Shown: one piece after another, positions 1 to 38,619 of the stretch
Layout: each line of letters starts with the position of its first letter
Position numbering within the stretch: position 1 is the first letter of the stretch
Origin: a virus
Virus record (IMG/VR): IMGVR_UViG_3300049020_000027
Coordinates: 1 to 38,619 of that record
Strand: one strand, 5' to 3'
DNA: 38,619 nucleotides
The notes under the pieces: model-generated
Told to the model about the DNA's origin: nothing
What the model saw: only the letters and a program-made list of their open reading frames with translations
The model's database searches: none
Made by a program: the position numbers and the translations under genes

Positions 1-13
1 GGGTAGGGGGGGG

Positions 14-39
14 CTTTCTCCCCCGTAAGGGGGAGGAAG
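14..39 (+). promoter_or_regulatory. RNA hairpin over the ribosome binding site of the first gene
   Basis: Positions 14-24 and 29-39 form an 11-bp stem (one G-U pair) closed by GTAA, a GNRA-type tetraloop in RNA. The right arm contains the Shine-Dalgarno stretch GGGAGGAAG for the GTG start at 48, so the folded RNA would hide the ribosome site. There is no T-run after the stem, so it does not look like an intrinsic terminator. The pairing is directly visible; translational control is inference. Confidence 0.6.
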
Positions 40-47
40 TAATACAG

Positions 48-584
48 GTGAAGCGTGACAGTGGGCGTGACGTGTCACGGTCAACGATGTCACGGGGCGT
101 GACACAAGAGCGTGACATCCGAAGCGTGACCATCGCGGCTTCCGCCGCTCTGGAGGACGAGCGCGAGACCGCGCTGGCTCGCGCGTTTCGGTTCTTCCGC
201 GACAACCCGGACGAGATGCTGACGCGCCCGGACATCCAGGTGAAGTTCGGCTGCGGCTACGAGCACGCCAAGCACATCGCCCGCCGGCTGATCCAGGAGG
301 GCGTGCCGCGTGCGCAGCTGCCTCGCAGCCCCAGGCCGTCGCAGGCCAAGGCCGTGCCAAAGCCGCCGTCCGTCTTCCCGGACAACCTGGAGCCCAAGCA
401 ACGCCGCGTCCTGCTGGCCTTCATCGAGACGCAGGGAACCGTCCGCGAAGCCGCTGCAGCCGCTGGCGTGGCCTTCCACACCGCCGAGACCTACCTGCGC
501 GATGCCAGGCGCAAGGCGGGCGTCAACACCACCGCGGCCCTGGTCGATCTGTACCGGGCTGCAACGCAGAGGAGCGCAGCATGA
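48..584 (+). CDS. DNA-binding protein with C-terminal LuxR/sigma-region-4-like HTH
   Basis: This 178-aa protein starts at GTG 48, with GGGAGG about 11 bases upstream inside a hairpin. Its first 30 residues are encoded by the CGTGACA repeats and carry several Arg-Asp pairs. Residues about 38-85 look like a helical wing-helix type domain. Residues about 113-172 resemble the HTH of LuxR/sigma region 4 and closely match the small protein at 1496-1717, with shared FP-NL-P--RR and KAGV--T--LV-L positions. It follows the helicase gene and the repeat cluster if the ends join. It could be an origin-binding protein or a late-gene regulator. The family assignment is moderate and the role is inferred. 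Confidence 0.75.
   Translation: MKRDSGRDVSRSTMSRGVTQERDIRSVTIAASAALEDERETALARAFRFFRDNPDEMLTRPDIQVKFGCGYEHAKHIARRLIQEGVPRAQLPRSPRPSQAKAVPKPPSVFPDNLEPKQRRVLLAFIETQGTVREAAAAAGVAFHTAETYLRDARRKAGVNTTAALVDLYRAATQRSAA
54..131 (+). repeat. CGTGAC(A) iteron cluster, left part
   Basis: CGTGACA or one-base variants occur at 54, 66 (CGTGACG), 98, 111 and 125 (CGTGACC) on the + strand. Inverted copies (TGTCACG) occur at 73 and 88. Seven copies in 78 bases is far above chance for a 7-mer. The cluster lies inside the 5' end of the gene at 48 and continues the cluster at the other end of the window. Confidence 0.8.
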
Positions 585-802
585 GCACCGTCCTGACCCG
601 CACCGATCCCGCGCGCCCGCGCGCGCTTTCCGAGGGCCGGTGCGCCGGCTGCATGGAGGGGCAGGGACGCGTCTGCGCGTGCCGTGGTGAGGCGAAGAGC
701 CGGCATCGCAGCTGGTGCATCAGCCAGGCGGAGTTCTGGCGGCTGTACTTGGCGCTGGTGGTGGGCGTGGTCGGGGCGCTGGTGTGGTGGGGGCTGTCGT
801 GA
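581..802 (+). CDS. Small cysteine-rich single-pass membrane protein
   Basis: This 73-aa protein starts in an ATGA overlap with the preceding gene and has GAGGAG upstream. Residues 20-34 contain four cysteines in a Cys-x2-Cys and Cys-x-Cys arrangement. Residues about 50-72 are a hydrophobic segment ending WWGLS, predicted to cross the membrane. No family is recognised. Its place in a coupled operon between an HTH gene and a resolvase gives no clear function. Confidence 0.65.
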   Translation: MSTVLTRTDPARPRALSEGRCAGCMEGQGRVCACRGEAKSRHRSWCISQAEFWRLYLALVVGVVGALVWWGLS

Positions 803-1284
803 TCCGGCTGACGCTCCCTTACCCGATCAGCGCGAACCGCTACTGGGCCTCGCGCGTGGCCAAGGTCAACGGCAAGCCCATGCCGCTCACCTACGTCACG
901 ACCGAGGCCAAGGACTACCGCAAGACCGTGGCCGGCCTGTGCTTCGCTGCCGGCATCTCGCGGCCCATCGCTGGCCGTGTCGCCGTCACGCTGCAGCTCT
1001 ACCCGCACCGGCCGCTGGACTGGCAGAAGCGCCAGCGCCAGCACGGCGCGGCGTGGGACGACACGGTGCAGTGCATCGACCTGACCAACGCCGAGAAGGT
1101 GCTGATGGACGCGCTCAACGGCCTGGCCTTCGAGGACGACAAGCGCGTGTTCCGCTACCAGGCCGAGCGCATGGAGCCCGACGAGCACGGCGCCCGGGTC
1201 GTCATCACCATCACGCCGCTGCAGACCAGCCAGCCCACGCAGGCCGCGCTGCTGCCAGAGGCCGAAGAGGAGGCCGCGTTTTGA
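799..1284 (+). CDS. rusA: RusA-family Holliday junction resolvase
   Basis: This 161-aa protein starts at GTG 799, overlapping the previous stop (GTGA). RusA hallmarks are visible: an N-terminal PYPISANRYW segment, then an acidic centre with Asp-Leu-Thr-Asn, Lys, DALNG and Glu-Asp-Asp. The family is a dimeric, metal-dependent endonuclease that cuts four-way DNA junctions. In phages it resolves recombination or replication intermediates before packaging. The length is a little above the E. coli protein (about 120 aa) because of a C-terminal tail rich in Glu and Ala. An upstream in-frame ATG at 715 is disfavoured because it would overlap the previous gene widely. Confidence 0.88.
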   Translation: MIRLTLPYPISANRYWASRVAKVNGKPMPLTYVTTEAKDYRKTVAGLCFAAGISRPIAGRVAVTLQLYPHRPLDWQKRQRQHGAAWDDTVQCIDLTNAEKVLMDALNGLAFEDDKRVFRYQAERMEPDEHGARVVITITPLQTSQPTQAALLPEAEEEAAF

Positions 1285-1499
1285 CCTGCCCCGCCTGCAC
1301 CGAAGCCGCGACGACCGAGTCGCACCAGTTCGCCAACGGCTGCAAGGGCTGCGTCGCCCGCGGCCTGGCCCGCATCTTCCTGCGCAAGGGTGAGCGCGGC
1401 CGCAAGCTGCGCATGGCCGCAGAGCAAGCCGGCGTCACCGTCGACGAGGTGCACCACGCCTGGCGCAGGGACCGCGCAAACCCGGAGGCAAAGCTTTGA
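1281..1499 (+). CDS. Small zinc-finger-like protein
   Basis: This 72-aa protein probably starts at TTG 1281 in a TTGA overlap with the resolvase stop. Residues 1-24 hold Cys-Pro-Ala-Cys and Cys-Lys-Gly-Cys pairs with a His between them, typical of a small zinc ribbon. The rest is basic and helical (Arg/Lys-rich), ending in a possible DNA-contacting helix. Many phages encode similar small CxxC proteins of unknown function. The unusual start codon is supported because the same TTGA junction recurs at the next two genes. Confidence 0.6.
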   Translation: MTCPACTEAATTESHQFANGCKGCVARGLARIFLRKGERGRKLRMAAEQAGVTVDEVHHAWRRDRANPEAKL

Positions 1500-1717
1500 C
1501 CGCCCCACGCGAGCACGCCGCCTTCCCGGCCAACCTCACCCCAGCCGAGCGCCGCGCCGTGCAGGCCGTCATCGAACACGGCGAGGACAAGCGCGCAGCC
1601 AATGCCCTTGGCGTTTCCGTCTCCACCCTGCGCAGCCAGACCCATGCCGCACGCGCCAAGGCCGGCGTGTCCTGCACCGTGCGGCTGGTGGTGCTTTTCA
1701 TGGAGGCCCAGCGTTGA
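1496..1717 (+). CDS. LuxR-like HTH protein, paralogue of the C-terminal domain of the first gene
   Basis: This 73-aa protein starts at TTG 1496 in a TTGA overlap. Almost the whole protein is one HTH of the LuxR/sigma-region-4 type (residues about 14-65), with RRAVQAVIEH, the helix AANALGVSVSTLRSQ and a KAGV turn. It aligns over its length with the C-terminus of the protein at 48-584. Being just upstream of the virion genes, it is a candidate regulator of late transcription; that role is inferred. Confidence 0.7.
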   Translation: MTAPREHAAFPANLTPAERRAVQAVIEHGEDKRAANALGVSVSTLRSQTHAARAKAGVSCTVRLVVLFMEAQR

Positions 1718-1998
1718 ACCCCTTCCTCTCCGATAACCGCTGGGGCGTGGACTGGGTGCGCGTGATCGCCAACCTGCAGGCCACCGGCCTGTCGCGCGCC
1801 GGCATCGCTGAGCGATGCTTCGTGGCGAAGGGCAGCATCGACGCCTACGGCAGCGAGGACATGCGCCAGCGGCCCGAACACAGCACCGGCGAGCGGCTGA
1901 TCGCGCTGTGGTGCGAGACGCTGGGTTACGAGCGCGACGCGTTGCCCATGCACCGGCGGGGCATCTCGGTGTCGGAGATGCTGCGCTCATCACGCTAG
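1714..1998 (+). CDS. Small HTH protein of unknown role
   Basis: This 94-aa protein starts at TTG 1714 in a TTGA overlap with the preceding stop. Residues about 14-50 (VRVIANLQATGLSRAGIAER and the following helix) resemble a Cro/CI-type helix-turn-helix that skips the first helix. The C-terminus is basic. It is the last gene before the 34-bp motif and the head genes, which is where many temperate phages place a late regulator. No specific family is recognised. Confidence 0.62.
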   Translation: MNPFLSDNRWGVDWVRVIANLQATGLSRAGIAERCFVAKGSIDAYGSEDMRQRPEHSTGERLIALWCETLGYERDALPMHRRGISVSEMLRSSR

Positions 1999-2002
1999 GC
2001 AC

Positions 2003-2036
2003 GCCGGGATTCCGGCCGCCCCCCACCGAGACATTG
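2003..2036 (+). repeat. 34-bp dispersed motif, copy 1
   Basis: GCCGGGATTCCGGCC at 2003-2017 is followed after 11 bases by AGACATTG. The same arrangement occurs at 7112 and 21067. The first part can fold as GCCGG-GATT-CCGGC. A 7-bp stem (2038-2044 with 2048-2054, loop CAA) follows at once. The copy lies in the 96-base gap before the first virion gene. A protein-binding site, promoter element or antitermination-type RNA element are all possible. Confidence 0.75.
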
Positions 2037-2094
2037 CGCGGGTCCAAGACCCGCCGCAGCCACCGCCGCTGCGGCTCCAGCCAGGAGCGCCAGC

Positions 2095-2325
2095 ATGTCC
2101 CGAGCCAAAGCCACCCAAGTCCCCGGCGCCGCTGCCGCAGCCACCGCCGCTGCGCCCATCCCAGAGAGCAAGCCCGAGGTCGACGTGGCCGGCCTGCCCA
2201 ACGCCGTCGACGTGGACGCCCGCGCGCTGCGCGGCCCGGTGCTGACCCGTCAGGGCTGGGTGACACCCGACGAGGCCTGGCAGAAGGCGAACCCCGCCGA
2301 GTTCCAGAAGCTGCTGCAGGGCTGA
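2095..2325 (+). CDS. Small protein at the start of the head module, unknown
   Basis: This 76-aa protein starts at ATG 2095 with AGGAG about nine bases upstream. The first 20 residues are Ala/Pro-rich and probably disordered. The C-terminal part contains a GWVTPDEAWQKANPAEFQ segment that looks folded. No family is recognised. It is the first gene of the rightward structural block, so a minor head or assembly role is plausible but unproven. Confidence 0.65.
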   Translation: MSRAKATQVPGAAAAATAAAPIPESKPEVDVAGLPNAVDVDARALRGPVLTRQGWVTPDEAWQKANPAEFQKLLQG

Positions 2326-2332
2326 CCCGACC

Positions 2333-2827
2333 ATGTGCACGCCCAAGCTCATGGGCATCGCGGCGCCCATCACCAAGGTGAACCCGACGCTGGGAACCCT
2401 GTTCACCGGCATTCGGCCGGGCACGAATCTGGGTGGCATCGCGCTGGACCCGCTGAACCTGTCCGGCGCCTTCGGCAAGAAGGAGTCCGCGCCTGCGCCG
2501 CCTGACCCGGCGACCGAGCGCGCGACAGCCGAGGCCGAGGCAGCCCAGCGCGCCAACACGCAGCTGGCGCTCAACAACAAGCGCCGCCGCGAGCAGCAGA
2601 GCCTCATGAGCAAGGGCGCGCCCACCACGGCCGCGCCGACCTTCAGCTTCGGCGATAGCGCAGCCACCGACCCGACCGCCAACACGCTGAGCGCCACCGG
2701 CTTGACCACGCGCAACACGACGGCCAAGCGCGCATCGCTGATGTCCAGCGGCGCACCGACGGCGCCGGCCGGCGGAAGCTATGGCGGTGGTGGCGGCCGC
2801 TCGCAGTACCAGGTGGCACTCCAGTGA
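2333..2827 (+). CDS. Minor head/virion protein candidate upstream of portal
   Basis: This 164-aa protein starts at ATG 2333. It has a short hydrophobic N-terminus, an acidic/Ala-rich helical middle (residues about 60-95, PATERATAEAEAAQRAN) and a Ser/Thr/Gly-rich tail ending in a Gly run. Its stop overlaps the portal start (GTGA). Many T7-like temperate podoviruses have a protein of this size and composition just before the portal gene, usually unnamed. The function is unknown. Confidence 0.65.
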   Translation: MCTPKLMGIAAPITKVNPTLGTLFTGIRPGTNLGGIALDPLNLSGAFGKKESAPAPPDPATERATAEAEAAQRANTQLALNNKRRREQQSLMSKGAPTTAAPTFSFGDSAATDPTANTLSATGLTTRNTTAKRASLMSSGAPTAPAGGSYGGGGGRSQYQVALQ

Positions 2828-4452
2828 GAGACAGCACCGCATCCCTGTTGATCCGCCGCCTGGGCATGATGAAGGCCGAGCGGACCAAACACGAGCACAT
2901 TTGGCGCGCCTGCATCGAGGTCTGCTACCCCGAACTGGCCGAAGGCCTGAACGGTGACCAGGTCGACGCCAGCACGGCGCAGACCAAGAAGGCCGAGCAG
3001 ATGGACAGCACCGCGACGGACTCGGTGCGCATGCTGGCCAGCCAGGTCATGGGCGGCATGACGCCGGCCAATGCGGTCTGGCCCGCCTTCGACGTGGGTG
3101 ACGAGACCGACGAGGAGCAGCGCTGGCTGGACCATGCCGGTGAGCGCGTGTGGGAAGGCATCCACGGCGCCAACTACGACGCGGCCAAGTTCGAGGCGCT
3201 GCTGTTCGTCATGTGCGCCGGCTGGATGGTGCTGTTCATCGACGAGGACGGCGACGCCCTCACGTTCCAGCAGTTCCCCATCGGCCAGTGCTACCTGGCC
3301 GCGAGCCGGCCTGGCGGGCGCATCGACACGCTGTTCCGCTGCTTCAAGCTGACCGCCGAGCAGGCCGTGGCGACCTATGGCGACAAGCTCAGCGCCAAGG
3401 TGCATGACGACGCCCGGCAGAAGCCGGACACGATGCACGAGTTCCTGCACGCGGTCTACCCGCGCACCGAGTACACGCCGGGCAGCAAGCTGCCGCGCAA
3501 CCTGCCGTTCGCGTCGTGCCACGTCGAGATCAGCACCAAGCAGCTGGTGCGCGAGAGCGGCTACCACGAGCAGCCCTTCGTAGCGCCGCGCTGGACGCAG
3601 ATCCCGGGCAGCCCCTACGCAACGGGCCCGATGTCGGCGGCCCTTCCGACCGTGCGCCGCCTGAACGAGCTGCTGAAGCTGGAGACGGTGGCGCTGGCCC
3701 GTGCTGCTGCTGGCGTCTACGTGGCCGCCGACGATGGCGTGCTGAACCCCCGCACGGTGCGTGTGCGCGGCGGCACGGTCATCGTCGCCAACGACGTCAA
3801 CAGCATCAAGGAACTGCCGACCGGCGCGAACTTCAACGTCACCTTCACGAAGGCCGACGAGATGCGCGCCGAGATCCGCCGCGTGCTGATGGCTGACCAG
3901 CTGCAGCCGCAGGACGGCCCGGCGATGACGGCCACCGAGGTGCATGTGCGCGTGGCGCTGATTCGCCAGTTGCTGGGCCCGCTGTATGGCCGCTTCCAGG
4001 CCGAGGACCTGGCGCCCACCGTCGAGCGCGTCTTCGGCCTGATGTACCGCCGCGGTCGCCCTGAGCTGGGCGGCAGGCCTGGCCCGGTGGACATCGACGA
4101 CATGCCCGAGTCGCTGACGAACACCAAGTACCGCGTGCGCTTCGACAACCCGCTGGCCCGCGCGCAGCGGCTGGAGGAGGTCACGGCCATCGAGCGCACG
4201 GTGGTGCTGGCCGGCACGATGGCCCAGCAGGGCAAGCCCGAGGTGCTGGACCTGATCGACGGCGACGAAAGCCTGCGCCTGGCCGCCAAGGGCCTGGGCG
4301 CACCGGCCGCGATGTTGCGCGACGAGAAGGCGCTGGCCGTCTTCCGCAAGCAGCGCGAGCAGGCCCAAGACGACGCGGCCGACGCCGAGCAGGCCCAACA
4401 AGTTCAAACCATGGCCGTGGAGGCTGCGCTGAAGCAGCCGGCGGCGGCGTAG
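2824..4452 (+). CDS. Portal protein (T7 gp8-like head-tail connector)
   Basis: This 542-aa protein starts at GTG 2824. The N-terminal stretch with KHEHIWRACIEVCYPEL, the segment MLASQVMGGMTPANAVWPAF and the late region around EDLAPTVERVFGLMYRRG are typical of the T7-type portal family. The portal forms the dodecameric ring at the capsid vertex through which DNA is packaged and ejected. Its size matches the family (about 500-560 aa). The C-terminal 40 residues are Gln/Ala-rich helix. It sits before the scaffold and capsid genes as expected. Confidence 0.93.
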   Translation: MRDSTASLLIRRLGMMKAERTKHEHIWRACIEVCYPELAEGLNGDQVDASTAQTKKAEQMDSTATDSVRMLASQVMGGMTPANAVWPAFDVGDETDEEQRWLDHAGERVWEGIHGANYDAAKFEALLFVMCAGWMVLFIDEDGDALTFQQFPIGQCYLAASRPGGRIDTLFRCFKLTAEQAVATYGDKLSAKVHDDARQKPDTMHEFLHAVYPRTEYTPGSKLPRNLPFASCHVEISTKQLVRESGYHEQPFVAPRWTQIPGSPYATGPMSAALPTVRRLNELLKLETVALARAAAGVYVAADDGVLNPRTVRVRGGTVIVANDVNSIKELPTGANFNVTFTKADEMRAEIRRVLMADQLQPQDGPAMTATEVHVRVALIRQLLGPLYGRFQAEDLAPTVERVFGLMYRRGRPELGGRPGPVDIDDMPESLTNTKYRVRFDNPLARAQRLEEVTAIERTVVLAGTMAQQGKPEVLDLIDGDESLRLAAKGLGAPAAMLRDEKALAVFRKQREQAQDDAADAEQAQQVQTMAVEAALKQPAAA

Positions 4453-4461
4453 GAGCACAAC

Positions 4462-5607
4462 ATGTCGATGACGATTTCGGGGCCGCCGTGGAATGTGACC
4501 ATCCCGCCTGCGGTGTCAGGGGGTGGGAACAATGTGAAGCTCCCCAAGTGGCGCCGCGCGCTGGCCAAGGTCAGGGCAGGGACTGCTAACGCCAACCTGA
4601 TGGCACTCGGCGACAGCACGACTGCCGGCTCCTTTGCCACCGGCAACGGGTATGTCGCAAGCGCCCGGTCGATGAGCTACCCAACGCAGTTGGCCGCCCT
4701 GATGGCGACGGCGACGGGGCTGCCGATCAATCTGAACACCTTCGCGGGTTCCAACGCCGGCAGCTCAGACTTTCTGGCCTACGACCCCCGCTGGACATCT
4801 CTCGGCACGAACTGGACGGTAGGAGCGATCCCGAGTTTTGGCGGGTCACTGATCGGCAACAACAACGCTGGCAACTACACGACTGCCAAGTTTCAGACCA
4901 GCGGCATCACCGACACGGTCGACATCTGGTATCTCCAGAACACCAGCTACGGCACCTTCACTGTGTCTATCGACGGCGGGCAGTCCACCAGCGCCAACAT
5001 CGTTGCGGCCGGCGCGATCAGCATGCAGAAGGTGACCAAGACCTTCACGCGCGGCAGCAACCACGTCCTTGAGTTCAACAAGGTGGCTGACGGCAACGTC
5101 TTCATCGCTGGCTTCTGCGCCTATGACTCTCAGGTCAAGTCGGTGAACATCTTCAACGGCGGCTACCCTGGCAAGAAGGCCAGCGACTTCGTCGCAAACA
5201 CCAACGTGTGGGACCCGCTGCCGATGCTTGGCACGTTCGCGCCAGACCTGACGCTGTTGAACATCAACATCAACGATTGGATCGCCGGCACCGCAGCGGC
5301 GACGTTCACGTCTCAGATGCAGACCATCATCACGCAGGCCCAGTTGTCGGGCGACGTGCTGCTGCAGACCGGCATGCCGAGCAAGATCACCAGCGCCACG
5401 CAGGCGGCGCAGGATGCCATCACCGTGGCGACGCGGCTGCTTGCTCAGCCGCTCAACATCCCTGTGGTCGATGTGTCGTCGGCCTGGTGCGACTACACCA
5501 CGGCGGTGGCCAGCGGCTACTTCTTGCCGGCCAATGACGTTGTCCACCCGGGCGCCGCAGGCTACGCCAACGCGGCCCTGCTGATCTCGCAGGTCATCAG
5601 CGCCTGA
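4462..5607 (+). CDS. SGNH/GDSL-type hydrolase in the head module
   Basis: This 381-aa protein starts at ATG 4462 with GGAG six bases upstream. SGNH blocks are visible: GDS at residues 50-52 (nucleophile Ser52), Asn-Asp at 271-272 and Asp359-x-x-His362 as the likely catalytic Asp/His. A beta-rich insert (about residues 110-230) separates block I from the rest and may be a carbohydrate-binding domain. Phage members of this clan act as esterases or deacetylases on surface polysaccharide. Location between portal and scaffold is unusual for a host-polysaccharide enzyme. No signal peptide is seen, so a virion-borne role is inferred. Confidence 0.82.
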   Translation: MSMTISGPPWNVTIPPAVSGGGNNVKLPKWRRALAKVRAGTANANLMALGDSTTAGSFATGNGYVASARSMSYPTQLAALMATATGLPINLNTFAGSNAGSSDFLAYDPRWTSLGTNWTVGAIPSFGGSLIGNNNAGNYTTAKFQTSGITDTVDIWYLQNTSYGTFTVSIDGGQSTSANIVAAGAISMQKVTKTFTRGSNHVLEFNKVADGNVFIAGFCAYDSQVKSVNIFNGGYPGKKASDFVANTNVWDPLPMLGTFAPDLTLLNININDWIAGTAAATFTSQMQTIITQAQLSGDVLLQTGMPSKITSATQAAQDAITVATRLLAQPLNIPVVDVSSAWCDYTTAVASGYFLPANDVVHPGAAGYANAALLISQVISA

Positions 5608-5608
5608 C

Positions 5609-5803
5609 TCAGATGCGCGGCTGCAGGCAATCGTCGGCGTGCCCGAAGTACGCACCGCCAGCGCAGCACCTCGTCAAGAGGTTGCGGGCTTCCGTCAGCC
5701 GCTTGTCGGCGGCAGCCGTGTTGTCTGGTGTGGGCTCCGCTGCCGCGCGCGCTGCGGCGCTGACCCAGGCCTCAAGCGTCTCGAATTGCTTGTTCGTGAA
5801 CAT
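5609..5803 (-). CDS. Small antisense protein in the late operon
   Basis: This 64-aa protein starts at the complement of 5801-5803, with GGGAGAAG about six bases upstream on the - strand. It converges on the SGNH gene (stop codons one base apart) and fills an otherwise empty gap on the + strand. It contains an aromatic N-terminus (FETLEAW), an Ala-rich helix and Cys45, Cys46, Cys59 with a His. No family is recognised. The good ribosome site and exact fit into the gap argue that it is real. Confidence 0.65.
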   Translation of the reverse strand: MFTNKQFETLEAWVSAAARAAAEPTPDNTAAADKRLTEARNLLTRCCAGGAYFGHADDCLQPRI

Positions 5804-5891
5804 GTCTCTTCTCCCTGGCCCACGTTCTAGGGGCCTTGGCGAAATGTTACATGTTTCCAGCTGACCTGATTCCCATCCCCTGCCGGTACAT
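5804..5891. promoter_or_regulatory. Divergent intergenic region between antisense gene and Bbp19-like gene
   Basis: These 88 bases separate two divergently read genes and are less GC-rich than the surroundings around 5840-5865. A short inverted repeat (GGCCC and GGGCC around 5818-5835) is present. A promoter for the - strand gene is expected here, but no convincing -35/-10 pair could be fixed by eye. Confidence 0.3.
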
Positions 5892-6095
5892 ATGGCCACC
5901 CCACAGCAGTATTTCAACGCCCTGGCCCTGACCCCCGACGGCCAGGCGGTGCTCGACGAGCTGATGGACGAGTTCGGCGGCACGCTGTGGGCCGCTACCG
6001 ACGGCGATCGCGCCCGCAACATCGGCCGCCGCGAGGTGCTGGAGCACATCCAGGCCATGCTCGCCCAGGCCGAGCCCATCCCCCGCCCACGCTGA
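5892..6095 (+). CDS. Bbp19-like small phage protein
   Basis: This 67-aa protein starts at ATG 5892. The pattern of an N-terminal helix, an FGG turn, then GRREVLEHIQAML resembles the small Bbp19-type proteins that lie between portal and scaffold/capsid genes in Bordetella BPP-1-like and related podoviruses. Their function is not established. The family match is from the visible pattern and gene position only. Confidence 0.6.
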   Translation: MATPQQYFNALALTPDGQAVLDELMDEFGGTLWAATDGDRARNIGRREVLEHIQAMLAQAEPIPRPR

Positions 6096-6166
6096 CACCG
6101 CGCGGCTACGCATCGAGCAGCCGGCCCGATGCCGCCGCCCAGCACCAGGCCGGCGAAGGATGAACG

Positions 6167-7111
6167 ATGCATGTCCGCAACTTCCACCGATCGCGCCGCC
6201 TCTTCGACGAGCTGGCCACTGATGGCGGGCAGCCTGGCGGCGCTGCGGCGCCTGCTGCTGCCGCTCCGGCGGCCGACGCCACCGCAGCACCCGCACCTGC
6301 TGCCAGCGCTCCTGCACCAGGCCCAGCACCTGCGGTCAGTGCACCAGCTGCACCAGCTCCGCAGCCTGGCAGCCTCATGGCTCGCGGCGCCGCAGCTGCG
6401 CCTGCTGGACCTGCACCTGCAGGCAGCCCTGCACCGGCTGAGCCTGCGGCCACCATCCCCGAAAAGTACATCGTCAAGAACGAAGACGGGACGACGAACC
6501 ATGAAGCGACGGCGCTGAAGGTCGCGCAGGCCCACTCGGCGCTGGAGAAGCGCATGGGCGCGGGCGAGGCGCCCCCGCAGACGCCCGATGGCTACGCGCC
6601 CGAGCTGCCGCAGGGCATCACCATGGACCAGCTGAAGGCTGACCCCATGTTCGCCGGCTTCCTGAAGGGCGCACACGCGGTGGGCCTCAACAACCGGCAG
6701 GTGTCCTACCTGCTGGGCGAGTTTCAGCAGCGCGTGCAGCTCATCACCGACCAGGCGCGCGACCCTGCGGTGGCCGAGGCCGAGCTGGGCAAGGTGTGGA
6801 CGACGCCGCAGGCCATGGAGCGTGGCCTGACCAACTGCTACCGCGGCGCGCAGGCCTTCGCCGAGGACGCCGACCACGCCAAGCGCCTGGACGAGAAGTT
6901 CGGCAGCGACCCGGACTTCATCCGCCTGATGGCCAAGGTCGGCGCCGAACTCGGCGAGGACCGGCTACCGAACGGCGGGCTCACCACACTGGAGACCGAC
7001 ACGCTGGAGAGCCTGCGCCGCAGCGAGGCCTATCGCGACGCCAAGCACCCCGACCACGCGGCCACCGTCGCCAAGGTCTCGTCGCTGTATCGCAAGCTGC
7101 ACCCGGAGTAA
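6167..7111 (+). CDS. Capsid scaffold/assembly protein
   Basis: This 314-aa protein starts at ATG 6167 with GAAGGA upstream. Residues about 20-105 are an Ala/Pro low-complexity region. The remainder is acidic and helical, with PDGYAPELPQGI and LKADPMFAGFLKGAHAVGLNNRQVSYLLGEF, typical of podovirus scaffolds just before the capsid gene. Scaffolds guide procapsid assembly with the portal and then leave. Gene order (portal, scaffold, capsid) supports the call. The long Ala/Pro region is unusually extensive. Confidence 0.82.
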   Translation: MHVRNFHRSRRLFDELATDGGQPGGAAAPAAAAPAADATAAPAPAASAPAPGPAPAVSAPAAPAPQPGSLMARGAAAAPAGPAPAGSPAPAEPAATIPEKYIVKNEDGTTNHEATALKVAQAHSALEKRMGAGEAPPQTPDGYAPELPQGITMDQLKADPMFAGFLKGAHAVGLNNRQVSYLLGEFQQRVQLITDQARDPAVAEAELGKVWTTPQAMERGLTNCYRGAQAFAEDADHAKRLDEKFGSDPDFIRLMAKVGAELGEDRLPNGGLTTLETDTLESLRRSEAYRDAKHPDHAATVAKVSSLYRKLHPE

Positions 7112-7145
7112 GCCGGGATTCCGGCCGGGGCTGGGGCAGACATTG
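7112..7145 (+). repeat. 34-bp dispersed motif, copy 2
   Basis: GCCGGGATTCCGGCC at 7112-7126 is followed after exactly 11 bases by AGACATTG. It begins right after the scaffold stop and lies in the 172-base gap before the capsid gene. Further GC-rich inverted repeats follow (GCCCGG near 7157, CCGGGC near 7178). Nothing else that looks like a gene is present in 7112-7283. The placement suggests control of, or RNA processing before, capsid expression. Confidence 0.75.
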
Positions 7146-7283
7146 CCGCCAGTCCCGCCCGGCATGGCAGCCGGATACCGGGCCACAACAGCCCGGCAGC
7201 TCGTCAAACGCCAAACGAAGCAGTCGACATCGCGGCCCGAAAGGACACCCGCACCAGGGGCGTGACTCCACCAAGGAATCACC

Positions 7284-8183
7284 ATGTCCACCTCTCCGAC
7301 CATCACGACTGCATTCAAGCAGCAGTTCCACGACGGCTTCATGGACGCGCTGCAGCAGCGCGACAGCCGCTTTCAGGCCGCCGTTACCGACCGCGGCATG
7401 ATCGAGGGCTCCAGCTTCACGACCAACAACATCGGTCTGGTCGAAGCCCGCGAAGTCACCGGCCGCTACCAGGACAAGACCGCGCAGGACGTCGCGCACG
7501 AAACGCGCATCGCCTACATGGCCGACTACGACATCGGCCCCATCGTGGTCGACACGTTCGACTTGGCCAAGCTGGTCGCCGACCCGACCTACAAGTACCA
7601 GGCGCTGCTGATCGCTGCCGCGAACCGCCGCAAGGACAAGACGATCTACCGCGCGGTGCTGGACGGTTCGCTGACCCGCACGAGCGAGGGTGGCACCGTC
7701 ACGTCGACGGCCATCCCGTCGGGCCAGCAGATCGCAGCCGGCGGCACGGGCTTCACCAAGGCCAAGATCCTGCAGGCCAAGTCGCTGTTCCGCATCAACG
7801 AGGCGGACGAGTTCAACGACGAAGAGCTGTTCATGGCCTACGACGGCGTGATGCTGCGCCAGCTGCTCAGCGACACCACGCTGACCAGCGCCGACTTCAT
7901 GGCCGTGAAGATGCTGCAGGAGGGCAAGCTGGCCGACCGCTGGTGTGGCTTCAAGTGGCTGCCCTACAACGCGCTGGATGTGCCCGCGGGCAACACCTCG
8001 CGCACGGCGGCCTGGGCCAAGAGCGGCATCCAGTTCGGCACCGGCATCAACGTGGTCACCTCGATCCGCAAGAACGAGGACAAGCGCGGCCACCCGACCG
8101 AGGCCTATGCCTACATGTCGCTGGGCGCCACCCGCCAGGACGAGAAGAAGGTCGTTCAGATCGACTTCGCCAACAACGTCTAA
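7284..8183 (+). CDS. Major capsid protein
   Basis: This 299-aa protein starts at ATG 7284 with AAGGAA upstream. It matches the pattern of the short capsid family seen in temperate T7-like podoviruses: an N-terminal TTAFKQQFHDGFMDALQQRDSRF type helix, an AYMADYDIGPIVVDTFD segment, and a late region with LPYNALDVPAG. The family has an HK97-type fold and builds the icosahedral shell. Position after the scaffold and an own leader region of 172 bases fit a highly expressed gene. Confidence 0.9.
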   Translation: MSTSPTITTAFKQQFHDGFMDALQQRDSRFQAAVTDRGMIEGSSFTTNNIGLVEAREVTGRYQDKTAQDVAHETRIAYMADYDIGPIVVDTFDLAKLVADPTYKYQALLIAAANRRKDKTIYRAVLDGSLTRTSEGGTVTSTAIPSGQQIAAGGTGFTKAKILQAKSLFRINEADEFNDEELFMAYDGVMLRQLLSDTTLTSADFMAVKMLQEGKLADRWCGFKWLPYNALDVPAGNTSRTAAWAKSGIQFGTGINVVTSIRKNEDKRGHPTEAYAYMSLGATRQDEKKVVQIDFANNV

Positions 8184-8219
8184 GCCCAGCGGCCACGACA
8201 CCTCACAGGAGAAATCATC

Positions 8220-8687
8220 ATGGCTGAATTCGACTCCCGCCAGATCACGGCCCGCGCCGCGACGCCCCCGGTCAAGGTCAACAACTACGACCAGGGCCAG
8301 GTGAACGTGCTCATCGCCACCACGCCGGCTACAGCCGCCTGGGCGCAGAACGACACCTTCGAGATCGGCACGATTCCGAAGGGTGCACGCATCCTCCGCT
8401 CGGGCAAGGTCTACCACGGCGCCTTCGGTGCCTCGGTGACCATGGACGTCGGCATGCGCAAGGCCAGCGACGGCACGGTGGTTGACGCCGACGGCATTGC
8501 CGCCGCCCTCAACGTGGCGGCCGCTGGCGTCAAGGACCTGAACGGCGGCTCGGCCCTGGCCGGCGTGACGGTGGCGAACATCGTCGCCACCGAGGACTGG
8601 GTGCTCTACGCCACACTGGCCGGCGCCAACCCGACCGACGACATCCAGGCGGAGTTCGAGATCCACTGGGTCGGCCCGACCGCCTGA
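8220..8687 (+). CDS. Capsid decoration/head-associated protein candidate
   Basis: This 155-aa protein starts at ATG 8220 with AGGAGAAA upstream. It is rich in Val, Ala, Thr and Gly with short beta-strand-like segments (ILRSGKVYHGAFGASVTMDVGM). It directly follows the capsid gene, where many podoviruses place a decoration or head-stabilising protein. The family is often listed only as a phage structural protein. The function is inferred from position and composition. Confidence 0.65.
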   Translation: MAEFDSRQITARAATPPVKVNNYDQGQVNVLIATTPATAAWAQNDTFEIGTIPKGARILRSGKVYHGAFGASVTMDVGMRKASDGTVVDADGIAAALNVAAAGVKDLNGGSALAGVTVANIVATEDWVLYATLAGANPTDDIQAEFEIHWVGPTA

Positions 8688-8728
8688 CGGCCGCAACCCG
8701 CCGGCCCACCCCGGCCGGCAACACCCGA

Positions 8729-8757
8729 ACGGGGGCCATTGCGCCCCCGTTTCTTTT
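8729..8757 (+). terminator. Rho-independent terminator after the head genes
   Basis: ACGGGGGC (8729-8736) pairs perfectly with GCCCCCGT (8743-8750) around the loop CATTGC. It is followed by TTCTTTT. It would end or reduce transcription from the capsid genes before the tail genes. Confidence 0.85.
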
Positions 8758-8768
8758 GGAGCTGTCAC

Positions 8769-9368
8769 ATGGCCACCGCGGTATCGATCTGCAGCAATGC
8801 CCTGTTGATGCTGGGCGACAAGCCCATCAACAGCCTGGAGGAGGGCAGCGATCGCGCGCGCCTGGCCGCCAACCTCTGGCCCGACCTGCGCGACTTCGTG
8901 CTGCGCAGCCACCCGTGGAACTGCGCGGTCAAGCGGGTGACGCTGAACCCGCAGTCCACGCCGCCCGACTTCGATTTCGAGTACTCCTTCCTGATGCCGG
9001 GCGACTGGCTGCGCACGCTGCAGGTCGGCCAGCGCGGTGAGCGCCCGGAGTACCAGATCGAGGGGAAGACCATCCTCATGCACGAGTCGGTTTGCCGGCT
9101 GCGCTACATCTGGCGCAACGACAACCCGGCGACCTGGGACAGCATGCTGGTGCACGCCATGACCATGGTGATGAAGGCCGTGTTCGCCTACCCCATCACC
9201 CAGGCCGGCAGCATCGAGCAGCTGGCCGTCAGCGTGCTGGCCCCCATCCTGAAGCAGGCCCGGGCCGTGGATGGCCAGGAGGACGATGTCGACTACATCG
9301 ACGACAGCCCGCTGTACGCCGCCGGCTTCATCGGCGGTGACGGTGCCTCGCGCTACCGCGGGGTCTGA
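8769..9368 (+). CDS. Tail adaptor protein (T7 gp11 / tail tubular protein A-like)
   Basis: This 199-aa protein starts at ATG 8769, with GGAG eight bases upstream just past the terminator. An N-terminal ICSNALLMLGDKPINSLEEGS followed by ARLAANLWPDLRDFVLRSHPWNCA is diagnostic of the gp11 family. This protein forms a ring under the portal and links it to the nozzle. The length matches T7 gp11 (196 aa). An in-frame ATG at 8739 would start within the terminator and is unlikely. Confidence 0.92.
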   Translation: MATAVSICSNALLMLGDKPINSLEEGSDRARLAANLWPDLRDFVLRSHPWNCAVKRVTLNPQSTPPDFDFEYSFLMPGDWLRTLQVGQRGERPEYQIEGKTILMHESVCRLRYIWRNDNPATWDSMLVHAMTMVMKAVFAYPITQAGSIEQLAVSVLAPILKQARAVDGQEDDVDYIDDSPLYAAGFIGGDGASRYRGV

Positions 9369-9370
9369 GC

Positions 9371-11587
9371 ATGCCGGCCTACAACCTCCCGCAGACGAGT
9401 TTCACCGGCGGCGAGCTGTCGCCGCGCGTGCAGGGCCGCACGGACATGGACCGCTACGCCAGCGGCATGAAGGCGCTCTACAACGCCCATCCGGTCATCC
9501 ATGGCGGCTTCAAGCGCCGGGCCGGCACGCTGTTCGGGGCCGTGGCCCAGGGCGGCAACGACGAGTCCACGCTGATCCCGTTCGTCGAGGGCGACGACCT
9601 GGCGTGGATGCTGGAGTTCGCGCACAACACGGTGCGGATCTACAACGGCGACGGCAGCGACTCGGGCATCAACCTCACGTCGCCCTACACGGCCGCCATG
9701 CTGGCCGAGGTGGACTGGGCGCAGTCGGACTCCACCATGTGGCTGTTCCACCCGATGGTCATGCCGCACCGGCTGCAGCGTCTGGCCGACAACGTGTGGG
9801 TGCTGTCGCCGGCGCCGTTCACGCAGCTGCCGTTCGACGAACTGGGCCATGTGTTCGCCACCACGCTGACGCTGTCGGCTGCGACCGTTGGCGTGGGCCG
9901 CACAGCAACGGCTTCGGCGGCCAGCTTCGTCAATGCCGACTTGGGCCGGGCCATCATCTCGGCGGCCGGCATCGCCGTCATCACGGGCTACACCAGCAGC
10001 ACGGTGGTCACGGTGGAGATCACCCGAGCCTTCGCCAGCGTCAACGTGCCGGCGAACTGGACGCTGGAGGGCAGCCCGCAGACGACGTGCACGCCGAGCG
10101 CCAAGGACCCGGTGGGCGCCTCGATCACGCTGACGCTGGGCGTCGCTGGCTGGCGGGCAGGTGACGTCGGCAGCATCGTGCGCATCAACGGCGGCCTGTG
10201 CCGCATCACCGGCTTCACCTCGGCCACGATCGTCAACGCCACCATCCTGCGCGAGCTGTCTGCCACCGTCGCCGCGCCGGCGCTGTCGTGGTCACTTGAA
10301 TGCCCGGTGTGGTCGACGGCCTTCGGCTTCCCGCGCACCGGCACGATCTACCAGCAGCGCCTGATCGCCGCCGGCACGACCAAGAAGCCGCGCACCTTCT
10401 GGGGCAGCCGCATCGGTGAGCCGCTGGACTTCGAGCGCTGGACGAACGACGACGACAGCTTCGCCTTCACCATCGACAGCGACGAGTCGACGCCCATCCG
10501 TTACCTGGCGTCTGGCAAGCGGCTGATGGTCTTCACGCAGTCGGCCGAGTACACGGTGTACGGCGGCGCCACCAAGCCCAGCATCACGCCCACCAACGTG
10601 ACGGTGGACCCGGAGAGCAACCACGGAGCCGCGGCCGTGCGGCCGGTGACGATCAACCACGAGGTGCTTTTCGCCCAGCGCGCCCGGCGCAAGGTGCGCG
10701 CCTTCGGCTACCGCTACGACTTCGACGGCTTCACCTCGCCCGACGTCTCGGCCATCGCCGAGCACATCACCCGCGGTTACGTCACCAGCATGACCTACGC
10801 GCAAGAGGCCGAGCAGATGCTGTGGGCCTCGCGCGGCGACGGCTGGCTGCTGTCCTGCACCATCGATCGCGACCAGCAGCCCAGCGTCCTGGGCTGGGCC
10901 AAGCACGAGACCGACGGCTTCGTGGAGCGCGTGGCCAGCATCCCCTACGGCGACCGCGAGCAGGTCTGGATGATCGTGCGGCGAACGATCAACGGCGCGC
11001 CGGTGCGCTACATCGAGCGCATGGACGACTCGCTGGAGTTCGAGCTGGGCGGCCGGCCGTACACCTACGGCGTGACCGTCGACTGCGGCCTGGTGTTCGA
11101 GAACCCGGCCGGGCAGACGTCGTTCAGCGTGCCGCACCTGGTGGGCGAGACGGTCGACATCGTGGCCGACGGCTCGAAGATGACGCCCAAGGAGGTGCCG
11201 CCCAGCGGCATCGTCACCATCAACCGCCCGGGCTTCAAGGTGGTTGTGGGCCTGCACTTCCGCAGCGAGGGGACGCTGCTGACGCCCGAGGTGCAAACGA
11301 ACGAGGGCAGCGCCCAGGGCCAGCAGGTGCACACCGGCCGGGTGGTGGTCAATTTCCTGGAGTCGGTGGCGGCCAAGGTGCGCAACAACGACGGCGAGGA
11401 GCAGGAGATCCCGTGGCGCCAGCTCGACACGCAGGCGCTGGACTCGCCGCCGCTGCCGTACACGGGCCTGCTCGATGTGTCTTCGCTGGGCTGGAGCAAG
11501 GGCTTCAGCGAGATCACGGTGGTGCAGGACGAGCCCATGCCGTTCCACGTCCGGGCGGTCTACCGCCGCCACAGCGTCAAGGGCTGA
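9371..11587 (+). CDS. Tail nozzle protein (T7 gp12 / tail tubular protein B-like)
   Basis: This 738-aa protein starts at ATG 9371, two bases after the adaptor gene. The N-terminus LPQTSFTGGELSPRVQGRTDMDRYASGMK and the region RLIAAGTTKKPRTFWGSRIGEPLDFE are typical of the gp12-like nozzle in temperate podoviruses. The protein forms the lower part of the short tail. The length is close to T7 gp12 (794 aa). An internal Val/Thr-rich region (about 150-300) may be an inserted beta domain. Confidence 0.92.
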   Translation: MPAYNLPQTSFTGGELSPRVQGRTDMDRYASGMKALYNAHPVIHGGFKRRAGTLFGAVAQGGNDESTLIPFVEGDDLAWMLEFAHNTVRIYNGDGSDSGINLTSPYTAAMLAEVDWAQSDSTMWLFHPMVMPHRLQRLADNVWVLSPAPFTQLPFDELGHVFATTLTLSAATVGVGRTATASAASFVNADLGRAIISAAGIAVITGYTSSTVVTVEITRAFASVNVPANWTLEGSPQTTCTPSAKDPVGASITLTLGVAGWRAGDVGSIVRINGGLCRITGFTSATIVNATILRELSATVAAPALSWSLECPVWSTAFGFPRTGTIYQQRLIAAGTTKKPRTFWGSRIGEPLDFERWTNDDDSFAFTIDSDESTPIRYLASGKRLMVFTQSAEYTVYGGATKPSITPTNVTVDPESNHGAAAVRPVTINHEVLFAQRARRKVRAFGYRYDFDGFTSPDVSAIAEHITRGYVTSMTYAQEAEQMLWASRGDGWLLSCTIDRDQQPSVLGWAKHETDGFVERVASIPYGDREQVWMIVRRTINGAPVRYIERMDDSLEFELGGRPYTYGVTVDCGLVFENPAGQTSFSVPHLVGETVDIVADGSKMTPKEVPPSGIVTINRPGFKVVVGLHFRSEGTLLTPEVQTNEGSAQGQQVHTGRVVVNFLESVAAKVRNNDGEEQEIPWRQLDTQALDSPPLPYTGLLDVSSLGWSKGFSEITVVQDEPMPFHVRAVYRRHSVKG

Positions 11588-11589
11588 CG

Positions 11590-12024
11590 ATGCTGACGAT
11601 CACCGACTCCACCGCCGCCGACATCGCCGACCTGGGCGCGCGCATGGCCGAAGCCGACCGCGCCGAACTGGCCGCAGCCGGCCTGGGTTTCGAGTGCCTG
11701 GAGGGCGTGCAGGCCCAGGCGCTGCGCTGGCATGGCCGCCTGGTGTGCCTGTTCGGGGCCGTGCTGCAGCCCTCGGGCGACGCGGTGCCGTGGATGCTCT
11801 GCACCGACACGCTGGCCGAGGTGCCGCGCCGGCAGATGGCGCTTGTCTCGCGCAAGGTCGTCAACCGCTGGCGCCGCCGTCACGCCCGGCTCGTCAACTA
11901 CGTGCACCGCCACAACGCCACGGCGCTGCGCTTCCTGCGCTGGCTGGGCTTCGTCATCGACGAGACGCCGAGCGGCCCGGGCGGTGAGTTCTTCATCTTC
12001 ACCTGGGAGCGCCCGCATGTGTAA
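11590..12024 (+). CDS. gp13-like virion/assembly protein (DUF2833)
   Basis: This 144-aa protein starts at ATG 11590, two bases after the nozzle gene. The pattern of ARMAEADRAE, VPWMLCTDTL, RHARLVNYVHRHNATALRFLRWLGF and FFIFTW matches the DUF2833 family that includes T7 gp13, and has an acetyltransferase-like layout. T7 gp13 is needed for morphogenesis of infective particles. Whether this copy is enzymatically active cannot be judged. Its stop overlaps the next start. Confidence 0.85.
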   Translation: MLTITDSTAADIADLGARMAEADRAELAAAGLGFECLEGVQAQALRWHGRLVCLFGAVLQPSGDAVPWMLCTDTLAEVPRRQMALVSRKVVNRWRRRHARLVNYVHRHNATALRFLRWLGFVIDETPSGPGGEFFIFTWERPHV

Positions 12025-12460
12025 CCCCGCCCTGATCGTCATGGGCGCCGCCACCGTCATTGGCGGCGTTCGCAAGATCAACGCCGAGAAGACGGCCAAC
12101 AACGAAGCGGCCGCTTCGCTCGACTACCAGGCCGCCGTCGACCGCGACAACGCGCTGGCCGAGGCGCAGCAGATCCGCCGCGTGGGCCGGCGCAACCTCG
12201 GCTCCACGCTGGCAGCCATCGGAGCATCGGGCGTCAAGATCGGCGAGGGTAGCGCGGCCGATGCCGAGCGCCTGGTGATGCAGGACACCGAGACCGACGC
12301 GGCCATGGCCATCCTGAACGGCGAGCGCGCCGCGCGCGGGCTCAACTCGCAGGCCTTCACGCGCCGCCGTGCCGCCCGCGAGGCCGTGGAAAGCGGCGTC
12401 ATCCAGATCGGTTCGTCCCTCATGTCCCGCGGCTCCGGCTTCATGTCGGCCGGCGGCTAG
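12017..12460 (+). CDS. Internal virion protein B (T7 gp14-like)
   Basis: This 147-aa protein starts at ATG 12017, overlapping the previous gene by eight bases. It has a short hydrophobic N-terminus, then a long Ala/Arg-rich helix (about 20-60) and conserved-looking GSTLAAIGASGVKIGEGSAA, as in gp14-type ejection proteins. The family leaves the particle at infection and forms part of a channel through the outer membrane. Size is a little below T7 gp14 (196 aa). Confidence 0.78.
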   Translation: MCNPALIVMGAATVIGGVRKINAEKTANNEAAASLDYQAAVDRDNALAEAQQIRRVGRRNLGSTLAAIGASGVKIGEGSAADAERLVMQDTETDAAMAILNGERAARGLNSQAFTRRRAAREAVESGVIQIGSSLMSRGSGFMSAGG

Positions 12461-12468
12461 GAGTCCAC

Positions 12469-14499
12469 ATGCCCCAGTTCCCCCTCGGCAACGGCCGCCA
12501 GGTCTCCCCGGGCCGCGCCACGCCCACCGCCACCGGCGTGCCCATCGGCGCCGAGACCGGCCAGGCCATCATGGACTTCGGCGGCGCGGTGGCGCAGTTC
12601 GGCCAGGTCAAGCTGGCCCAGGAGACCCGCGAGCGCCACCGGCAGGAGCAGATCGCCGAAGCCGCACGCAGGCAGCAGGATCTGCAGGAGCTGCAGATCA
12701 CCAACGACGCCATGCGCGACGCGCACGACGAGTTGGCCAACGGCATCGGCAGCGGCACCGTGGCGAAGGACAACGCCGAGCAGGCCTGGCAGGAGCGCTC
12801 CACCAAGCTGATCGAGGAGAGCGTGGCCAAGTTCGCGCCGGGCTTCCAGGCGGCCGCGCGCCGCGACATGACCGGCCTGCAGTTGCGCCTCGGCAACTCG
12901 GTGCGCCGCGTCGTCGAGAAGCGCAACCAGAGCGATATCCAGGCCGGCATCGACCAGACGCTGGAGTACCAGGCGCGCCAGTACGGCATCGACCCCGCCA
13001 AGGCCACGCAGACGGCCATGGCGACGCTGGAGCAGCTGGGCCCCTTCAGCGGGCTCTCTCCCGAGCAGCTGCAGCGCAAGGCCCAGTCCTGGAAGGAAAC
13101 GACGCAGTACACCCAGGGCTACAACGCCGTCAGCGCCGGCCGCAACGACCGCGCGGCGCTGACGGCGGCGGAGAAGCTGATCGGCGAACTGCCGGACCTG
13201 GACCCGCAGAAGCGCGCCACGCTGCTGGACCGCGCCCAGGCGTACCGGCTGCACCAGGACCAGCAGGCCGAACTGCGGGCGGCCCGTGCCCAGCGCGAGG
13301 CCGAAGCCAACCTCAAGCGCGCCGAGGCGGCCTTCACGACCTTCCAGACTCTGGCCGACAAGGGCGGCGTGCTGGACCCGGCCTACATCGACCAGGTGTC
13401 GCGCCTGACCGCTGGAACGCCCTACCAGGCCGGCGTGGTGGCGCTGGCCAAGCAGGCGGTGGAAACCGGCGGATTCGCGGCCCAGCCCATCGCCCAGCAG
13501 CGGCTGGCGCTGCAGGCGCTGGACAGCCAGATCGCCACGCAGGGCCGCAACCCGGCGCTGGACAAGCACCGCCAGAAGCTGGCCGGCGTGCTGACCGCGG
13601 CCGAGAACGACGTCAAGGCCGACCCGCTGACCGCGGCTCTGGAGCGCGGCGTCGTGACGCAGTTGCAGCCGCTGAACCTCGCCGGCGGCGTGGCGGGCCT
13701 GGTGCAGCAGCTGGGTGACCGCAGCCAGCAGGCGGCCACCGTCGAGACCTGGGCCGGCCGCGCGGTGTCGCCGCTGACGAAGGCGGAGGTCGACACCGTC
13801 GGCGGCTGGCTGCGCGCCATGCCGGCAGACCAGAAGGCCTCGGCGCTGCAGGCGCTGGCGGGCACGATGACGCCGAAGCAGGCCCAGGCGCTGGCTGGGC
13901 AGCTCGACGGCAGCGACAAGGCGCTGGGCCTGGCCCTGGCCGCCGGCTCGGCGCAGACCAGTTGGGATCGGCCCACCGCCGAGCTGATCCTGCGCGGCCA
14001 GGACGCGATCAAGTCCAAGGCCGTGAAGATCGAGGACGCGGCCGAGACGGGCCTGACCGCCAGCTTCGACAAGGAACTGGGCGGCGCGATCAGCAACCCC
14101 GAGCAGGCGCAGCGCGTGCGCGAGGCTGCGAAGCTGATCTGGGCCGGCAAGGCTGCGGAAGGCCAGCGCATCGACCCGGCCAACGCGCTGCGCCTGGCCA
14201 TCGGCGGGTCCATCGTCGACCACAACGGCGCCAAGGTGATCGTGCCGGCCGGCATGGACGGCGGTGAGTTGACCAAGCGGCTGGGCAACTACCCGCCGGC
14301 GGCGCTGGCTTCGCAGCTGCCGGACGGCAAGGTGTACGTGCGCGGCCAGCCCATGGACCCGGCGCAGTTCCTGGCGGCGCTGCCCGGCGCCCAGCTGCGC
14401 ACGCTGGCCCGCGGCAAGTTCGCGGTCATGAGCGGCGGCGCGGTGGCGACCAATGCGCAGATGCAGCCCATCGTCCTGGAGGTGAACGGTGCTCGATGA
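12469..14499 (+). CDS. Internal virion protein C (T7 gp15-like)
   Basis: This 676-aa protein starts at ATG 12469 with AGGAG upstream. It is largely helical and Gln/Ala-rich, with long segments such as QETRERHRQEQIAEAARRQQ and KRAEAAFTTFQTLADKGG. Length and position match T7 gp15 (747 aa), a core-stack protein ejected into the cell to form the DNA-translocating tube. No enzymatic motif is seen. The call rests on order, size and composition. Confidence 0.78.
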   Translation: MPQFPLGNGRQVSPGRATPTATGVPIGAETGQAIMDFGGAVAQFGQVKLAQETRERHRQEQIAEAARRQQDLQELQITNDAMRDAHDELANGIGSGTVAKDNAEQAWQERSTKLIEESVAKFAPGFQAAARRDMTGLQLRLGNSVRRVVEKRNQSDIQAGIDQTLEYQARQYGIDPAKATQTAMATLEQLGPFSGLSPEQLQRKAQSWKETTQYTQGYNAVSAGRNDRAALTAAEKLIGELPDLDPQKRATLLDRAQAYRLHQDQQAELRAARAQREAEANLKRAEAAFTTFQTLADKGGVLDPAYIDQVSRLTAGTPYQAGVVALAKQAVETGGFAAQPIAQQRLALQALDSQIATQGRNPALDKHRQKLAGVLTAAENDVKADPLTAALERGVVTQLQPLNLAGGVAGLVQQLGDRSQQAATVETWAGRAVSPLTKAEVDTVGGWLRAMPADQKASALQALAGTMTPKQAQALAGQLDGSDKALGLALAAGSAQTSWDRPTAELILRGQDAIKSKAVKIEDAAETGLTASFDKELGGAISNPEQAQRVREAAKLIWAGKAAEGQRIDPANALRLAIGGSIVDHNGAKVIVPAGMDGGELTKRLGNYPPAALASQLPDGKVYVRGQPMDPAQFLAALPGAQLRTLARGKFAVMSGGAVATNAQMQPIVLEVNGAR

Positions 14500-16426
14500 C
14501 CTGTTTCTCGCCGACAACCTGAAGGCGGCCCAGGATGCCGCGCTGCGGCCGCCGCCTGCGCCCAAGCAGGCCGCCACCTTCAGCGCCTGGAAGACGACCA
14601 CCGCCGCCCCGCGCGGCGTTGTTGCTGGTGGCTCTCAGGCCGGCGCATTCTTCAGCGACGTGCTGGGCGCCTTCGGCCAGGTGCTGGACTCGACCGGCAC
14701 GGCCAGCGCCGGCGGCATGTTCGCCACGCAGACCGAGGCCGAGCGCAAGCAGTCCGAGCAGCAGGCGCAGCAGATCCGCACCGCCGGCCCGGACTTCAGC
14801 AGCGCCGCCGGCGACGACCTGCGCGGCTTCGCGCGCTTCCTGACGCCGGACCCCGAGACGACGCACACGGCCGAGCGGCTGGTGTTCGACCTGGCCCGCG
14901 TGGCGACCAAGGCCGTCGGCTACTCGGTGGCCAGCGGCAACCCGTACAGCGGCGCCGTGCTGACCGGCGCTGACGAGGGCATGGCCGTCGCCGACGACCT
15001 GAAGCAGCAGGGCGTGGATCTGGCTACCCGCGCCAAGGTGGGCGCCGTGGTCGGCGGCGTCACGGCGCTGGGGGTGGGCCTGCCGGTGGCCGGCAGCACG
15101 GTGGGCCAGACGGCCGGCCTGGTGCTGGCCGGCGGCCCGCTGTCCTTCATGGCCCAGCAGCAGGCCGTGCGCTCGATCCTGCAGGCGCAGGACTACTCCA
15201 AGCTGGCCGAGCAGTACGACCCGTTCGACCCGGTCGGTCTGGCGCTGTCGACGCTGATCCCGGCCGGCTTCGGCGCCTGGGGCCTGCGGGCGTCCAAGGT
15301 GCACGCCGCCAGCGAGGCACGGGCGGCCGAGGCGCAGGCACAGCGCGACTTCGCAGCCGGGCCCATCCCCAGCGAGGAGGCCGTCATCGCCCGCGCCGCG
15401 CGCGAGGCCACCCAGGACCACGTCGACGCGGCCCGGGTGCTGCTGGACCGCGAGCACCGGCAGAGCACCAACCCGCTGCGCGGCGACGAATGGCGGGCCT
15501 ACGACGTCCACGAGCAGGCGCTGACCCGCGCCATGGATCAGATCAGCCGCGGCGAGCGCGTCACGGTGGACGACGTGTTGCCGCCGGTGCAGCGCAGCCC
15601 TGAGACGGTGGCGGCCCTTCAGGAACTGGGCGCGCTGCGCGGCGAGCGCGAGCAGCTGCTGCCGGTGGCTGAGGGCCTAGCCGAGCGTGGCGCGATCCGC
15701 GAGGCACGAGAGGAACTGCGCCTGATGGAGCAGCAGCGGCCCGACGCCAGCGATGCCGGCACCAGGGAACTGGCCAAGGTGGTGCAGGAGCAGCAGGGCG
15801 TGAGCTACAAGACCGCGCTGGCCGAGGCGAAGAAACAGCTGCAGGGCCGGCTCGACGACTTCGAGGCACGCCAGCAGCGGCTGGAGCAGGCTATCGAGAC
15901 GAATGCTCGAGCCCAGCAGGCCACGCAGCGCCTGGGCGAGATCGACAAGCGCGTGCAGGCGCTGGAGGCCCAGGTCGGCGCAGACGCCGTGCTGCCGGCC
16001 TTCGCGCAGCGCCTGGCCAGCGCCGGCCGCGCCATCCAGGCAGAACTTCCCAAGCCGAAGGAAACCACGCGTGCAGCACCCACCGAGCCAGCCAAGCCCG
16101 CCGCCCCGCAGCCGAAAGCCGCCGAGCCGGCGCAAGCTGCGCCAGCAGCTCCTGCGCGAGCAGCAGAGCCCGCCGGCCCCGCAGACAGCGCGCGACCTGC
16201 CGCCGCTGGCGCCAAGGCCGGACTGGTAGAGGATGCAGCCGCCGCGGCGCGCGTGGACCAGGTGCTGGCGGAGCGGCCGGACCTGATGGTGCAGCTCGAC
16301 GGCATGGACAAGCCGGCGCGCGTCGACGAACTGCTGGCCGCGGTCAAGGCCGAGGCCGACGACCTGCTGGCTGACGGCGAGCTGATGCAGCAGGCCGCCG
16401 AGTGCGCGCTACGGGTGGGGGGCTGA
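14489..16426 (+). CDS. Large ejection-type virion protein (first gp16-position gene)
   Basis: This 645-aa protein starts at GTG 14489 with GGAGGTG six bases upstream, overlapping the previous gene by 11 bases. Residues about 183-220 form a Gly/Ala/Val-rich hydrophobic stretch that could insert into a membrane. Residues about 370-520 are coiled-coil-like. About 530-575 are Ala/Pro/Lys low complexity. No lytic transglycosylase motif is visible, unlike T7 gp16. It probably belongs to the ejected core with its neighbours. Confidence 0.7.
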   Translation: MLDDLFLADNLKAAQDAALRPPPAPKQAATFSAWKTTTAAPRGVVAGGSQAGAFFSDVLGAFGQVLDSTGTASAGGMFATQTEAERKQSEQQAQQIRTAGPDFSSAAGDDLRGFARFLTPDPETTHTAERLVFDLARVATKAVGYSVASGNPYSGAVLTGADEGMAVADDLKQQGVDLATRAKVGAVVGGVTALGVGLPVAGSTVGQTAGLVLAGGPLSFMAQQQAVRSILQAQDYSKLAEQYDPFDPVGLALSTLIPAGFGAWGLRASKVHAASEARAAEAQAQRDFAAGPIPSEEAVIARAAREATQDHVDAARVLLDREHRQSTNPLRGDEWRAYDVHEQALTRAMDQISRGERVTVDDVLPPVQRSPETVAALQELGALRGEREQLLPVAEGLAERGAIREAREELRLMEQQRPDASDAGTRELAKVVQEQQGVSYKTALAEAKKQLQGRLDDFEARQQRLEQAIETNARAQQATQRLGEIDKRVQALEAQVGADAVLPAFAQRLASAGRAIQAELPKPKETTRAAPTEPAKPAAPQPKAAEPAQAAPAAPARAAEPAGPADSARPAAAGAKAGLVEDAAAAARVDQVLAERPDLMVQLDGMDKPARVDELLAAVKAEADDLLADGELMQQAAECALRVGG

Positions 16427-16627
16427 GTCGATGAATTCGAGCAGCGTCACCAGCAAGGCCAGGCCGCCCACCAGCAGGAAGGCGCCGCCCATGATCATCC
16501 AGTACGTGCGCAGCGCACTGACCGCGCGCCGCCAGCTCCCCGAGCCGCCCCACACCATCAACGGCACGATCAGCGTCATCACAAAGATGGCGCCGAGCGT
16601 CTTGAACGCGACCCAGAGGTAATCCAT
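16409..16627 (-). CDS. Antisense two-segment membrane protein
   Basis: This 72-aa protein starts at the complement of 16625-16627. Two hydrophobic segments (about residues 3-26 and 43-66) are separated by a basic loop SWRRAVSALR, a clear two-pass membrane pattern. It fills the only sizeable gap (199 bases) between the two large ejection genes and overlaps the end of the first. Its start codon shares the palindrome CATG (16625-16628) with the start of the opposite gene. The ribosome site is weak. A holin-like or superinfection-related role is possible but not shown. Confidence 0.6.
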   Translation of the reverse strand: MDYLWVAFKTLGAIFVMTLIVPLMVWGGSGSWRRAVSALRTYWMIMGGAFLLVGGLALLVTLLEFIDSAPHP

Positions 16628-19112
16628 GCACCCGAATTGCCGACAGCAGCTGAACGCCGCCCGCGCAGCGCAAGGCCGCAATCCTCTCACGCAGGCCCAG
16701 GAGGCGGCAATCGACGCCCGCATGGCCGGCACGCTGCGCCGCCTCGCGCGCACCGACTCGAACTGGCAGAGCTACAGCCGGGACCAGCGCTACCTCATGG
16801 CGGCCCAGGCGGCGCAGGCCGACATCGCGGCCGAGGCCGCGCGCAAGGTGGCGAACGCCCAGCGCCAGGTGCTGCGCACCGCCGAGACCGAGCAGCGAAT
16901 AACCGACACCATGACCTGGAAGGGCAGCGGCCGCACCGACGCGCTGGTGCACGACATGGAGCGGACGCACAACTACATCGACGGCATCAAGCGCGACGCG
17001 ACGCGCGGGCTGATGGAGTTGATCGACGCGGCCGACTCGGGCCAGGGGACCGGAGCCGGCCGGCGGGCTCTGATGATTGCCTTCGGCGCGCAGAACCCGG
17101 CTATGACGCGCGACCTGGCGTTGGAGGTGTTCGGGCAGGGCAAGGCTGGCACCGGCAACGCGCTGGCCAAGGCCGGAGCCGACGCATGGCTGAAGACGAC
17201 CGAGCAGCTGCGCGAGCGCTTCAACAACGCAGGCGGTGACGTGGGCCGGCTGGACTACGGCTATCTGCCCCAGGCACACGACCAGGTGCTGGTGCTGCAG
17301 ACTGGCCGCGACACATGGGCGCAGAAGGTGCTGCCAATGCTCGACCGCTCGCGCTACGTGCTGGAGGACGGCGCACGCATGTCCGACACCGAGGTACTGG
17401 ACGTTCTGCGCGGGGCCTGGGAGACGATCAGCAGCGACGGCAGCAACAAGGTGGCGCCTGGTGCACCGCGCGGCAACGGCGCCCGGGCCAACCGCGGCGC
17501 CGAGTCGCGCGAGATCCACTTCAAGGACGGCGAGGCCTATCTGTCCTACCTGTCCGAGTTCGGCCGTGGGTCGATGTACGACGCCATGATTGGCCACGTC
17601 GGCGGGATGGCGCGCGACATCGGGCTTGTGGAGCGGTACGGCCCGAACCCGCAGGCGCAGATGCGGCTGCAGTTCGACCTGGCCGAGCGCGCCGACGGCG
17701 GGCCGCAGCGGGTGTTCGGCCTGCGGCCAGAAAGCTACTGGGCCACGCTGAGCGGCGCGGCCGGCACGCCGGCCAGCGCGCGCCTGGCCAACATCGCCAG
17801 CCACGTGCGCAACATCGAGACGTTCGGCAAGCTGCAGGGCGCCGTGCTTTCGTCCATCACTGACCTGGGCACGTACTTCGTGGCCACCGGCTACAACAAG
17901 CTGAGCTATTGGGACGCGTTGCGCAATCTGGCCGTCGCCGGCGGCAGCGAGGCCAAGGAGTTCATGAACGGCCACGGCCTGATCGCCGAGTCGATGATCT
18001 CCGACCTCAACCGCTGGGCCGGCGAGAACGTGGCGCAGAGCTGGAGCGGGCGCATCGGCAACGCCACCATGCGGCTTTCGGGCATGAACCTGTGGACGGA
18101 CACGCTGCGCCGGGCCTTCCAGCTGACGCACATGGCTGGCGTGGGCCGGATGGCCGACACCCCCTGGGCGAAGCTGGCCGAGTACGACCGCTGGCGCCTG
18201 GAGAGCAAGGGCCTCACCGAGGCAGATTGGGCGGTCATCCAGTCCGCGCCGCGCGACGACTTCCGCGGGCAACCGATGGTGACGCCGGACGGCATCTACG
18301 CCACCGGTCACCCGGAGGCCGGGCAGATTGTCGCGCGCTACCTCGGCATGCTGTCGGACGAGAGTGAGACGGCCGTGCTCAACCCGGACTTGGCCACGCG
18401 CGCCATGGCGTCCGGCGGCGGCACGCAGTCCGGCACGGTGCGCGGTGAGTTGGCCAAGTCGGTGATGCAGTTCAAGAGCTTCCCCATCGCCATGATGTCG
18501 AGGCACTGGCGTCGGGCGCTGGACACACCGCAAGGTCTGGATGGCGCGCCGCTGACGGCCAACCGGCTTGCCTACGCCGGCGCCATGATGGTCAGCCTCA
18601 CGGCGCTGGGCGCCATCGCCTTCCAGATCAAGGAGATGGTGAAGGGCAAGGACCCGGTGGACATGACGACCGGCAAGTTCTGGACGCGCGCTCTGGCGCA
18701 GGGTGGCGGCCTGGGCTTCGTCGGCGACATGCTGCTGTCGGACACGACCGAGGACCGCGGCAAGCTGGACACCCTGGGCCGCGCACTGCTGGGCCCGGCG
18801 TTCGGCTCGGCGGCCGACCTGTGGGAGCTGACCAAGGGCAACGTGGACGAGTACCTGGCGGGCAAGGACACGCACGCCGCGGCCGAGGGCTTGCGCTTCG
18901 CGCGTGGGCACCTGCCGCTGGTGAACCTCTGGTACGCCAAGGCGGCGCTGGACCATGCGGGGCTGAACGCGCTGCAGGAGAACCTGTCGCCGGGCTACAC
19001 CTCGCGCATGCAGCAGAAGGCGCGCAAGGACTGGAACCAGGACTTCTGGTGGGCGCCCGGCGATGCGACGCCGCAGCGGGCGCCATCTTTCGAACAACTC
19101 GCCGGACAATAA
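16626..19112 (+). CDS. Large ejection-type virion protein (second gp16-position gene)
   Basis: This 828-aa protein starts at ATG 16626 with AGAGGT about five bases upstream. It is mostly helical, with a predicted amphipathic or membrane-active segment around residues 640-680 (LAYAGAMMVSLTALGAIAF). The C-terminal region contains GYTSRMQQKARKDWNQDFWWAPGD, reminiscent of large internal virion proteins that end with an aromatic and basic motif. T7 gp16 is 1318 aa; here the role seems split over this and the preceding gene. Catalytic residues are not recognised. Confidence 0.72.
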   Translation: MHPNCRQQLNAARAAQGRNPLTQAQEAAIDARMAGTLRRLARTDSNWQSYSRDQRYLMAAQAAQADIAAEAARKVANAQRQVLRTAETEQRITDTMTWKGSGRTDALVHDMERTHNYIDGIKRDATRGLMELIDAADSGQGTGAGRRALMIAFGAQNPAMTRDLALEVFGQGKAGTGNALAKAGADAWLKTTEQLRERFNNAGGDVGRLDYGYLPQAHDQVLVLQTGRDTWAQKVLPMLDRSRYVLEDGARMSDTEVLDVLRGAWETISSDGSNKVAPGAPRGNGARANRGAESREIHFKDGEAYLSYLSEFGRGSMYDAMIGHVGGMARDIGLVERYGPNPQAQMRLQFDLAERADGGPQRVFGLRPESYWATLSGAAGTPASARLANIASHVRNIETFGKLQGAVLSSITDLGTYFVATGYNKLSYWDALRNLAVAGGSEAKEFMNGHGLIAESMISDLNRWAGENVAQSWSGRIGNATMRLSGMNLWTDTLRRAFQLTHMAGVGRMADTPWAKLAEYDRWRLESKGLTEADWAVIQSAPRDDFRGQPMVTPDGIYATGHPEAGQIVARYLGMLSDESETAVLNPDLATRAMASGGGTQSGTVRGELAKSVMQFKSFPIAMMSRHWRRALDTPQGLDGAPLTANRLAYAGAMMVSLTALGAIAFQIKEMVKGKDPVDMTTGKFWTRALAQGGGLGFVGDMLLSDTTEDRGKLDTLGRALLGPAFGSAADLWELTKGNVDEYLAGKDTHAAAEGLRFARGHLPLVNLWYAKAALDHAGLNALQENLSPGYTSRMQQKARKDWNQDFWWAPGDATPQRAPSFEQLAGQ

Positions 19113-19115
19113 GCC

Positions 19116-19502
19116 ATGCGCCCCGACCAAGCCGAAAAACTCGAAGCCATCATCGACCGGCTGGCCGACGTGTTCATCGTCGAAGCAGACCCGGCCAACT
19201 GGACCGCCGACGGTGTCATGCCACGGGACATGACGCAGGCCCAGCGCGGTGACCGGCACTGGGACCGCAAGGGCGCCGTGGGCACGGCCGGCGTGCTGAA
19301 CCACGCGCTGAACCTGCACAAGCACTGGCGCGAGCGCGCAGCGCTGAGCCCGAGCGGCGAACTGCCGGCGGATGAGGCTGAGGATCTGGACCAGACCATC
19401 CGCAAGGCCGAGCGGCGCGCCGAGCAGATCGCCAGCAAAGCGGTCGAGAAGGCCATGCAGCGTCGCAACAAGGGCGCCCGTGAGCCAGTCAGCAAGTCCT
19501 GA
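19116..19502 (+). CDS. Small terminase subunit candidate
   Basis: This 128-aa protein starts at ATG 19116, three bases after the preceding gene, and overlaps the large terminase start. It is acidic at the N-terminus and ends in a basic helix (KAERRAEQIASKAVEKAMQRRNKGAR). Position directly before the large terminase and size near T7 gp18 (89 aa) and relatives support a DNA-recognition subunit. No sequence motif is decisive. Confidence 0.62.
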   Translation: MRPDQAEKLEAIIDRLADVFIVEADPANWTADGVMPRDMTQAQRGDRHWDRKGAVGTAGVLNHALNLHKHWRERAALSPSGELPADEAEDLDQTIRKAERRAEQIASKAVEKAMQRRNKGAREPVSKS

Positions 19503-21156
19503 GAAGGTTTCGTTTCCGGCCTTCTTTTTGATGTGGGCCGAGGTCCAGCGGTGGGACGTGCCCGACATCCACTGGATTGCCGTGCACTGGCTTGAGAACC
19601 GCGGCCGCCTGGCCGTGCTGCGCTGCTTCCGCGGCTTCGGGAAGTCCACGCTCCTGGCCGTCTACAACGCCTGGCGCTACTACCGAAACCCGGCGTTCCG
19701 CATCCTGCACCAAGGCGACCAGGACAAGACGGCCTACAAGACCAGCCGTGACACGCTGGCCGTGCTGCAGCGCCACCCGCTCACTGCCGATGCCTACCGC
19801 TACGGCATCCGCGGCAACAAGGACTCGTTCTGGTGGGGGCCAGGCTCCACCGATGAGCGCAACCCAAGCATGCAGGCGGCCGGCATCCTCACCAGCATCA
19901 CGAGTTCGCGCTGCGACGAGGTGCAGAACGACGACGTGGAGGTGCCGAAGAACATCACCAACCCAGACAACCGCGAAAAGATGCGAGGCCGCCTCGGTGA
20001 GCAGGTGCACTGCATGGTGCCTGGCGCGCCCATCCTCTACATCGGCACACCGCACACGCACGATTCTCTCTACGACGAGATGGAAGCCATGGATGCCGAT
20101 TGCCTGACCATCAAAATGTTCGATCACGAGTTCCGCGTCGAGCTGGCCGACAAGCTGAGCTATGCGCTGCCGTTCGCGCCCGAGTTCGTGCTGGTCGGCA
20201 TCGGCAAGACGTCTAAGGCGCTGCGGCCCGGCAAGGACTACACGCTGCGCGGGGCCACGATCACCTTCAAGAAGGAGCCGATGGCGCTGGTCGACTTCTA
20301 CAGCGGCAGTTCGTGGCCCGAGCGCTTCACGCTCGACGAGATGGAGTTCCGCCGGCGCAAAACCAAGACCATCAACGAATGGGACAGCCAATACCAGCTG
20401 CACAGCAAGCCGGTGCACGACCTGCGACTGGACCCGGACCGCATGCCGGCATACGACGTGGAGCCGGTCTGGAAGCGCGGCAACGGACAGCTGACCATGT
20501 GGCTGGGCCAGGCCCGCATCGTCAGCGCCGCCGTGCGCTGGGATCCTTCGAGCGGCAAGCTCAAGAGCGACGTTTCGGCGGTGGCCGTGGTGTTCCAGGA
20601 CGACACCGGCCGGCGCTACCTGCACCGCGTGCTGGGGCTGATGGGTGATGTCGTCGAGTTCGCGGACGACGGCAAGACGGTGATCGGCGGCCAGGTTCAT
20701 CAGCTCTGCAACCTGGTGGAGGAGTTGCGGCTGCCTCGCGTCACCATCGAGACCAACGGCATCGGCGGGTTCTCGCCGGCAACGCTCAAGGGCGCGCTGA
20801 AGCAGCGCCGGCTGGTGTGCGGCGTGGCCGAGCAGCACAGCACCACGCTGAAGAACAAGCGCATCCTGGAAAGCCTGGAGCCGCTGCTGTTGACCGCCGA
20901 CCAATTGTGGGCCCACGTCAGCGTGCTGGACGGTCCGCTCTACACGCAGATGCGCGACTGGAACCCCGCCGTCAAGGACCAGCCCGACGACTACCTGGAC
21001 GCCGCGGCCGGCGCCTGCGCCGAGCAGCCCGAACGCGTGATGCGCACCATCGCGCCGGAAGACCACGCCGGGATTCCGGCCCCTACCGGGCAAGACAGTT
21101 GGCGCCCATCGAGTGGCGTGCACATGCTGGAGCTGGAGACGGGCATCGTCGACTGA
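19480..21156 (+). CDS. Terminase large subunit (T7 gp19-like packaging ATPase/nuclease)
   Basis: This 558-aa protein probably starts at GTG 19480 with AAGGG upstream. The Walker A-like RGFGKST is at residues 51-57, and the acidic Walker B region with Asp-Asp-Val-Glu at 151-154 is as in T7 gp19. The C-terminal nuclease domain has Asp355, Glu424 and Asp503/Asp504/Asp507 as candidate metal ligands. It drives DNA into the procapsid and cuts the concatemer. The length fits the T7 type (586 aa). The third copy of the 34-bp motif lies within its last 30 codons. Confidence 0.93.
   Translation: MSQSASPEKVSFPAFFLMWAEVQRWDVPDIHWIAVHWLENRGRLAVLRCFRGFGKSTLLAVYNAWRYYRNPAFRILHQGDQDKTAYKTSRDTLAVLQRHPLTADAYRYGIRGNKDSFWWGPGSTDERNPSMQAAGILTSITSSRCDEVQNDDVEVPKNITNPDNREKMRGRLGEQVHCMVPGAPILYIGTPHTHDSLYDEMEAMDADCLTIKMFDHEFRVELADKLSYALPFAPEFVLVGIGKTSKALRPGKDYTLRGATITFKKEPMALVDFYSGSSWPERFTLDEMEFRRRKTKTINEWDSQYQLHSKPVHDLRLDPDRMPAYDVEPVWKRGNGQLTMWLGQARIVSAAVRWDPSSGKLKSDVSAVAVVFQDDTGRRYLHRVLGLMGDVVEFADDGKTVIGGQVHQLCNLVEELRLPRVTIETNGIGGFSPATLKGALKQRRLVCGVAEQHSTTLKNKRILESLEPLLLTADQLWAHVSVLDGPLYTQMRDWNPAVKDQPDDYLDAAAGACAEQPERVMRTIAPEDHAGIPAPTGQDSWRPSSGVHMLELETGIVD
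21067..21100 (+). repeat. 34-bp dispersed motif, copy 3 (inside the terminase gene)
   Basis: GCCGGGATTCCGGCC at 21067-21081 is followed after 11 bases by AGACA(G)TTG. It overlaps the terminase reading frame near its 3' end, about 120 bases before the tail fibre gene. The exact 15-bp match and 11-base spacing equal the two non-coding copies, so the constraint is unlikely to come from the protein. Confidence 0.7.
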
Positions 21157-21189
21157 CCCGGCCATGCGCGCCTCAACAGCGAGGCGCCC

Positions 21190-23091
21190 ATGGCAGTCCC
21201 AGAGCAGACCCCCCTGAATTCGCACTTGGCCAGCGGCGCCTCGGGCGTGTTCAGCTATGACTTCCAGATCGCGGCCGAGACCGACCTGGCCGTGACAGCG
21301 GACGGTGATCTGCTGACGTTGAACGTCGACTACACGGTGGCAGGCGTCGGCGTTGAAACTGGCGGCACCATCACCGTCACGCCCACGCCGTCGGCCGGCG
21401 TTGTCGTCACCGTCTACCGCGACACCCAGCTGAAGCGCGACGACGATTTCCAGACTGCCGGAGACCTGCCGGCCGCGCAGGTGAATCTGGAACTGGACCG
21501 CCTGTGGCGCGCGCTGCAGGAGATCTTCAGCGGTGGCAAGGGTGCTCCTACGGCCATTCGCGTGCCGCAGGGCGAGACGGTGCCGGCGCTGCCGAAGGCT
21601 GCAGACAGGGCGTCTCGGGTGCTGGCGTTTGACGCTTCTGGCAATCCCATCGTTATCCCAGGGGTGGACAGCGGCAGCGCCGCCGCCCTTGCCATCGACC
21701 TGGCCAACACCGCCAGCGCCACGAAGGGCGACTACCTCATGGGTGTCAGGCGCACTCAGACCGGTGCCGTCGCCACCACACAGCACGCGGTCAACGAGGG
21801 CCGCTGGTTCGACATGAAGGCCGACGGCGGCTGCGCTGCCGATGGTGTGACGACAGGTGATGTCGCCAAGATCCAGGCCATCATCAACGCGACGCCAGGC
21901 GTCTACTGGTTCCCCGGCGGCACCTGGCTGTGGGAATCGAAGCTGCAGCTGCCGAACGACGTGGTGCTGATCTTCTCGCCCGCGGCGACCATCAAGCCCG
22001 CAAGCAACGGCCTGACCATCTTCGGCGAGAAGGACTACGGCGGCGGCACGAAGACCTGCTACCGCAGCCAGATCATCGGCGCTCGCGTGGACGGCACCGG
22101 CAAGACGGGCACCGTCTGGGGCGACTTCACGAACATGCGTCAGGCGGGTGCCGGCATCTACAACTCCCTGGCCATCGAATGTGGCCTGCCGATCTTCCGA
22201 TTCGGCTGCTACGCCACCATGGTGAAGGACTTCACTGCGTTCGGCGGCGTGCTGTCGCCCATGACCTTCACAGCCTCGGCCAGCAAGTGCGTCGTGGAGA
22301 ACCCGATCATCGACAACCAAGTCGCCGGCACGGGGAGCGGGACGGGGACCGCGATCCAGGTCAACAGCACCACGTCCGAGACCATCGGCGTGCAGATCCT
22401 GGGCGGCTACATCCAGGGCTTCGACATCGGCATCGAGGACAAGGCCTACAACACGACCATCGAGCGCGCGTACTTCGAGCACTGCAACGTCACCGACGTC
22501 TACTTCAACGGCGCCCGCGGCAGCCATGTCGCCAGGACGGACCACAACGCCGGCATCGGCGCCTGTGGCATCAAGGCGCGCAACAGCGACGCCATCAGCG
22601 TGTTCAAGCCTCAGATGGGCAGCGGGAATCGCACTGGCCTGCTGGACTTCGACGGCACGAACACCAACTGCACGGGCGAAGTCGACTCGTCAAACGCGAG
22701 CTGGAACACGCCGCTGGGCGTGACGACCGGCATTCTGCTGAGCCCGTACTCGGCGAACTACACCGTCACGGACGCCAGCGCGGCCGCGCTAACCTTCACG
22801 CAGAACACCCAGGCGGTCTACAGCCGCGCCGGCAACACCGTCACGGTGTGCTTCGACATCACCTACCCCGTGACAGCCAGCGGCGCCAATGCCTCGATCA
22901 ACCTCCCCGTAGCGCCGAAGGCCGGCACGACCGTGACGGACTCGGCTGGCTTCACCGACTACGGCTCGGTGCTGCTGTTCAACGGCTCGGGCTCGACGTT
23001 CGGGGTGTACGCCTCATCTGGCGGCGCGCTAACCAATGCCAACCTCTCTGGCAAGCGCATCGCGGGCTCGATCACCTACATCACGCGATGA
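21190..23091 (+). CDS. Tail fibre/tailspike with T7-type N-terminal anchor
   Basis: This 633-aa protein starts at ATG 21190. Residues 1-110 match the T7 gp17 N-terminal anchor pattern (ASGVFSYDFQIAAETDLAV, then VYRDTQLKRDDDFQTAGDLPAAQVNLELDRL). Residues about 200-490 are repetitive beta-strand segments with a start resembling the pectate-lyase-type spike fold (DGGCAADGVTTGDVAKIQAII). The C-terminal 120 residues are a beta-rich receptor-binding domain. It probably binds, and may degrade, a host surface polysaccharide. The active site cannot be located. Confidence 0.85.
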   Translation: MAVPEQTPLNSHLASGASGVFSYDFQIAAETDLAVTADGDLLTLNVDYTVAGVGVETGGTITVTPTPSAGVVVTVYRDTQLKRDDDFQTAGDLPAAQVNLELDRLWRALQEIFSGGKGAPTAIRVPQGETVPALPKAADRASRVLAFDASGNPIVIPGVDSGSAAALAIDLANTASATKGDYLMGVRRTQTGAVATTQHAVNEGRWFDMKADGGCAADGVTTGDVAKIQAIINATPGVYWFPGGTWLWESKLQLPNDVVLIFSPAATIKPASNGLTIFGEKDYGGGTKTCYRSQIIGARVDGTGKTGTVWGDFTNMRQAGAGIYNSLAIECGLPIFRFGCYATMVKDFTAFGGVLSPMTFTASASKCVVENPIIDNQVAGTGSGTGTAIQVNSTTSETIGVQILGGYIQGFDIGIEDKAYNTTIERAYFEHCNVTDVYFNGARGSHVARTDHNAGIGACGIKARNSDAISVFKPQMGSGNRTGLLDFDGTNTNCTGEVDSSNASWNTPLGVTTGILLSPYSANYTVTDASAAALTFTQNTQAVYSRAGNTVTVCFDITYPVTASGANASINLPVAPKAGTTVTDSAGFTDYGSVLLFNGSGSTFGVYASSGGALTNANLSGKRIAGSITYITR

Positions 23092-23213
23092 ACGACGGGC
23101 ACACCATGCGCAACCTCATCATCAAGATCCTCGAAACCCTCCTGGCCTGGGCGCGACCCAAGCCGCCCGTGTCCATCCAGGGCGGCGGCGGGCCAGGGGA
23201 AGAGCACAAATGA
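23088..23213 (+). CDS. Very small protein at the start of the lysis cassette
   Basis: This 41-aa protein starts in an ATGA overlap with the tail fibre stop; an alternative ATG is at 23106. It has a hydrophobic helix (LIIKILETLLAWARP) followed by a Pro/Gly-rich tail, and its stop overlaps the next start. It might be a tiny membrane-associated lysis factor. No family is recognised. Confidence 0.5.
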   Translation: MNDGHTMRNLIIKILETLLAWARPKPPVSIQGGGGPGEEHK

Positions 23214-23584
23214 GGCTCGCCGCGGCGTTGCTGCTGCTGGTGGCGTGCTGCCACTACGGAGACAGCCTGCTCGCCCAGGGGTACGACAACCCCGAGGCCG
23301 CCGCTCGCGCGATCTTCTACATCCTGCGCGGGATTGAGGGCGTGGTGCTCTTCGCCGTCATTGCCGCCATCACACGCAATCGCTACGCGTTCGCTGTCTG
23401 CCTCTTCGGCATGTTCGAGGAAGGCCAGACGGCAATTTGCAGGGCCGCAAAGCCCATCGCAGAAAGGCCAGCCGTCGAGCTGTTCAAAGGCCTCTGCGGT
23501 GAGCCTTGGTACGGGGTAGGCCTACTTCTGGCGGCACTCATCGCCGCGTCTATGGCTGACAAGCTCCGGGAGGGTAGGCCGTGA
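23210..23584 (+). CDS. Membrane protein of the lysis cassette
   Basis: This 124-aa protein starts at ATG 23210 in an ATGA overlap. It has a signal-like N-terminal hydrophobic stretch (LAAALLLLVACC), a second segment at about 47-61 (VVLFAVIAAI) and a third near the C-terminus (YGVGLLLAALIAAS). Two cysteines follow the first segment. It is probably an inner-membrane protein acting with the adjacent holin candidates. The exact role is unknown. Confidence 0.65.
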   Translation: MRLAAALLLLVACCHYGDSLLAQGYDNPEAAARAIFYILRGIEGVVLFAVIAAITRNRYAFAVCLFGMFEEGQTAICRAAKPIAERPAVELFKGLCGEPWYGVGLLLAALIAASMADKLREGRP

Positions 23585-23886
23585 ACATCGAAGAAATCTT
23601 GAAATCGCCGGACGTGGCTGGCACTGCGGGCGCCATCCTGGGTTGGCTCAGCGCCCCCGGCGGCACGCTCCGAGAACAGCTCTTCAACGTCGGCGCAGGG
23701 TTCGGCGCCGCGTTCTTCTTGGCCCCGTACATGGCTGAGCGCGCCGGGCTGGAGTCGCGCGCTAGCCAGATGGCGTTCGCTTTTGTCGTCGGCCTCGTCG
23801 GCATGAACGTCCTCCCCAAGCTCATCAGCGCCGCCAAGCGGGCCGACTGGTCCGCGTTGCTGCCGGCCAAGAAAGGCAAACCATGA
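23581..23886 (+). CDS. Holin-like protein
   Basis: This 101-aa protein starts at GTG 23581 overlapping the previous stop. Two hydrophobic segments are seen (about 14-30 and 37-53), with a third, weaker one at 63-80, and a basic C-terminus ending KKGKP. This architecture and the place before the lysis enzyme suit a holin that opens the inner membrane. No specific holin family can be assigned by eye. Confidence 0.6.
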   Translation: MNIEEILKSPDVAGTAGAILGWLSAPGGTLREQLFNVGAGFGAAFFLAPYMAERAGLESRASQMAFAFVVGLVGMNVLPKLISAAKRADWSALLPAKKGKP

Positions 23887-24110
23887 TGGCCTTCGCTCTC
23901 CTGCTCGCCGGACTGGCGGGCGCTCTCGCTTCGGTGCTGATCTGCAAGGGCATCACGTTGCGCCTCTGGGCGGACGTCGCGGCTGGCATGGGCGCCGTGT
24001 TGGGCGTCTGGGCGTCGGCCATGCTTGCCGGCAGCGACCCGTGGCCGCTATGGGGCTTCTGGGCAGGCTACGCGGCCGTGGTCGTGTACCTGCGGAGGGC
24101 GGCGTCATGA
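23883..24110 (+). CDS. Second holin-like membrane protein
   Basis: This 75-aa protein starts at ATG 23883 overlapping the previous stop. Three hydrophobic segments (about 2-21, 28-47 and 52-70) account for nearly all of it, and the end is basic (YLRRAAS). It could be a holin, or partner/antiholin of the preceding protein. It overlaps the next gene by four bases. Confidence 0.6.
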   Translation: MMAFALLLAGLAGALASVLICKGITLRLWADVAAGMGAVLGVWASAMLAGSDPWPLWGFWAGYAAVVVYLRRAAS

Positions 24111-24535
24111 CGTACGCCACCCTGAGCCGCGGCCCCAGCACTGACGAGGGCACGTTCGGCCGCATCGTCTGCGCCAACGGCCCCGAGCTTCACAGCCTGG
24201 AACTGCCGTGGCGCGAGAACAAACCGCAGATCAGCAGCATCCCGAAGGGCGTCTACCTCTGCGAGCTGGTCGACTCGCCAAAGTTCGGCCGGGTCTACGA
24301 GGTGCGCAACGTGCCGGGCCGGTCGCACATCCTCATCCATGCCGCGAACTGGGCCGGCGACCGCGCCAAGGGTCTGCATAGCGACCTGCTGGGCTGCATC
24401 GCGCCGGGCGACAGCGTCGGCATGCTGCAGCCCCCCAACGGCCGCATGCAGCGGGCGGTCATCGGCAGCAAGCGGGCACTGCACGACCTCATGGCCTGGG
24501 CCGGCGGCGAGCCATTCGAGCTGACGATCCGATGA
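24107..24535 (+). CDS. DUF5675 family protein, candidate lysis enzyme
   Basis: This 142-aa protein starts at ATG 24107 in an ATGA overlap. The pattern of GTFGRIV near the start, LELPWRENKPQISSIPKGVY, HILIHAANWAGD and LGCIAPG fits the DUF5675 family found in phage lysis cassettes. His73 and His76, Asp83 and Cys94 (approximate numbers) are conserved-looking polar residues. No classical lysozyme, amidase or transglycosylase gene is seen in the window, so this is the best endolysin candidate. Enzymatic activity is inferred only from position. Confidence 0.75.
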   Translation: MTYATLSRGPSTDEGTFGRIVCANGPELHSLELPWRENKPQISSIPKGVYLCELVDSPKFGRVYEVRNVPGRSHILIHAANWAGDRAKGLHSDLLGCIAPGDSVGMLQPPNGRMQRAVIGSKRALHDLMAWAGGEPFELTIR

Positions 24536-24900
24536 GCCCCTGGTTCGTCCTCGCCGCTGTCGGCCTCGTCGGCGCCCTGACCGGCGGCGCCTATTGGCAG
24601 GGCCGCCAGGACGGCGAGGCCAAGATCGTGGCGCAGGAGGCGCGCGAGCGCGAGATCGCCGCGGAGGCCGTCGACGCGGCCCTCAATGCTTCGGCGCAGG
24701 CGATCGGCGCCATCAAGGTCCAGCACCGGACCCTCACCCAGGAGGTGGAGCGCCATGTCATCGAGAAGCCCGTCTATCGCGATCCTGGCTGCCGGCACGA
24801 TGCTGACGGCCTGCAGCGCCTCAATGCCGCGCTCACCGGCGCAGCCCGGCCCGAGCCCGCTGGTAGTGGCGTCGTGCCCCGAACTGGCGCCGCTGAGTGA
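24532..24900 (+). CDS. Rz: i-spanin (Rz-like)
   Basis: This 122-aa protein starts at ATG 24532 in an ATGA overlap. A single N-terminal membrane segment (residues about 4-20) is followed by a long periplasmic helix rich in Ala, Glu and Gln. The segment EKPVYRDPGCRHDADGL-QRLN is typical of Rz-like proteins. Together with Rz1 it spans the periplasm and fuses the membranes at lysis. The Rz1 gene lies inside it in another frame. Confidence 0.85.
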   Translation: MSPWFVLAAVGLVGALTGGAYWQGRQDGEAKIVAQEAREREIAAEAVDAALNASAQAIGAIKVQHRTLTQEVERHVIEKPVYRDPGCRHDADGLQRLNAALTGAARPEPAGSGVVPRTGAAE

Positions 24901-24985
24901 TCCGAGCTTTGGCGCGACGACGCTGAAGCTGATCGAGGTGGCTGGGCAGTACCGAGAGTGCCGGGCGGCTGCGCTGGCGCGGTGA
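24755..24985 (+). CDS. Rz1: o-spanin (Rz1-like lipoprotein), embedded in Rz
   Basis: This 76-aa protein starts at ATG 24755 with AGGAGG nine bases upstream. A lipoprotein signal ending LTAC at residues 15-18 is followed by a Pro-rich stretch, as usual for Rz1. It is read in a +1 frame relative to Rz and extends 85 bases beyond it, an embedded-overlapping arrangement. It pairs with the i-spanin from the outer membrane. Confidence 0.85.
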   Translation: MSSRSPSIAILAAGTMLTACSASMPRSPAQPGPSPLVVASCPELAPLSDPSFGATTLKLIEVAGQYRECRAAALAR

Positions 24986-24986
24986 C

Positions 24987-25793
24987 CTACTTGCACAACA
25001 GCGGCGCCACCTTCAGCGCCACGGCCGGCGCCAGCACATCGCGCACGGTCATGGTGTACCAAGCCTGGGTGCCGTGCGTGCCGTCGAGCAGGTAGGGAGC
25101 CAGGGACGGCAGAGCCAGGGCGTAGGAGTTCAGGTCTGCCACGCTCTGGCCGTGCTTCGCAGCCACGTCCTTCATGGCCTGGATGTGGTCGGGCATGAAG
25201 CGGACGGCCTGGGTGTAGAAGATCACCGCGCCGCCGTGCTTGGCGAACACCTCCAGATAGCCACGGTACGCCTCCAGGCTGTACGCGCTGAAGTCGTTGA
25301 TGCCGTGGTTGAAGACGGACACGTCGGCCGGCGGGATCTGCGCCAGCGGGGTCTTGTAGTTGTCCGTTCCCTCGATGGCCGACTTCGCCGTGAAGCCGCC
25401 AGCGTGATCCAGCACCACGACCTTGGCCGCGCCGAACTTGGCGTCCATCTCGGCCTGCAGCAGCACGGCGGGAGGCTTTGGCACCAGAGGCGCCGCGCCG
25501 CCCTCGATGTTCACGCCCACCATCGTGGAGTCGCCGAACAGGCGGACGGTGACGAAGGGCCGGCAGGCAGGCTCGGCCGAGGGGGAGGAGGAGCCGCCAC
25601 CGCCGCAGGCGGTGAGCGCTGCACAAGCGACCAGCGCAACGCGTTTACTTGCCCTCGCTAAGTGATTGATTCGAAACGCGTCGATTCGCCTTATCTGGCG
25701 AAGGTAAACTGCCCCTAAAACGCGCCATAAACCATTGATGCCAAACAGAAATCCAGCGATTTTGTTGGTCTGCACCGCCAACATCTGTTGCAT
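24987..25793 (-). CDS. SGNH/GDSL hydrolase lipoprotein, likely lysogenic-conversion gene
   Basis: This 268-aa frame starts at the complement of 25791-25793 with GGGAGA seven bases upstream. SGNH blocks: GDS at residues 87-89, GIND at 164-167 and DGTH at 237-240, so Ser89 and Asp237/His240 form the likely triad. A lipobox LTAC ends at Cys63, but about 45 residues precede the basic start of that signal, including another hydrophobic stretch. A lipoprotein signal is normally at the very N-terminus, so the natural start may differ. It converges on Rz1 (one base between) and lies next to the likely attP. Surface polysaccharide modification of the lysogen is a plausible role. Confidence 0.75.
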   Translation of the reverse strand: MQQMLAVQTNKIAGFLFGINGLWRVLGAVYLRQIRRIDAFRINHLARASKRVALVACAALTACGGGGSSSPSAEPACRPFVTVRLFGDSTMVGVNIEGGAAPLVPKPPAVLLQAEMDAKFGAAKVVVLDHAGGFTAKSAIEGTDNYKTPLAQIPPADVSVFNHGINDFSAYSLEAYRGYLEVFAKHGGAVIFYTQAVRFMPDHIQAMKDVAAKHGQSVADLNSYALALPSLAPYLLDGTHGTQAWYTMTVRDVLAPAVALKVAPLLCK

Positions 25794-25840
25794 GACGTTC
25801 TCCCTATGAAGATTGCAGGTTGTTCACTTCGTGTTCACTT
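25640..25840. other. Putative phage attachment region (attP)
   Basis: A less GC-rich stretch lies at the 3' side of integrase 1, where lambda-type phages carry attP. It contains a perfect hairpin TTCGCC-TTATCT-GGCGAA (25685-25702), which is a candidate core. It also has two direct 9-bp repeats TGTTCACTT at 25821 and 25832 (11-bp period), candidate arm sites; one overlaps the last integrase codons. The region also encodes the N-terminus of the SGNH lipoprotein frame. No host sequence is available to fix the core. Confidence 0.45.
25821..25840. repeat. Tandem 9-bp direct repeat beside integrase 1
   Basis: TGTTCACTT occurs at 25821-25829 and 25832-25840, separated by CG, so the copies lie on the same face of the helix. 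Position at the integrase 3' end suits arm-type integrase or excisionase binding sites. The assignment is inference. Confidence 0.6.
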
Positions 25841-26936
25841 GCCGTTTATTTGAGTCTAGCGGCTGCACCGTCACGCGGATGGCTTCTGACCCCCGCGGAT
25901 CGGCGTAGAGAGCCGCTGTTTTCTCATCCTGGTGGCCTAGAAGTTCCTTCGTATCGACGTTGCCCTGGGCCTTGTAGAGGCGCTTCGAAAGGCTGCGAAT
26001 CTCGTGGAACGTGGGTGCGTTCTCCGGCGGCAGTTCGGCGAGCTGGTAGGCCTTCGCAAAGGCTTTGGTGATGGTGTCCACAAAGACCGGAGAGCCTGCT
26101 GGCGCGTTGCCGAAGTTGCGGACGTGGTGGACGATGTAGCGCGACGCCACACCGCTGGTGTTGCGCAGCACCTCGCGCAGCACGAGCCCGGCCACGACAA
26201 GCTCCAGGTCCAGCGGGATTGCAATGCGAACGCCGGTCTTGCCTCGCTGAAACTCCAGGCAGTCGCCGACGATGTTGGAGCGCATCAGGCCCGAGAGGGT
26301 GTCCCGGTCGGAGCCCGTCACGAGTGCCAAGTCCATCGCCTTGCCGATCCAGCCGTTCACCTCGTCGGCCTTTGCGCGCACGGCGCGGAAGTCGTCCAGC
26401 GACAGCCGGCGGCGCTTGACCGTCACGGCCGGCGTGCGCGTGGCCTCGGCCGGGTTCGACGTCATCCACCCAAGCTGCATGCCGCGCTGGCACATGGTCA
26501 CCAGTCGCGAGCGCACGGCCAGCGCCAGGCGCGCCTTTTTTTCGACCGCCTCGATCGGCTCGACCAGCTCGGCGCAGTGCTGGGTGCGCAAGTCCGCCGC
26601 CTGCATGCTGCCGATGGCGGCCACGATGCGCTTGTCGAGCGACTTGTGCGAGCGCCGCGTGTTCGCCGCGGCGGCGGGCGGGATCTTGCCGAGCAGCGCC
26701 TCGACGGTCTGGCCGTCTTCAGCTGGCGCTGGGGCCATCTTGTCGAGCAGGCTCGGCGCCATCGACTCGACCTTCAGGTTCGCCGCCGCAGCCTGGGCCT
26801 TTGCGCCCTGCAGCGACACGCGCCCGATGGGGATGGTTCGGCCGTCCGGGTGCCGCCAGACGAAGTAGCCCTCACGCGGCTCGTAGAGCCCGCGCGGCCA
26901 GCCTCTGCGGTTCGCGTTGCGCCTTGCTGCGTTCAT
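25824..26936 (-). CDS. int: Tyrosine integrase 1 (lambda Int family)
   Basis: This 370-aa protein starts at the complement of 26934-26936 in an ATGA overlap with the excisionase gene. An N-terminal arm-binding-type domain (GLYEPREGYFVWRHPDGRTIPIG) is like lambda Int. Catalytic residues: Lys233, His311-x-x-Arg314, His335 and Tyr344. The first Arg box reads TGSDRDTL, so the likely catalytic Arg211 is one position later than in lambda (TGQR). The length is close to lambda Int (356 aa). Its position beside the excisionase gene and the putative attP makes it the likely integrase of this phage. Confidence 0.92.
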   Translation of the reverse strand: MNAARRNANRRGWPRGLYEPREGYFVWRHPDGRTIPIGRVSLQGAKAQAAAANLKVESMAPSLLDKMAPAPAEDGQTVEALLGKIPPAAAANTRRSHKSLDKRIVAAIGSMQAADLRTQHCAELVEPIEAVEKKARLALAVRSRLVTMCQRGMQLGWMTSNPAEATRTPAVTVKRRRLSLDDFRAVRAKADEVNGWIGKAMDLALVTGSDRDTLSGLMRSNIVGDCLEFQRGKTGVRIAIPLDLELVVAGLVLREVLRNTSGVASRYIVHHVRNFGNAPAGSPVFVDTITKAFAKAYQLAELPPENAPTFHEIRSLSKRLYKAQGNVDTKELLGHQDEKTAALYADPRGSEAIRVTVQPLDSNKRQVNTK

Positions 26937-27139
26937 GCTGCCAGGAACTCTGCCATGGCACCGCGCGGCGTCGCGTCGGTCATGCGTTGCGCGTCGGGCA
27001 GCACGTAGTAGCCCTTCCCTACCTTCTCGGGTGCGGGAACGATCTCCCCTGCCCTCACCCACTGGCGCAGCGTCCAGGCGGACGGCGGCGGGTCGTAGTG
27101 CAGAGCGGCCCAGTCGGCGAGTGGGATCTTCTTGCTCAT
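26933..27139 (-). CDS. xis: Excisionase (Xis-like)
   Basis: This 68-aa protein starts at the complement of 27137-27139 with GGGAAGAG upstream. Residues 18-48 (PPSAWTLRQWVRAGEIVP followed by GKGYYV) follow the lambda Xis winged-helix pattern. Xis bends attR and directs integrase to excision. It is cotranscribed with and translationally coupled to integrase 1. Confidence 0.85.
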   Translation of the reverse strand: MSKKIPLADWAALHYDPPPSAWTLRQWVRAGEIVPAPEKVGKGYYVLPDAQRMTDATPRGAMAEFLAA

Positions 27140-27161
27140 GGTCTCTTCCCAAGGATGGTTT

Positions 27162-27368
27162 TCAGGCGGAGGCGGCTTGGCGGTTCATCCACCCAGCGCG
27201 CCGCTCGGCAGCCTGGAATCCCTCCAACTGGCCGTACAGCTTGTGGCAGTTGAAGCGGGAGCAGCGGCGGCCGGTTTTGCGGTCAATGACGTAGGCCCAG
27301 TCGGACCCGGACGCCTTCTCCACGTAGTAACGCTCGCGCGCCTGCGGGAACGTTGGCTGGTTGTTCAT
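27162..27368 (-). CDS. Small hypothetical protein upstream of excisionase
   Basis: This 68-aa protein starts at the complement of 27366-27368, with GAGGGT just upstream. It contains aromatic and basic residues, WAYVIDRKTGRRCSRFNCHKLYGQLEGFQAAERR, with two Cys and one His that might bind metal. No family is recognised. It is part of the leftward early operon. Confidence 0.55.
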   Translation of the reverse strand: MNNQPTFPQARERYYVEKASGSDWAYVIDRKTGRRCSRFNCHKLYGQLEGFQAAERRAGWMNRQAASA

Positions 27369-27378
27369 GGTCAGACCC

Positions 27379-27882
27379 TCAAGCGGCACATGGGAACTGG
27401 GCGGGCACGACCACGCCCAGCCTGGCGGCTGCCAGCGCTTCGGCGTTGTGGCGCCCGTAGGCGATGAGGGCGATGGGCGCGCCGCTGTTGGCCTTGGCGC
27501 GCTCACCGGTGACGTAGTGGAAGTGCGGCCGGCCCTTGATGAAGCACACGGCATCGGCGACGCCCCAGACCGTTTCGTAGAACATGGCCGTCTCCGTGCG
27601 CGCCGGGACCAGCGCGATACCGTTGCCGTGCTGCACCAGCTTGCGCAGCCACTTGACCACCTCGCGACCGAACGGCGGGTTCAGCCAGACGCGGCCGTGC
27701 CAGGGCTGCGCCAGGCCGTCCAGCGCCTGGTGGAAGTGCTGCTTGGCGGTCTGCCACGGGCGACGCTCCGGCGCTGGTGCGCAGGGGTCAAGGTCGAACT
27801 CGCCGAGCGCGCGCAGGATCTCGGGCGGGGTCAGCCACTCGTCGTTCTTCATGCGGCTGGACTGGTGCGATGACAGGCTCAT
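27379..27882 (-). CDS. DNA N6-adenine methyltransferase (phage Dam-type)
   Basis: This 167-aa protein starts at the complement of 27880-27882. The start of the fold (MKNDEWLTPPEILRALG), then DLDPCA at 30-35 and NPPF at 68-71, match phage N6-adenine methyltransferases of the Dam type (PF05869). The family transfers a methyl group from S-adenosylmethionine to adenine in DNA. Probable roles are protection from host restriction or control of phage genes. An internal ATG 30 bases downstream is an alternative start. It is adjacent to a second methyltransferase gene. Confidence 0.85.
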   Translation of the reverse strand: MSLSSHQSSRMKNDEWLTPPEILRALGEFDLDPCAPAPERRPWQTAKQHFHQALDGLAQPWHGRVWLNPPFGREVVKWLRKLVQHGNGIALVPARTETAMFYETVWGVADAVCFIKGRPHFHYVTGERAKANSGAPIALIAYGRHNAEALAAARLGVVVPAQFPCAA

Positions 27883-27905
27883 GGGCAGGCTTCGTACATG
27901 GGAAT

Positions 27906-28589
27906 TCAGTCCAGGAGGGCCGCTTGCTGCGGCGCTTCTGGGGCGGGGGCGAAAAGCTGGACCTGCTGCTGGGCCTGCTCGATGCGCCGGCAGGCAATGT
28001 CGAAGTAGGACTGCTCGCGTTCGATGCCGATGAACGCGCGGCCAAGCTGAACGCAAGCCACGCCGGTGCTGCCGCTGCCCATGAACGGGTCCAGCACGGT
28101 TGCGGCCGGGCCAGCATGCTGGATGGCCCAAGCCATCACCGCCACTGGCTTTTGCGTCGGGTGCTCCTTGGTCCTGTAGTCGCCGCGCGCCAGCGGGTCA
28201 TAGGTCAGCACCCGCGCGTTACCGTCCCACGAGCACCAGGCGAACTCGCACTCGGCGAAGTCCCGCGCCTTGAAGCCGGCGCCCTTGTCCCACACCAGGA
28301 AGTTGCGCGATGGCGGCAGCGGGAAGTAGTTGCCGCCGAACAGGATTACGCGCGCCGACTTTGAGCAAACCAGGGCCAACAGCTCATCAGGCGGGGGGGC
28401 GTCATCCCAGCGCAGGTCGGAGCTGGCCTCGATCTTCAGCCGGCCGTACTTCCCGGTGCCGGCGCTGGCGCCGATGCCGTACGGCGGGTCAGTGATGACG
28501 GCGTCGACGTTGGACAGCGTCGGCAGCACCTCCATGCAATCGCCACGGTAGAGAGTGGCGCTGCCAATGACGACTTTTTCGTAGCTCAT
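27906..28589 (-). CDS. DNA adenine/cytosine-N4 methyltransferase, beta class
   Basis: This 227-aa protein starts at the complement of 28587-28589. Motif IV DPPY (residues 34-37) precedes motif I DPFMGSGSTG (167-176), the beta-class order, with VVIGSATLYRGDCMEVL at the start. DPPY allows N6-adenine or N4-cytosine specificity. No restriction endonuclease lies nearby, so it is an orphan enzyme probably used against host restriction. The length is typical of short phage methyltransferases. Confidence 0.9.
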   Translation of the reverse strand: MSYEKVVIGSATLYRGDCMEVLPTLSNVDAVITDPPYGIGASAGTGKYGRLKIEASSDLRWDDAPPPDELLALVCSKSARVILFGGNYFPLPPSRNFLVWDKGAGFKARDFAECEFAWCSWDGNARVLTYDPLARGDYRTKEHPTQKPVAVMAWAIQHAGPAATVLDPFMGSGSTGVACVQLGRAFIGIEREQSYFDIACRRIEQAQQQVQLFAPAPEAPQQAALLD

Positions 28590-28612
28590 GGATGAGTTCG
28601 AAGGGTGGGAGG

Positions 28613-28807
28613 TCAGGCCGCCAGCGCGGTGTCGATGATCCGGACGACAGCAGCGGGCAGCGGCTCGATGCCGTCGCGGCGACACTCGAAGTCGAAGCGC
28701 TGCAGGCGCTCCAGCGCCGTGCGCAGCACATCGTTCTGATCGGCTAGGCGCTCGATTTCTGCTTCGCGCCTGCGAAGCAGTTGCAGCGTTTCTTGGTAGT
28801 CGGTCAT
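28613..28807 (-). CDS. Small coiled-coil protein, unknown
   Basis: This 64-aa protein starts at the complement of 28805-28807. Residues 5-40 form a strongly charged heptad-like helix (LLRRREAEIERLADQNDVLRTALERLQ), predicted coiled coil. The start has no clear purine-rich ribosome site; a C-rich stretch follows the upstream stop instead. No family is recognised. Confidence 0.55.
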   Translation of the reverse strand: MTDYQETLQLLRRREAEIERLADQNDVLRTALERLQRFDFECRRDGIEPLPAAVVRIIDTALAA

Positions 28808-28824
28808 CACAGTCGGTGGGAGGT

Positions 28825-29013
28825 TCAGTCGCGAGGCGCAGGCATCGGGCATTCGTGCCGCTTTGCGAACCGCCTGGCGCCCGCCTCGTCGGTGTCTCGC
28901 GAGAAGGTGCGAGGGAAGCGCAGCCGGGACGACGGGTACTTGAAGTCAACGACCCACGACAGGCGATAGTGGTCAATGTCGATCTGCCTGATCCGGTGCG
29001 AATAGCTTTTCAT
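28825..29013 (-). CDS. Small basic hypothetical protein
   Basis: This 62-aa protein starts at the complement of 29011-29013. It is rich in Arg, Tyr and Ser (DHYRLSWVVDFKYPSSRLRF) and may be a small beta-rich nucleic-acid-associated protein. The family is not recognised. It lies between the methyltransferase block and other small early genes. Confidence 0.5.
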   Translation of the reverse strand: MKSYSHRIRQIDIDHYRLSWVVDFKYPSSRLRFPRTFSRDTDEAGARRFAKRHECPMPAPRD

Positions 29014-29034
29014 GGTCGAGGCTTGGGGATGGGA

Positions 29035-29349
29035 TCAGGTGGTCGGTGCGGAGGCCCGCTTCCAGTCCGAGCTGCGCATCACCTCCTCCAGTCGCTCGAT
29101 GGCACCGGGCTTATCAAGGGCGACATGCAGCTTTGCCGACTGGACACGCGCGATGGCCTTCCAATCAGTCGGGTCGGCTTGCTCTGCCAGGCGGTCGCGC
29201 AGGATGCCGGCCGCACCGCCCAGTTCATCCGTCAGCGGCCAGCGCCAGTTAGGCAACTTTTCGAGCACGTCGGGGCCGAGGGCTTCGAGGATGGCTGCTG
29301 CCTCATCCATCAGAGACGCGGCCATGGTCAGGTCGTGTTGCAAGGTCAT
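29035..29349 (-). CDS. Hypothetical early protein
   Basis: This 104-aa protein starts at the complement of 29347-29349 with GAGGT upstream. It is acidic and helical, with LEALGPDVLEKLPNWRWPLTDELGGAAGILRDRL in the middle. No motif is recognised. It belongs to the leftward operon of small accessory genes. Confidence 0.55.
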   Translation of the reverse strand: MTLQHDLTMAASLMDEAAAILEALGPDVLEKLPNWRWPLTDELGGAAGILRDRLAEQADPTDWKAIARVQSAKLHVALDKPGAIERLEEVMRSSDWKRASAPTT

Positions 29350-29379
29350 AGGAATACCTCAGTTCCGGGGCTTGGAAAG

Positions 29380-30093
29380 TCAGGTTCGCTGGAGGACAAA
29401 CTCCAGCATCGCCCGCGCTTGCTGCGCATCCAGCAGGTTGGTGCCGATGGGCCAGCTACCGGTTTCCCTGGCGCGTTCCCTGTTGAACGAGATGAAGCAG
29501 TCGGGGCTGAAGCTGTCCGGCAGACGCCAGCCCAAGAAGCGGCTGACCATGGCGTCAGTGACAACGCCCATCGTTGCGTTCTCGACGTGCTGGGGCGCAG
29601 GCGATTCGCCAGCGCAGGTGGCCTGTTGGGGCTGGATGTCATTGCTCATGGTGGTCCTTTCGGTGGTGGGGAGAGATTGGTGGGCGGCCATGTGCGCCAT
29701 TGCTGCGGCCCAGCCGGCGTCGTGGCCCTTGCCGAAGCCTTCGGCGTATCGAATGGCGGCGTGGCCTTCGCCCTGCGCGCTGACGATGTGCTGCGCGTCG
29801 TTCGGACCAGTCGTCGCGGCGGCGAGCTGGTAGTAGCGCTGGGCGTCCTCGTAGAGCAGGCCCATGCGCAGCACGAGGGAGCGCAGCGCCGTGCCCTTCT
29901 TGTGCGTCCCGTGGCCCACCGTCACGTCGCAGGGGAGCGGCATGTCCAGCGGGTCAGTTGGAGCCAGGCTGCGGAGCACCTGATATGCCTCGTTGCACAC
30001 GCCCCGCTCATGCGATGGCGTCTTGAAGCGGCGCGCCATATCGCTGATCTGGTCAGCAAGGCGCCGCACTTCGGCAAAGTCTGTTGTCGTCAT
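29380..30093 (-). CDS. Hypothetical early protein with two parts
   Basis: This 237-aa protein starts at the complement of 30091-30093. The first 150 residues are helical (ADQISDMARRFKTPSHERG). The last 75 (VTDAMVSRFLGWRLPDSF followed by PDCFISFNRERAR and GTNLLDAQQARAMLEFVL) form a compact segment that recurs at the C-terminus of many unnamed phage early proteins. An internal Met at the junction could start a separate short product. The function is unknown. Confidence 0.6.
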   Translation of the reverse strand: MTTTDFAEVRRLADQISDMARRFKTPSHERGVCNEAYQVLRSLAPTDPLDMPLPCDVTVGHGTHKKGTALRSLVLRMGLLYEDAQRYYQLAAATTGPNDAQHIVSAQGEGHAAIRYAEGFGKGHDAGWAAAMAHMAAHQSLPTTERTTMSNDIQPQQATCAGESPAPQHVENATMGVVTDAMVSRFLGWRLPDSFSPDCFISFNRERARETGSWPIGTNLLDAQQARAMLEFVLQRT

Positions 30094-30118
30094 GATGTGC
30101 AGTTCCAAAGGGTGGGAA

Positions 30119-30478
30119 TCAGGCGAACTCGGTGTCGCCGGGCTGCGACGCAAGGACGTGGGCGCCCTCCGCACCGTCGGCGAACGCGTCGGCTTCTTCC
30201 CGCGTCTTGAACATGGCGCGACCGATGAGGAACGAGCGCGACAGGCGGCTGCCCCACGCCTCCACCTTCCAAGGGAAGGTCCGATGGAAGGCCGCTCTGT
30301 TCAAGTCTTCGGCGAGGTCGAGCGCCGTCGTCTGGAAAGGGACGGCGAGGACCAAACGGCCGTTGTGGACCACGCGCCATTTCTTGCCGTTGCGGCTCCC
30401 GCGTCCGCCCATCAGGGCGAACACCGGGTCTTTCTCGACGGTGTACGGGCCGGGTGTGCGCTTGGCTGTGGTGTTCAT
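30119..30478 (-). CDS. Hypothetical early protein
   Basis: This 119-aa protein starts at the complement of 30476-30478. It opens with TPGPYTVEKDPVFALMGGRG, a pattern common in short phage early proteins, and contains a basic middle (RNGKKWRVVHNGRLVLAV). No enzymatic motif is visible. It lies just downstream of the second integrase. Confidence 0.55.
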   Translation of the reverse strand: MNTTAKRTPGPYTVEKDPVFALMGGRGSRNGKKWRVVHNGRLVLAVPFQTTALDLAEDLNRAAFHRTFPWKVEAWGSRLSRSFLIGRAMFKTREEADAFADGAEGAHVLASQPGDTEFA

Positions 30479-30499
30479 ACTCGTCGCTCGGGTAAGGGA

Positions 30500-31510
30500 T
30501 CAGGCCGCGGCCGCCTGCTGGGCGTCGTTGGCGGCAGGCGCGCGCTGCGCGTCCACCGTCTTCCATTCGGCCTCGGTCAGCCCGCGGTCGTCGAGGTAGA
30601 CCTTCGTCATCTCGGCGTGCTTGTGGCCCAGCAGCGTCTGCACGGTGACAGGCTCCATGCCCTCGGCGATGTACGTGCGGGCCGACAGGCTGCGAACCTC
30701 GTGCAGGCTGGGCCACTCGAAGCGCTGGTAGGCGTCGGGCCCGCACACGGCGACGATGTGCTGTCGGAAGCGCGCCGACAGCGACGACATCTCGATGGGC
30801 TGGCCGTTGGCCTGGCGCAGGAGGTTGTCGCCCGGCTTGCCGATGGTCCTGCACAGCTCGATGACCTCGCCAAGCGTCATCCCGGTGGCTTCCAGGCGGA
30901 GCGACAGCGGGATCGCGACGCGGGAGCCCACCGGCTTGCCGGCCTTCTTCTGCTGTTCGACCCTCAGATGCCCGTCGACAACGTCGGAGAACCACATGTT
31001 GGCCAGGTCGGCGCGGCGCTGGCCAGTGTGCAGCGCCAGCAGCAGCATGGCGTGCACCCAGCGCTGCGGGCTGGCGCGCGACAGGTCGAGCATCGCCTGC
31101 AGCGTGTCGAGCGTCAGGCGCTTGCGCAGGCCTGGCGACTTCGGCGGCTTGACGTGCGCGGCTGGGTTCGTCTCCGCGGCGCCGTTGTTGATGGCCTCGG
31201 TGTAGACGTCACGCAGCTCGCCCAGCACGCGGCGCGCGGTGTGCGGCGTGAACTGCTTGAGCTTGCTGGCGATGTCGACGGGGCGGATGCCGCGCAAGGG
31301 CATCTCTCCCCACATGGCCTCGATGTGTTTCACCGACGCCGCGCGGTTGCGCACGGTCTGGATGTTGTAGCCGCGCTCGGCGACCGCCTTGCGGTAGGTC
31401 ACCAGCCAGTCGGCCAGCGTCGGGCCGGCGTCGGCCACGGGCGCGGCCGGCCCTTGCGAGAGCTGGCGCAGTGCCTCCTTCAGCAGCTGCTTGAGCTTTT
31501 TCTTCTTCAC
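30500..31510 (-). CDS. Tyrosine integrase 2 (lambda Int family)
   Basis: This 336-aa protein starts at GTG (complement of 31508-31510), with GAGGT nine bases upstream. The complete catalytic set is visible: Arg165 (TGQRRADL), Lys189/Lys192, His270-x-x-Arg273, His296 and Tyr305. It begins with a Lys-rich helix instead of the arm-binding start of lambda Int. No excisionase or tRNA lies nearby. It sits inside the early operon, about 4 kb from integrase 1. It could act on another site, resolve genome multimers or be an acquired recombinase. Confidence 0.9.
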   Translation of the reverse strand: MKKKKLKQLLKEALRQLSQGPAAPVADAGPTLADWLVTYRKAVAERGYNIQTVRNRAASVKHIEAMWGEMPLRGIRPVDIASKLKQFTPHTARRVLGELRDVYTEAINNGAAETNPAAHVKPPKSPGLRKRLTLDTLQAMLDLSRASPQRWVHAMLLLALHTGQRRADLANMWFSDVVDGHLRVEQQKKAGKPVGSRVAIPLSLRLEATGMTLGEVIELCRTIGKPGDNLLRQANGQPIEMSSLSARFRQHIVAVCGPDAYQRFEWPSLHEVRSLSARTYIAEGMEPVTVQTLLGHKHAEMTKVYLDDRGLTEAEWKTVDAQRAPAANDAQQAAAA

Positions 31511-31523
31511 GCTCGACCTCTAA

Positions 31524-32141
31524 TCAGTGGGCGCCGTCGGTTTCGAGTTCGGCGATCTCGTCTGCTGCGCTGCCGTGGGCATCGGCGAACAGCTGGCCGG
31601 CGTCCGGGTGGTCGGCCTCAAACGCTTCCACGCTGCCGTCGATGGCCTCCTCCTTCGGCAGCGGCTTCAGAAGCTGGATCCAGACGGCCTGGCCGTTGTG
31701 CATGCCCAGCTTGCCCAGGCGGTCCGCGTCCACGTCGCTGGTGCCGAACTTGAACTTCAGGACGATGCTGCCGCCCTGCTTCGCGTCGACCGTGACCTTG
31801 TCGACCTTGCCGCGCGCGAACTCCATCGGCGTGGTCTCGTCGATGCCGTCGTCGACCAGCAGTCGCCAGCCCTCATGCACGGTCGTGAGCTTGACCAGGT
31901 CGATGCAGTTGCTGCGCAGCACCGGCGTGCTGGGCTCAACGTCGGGCAGGTCGCCCTGCTGGCCGTCGTCCACGGCCTTGTAGAGGCAGTGCCGCAGCGC
32001 CGGGTCGATCTGGTCGAGCAGTGTGTTCGCGGCCGTGATCTCGAAGCCGAGCGTGACGGCCGCCTTGTCCTCGTCGCCGTGCTTCTCGGTGCGGGTTTGA
32101 ACGGCCAGCTTGGCCTCGGTGAACTCGGTGATCTCGAACAT
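31524..32141 (-). CDS. Phage early protein next to the recombination genes
   Basis: This 205-aa protein starts at the complement of 32139-32141 with AGGAG upstream. The layout of a beta-rich N-terminal half (FEITEFTEAKLAVQTRTEKHG, AAVTLGFEIT) followed by an acidic tail resembles a family often found beside phage single-strand-annealing genes. Its function is not established. The acidic C-terminus recalls single-strand DNA-binding proteins, but no OB-fold motif can be proven by eye. Confidence 0.6.
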   Translation of the reverse strand: MFEITEFTEAKLAVQTRTEKHGDEDKAAVTLGFEITAANTLLDQIDPALRHCLYKAVDDGQQGDLPDVEPSTPVLRSNCIDLVKLTTVHEGWRLLVDDGIDETTPMEFARGKVDKVTVDAKQGGSIVLKFKFGTSDVDADRLGKLGMHNGQAVWIQLLKPLPKEEAIDGSVEAFEADHPDAGQLFADAHGSAADEIAELETDGAH

Positions 32142-32164
32142 GGGCAGGGGCTCCTGGTGGTGGG

Positions 32165-32195
32165 GAAGAAAAGGGCCCCGGCCGAAGCCGGGACC
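32165..32195 (-). terminator. Internal terminator/attenuator in the leftward operon
   Basis: Read on the - strand, a 9-bp stem (one G-T) around a TTCG tetraloop (32174-32195) is followed by CTTTTCTT (about 32165-32173). It lies in the 111-base gap between the recombination genes and the downstream early genes. It would lower expression of the downstream genes unless antitermination acts. Confidence 0.65.
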
Positions 32196-32252
32196 AAAGC
32201 GCTGCCCGTAAGGGAGGAGGGAGGGAGAACCAGGCAGCGCGTGACAACTTGG

Positions 32253-32462
32253 TCAGGTGGTCGGCAGCTCCTGCTGCTCGCCGGCAATCTTCTCGACCGT
32301 GACGCCGGCCTCGAACGCGTTCAGCAGGTCGTCCTGCGTGGCCACGCGCACGTCGAAGGCGTCGGCCGCCACATGACGCACGGCGACGCTCGGGTGGCTG
32401 GCGCGCACGAGGCGCGGCTTCTTGGTGGCCTTGTCGGCGACGAAGTAGATGCGGGTGGTCAT
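32253..32462 (-). CDS. Small hypothetical protein in recombination operon
   Basis: This 69-aa protein starts at the complement of 32460-32462 in an ATGA overlap with the preceding gene. The N-terminus is beta-like (TTRIYFVADKATKKPRLVRAS), followed by a short helix (DDLLNAFEAG). Similar small proteins are common in phage early operons and lack a known function. Confidence 0.6.
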   Translation of the reverse strand: MTTRIYFVADKATKKPRLVRASHPSVAVRHVAADAFDVRVATQDDLLNAFEAGVTVEKIAGEQQELPTT

Positions 32463-33079
32463 TCGGACTGCTCTCCGGTGCTGGTGGTCGTGGCGGCGGC
32501 CGCCTGCGCCTTCAGCGCAGCAACCTTGGCCTTGTAGGCATCGAGCGCCTGCTGCACATCGGCCTCGGCCCTCAGCGTCTGCGCGGCGGCCTTGGCGGCC
32601 TTCATGTCGTCGTTGTTGACGGCCAGCGCGATCAGCTGCAGCACATGGTCGAGCGTCGGCCCGCTCTGCTGCGGCTCCATGCGCTCGATGGTGTAAAGAG
32701 CCTTCTGCCCCTTCGACTTGGTCAGCCTCAGTTCGATGCACTTCCCGGGGATATCGGTCATGTGACTGATCCGGACGCCTCCAACTTCGTCTTTTCCGAA
32801 CCGCACCTGGGGGTCATGAAACACGCGCAGGCTCTTGCCGATCCACTCGCGGCCGTCGTGGCCCCAGGCGGCCAGCAGCACGCGGCGCATGGTCAGGCAG
32901 GGCAGGAACGGGCGGCCGGCCTCGTTCTCGTAGTGCACGGCGATGGGCTGCTTCTCATCCGGTCCGATGCGCACGTCGGTGATGGTCAGGTCCATCGGGC
33001 CGACGATGAGCTGGTCCGCATTGAGCTGCGTGCTCTTGGGGATGGTGGTGGACCGCAGGTCTTCGATGCGGACGTTCAT
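32459..33079 (-). CDS. Recombination-associated protein in the RecT/annealing position
   Basis: This 206-aa protein starts at the complement of 33077-33079 in an ATGA overlap with the exonuclease gene. The segments PCLTMRRVLLAAWGHDGREWIGKSL and GKDEVGGVRISHM are typical of a phage family found next to YqaJ/RecE-like exonucleases. Such partners often bind single-stranded DNA or promote annealing, but this family has no established mechanism that I know. The C-terminal 60 residues are Ala/Gln-rich helix. Confidence 0.68.
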   Translation of the reverse strand: MNVRIEDLRSTTIPKSTQLNADQLIVGPMDLTITDVRIGPDEKQPIAVHYENEAGRPFLPCLTMRRVLLAAWGHDGREWIGKSLRVFHDPQVRFGKDEVGGVRISHMTDIPGKCIELRLTKSKGQKALYTIERMEPQQSGPTLDHVLQLIALAVNNDDMKAAKAAAQTLRAEADVQQALDAYKAKVAALKAQAAAATTTSTGEQSE

Positions 33080-33936
33080 TGCACGATCTCCACTTCAACT
33101 TCGGCGCCGCGCTTCGCCCACGTCGGCAGGCCGGTGATCTGGTAGCCGTCGCCCAGGCCAGGCCAGAAGCCCTCGCGCTTGCAGGTGGCGAACCGGTCCA
33201 TCAGCTCGGCGACCTCGTCGCGGCCCTGCGCCGCGGTCTCGTCGTCCAGCACGTAGGCGCAGGCCAGATAGGGGTAGGTGCTGCTGACGAAGCCGAACAC
33301 GAAGGCCTCGACCTCGATGCCGTTCTCCTGCAGCGCCGCGGTGTAGTGCGCAGCCTGGCGGTGGTAGGCATAGGTGCCGATGGCGCGCTGCACGGCGTCG
33401 GGCGTCAGCTCGTGGATGGTCTTGATGTCCAGCGCGACGCAGCGCTCGGGACCGGTCCAGTGCAGCCAGTCGGGGCGGGTGCGGCGGCGCAGGCCGGTGG
33501 CCGGGTCGATGCTGAACACCGAGGTCTCGGCCTCGCCGCTGGCCAGCAGGTCGGACAGCACGCGCACGCGCTTGACCGCAGCCACCATGGCGCCGGCGGC
33601 GTCGGCGTTGTCCTGGCTGACGATCTCGCGCGTCTGCTCGTCGCGCCAGGCCTTGCCTTCCTTCGTCGCGAAGTTCATGCCGCGGGGCTTGAAGGCGTAG
33701 CGCGTGGCGACGGTGTCAGGCTCCAGGATGAAGGTGTGCGCCAGCGTGCCCAGCGTCTGCGCGTCGGTGGACTCGCGCGCCGGGCGCATCGGGTCCAGGT
33801 AGAGCGCGTGGCAATGGGCCGGCGAGTCGTTCATGGCCGTCAACATGCCGTTGCTGACGCTGTCGGGGTCGGCGTGGTACTGCGCGGCAGGAAGGCCGCG
33901 GATCAGGCCCATCAGGGCCGGGAGTCGTGCGTTCAT
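33076..33936 (-). CDS. YqaJ/RecE-like exonuclease (PD-(D/E)XK)
   Basis: This 286-aa protein starts at the complement of 33934-33936. The core is visible: Glu136 region (GEAETSV), RRTRPDW at 151-157, DIK at 170-172 (catalytic Asp and Lys) and YHRQAAHY at 191-198. This corresponds to the exonuclease VIII C-terminal type. It degrades one strand of duplex ends and leaves 3' tails for annealing with the partner encoded downstream. Recombination also yields concatemers suitable for packaging. Confidence 0.9.
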   Translation of the reverse strand: MNARLPALMGLIRGLPAAQYHADPDSVSNGMLTAMNDSPAHCHALYLDPMRPARESTDAQTLGTLAHTFILEPDTVATRYAFKPRGMNFATKEGKAWRDEQTREIVSQDNADAAGAMVAAVKRVRVLSDLLASGEAETSVFSIDPATGLRRRTRPDWLHWTGPERCVALDIKTIHELTPDAVQRAIGTYAYHRQAAHYTAALQENGIEVEAFVFGFVSSTYPYLACAYVLDDETAAQGRDEVAELMDRFATCKREGFWPGLGDGYQITGLPTWAKRGAEVEVEIVQ

Positions 33937-34082
33937 CAGATTGCTCCGTTGTCGAGAAGGGCGCCCAGCACGTAGCAGGCGCACACGAAGGCCGCCATGC
34001 AGCAGCCGGCGAAGGTGAAGGGGCGGTCGACGGCCGCGCGTTCGAGCGGCAGGCCGAGCAGGATCAGGGGCTCGCGGCTCAT
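33936..34082 (-). CDS. Very small membrane protein
   Basis: This 48-aa protein starts at the complement of 34080-34082 in an ATGA overlap. One hydrophobic segment (about residues 22-43, FTFAGCCMAAFVCACYVLGALL) with three cysteines predicts a single-pass membrane protein. Its stop shares a base with the exonuclease start. The function is unknown. Confidence 0.5.
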   Translation of the reverse strand: MSREPLILLGLPLERAAVDRPFTFAGCCMAAFVCACYVLGALLDNGAI

Positions 34083-34342
34083 GCCGGCACCCGGAAGTAG
34101 CCCACCAGCGAGATCGCGCAGACCACCGCGGCCAGTGTGATCGCCAGCCATGCGTTGATTGCGCGCCGGCGGCGCAGCGTGTCGACGACGCGCGGCGGCT
34201 CGGCGCCCAGCTCCGTGCAGGCCTGGGCCGCTTCCTCGGGCACGTACACCGCGGCCTCGGTCTGCGCGAACTGGTGCTGGTGCTGCACGCCCAGCAAGGG
34301 CAGCGGCAGCGTGGTCTCGTCGTGCCAGGGGCGGAGGTTCAT
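34079..34342 (-). CDS. Small tail-anchored membrane protein
   Basis: This 87-aa protein starts at the complement of 34340-34342 in an ATGA overlap. The soluble N-terminal part is Gln/His/Glu-rich, followed by a basic stretch (DTLRRRRAINAW) and a C-terminal membrane segment (about 64-83). No family is recognised. Confidence 0.5.
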   Translation of the reverse strand: MNLRPWHDETTLPLPLLGVQHQHQFAQTEAAVYVPEEAAQACTELGAEPPRVVDTLRRRRAINAWLAITLAAVVCAISLVGYFRVPA

Positions 34343-34557
34343 TGCCAGGCCTCCGTCAGCGTGAGCGTGCCGAAGTCGTTGATCACGCCGGCCGCCATAG
34401 GGAAGCAGGTGGCGCCGCGCTCAGCGCTGGCCTTCATGTCGCCGCCGAACAGCATCACGCGCCAGGGCGCGCCGTCGGTGTCGTAACGGCGCTGCATCGT
34501 CACCATCGCGCGGCTGTTGCAGACCGACGCCACGGGAGAAAAGTAGGTGTCGCTCAT
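34339..34557 (-). CDS. Small hypothetical early protein
   Basis: This 72-aa protein starts at the complement of 34555-34557 in an ATGA overlap. It contains two Cys and several Met and looks beta-rich (APWRVMLFGGD). It is the second gene of the leftward operon. The function is unknown. Confidence 0.5.
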   Translation of the reverse strand: MSDTYFSPVASVCNSRAMVTMQRRYDTDGAPWRVMLFGGDMKASAERGATCFPMAAGVINDFGTLTLTEAWQ

Positions 34558-34763
34558 GCCGCCACCTCTTCACCGTCGTCACGATCAGCCCGCATCGCAG
34601 CCAGCATCTCGTCCTGGCGCTCCTGCATGCGGCGCTCGTGCCGGGCTTCTTCCTCGGCGCGCTCCTCGGCCTCGATGCGCTTCCAGTCTTCCACCCAGGC
34701 GCTCAGCTTGTCCAGCGTCGGCGTGGCGGTCAGCTTGCCGATCAGCGCGTTGAACGCTTCCAT
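34554..34763 (-). CDS. First gene of the leftward (PL) operon
   Basis: This 69-aa protein starts at the complement of 34761-34763 with GGGAGAGCGGAG upstream. After a short helical start it has a charged helix very rich in Glu and Arg (RIEAEERAEEEARHERRMQERQDEM). Such small acidic-basic helical proteins are typical first genes after a phage PL-type promoter; no function can be assigned. A longer frame upstream would overlap the promoter and is rejected. Confidence 0.6.
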   Translation of the reverse strand: MEAFNALIGKLTATPTLDKLSAWVEDWKRIEAEERAEEEARHERRMQERQDEMLAAMRADRDDGEEVAA

Positions 34764-34811
34764 CTCCGCTCTCCCTGCCCCGGCTGTGCCGTTGTCGTGG
34801 GCTTGAGGCGA

Positions 34812-34840
34812 ACAATAGCAAACAAGTTTGCAGTAAGCAA
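34812..34840 (-). promoter_or_regulatory. PL-like promoter with operator O1 in its spacer
   Basis: On the - strand, TTGCTT (34840-34835) and TATTGT (34817-34812) are separated by 17 bases. The 14-bp palindrome O1 lies wholly in the spacer and O2 overlaps the -35. This would drive the early operon from 34763 leftward and be shut by the repressor. Sequence and spacing are visible; activity is inferred. Confidence 0.7.
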
Positions 34841-34850
34841 GAACTTTTGC
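34818..34850. promoter_or_regulatory. Operator pair O1 and O2 (left)
   Basis: GCAAACAAGTTTGC (34818-34831) and GCAAGAACTTTTGC (34837-34850) share the pattern GCAA-N6-TTGC. They match two further sites at 35900 and 35923. Centres are 19 bp apart. They are likely binding sites of the repressor and the Cro-like protein. Confidence 0.75.
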
Positions 34851-34884
34851 TTGCGCGTGCGGTGGGACCGAAAGCCGCAGGCAC

Positions 34885-34907
34885 AAAAAAGCCCGCGTGA
34901 TGCGGGC
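34885..34907 (-). terminator. Rho-independent terminator of the repressor operon
   Basis: On the - strand, GCCCGC-ATCAC-GCGGGC (34907-34891) is followed by six T (34890-34885). It lies 36 bases after the stop of the gene at 34943 and prevents read-through into the PL region. Confidence 0.85.
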
Positions 34908-34942
34908 CTGACAATGGCGTAGACGCTCGCCGCGCCTTCGGT

Positions 34943-35197
34943 TCAGTCCTCCCCGAAGACGCGCTTCATGGTCCCGTGTAGCAGCGTCGCCGCCATGGCC
35001 GACGCAAACACCGGGTTTCGATAAGCCTCGCCGCAGGAGCTGTAGAACAGCCTCCGGTTCGAGGACATGACGGCATAGCTGATGCCGACGATCTTGCCGG
35101 CTTCAGCGTCGGCCAGCAGTGACCGCAGACAGCGCACCGTGTCGTGGCTGATCGGCCGGTTCATCTGGACCAGTCGGAAGGGTTGCTGCTTCCTCAT
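34943..35197 (-). CDS. Small protein co-transcribed with the repressor
   Basis: This 84-aa protein starts at the complement of 35195-35197 in an ATGA overlap with the repressor stop. It contains two Cys and a central segment (LADAEAGKIVGISYAVMSSNRRLFYSSCGEA) that looks folded. It ends just before a strong terminator, so it belongs to the prophage-expressed immunity operon. Roles in exclusion or repressor modulation are possible but unsupported by motif. Confidence 0.6.
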   Translation of the reverse strand: MRKQQPFRLVQMNRPISHDTVRCLRSLLADAEAGKIVGISYAVMSSNRRLFYSSCGEAYRNPVFASAMAATLLHGTMKRVFGED

Positions 35198-35862
35198 TTC
35201 GCCTTCCTTCCGCCAGGCTTCTTCGCCGCCGGGTCTTGCAATACGGCCTGCTTCCCCGGCGTCTTCGGTGTCGTATCCACTTCCTTGATGGGTGGACTGT
35301 TCTTTGAATTGGCTCCCCACTTCGTCTTCTCCTTTGAAGATTGCGCGCCCCCTTCATTAGGGGCGACGGGGGCATGTTCGGCTGTTGTCTGGCTCGTGAC
35401 GTGAGCCAGATCAACTCCGACACCTTGTTGGGCGGGTACTACTTCCGTCGCGGAGAAAGGCTCAAGTAAGTCGATGAGATGCGCGCGATGCCGCTCGACG
35501 GCGCCGAACTCCGCCAACTGCTGGAGGAGGTAGGCGGCGTCCCGGCGCACGTCGGCGGGCAGATCCTTAGCCAGGATCTGGCCCAGACGGCCAACCACTA
35601 CGGAGATGGCGACAGCCGAGGCTTCCGGCGGGCGCGGCGCGCCGACTGGGCGCAGCTCCATCAAACCGTCGGTGTCAATGTGGCCCATTGCACGGGCAAT
35701 GCCGTGCAGCAGCTCGTATTTCGGATTGCTGCCCCCCAGGAAGTTCTCAAAGGTCTGCCTGGTGGTTGCATAGCCGGTGGCCTTCTTAATGGCCGCGACT
35801 GCAGCCGGCGAACCGCCGAGCTTGTCCTTCCAGTTCAGCACCGCTGACCGGACCTTGTCCAT
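35194..35862 (-). CDS. Prophage repressor (CI-like), without peptidase domain
   Basis: This 222-aa protein most likely starts at the complement of 35860-35862, with GGGAG five bases upstream; an ATG at 35874 is the alternative. Residues about 5-60 (AVLNWKDKLGGSPAAVAAIKKATG, then TRQTFENFLGGSNPKYELLHGIARAMG) form an HTH-type domain. The middle has a helix-rich region; the last 70 residues are polar, Lys/Pro/Thr-rich and probably disordered. No S24/LexA-type Ser-Lys catalytic domain is seen. It diverges from the Cro-like gene with operators between, the classical switch layout. Confidence 0.75.
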   Translation of the reverse strand: MDKVRSAVLNWKDKLGGSPAAVAAIKKATGYATTRQTFENFLGGSNPKYELLHGIARAMGHIDTDGLMELRPVGAPRPPEASAVAISVVVGRLGQILAKDLPADVRRDAAYLLQQLAEFGAVERHRAHLIDLLEPFSATEVVPAQQGVGVDLAHVTSQTTAEHAPVAPNEGGAQSSKEKTKWGANSKNSPPIKEVDTTPKTPGKQAVLQDPAAKKPGGRKAK

Positions 35863-35893
35863 GTCCACTCCCATGCCAAGAATTTTGCCGGGC

Positions 35894-35922
35894 TTGTGAG
35901 CAAGAAGGTTTGCGTCTAACAT
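35894..35922 (+). promoter_or_regulatory. PR-like promoter with operator O3 in its spacer
   Basis: TTGTGA (35894-35899) and TAACAT (35917-35922) are separated by 17 bases, with O3 (35900-35913) inside the spacer. It would transcribe the Cro-like gene at 35950. The arrangement mirrors the PL-like promoter. Confidence 0.65.
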
Positions 35923-35936
35923 GCAAACACATTTGC
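35900..35936. promoter_or_regulatory. Operator pair O3 and O4 (right)
   Basis: GCAAGAAGGTTTGC (35900-35913) and GCAAACACATTTGC (35923-35936) lie between repressor and Cro-like genes. Together with O1 and O2 they give a consensus GCAARNNNNTTTGC, with one TTTTGC variant. Centres are 23 bp apart. Confidence 0.75.
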
Positions 35937-35949
35937 ACTTAGGCCGTCC

Positions 35950-36231
35950 ATGAGCGATTCCCAAACCCTGGTCCAGGAGGCCGTCGACGACGCCATCAAG
36001 GCCGCCGGCAACCAGGTCACGCTGGCGTCGAAGCTGTCCGACCTGATGGGCAAGCCCATCAAGACGGGGCACATCTACTACTGGCGCAACAACGGCTCTG
36101 TGCCGTCTGAGTACTGCGCGCAGATTGAAGCCATCACCGGGGTGTCGCGGTCGCGCCTGCGCCCCGACGACTACTGGCTGATTTGGCCGGACCTGCCCGC
36201 CCCCGAAGAAGCCGCCCAGCAGGCCGCCTGA
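35950..36231 (+). CDS. Cro-like YdaS-family regulator
   Basis: This 93-aa protein starts at ATG 35950. The pattern VTLASKLSDLMGKPIKTGHIYYWRNNGSVPSEYCAQIEAITGVSRSRLRPDDYW fits the YdaS/Cro family of small phage HTH regulators; residues about 22-75 are the HTH domain. It is transcribed divergently from the repressor and expected to bind the same operators to allow lytic growth. The Pro/Glu/Ala tail is short. Confidence 0.85.
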   Translation: MSDSQTLVQEAVDDAIKAAGNQVTLASKLSDLMGKPIKTGHIYYWRNNGSVPSEYCAQIEAITGVSRSRLRPDDYWLIWPDLPAPEEAAQQAA

Positions 36232-36308
36232 CCCATGGTTGTCTCCAGCGCCCATCGGTGCCGGCCTATCCGGCTGCCTGTTCCCTCCCTGATCCAGGCG
36301 GGCGCTTT

Positions 36309-36341
36309 CGCCCGGGGCCTTTGTGGCTCCGGGCGTTTTCT
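36309..36341 (+). terminator. Rho-independent terminator after the Cro-like gene
   Basis: An 11-bp stem (36309-36319 with 36325-36335, one G-T pair) with loop TTTGT is followed by TTTTCT. It resembles a tR-type terminator between cro and the next early genes, so antitermination or a second promoter is expected downstream. Confidence 0.8.
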
Positions 36342-36389
36342 CGTAGGTCATTTGGTGCTGGTCCATGACCTCACTTTGCACGCCTCCCT

Positions 36390-36408
36390 CTGATAACTCC
36401 TGATAACT
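36390..36408 (+). repeat. Tandem CTGATAACT repeat before the CII-like gene
   Basis: CTGATAACT occurs at 36390-36398 and 36400-36408, a 10-bp period on one face of the helix. It lies 12 bases before the ATG at 36420, between the terminator and the CII-like gene. It may be an activator or autoregulatory site. The remaining 36342-36389 shows nothing distinct. Confidence 0.6.
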
Positions 36409-36419
36409 GGTGACAACAG

Positions 36420-36791
36420 ATGCGCTCACGCCATATCAAGCAACCCGAGGTTTCGGCCAACCAGTTGACGCTGAGCTTCGAGCCCGACGTGCACGAGCGC
36501 TACCGCTCGCTGCGTGAGTGCATCGCCACCGGCATCTACCAGCGCGGACTCGGCAAGATCGCTATCGACCTGGACACCGCACCGTCGAATCTGAGTGTGC
36601 AGCTCAGCGAGGACCCGTCGCGCAAGTTCAGCGTGGATGCGCTGGAGACCTACCTGGAGAAGACCGGCGACACGACGCCCATCCTCTACCTCGTCTCCAA
36701 GTTCCTGGCGCCGGATAACCGGCCCGACGTCAACGCCCAGGCGCTGCTGCAGCAGATGCTGGCGCTGGCCAAGCAGGCCGGACTGGCATGA
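36420..36791 (+). CDS. CII-like phage regulatory protein (CP76 type)
   Basis: This 123-aa protein starts at ATG 36420 with no clear ribosome site. Residues about 35-95 (ATGIYQRGLGKIAIDLDTAPSNLSVQLSEDPSRKFSVDALETYLEKTGDTTPILYLVSKF) fit the HTH pattern of the phage regulatory protein CII/CP76 family. Such proteins set the lysogeny decision or act as early regulators. Its stop overlaps the next start. Confidence 0.75.
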   Translation: MRSRHIKQPEVSANQLTLSFEPDVHERYRSLRECIATGIYQRGLGKIAIDLDTAPSNLSVQLSEDPSRKFSVDALETYLEKTGDTTPILYLVSKFLAPDNRPDVNAQALLQQMLALAKQAGLA

Positions 36792-36985
36792 CCAACCCCG
36801 CCAGCACCCCAGCACGCAACGCGCAGGTCGTGCAGTTGCCGGTGCGCGTGTGCGACCCCAAGAGCCCGGACGCTCTCGTGCAGCTGGCGCAACGGCATGG
36901 CGCATGGCGCCGCGCCAACCCTCACGCCACCGCCGACGAGGACATCGCTGCGGGGGCACGTATCGCTAAGGAGCTGGGGCTTTGA
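36788..36985 (+). CDS. Small hypothetical protein
   Basis: This 65-aa protein starts at ATG 36788 in an ATGA overlap. It is a single polar, Arg/Ala-rich chain (VQLAQRHGAWRRANPHATADEDIAAGARIAKELGL) predicted helical at the C-terminus. It precedes the helicase gene, where helicase loaders often lie, but no loader motif is visible. Confidence 0.55.
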   Translation: MTNPASTPARNAQVVQLPVRVCDPKSPDALVQLAQRHGAWRRANPHATADEDIAAGARIAKELGL

Positions 36986-37004
36986 CCGAGCGCAAACAAC
37001 TGCC

Positions 37005-38522
37005 ATGGGTTCGCAACTGATGTCGGTTCTGTTCCCCACTGATGCGGAAGCCGACGACGCTTCCAAGCTCCGCAACCCTCCGCACTCCAACGAGGCGGAA
37101 CAAAGCCTGCTTGGGAGCTTGCTGATCGACAACCATGCGCTGTCCAAGGTGGCGGATATCGTTTCTCAGGGCGACTTCTTCGCCAGCTATCACCGCCTGA
37201 TCTTTGGCGCCATCACGGCCCTCATCACAGCCGGGAAGGACGCGGACGTGGTGACGGTGTTCGACGCGCTTGGCGAGGCCAACGTGGCGGCCACCGGTGG
37301 GCTGAAGTATCTGAACGCGCTGGCGCAGTCTGTGCCAAGCGCCGCAAACATCGTGCGCTACGCGGAGATCGTCGCTGAGCGGGCAACGCTCCGTTCGATC
37401 ATCGCCACGCTCGATCAGGCCACGTCGCGCGCCTTCAATGGCGACCCCGCCGCCACGATCCTGGACGATGCCAAGGTCACGCTGGGTCGCATCTCCGACG
37501 CCCGCAAGCTCGGCAGCACGCGGATCCCGATGCTCGGCCTGGACGAGCTGCGCAAGCAGGCTCACTCGGTGCCGTGGCTCATCAAGGGCGTGATGCCGGC
37601 CAGCAGCATCGGCATGATGTTCGGCGCCTCGGGCACGTTCAAGAGCTTCATCGCGCTCGACGCGGGGCTGCACATCGCCCACGGACTCCCGTGGATGGGG
37701 CACCGGACGAGGCAAGGCGGCGTGCTTTACCTGGCCGCCGAGGGCGGCATGGGCTTGTGGCCCCGCATTGCGGCCTGGCACCGCGCCAGGCGGCTGGAAT
37801 GGACCAAGACGCCGCTGAAGGTTGTCCCGCTGTCCCTGGACCTGTCCGAGGACGCCTGGAAGGTCGTGGAGGCCGCCCAGGTGCAGGGTTTCAATCCGTC
37901 TCTGGTGGTCGTGGACACGCTGAGCCAGACCTTCGGCGGCGAGGAGAACGTCGCCAACGACGTCTCAGCCTACTTCCGCGAAATCGGCGCCCGGTTCCGC
38001 GCGCTGTGGGGCTGCGCGGTGCTGGTCGTGCATCACAGCGGCCACGCAGCCACCGAGCGCCCCCGCGGCTCCAGCGCCATGCTGGCCAACGTGGACTTCA
38101 TGTACGGCGTGTTCCGCGACGAGAAGGAAATGATGGCCACCGTCACCTGCCTGAAGCAGAAGGACGGCGAGCGCTTCAACGACGCGATGTTCCGCGTCAG
38201 CGTGCACCAACTGGGCACAGATGACGACGGCGACCCCATCACCAGCCTCGTCGCACGCCACATGAGCAGCGTGGAGGAGGTGCAGGACGCCATGGAGGCC
38301 GAGTCCAAGGCCGGCCGCGGCGGCAACAACCACCTGCTGCTGACGCTGCTGCAGTCGGGCATGAAGGAGTCGGAGTTGCGGACGCTGTTCTACGCCGAGT
38401 GCGACGCCAGCTCGGCCGATGGCCGTCGCCAGGCCTACCACCGGGCGCGCAAATGGGCCGAGACGACCGGCCTGATCGAGATCGCCCAGGGCGTCGTCAT
38501 CACCCTGAAAGCCGGAGGCTGA
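37005..38522 (+). CDS. Replicative helicase with DnaB-type N-terminal domain and RepA-like (AAA_25) motor
   Basis: This 505-aa protein starts at ATG 37005 (alternative ATG 37020); ribosome site weak. Residues about 27-130 (SNEAEQSLLGSLLIDNHAL, DFFASYHRLIFGAI, GGLKYLNALA) are the DnaB N-terminal domain. Residues about 190-410 are a RecA-like motor with Walker A GASGTFKS (207-214), Walker B VVVDT (301-305) and HHSGH (343-347), as in RepA-type AAA_25 helicases rather than the usual DnaB motor. Residues about 440-500 look like a winged helix. It unwinds DNA at the origin, probably the adjacent repeat cluster. No primase domain is seen. Confidence 0.88.
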   Translation: MGSQLMSVLFPTDAEADDASKLRNPPHSNEAEQSLLGSLLIDNHALSKVADIVSQGDFFASYHRLIFGAITALITAGKDADVVTVFDALGEANVAATGGLKYLNALAQSVPSAANIVRYAEIVAERATLRSIIATLDQATSRAFNGDPAATILDDAKVTLGRISDARKLGSTRIPMLGLDELRKQAHSVPWLIKGVMPASSIGMMFGASGTFKSFIALDAGLHIAHGLPWMGHRTRQGGVLYLAAEGGMGLWPRIAAWHRARRLEWTKTPLKVVPLSLDLSEDAWKVVEAAQVQGFNPSLVVVDTLSQTFGGEENVANDVSAYFREIGARFRALWGCAVLVVHHSGHAATERPRGSSAMLANVDFMYGVFRDEKEMMATVTCLKQKDGERFNDAMFRVSVHQLGTDDDGDPITSLVARHMSSVEEVQDAMEAESKAGRGGNNHLLLTLLQSGMKESELRTLFYAECDASSADGRRQAYHRARKWAETTGLIEIAQGVVITLKAGG

Positions 38523-38523
38523 C

Positions 38524-38612
38524 CGTGACATCAAAAACCGCAAACGTGACATCGGAGCGTGACATTTCGGCTTGGCGCGACGCCGGGCGTGACAGCCGTG
38601 ACATGCGTGACA
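38524..38612 (+). repeat. CGTGACA iteron cluster, right part
   Basis: Perfect CGTGACA occurs at 38524, 38545, 38558, 38588, 38597 and 38606, six copies in 89 bases with the last three spaced 9 bp. It starts two bases after the helicase stop and would join the seven-copy cluster at the window start if the ends are continuous. This is the strongest origin candidate in the window. Confidence 0.85.
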
Positions 38613-38619
38613 TGGGGGG
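38525..38619 (+). CDS. Partial small ORF made of the iterons, running off the end
   Basis: A frame opens at GTG 38525, two bases after the helicase stop, and has no stop before the window end. It encodes repeated Arg-Asp pairs (WRDAGRDSRDMRDMG). If the last and first bases are joined, the frame continues to TAA at 26-28, giving 40 residues, and its stop lies in the hairpin loop before the next gene. It may be a real leader peptide or simply reflect the repeat period. Confidence 0.35.
   Translation, partial: MTSKTANVTSERDISAWRDAGRDSRDMRDMG

Follow-up and report, generated by a model that had tools for sequence, protein, structure and literature searches.

A temperate podovirus-like phage, represented by a 38.6-kb virus record (the window, meaning the whole stretch of 38,619 nucleotides analysed here), carries the same short motif ahead of several blocks of virion genes. 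What is this motif for, and which protein acts on it? The sequence-only reading of the window had left two options, an activator site and an antitermination-type RNA, and had proposed small HTH proteins encoded just upstream of the first copy as partners.

Copies in the window and in relatives

The motif, GCCGGGATTCCGGCC-N11-AGACA, is present on the + strand with zero mismatches at 2003-2033, 7112-7142 and 21067-21097, as the sequence-only reading had described. It was found 0 times in 100 shuffles, so the chance expectation is none. Annotation also bears out the placement given there, ahead of the first structural, capsid and tail fibre genes. Copy 1 lies 4 bp past an HTH gene (1714-1998) and ahead of the first late gene (ATG 2095), and copy 2 starts directly past the stop of the scaffold/protease gene (7111), ahead of the capsid gene (7284). 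Copy 3 does fall inside the terminase frame, within the final 30 codons of terL (19372-21156), and precedes the tail-fibre gene (21190).

Among viral contigs, the exact 31-bp pattern is found in three further records. All are fragments of the window's own virus, and independent relatives were therefore needed. A search with the capsid protein gave 35 loci (42-100% identity), of which ten complete or long records were examined in more depth. A genome search added prophages of Roseateles, Variovorax, Herbaspirillum, Herminiimonas, Pseudomonas, Stenotrophomonas, Pantoea, Trabulsiella, Pluralibacter and Gilliamella, and a profile search added many enterobacterial-type prophages. L072 is a prophage of Variovorax paradoxus 110B and L068 one of Roseateles aquatilis CCUG 48205.

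These relatives carry a two-part element, consisting of a 14-bp dyad and a downstream hexamer, at places equivalent to those in the window: where the virion operon begins, ahead of the capsid gene, and within the 3' end of terL, upstream of the tail fibre gene. It is present in Burkholderiales, Pseudomonas, Stenotrophomonas and enterobacterial relatives and prophages, and the absence from matching positions that would have counted against the earlier proposal was not observed. In most relatives the dyad is 140-200 bp ahead of the capsid gene, and in nine records (the window, G001, G004, G007, G010, G012, G014, G016 and L143) a copy is located 48-81 bp before the terL match ends. G001, the nearest of the long relatives, has four copies, and three of these are at window-equivalent places. 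The window-type 14-mer dyad by itself occurs in more than 100 viral-contig stretches, mostly once in each, which is chance-like. The significance of the motif thus rests on the two-part element at homologous places and not on the bare dyad.

Several individual arrangements depart from this layout. The fourth G001 copy (position 4649; L048) sits between the portal and scaffold genes, directly past an intrinsic terminator. It is absent from the window, in which the matching interval holds an SGNH-like tail protein gene (4462-5607). L034 (at 3539) and L072 (at 6087) have a second, imperfect dyad directly past the HTH gene and about 300 bp ahead of a good first copy, which is possibly a decayed or autoregulatory site. 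In two capsid relatives, Acinetobacter TPWB-05 (L045) and Alcaligenes Piluca (L046), a gene resembling 1714-1998 is distant from the late block and there is neither a capsid leader nor a dyad; late control may be different in these two. An E. coli version of the element is present in 2 of 5426 complete genomes, which brings the system within reach of a laboratory host.

Anatomy of the element and the case for a promoter

The first part of the element is a 14-bp dyad made up of a 5-bp arm, a 4-bp centre and a second 5-bp arm. The second part, 12-14 bp beyond the dyad, is a hexamer of the form xAnnnT. When the dyad was used as the sole anchor for 100 distinct sites, the only strong downstream columns were position +23, with A in 85% of sites, and position +27, with T in 87%; the rest were at background. 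A second clade (21 sites) shows an identical A/T pattern 1 bp nearer the dyad. An A and a T four bases apart are what a sigma70 -10 element would show (-11A and -7T), a match that would place the dyad centre at about -32.5, or at -31.5 in the second clade. In less GC-rich phages the hexamer resembles TATGAT, TATATT, CATATT or TACAGT, and in many phages an A/T-rich stretch (AAATA or ATTT) lies upstream of the dyad.

On this profile, copy 1 in the window is composed of the dyad GCCGG-GATT-CCGGC (2003-2016), a candidate regulator site covering roughly -39 to -26 at the start of the virion operon, and a putative -10 hexamer, GACATT, at 2030-2035. Copy 2 pairs a dyad at 7112-7125 with GACATT at 7139-7144 as a putative capsid promoter, and copy 3 pairs a dyad at 21067-21080, in the 3' end of terL, with GACAGT at 21094-21099 as a putative tail-fibre promoter. 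All of these are on the + strand; the dyads are supported by the exact pattern and by copies at equivalent places in relatives (at the terL end for copy 3), and the hexamers by the dyad-anchored profile. The N11-AGACA pattern originally proposed is exact in the window, but its leading A is coincidental because relatives conserve GACAKT-like hexamers, and the right arm and the hexamer are in fact 13 bp apart.

The element might conceivably serve some other purpose, as a DNA site for packaging, replication or recombination, or be due to chance, and the single-copy occurrence of the bare dyad in many contigs would be in keeping with this. However, the orientation, the A-to-T distance and the places ahead of transcription units are all fixed, and the shuffles yielded no copies; we give this explanation almost no credence.

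No combined sigma70 -35/-10 match was found on either strand in the parts of the window scanned (1700-7600 and 19000-26000). The place of the -35 element has no adequate hexamer and is instead covered by the dyad. With sites picked under general scan rules, the arms of the dyad are constant within one phage (4 of 4 copies in G001 and 3 of 3 in the window) while the linkers diverge. The arms vary from phage to phage. The arm is GCCGG in the window and the Variovorax group, GGCGG in Roseateles, GCAGA in G004, GTCAA in Pantoea and GTCGG in most others, and the arms in G001 and L011 are GACGG/CCGAC. A statistic comparing arm identity within and between phages was set aside as biased by site selection. 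An intrinsic terminator is present directly upstream of 50 of 85 distinct capsid copies, compared with 28 of 2160 random positions (1.3%). The arms, terminators, hexamer and places of the element all fit a promoter.

The centre of the dyad shows a pattern of its own in Pseudomonas prophages (L074, L078, L080, L083, L085-L091 and L093). The capsid copy has the centre GAAA and the other copies mostly GATT, GAAC or GATC, as if tuning promoter strength or order.

The same sequence could also be read as RNA, with a GATT-loop hairpin and a downstream single-stranded box forming a nut/put-type antitermination or processing signal. This model was attractive at first from the symmetric stem changes seen between phages, and by eye some capsid copies have a possible second hairpin around ACATTGC; we later dropped it and consider it very improbable. 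A lambda N/nut (boxA-boxB) or put signal calls for a hairpin in every copy, whereas L097-L101, L105 and L136 have lost the palindrome and its pairing and keep one half-site, and in G009 the palindrome is short but the sequence stays. The centre varies between GATT, GAAA, GAAC and GATC inside one phage, and an A-A mismatch is retained in all four G001 copies. Copies lie directly past intrinsic terminators, and the frequency of these ahead of capsid copies means that upstream transcripts would usually stop short of the hairpin. No relevant Rfam match was found for the element in the window and six relatives. Thus, of the two options originally left, the activator site or promoter is strongly supported, and the lost pairing, varying centres and upstream terminators argue against the antitermination-type RNA.

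A separate feature is found past copy 2 only. Strong conservation and a predicted fold define a probably structured capsid mRNA leader at 7145-7283 (+ strand), with the invariant blocks CCCGCCCGG..TGGCnGCCGGAtACCGGG and GCGGCCC..GGACACCCGC. The predicted fold has multiple stems, and four pairs show double-sided changes. Beta- and gammaproteobacterial relatives show similar elements, and an Rfam search of the window and six relatives gave no match to the leader.

A candidate regulator and its possible mode of action

Three small HTH genes lie ahead of copy 1 in the window, and tblastn found homologues in relatives for only one of them. This gene (1714-1998, + strand) encodes a 94-residue protein with a TTG start, HTH94, which belongs to the profile family PHROG 16553 (phrog_16553, E 8e-12), annotated as 'transcriptional repressor'. 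A profile search found an HTH94 homologue in the motif-bearing phages that are long enough to show one. The gene is often no more than about 15 bp upstream of the first copy, or overlaps it, and in several phages the first copy is at +4 to +14 relative to the gene. The proteins at 48-584 and 1496-1717, which had been suggested as partners, gave no homologue in relatives by tblastn, and the 1714-1998 protein tracks the motif instead. By these comparisons, the putative dyad partner is the product of 1714-1998 and neither of the two HTH proteins named earlier. Those two proteins have related LuxR/sigma-region-4-like HTH ends (42% identity) and are encoded just ahead of the late block.

An AlphaFold model of HTH94 (mean pLDDT 80.8) has a confident HTH core and consists of one HTH domain; the smallest homologues have about 80 residues. 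Its fold matches among solved structures are XRE-type: restriction-modification (R-M) controller proteins, P22 c2 and 434 Cro. The matches reach a Foldseek probability of 1.00 with E-values of 0.03 or weaker, and a middling VIA Z of up to 8.5. The modelled fold is lambda-repressor-like (XRE/Cro/controller), and with such weak E-values it is the fold alone that we claim. By sequence, HTH94 had no credible match in the PDB and none in Pfam or NCBIfam.

We calculated mutual information between protein columns and arm bases for 20-33 non-redundant protein-site pairs. A recognition-helix column, residue 43 (D43 in HTH94), had the highest value with arm base 2 among the columns tested (0.60-0.74, compared with at most 0.35). 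The association was reached in 0 of 2000 permutations, which ignore relatedness, and there are only about four independent arm changes. An arm base T occurs mostly with I, L, M or F. C is found for the most part with D, E, Q or R, a pairing seen in the window, L105, L107 and the Variovorax group. Three cases are exceptions: Y accompanies C in L103 and T in L109, and H accompanies T in L129. On the capsid tree, the roughly four changes between T and non-T arms fall on lineages in which the residue changes too. Such a pattern is what would be expected as the trace of a protein that reads the dyad.

Each copy of the element is probably an activator-dependent sigma70 promoter of late (virion) genes, with the 1714-1998 protein as its partner. 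A dimer of HTH94 would sit on the 14-bp dyad, with GCCGGGATTCCGGC as its predicted target and one recognition helix directed to each half-site. The dyad would stand in for the -35 element, and the bound dimer would recruit or stabilize host RNA polymerase-sigma70 at the weak -10 hexamer (GACATT or GACAGT), with transcription starting about 7 bp downstream of the hexamer, near 2042, 7151 and 21106. In the prophage state the late promoters would be silent, and expression of the operon that contains the HTH gene would turn on all late units together. The sequences themselves show the two-part element and where it recurs, its -10 signature, the missing -35, the tie to one HTH family and the paired changes in protein and site; from these we infer binding, activation rather than repression, the start sites and the dimer contacts. 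We favour an activator because promoters in which a factor site replaces the -35 element depend on a factor, and because the HTH gene heads the late block and one type of factor site precedes several late units. Some observations are less readily accommodated by an activator: the dyad centre at -32.5 is nearer the -10 element than usual class II activator sites, and only a half-site is well kept in L097-L101, L105 and L136.

The PHROG family name likewise points away from an activator, and the late promoters could instead be repressed by the HTH protein, with the dyad as operator. The dyad overlaps the -35 position, and the fold is common to Cro and c2. Yet with no -35 hexamer these promoters are expected to be so weak that repression would be unnecessary, and the HTH gene heads the late block, oriented in the lytic direction. 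We regard repression as quite unlikely.

Another observation that does not sit easily with simple activation is a terminator close past the first copy in Pseudomonas prophages, which hints at antitermination. An intrinsic terminator follows the first copy within tens of bases in L083 (5241), L085 (4970), L086 (5131), L088 (5076) and L093 (4860), and the next gene after it in the inspected prophages is holin-like, a layout that resembles AlpA or lambda Q targets. The promoter and dyad could thus be real, with the HTH protein binding there and serving chiefly as a loader of the Q/AlpA kind or as an antitermination partner that lets polymerase pass downstream terminators; AlpA and GafZ do use promoter-embedded sites (PMC7969949, PMC9371919, PMC11150451). 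However, the window protein has 94 residues modelled as a single HTH domain and no N-terminal ring or nozzle segment, and the minimal homologues of about 80 residues leave no room for a nozzle of the AlpA/21Q type. The dyad lies farther upstream than the interval between -35 and -10 that AlpA uses, terminators at capsid copies are more often upstream of the promoter than downstream, and a -35 element for activator-free initiation is absent. This explanation is unlikely overall, but the first-copy terminators keep it alive for the Pseudomonas group.

Activation by HTH94 would provide a concrete and testable late-gene switch for a large set of temperate phages and prophages, those of Pseudomonas, Stenotrophomonas and enterobacteria among them. 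We found no description of a late regulator for these phages in the open-access papers searched. A family filed as repressors would be relabelled as probable activators, late operons could be mapped from sequence, and the phages would supply matched pairs of protein and DNA site, a natural series in which recognition by small HTH proteins could be studied.

Comparison with known systems

Late promoters of P1 (Lpa) and middle promoters of T4 (MotA box) also have a phage-factor site in the place of the -35 element, keep the -10 element and are dispersed over the genome. The P1 repeat is near -22, and the MotA box is near -30 and works with AsiA, so that position and factor are unlike those of the HTH94 system. 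Lambda CII represents a related idea.

The best fold matches of HTH94, the R-M controller (C) proteins C.EcoT38I, C.Kpn2I, C.Esp1396I and C.AhdI, are likewise lambda-repressor-like HTH proteins of about 80 residues. The HTH94 system differs from C proteins and their C-boxes in its dispersed phage virion promoters and single dyad at about -32.5, and HTH94 has no sequence-level match in the PDB. Mu Mor at Pm is, like the proposed HTH94 complex, a phage-encoded dimer that acts with sigma70 on two 5-bp inverted repeats, but its site is 16 bp long and centred at -43.5 (PMC4390567), compared with 14 bp near -32.5 here, and HTH94 has a lambda-repressor-like fold. AlpA of P. aeruginosa and GafY/GafZ of C. 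crescentus are also HTH regulators of the prophage type, and they load at promoters that belong to phage-like gene blocks (PMC7969949, PMC11150451). AlpA recognizes GGGACG between -35 and -10 and has an N-terminal ring, and GafY binds far upstream with IHF, whereas HTH94 consists of a single small domain. PHROG 16553 itself includes gp01 of BcepC6B, the sole phage record matched by HTH94 in tblastn; the window-type dyad was not seen in BcepC6B.

The three site sequences were not found in the open-access literature searched, and with subscription papers outside this scope their novelty is provisional. As far as we can tell, none of these known systems matches HTH94 jointly in fold, size and site position. 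We judge the chances to be even that PHROG 16553 is an undescribed, widespread family of late-gene activators, which would act at dispersed late promoters through a dyad at about -32.5 that replaces the -35 element, with specificity set largely by one recognition-helix residue, so that each phage's regulon could be predicted from its protein.

Follow-up and report, generated by a model that had tools for sequence, protein, structure and literature searches.

A phage DnaB/RepA-type helicase that probably reads the iterons of its own replication origin

A cluster of short CGTGACA-type repeats straddles both ends of a 38,619-base virus contig (the window, by which we mean this whole stretch of DNA), and the window thus opens inside the cluster. 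The locus raises two questions, namely what the repeats are for and which protein reads them. An earlier note on this DNA proposed a phage replication origin bound by a helix–turn–helix (HTH) protein encoded just behind the join. A head–tail connector, a T7-like terminase match, two integrase-like genes (25824–27152 and 30500–31510, both on the minus strand) and an exonuclease VIII suggest that this phage is a temperate podovirus. A DNA methyltransferase-like gene (27906–28976, minus strand) and two GDSL lipase/acylhydrolase matches were also seen, one at 4462–5607 (plus strand) that resembles a tail protein too and one at 24987–25793 (minus strand) that lies below the Pfam cut-off. Positions 1–25000 of the window had no near DNA match in 50,697 phage records.

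The array runs from 38524 across the window ends to 131 and holds 11 perfect units and two one-base variants, that is 13 units in 227 bp, which confirms the count of thirteen given earlier. Six perfect plus-strand units lie at 38524–38612. The first (38524–38530) starts one base past the helicase stop codon (38520–38522) and the second (38545–38551) follows 21 bp after it; the others are at 38558–38564, 38588–38594, 38597–38603 and 38606–38612. Seven more lie at 54–131: a perfect unit (54–60, plus strand), the variant CGTGACG (66–72, plus strand), two inverted perfect units (73–79 and 88–94, minus strand), two perfect plus-strand units (98–104 and 111–117) and the variant CGTGACC (125–131, plus strand). 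Outside the array there are four isolated perfect copies, at 19747, 21291, 22869 and 32240, so that the copies near 21291 and 32240 are indeed unclustered, as had been stated. Over the whole window 15 perfect copies were observed against a mean of 6.77 and a largest count of 13 in 100 shuffles. In the circularised window, 11 perfect copies fall within 227 bp, whereas none of 200 dinucleotide shuffles had more than two in a stretch of that length. The proposed count of 7-mer frequencies gave the same picture, the densest 7-mers being the CGTGACA unit and its overlapping shifts and the next having 4 copies per 227 bp. A cluster of direct repeats above chance is what an iteron-type origin shows, and a candidate AT-rich melting stretch is present as well. 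The 40-mer at 38528–38567, an A-rich stretch in the first spacers, has 45% GC in a contig of 68% GC, and only 66 of the 38,619 window 40-mers are lower. GC skew was dropped as an origin locator; it did not turn clearly at the array and is confounded by gene strand.

The gene immediately upstream encodes a helicase of 500 aa (37020–38522, plus strand, as are its parts). A DnaB-like N-terminal domain (residues 20–120, 37077–37379; PF00772, 1.1e-29) is followed by an AAA_25 motor resembling that of RSF1010 RepA (residues 175–343, 37542–38048; PF13481, 4e-35; PDB chain 1g8y, 2.2e-5). At the C-terminus AF2 predicts a winged-helix domain (residues about 434–495, 38319–38504), in which residues 466–483 (38415–38468) would form the recognition helix. 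The whole helicase was modelled by AlphaFold with a mean pLDDT of 87 and a pTM of 0.63, and the tail modelled alone (AF2; pLDDT 85, pTM 0.74) had three helices and a two-stranded wing. No Pfam model matched the tail at E 0.01, and a fold search with the winged helix returned only generic winged-helix PDB matches (best Foldseek E-value 0.13). The PDB sequence matches of the helicase are DnaB and the RepA chain 1g8y, and the 50 matches listed in the whole-fold search are DnaB. The protein nevertheless departs from the layout of a DnaB replicative helicase, in which a DnaB-type motor scores best in Pfam and stands at the protein end; here, the motor matches AAA_25 and the winged helix comes after it. 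A DUF927 or D5/Primase_Cterm motor is absent, as Pfam gives the DnaB N-terminal domain and AAA_25 only (E up to 0.01). In the proteins examined, the common motor and tail are fused to different N-termini: a DnaB N-domain in the window and L031, Prim-Pol with PriCT_2 in L003, L099, L121, L126 and L182, parts with no clear match in L125, L137 and L138, and a RepB_primase match below the cut-off in L145. This N-terminal part may be an exchangeable module, which calls in the primase of the host in some proteins and supplies one in others.

Relatives were sought with the helicase and with helicase alignments, to which one Vibrio phage region and one genome set were added. The 211 loci with a motor match, window included, gave 130 distinct, untruncated C-termini. 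A main set of 77 of these (the window and 76 relatives) has four or more units in the 700 bp that follow the helicase gene, an enrichment score of at least 8 and a motor score of at least 240. In 69 of the 77 the first unit begins no more than 60 bp from the helicase stop codon, and iterons that come straight after the helicase gene are the arrangement of SaPI Rep and Cch-type systems. Motor identities go down to 35% (median 54%). The number of exact units per array runs from 4 to 19, with a median of 8. The predominant unit is CGGGACA in 37 phages, CGTGACA in 19, CCGGACA in eight, TGGGACA in five and CGGCACA in three, and AGGGACA, TGTGACA, GGTGACA, GGGGACA and AGTAACG were seen once each. Position 3 is uniform within an array. 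T-type arrays, apart from the AGTAACG one, have 204 NSTGACA units and none of the form NSGGACA, and GG-type arrays contain 497 NSGGACA units versus four NSTGACA. Arrays thus switch as wholes at this position; positions 1 and 2 are mixed within some arrays (e.g. L036, L064, L102 and L120).

The spacing is also regular. Units 1 and 2 share a strand in 68 arrays, of which 34 have a first interval of 21 bp, nine one of 22 bp and eight one of 12 bp, so that 43 of the 68 fall at 21–22 bp; over all same-strand neighbours the intervals peak at 8–9, 12–13 and 21 bp. The consensus of the first spacer, taken from the 20 printed arrays with a 21-bp first interval, opens with an A-run. Arrays behind a like helicase in 76 distinct relatives, their regular spacing and the A-rich first spacer of the 21-bp arrays support the proposal of an origin at this place, and the array very probably serves this phage as a replication origin of the iteron type. 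Many arrays carry a GC hairpin in their middle. Alternating CG tracts of at least 8 bp occur within 350 bp in 44 of 76 arrays, against 94 of 1,520 shuffles; such tracts (8–13 bp) were seen mid-array, often with a GC hairpin, for example in L001, L037 and L075. Five arrays, the window's included, have a double G-run. The CG tract, the GC hairpin and the double G-run may represent a non-B-DNA element that aids opening.

Which protein reads the repeats is indicated by the helicase itself. In the recognition helix, residues 467, 470, 471, 474 and 475 covary with repeat positions 1–4, and residue 471 predicts repeat position 3 in all 77 distinct helicases with an array. Gln471, encoded in the window at 38430–38432 (plus strand), goes with T at position 3 (22/22), Lys or Arg at this residue with GG at positions 3–4 (52/52), and Met or Val with GC at positions 3–4 (3/3). 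Residue 467 follows position 4 in the same manner: Asp, Glu or Ala accompanies G in 73 of 73, His accompanies C in three of three, and Asn accompanies A in the single case. The coupling of residue 470 to position 2 is looser. Lys or Arg is found with G (69) and Ala, Gln or Ser with C (6); the exceptions are L142 and L173, where Arg470 stands with C. The triple Arg470–Lys471–Tyr474 is present in five of the six helicases whose repeats have T at position 1, and never occurs with another base. The mutual information between residue 471 and position 3 equals the full entropy, 0.89 bits. In a column scan of the last 370 residues, with columns of more than 30% gaps excluded and the N-terminal domain outside its range, the z for position 3 was 27.1 at residue 471 versus 10.8 at the next column, that of Arg470, which belongs to the recognition helix too. 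When only one row per 80% cluster was kept, there were 18 Q/T pairs, 39 pairs that were neither Q nor T, and no discordant one. Because residue 471 and repeat position 3 switch together, the helicase most likely binds its own origin.

Could this coupling be a by-product of shared ancestry, with no recognition behind it? Related phages do share both helicase type and repeat, as such a reading would have it. However, on a tree built on the motor domain, with the tail excluded, the two traits changed repeatedly. The careful tree method gave 14 base changes and 14 changes at residue 471, with nine of nine supported independent pairs in agreement (sign test p 0.004), and the quick method gave 13 and 13 changes and six of six supported pairs (p 0.031). 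For residue 470 and position 2, the tree showed four and six changes and two supported pairs, a non-significant result. A switch can also be seen among near neighbours. The motors of the window, L001 and L004 are 90–92% identical (127 motor residues were compared for L004); the window and L001 have Gln471 and CGTGACA, and L004 has Lys471 and CGGGACA. Further, the signal is focused on one residue of the recognition helix, and among the last 370 residues no column outside the winged helix comes near residue 471 in z. The pairings themselves match common protein–DNA contact preferences, with Gln opposite A:T and Lys or Arg opposite G:C, and His or Asn in place of Asp or Glu with other bases fits these preferences as well. 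Ancestry without recognition is hence barely credible. Only slightly less remote is the candidate named in the earlier note, the HTH protein (48–584, plus strand), which would bind the repeats and initiate as lambda O does. The 5′ part of its frame crosses the right half of the array, it has a weak HTH_28 match (0.0022, below the cut-off), and some relatives (L003, seen by eye, and the Vibrio phage record) have other HTH-like genes after the array, which are unrelated to it at E 1e-3. Against this binder, a tblastn search (E 1e-3) of the 71 relatives in which the downstream DNA reaches 1.5 kb or more found the HTH protein after the array in one only, as a 37-residue match (L099). Both L001 and L002 have an array but lack the protein behind it (the 61-residue match of L001 lies upstream, and only 1.1 kb is available downstream), and in L036 the corresponding frame soon meets a stop codon. 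No protein match to it was found in the 50,697 phage records. What covaries with the repeat is the winged helix of the helicase, and we consider the HTH protein an unlikely binder. The accompanying comparison with lambda, in which the iterons would lie inside the initiator gene, does not carry over either, as the array sits after the helicase stop codon and the HTH frame merely crosses half of it. Ori-lambda does resemble the present locus in being a phage iteron origin beside replication genes, but its iterons lie inside O, and O is no helicase.

The remaining doubts concern what the binding is for. Covariation argues for binding only, and GC hairpins stand within many arrays; the helicase might then hold the array mainly for transcription control of the downstream genes or of itself rather than for replication. 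This we regard as unlikely, since the binding domain belongs to a replicative-type motor and the array lies 3′ of the helicase gene, not 5′. Moreover, the array persists while the downstream genes that were followed vary: the HTH protein is there in one of 71 relatives, and the RusA-like resolvase (715–1284, plus strand; PF05866) in 12 of 71. SaPI Rep and Cch2 share the layout at an origin or putative origin (PMC7581432). The array might alternatively be a packaging, genome-end or partition site, with contigs ending where the physical DNA ends. The window and L028 do end in or beside a G-run or hairpin, the contig of L064 ends in a G-run, and the window has a T7-like terminase match. However, in 75 of the 76 relatives the contig continues for at least 700 bp past the helicase gene, array included, G-runs and hairpins are hard to sequence, and the repeat covaries with the helicase, all of which makes a packaging or end site very improbable. 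The earlier assumption that the two window ends are joined was borne out. They belong together because L035, L036, L050 and L077 carry the matching stretch unbroken, with repeats, double G-run, a GC-rich purine/pyrimidine hairpin element and further repeats in uninterrupted order, and the RusA-like gene after the array serves as a synteny marker across the join. At the join, the G-run of the right window end (38614–38619) continues into a second one, GGGTAGGGGGGGG (1–13), the exact number of Gs being uncertain; the mid-array hairpin CTCCCCC-GTAA-GGGGGAG follows at 18–35 (all plus strand). The window breaks in the G-run, and L028, whose HTH protein is 99% identical to that of the window, breaks at the neighbouring hairpin. 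Such breaks look like a sequencing or assembly difficulty and not like a genome end.

Returning to the reading of the array as an origin addressed by the helicase, we consider it likely, from sequence comparison, that this is an iteron origin of theta replication in a temperate phage and that the helicase of the upstream gene binds the iterons through its winged helix, with no separate origin-binding protein. What the comparison shows is an array at a conserved location, the domains from which the helicase is built, and a helix and a repeat that vary together; that the helicase binds directly, melts the DNA, recruits a primase and starts replication is what we infer. The helicase would be expressed from the gene just before the array. 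Its C-terminal winged helix would bind the iterons and so place a hexameric DnaB/RepA-type motor at the origin, with residues 467, 470, 471 and 474 presumably reading repeat positions 4, 2, 3 and 1 in the major groove. Gathered as a ring, or two, on the array, the bound helicase could open the A-rich spacers and start the forks. The DnaB N-terminal domain would recruit the host DnaG primase, and some relatives would use the Prim-Pol primase that they have there instead.

DnaB-type helicases usually require a loader and a separate initiator. On balance, we favour a wider reading in which the window belongs to a phage family whose DnaB/RepA-type (RecA-fold) helicase works without a loader or separate origin binder, its own winged helix reading the iterons. 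The natural code (residue 467 with position 4, 471 with 3, 470 with 2, and 470/474 with 1) would have arisen by repeated concerted switches of array and helix, and might keep the origins of co-infecting relatives apart. If true, a helicase of this type with the ability to find its own origin would make up a minimal initiation system of one protein. The coupling of one residue to one base would allow origins to be predicted from helicase sequences in metagenomic phages, natural variants of the Q471 and K471 type offer ready pairs for binding tests, and the case shows a whole array switching together with its reader.

Several known systems are built along similar lines. The helicase can be likened to P4 alpha, an SF3 helicase, but it has a DnaB/RepA-type motor; P4 alpha has a Toprim primase, while here DnaB-N or Prim-Pol N-termini sit on a RepA-like motor. 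In P4 alpha, one protein binds the origin repeats by a winged helix, unwinds and primes (PMC4234260). SaPI Rep and SCCmec Cch2 are likewise helicases with a C-terminal DNA-binding domain, a feature shared here by the predicted winged helix, and their origin, a putative one in SCCmec, consists of short iterons placed immediately after the helicase gene (PMC7581432). Their motors are of the DUF927 or D5/Primase_Cterm kind, in contrast to the DnaB N-terminus and AAA_25/RepA-like RecA-fold motor of the window. With its different motor, the window helicase would work like a SaPI Rep without being a member of that family. RSF1010 RepA has a motor related to that of the window helicase (1g8y), and both have iteron origins (PMC4234260, PMC8965321); RSF1010, however, uses a separate iteron binder, RepC (PMC4234260), whereas the window helicase would carry its binder as a fused domain. 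The relatives that are Prim-Pol and PriCT_2 fusions recall pRN1 ORF904, a primase-helicase with a C-terminal winged helix and an origin downstream of its gene. That protein has an SF3 motor and a stem-loop origin without iterons (PMC4234260). A literature search, to which subscription journals were mostly out of reach, found no paper on this helicase with its repeats among the matches listed.

The motor and C-terminus of the helicase matched 1,046 phage records, all below 60% identity, 30 of which cover 80% or more of the query at a single place, and 20 plasmid records, again all below 60%. The helicase of Vibrio phage 1.076.O has Lys in the helix and three TCGGACA units within 700 bp 3′, too few to be counted. 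Among 399 genomes of one order 13 matched, the only close one being the centre genome, which contains L031, and the other 12 being distant; the C-terminal domain alone matched three of 398 genomes of the phylum of the centre genome, namely the centre genome and two distant ones. Rubrivivax bins suggest Burkholderiales as the host order.

A second set (loci L243–L503) was mostly found through T- or GG-type repeat patterns. It therefore tests the pairing and not the presence of an array, and other units could hardly appear in it. Of its 17 new C-termini, 13 have the helix signature and all 13 obey the code, three with Gln and CGTGACA and ten with Lys or Arg and GGGACA. The exception, L356, is a distantly related fragment that matches the motor weakly and has a different helix, with Lys at the aligned place and a CGTGACA array. 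As for the remainder, L322 has no array, and L351 and L500 have other tails. The 53 C-termini left out of the main set include L161, with a motor score below 160. In the DNA examined, 44 of the 52 motor relatives outside the main set had no comparable array. Three others match the code: in L103 and L146 Lys or Arg goes with a weak GGGACA array, and in L232 Arg goes with a CGGGACA array that lies about 0.6 kb farther along. L078 and the distant bacterial loci L151, L152, L154 and L155 have other or few repeats. L180 and L181 have the helix signature ARKAFTR and no array in the DNA examined. Seven contigs, six of them with another tail, were searched whole for close GTGACA and GGGACA pairs only. 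L181 had none in its entire 6.8 kb despite the signature, which speaks against a fixed association of the tail with an array. Five other-tail contigs of 35–38 kb were also free of such pairs, and in L219 (other tail, 30 kb) two GGGACA pairs were found at a distance of 201 bp. In L036 and L138, taken as controls, there was one cluster each, adjoining the helicase.

Scans from the DNA side returned 101 stretches and at least 120 stretches. Among 159 repeat stretches (79 and 80), 39 had a match to the motor profile (L351 and L500 weakly), two had the C-terminal domain only, and 118, of which 79 have at least five units, lacked both the motor and the C-terminal domain in the DNA examined. The repeat alone is thus not diagnostic. 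Several of the 118 resemble unrelated repetitive DNA, and some adjoin other replication proteins (L333, L485 and L387). L333 (4409–7102, minus strand) encodes a DUF927 helicase with a CHC2 zinc finger and a Cch-type HTH, followed by eight CGTGACA units, and is a SaPI-Rep-like initiator with the repeat of the window. D5-like proteins adjoin similar arrays in L485 and L387; DUF927- and D5-like proteins beside such arrays agree with a general helicase-plus-iterons plan. In L448, L453, L457, L460, L461, L465, L472, L476 and L488, gene ends adjoin CGGGACA arrays. The proteins of this group have about 670 aa if complete, with no Pfam match above the cut-off in L461, and are possibly another self-addressing initiator. 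The distant bacterial AAA_25 proteins of L152, L154 and L155 have short repeats 3′ of their genes (CCGCACA, TGGCACA and TCGGGAA), and because such genes also precede short repeats, the helicase-plus-repeat plan may be wider than the phages described here.
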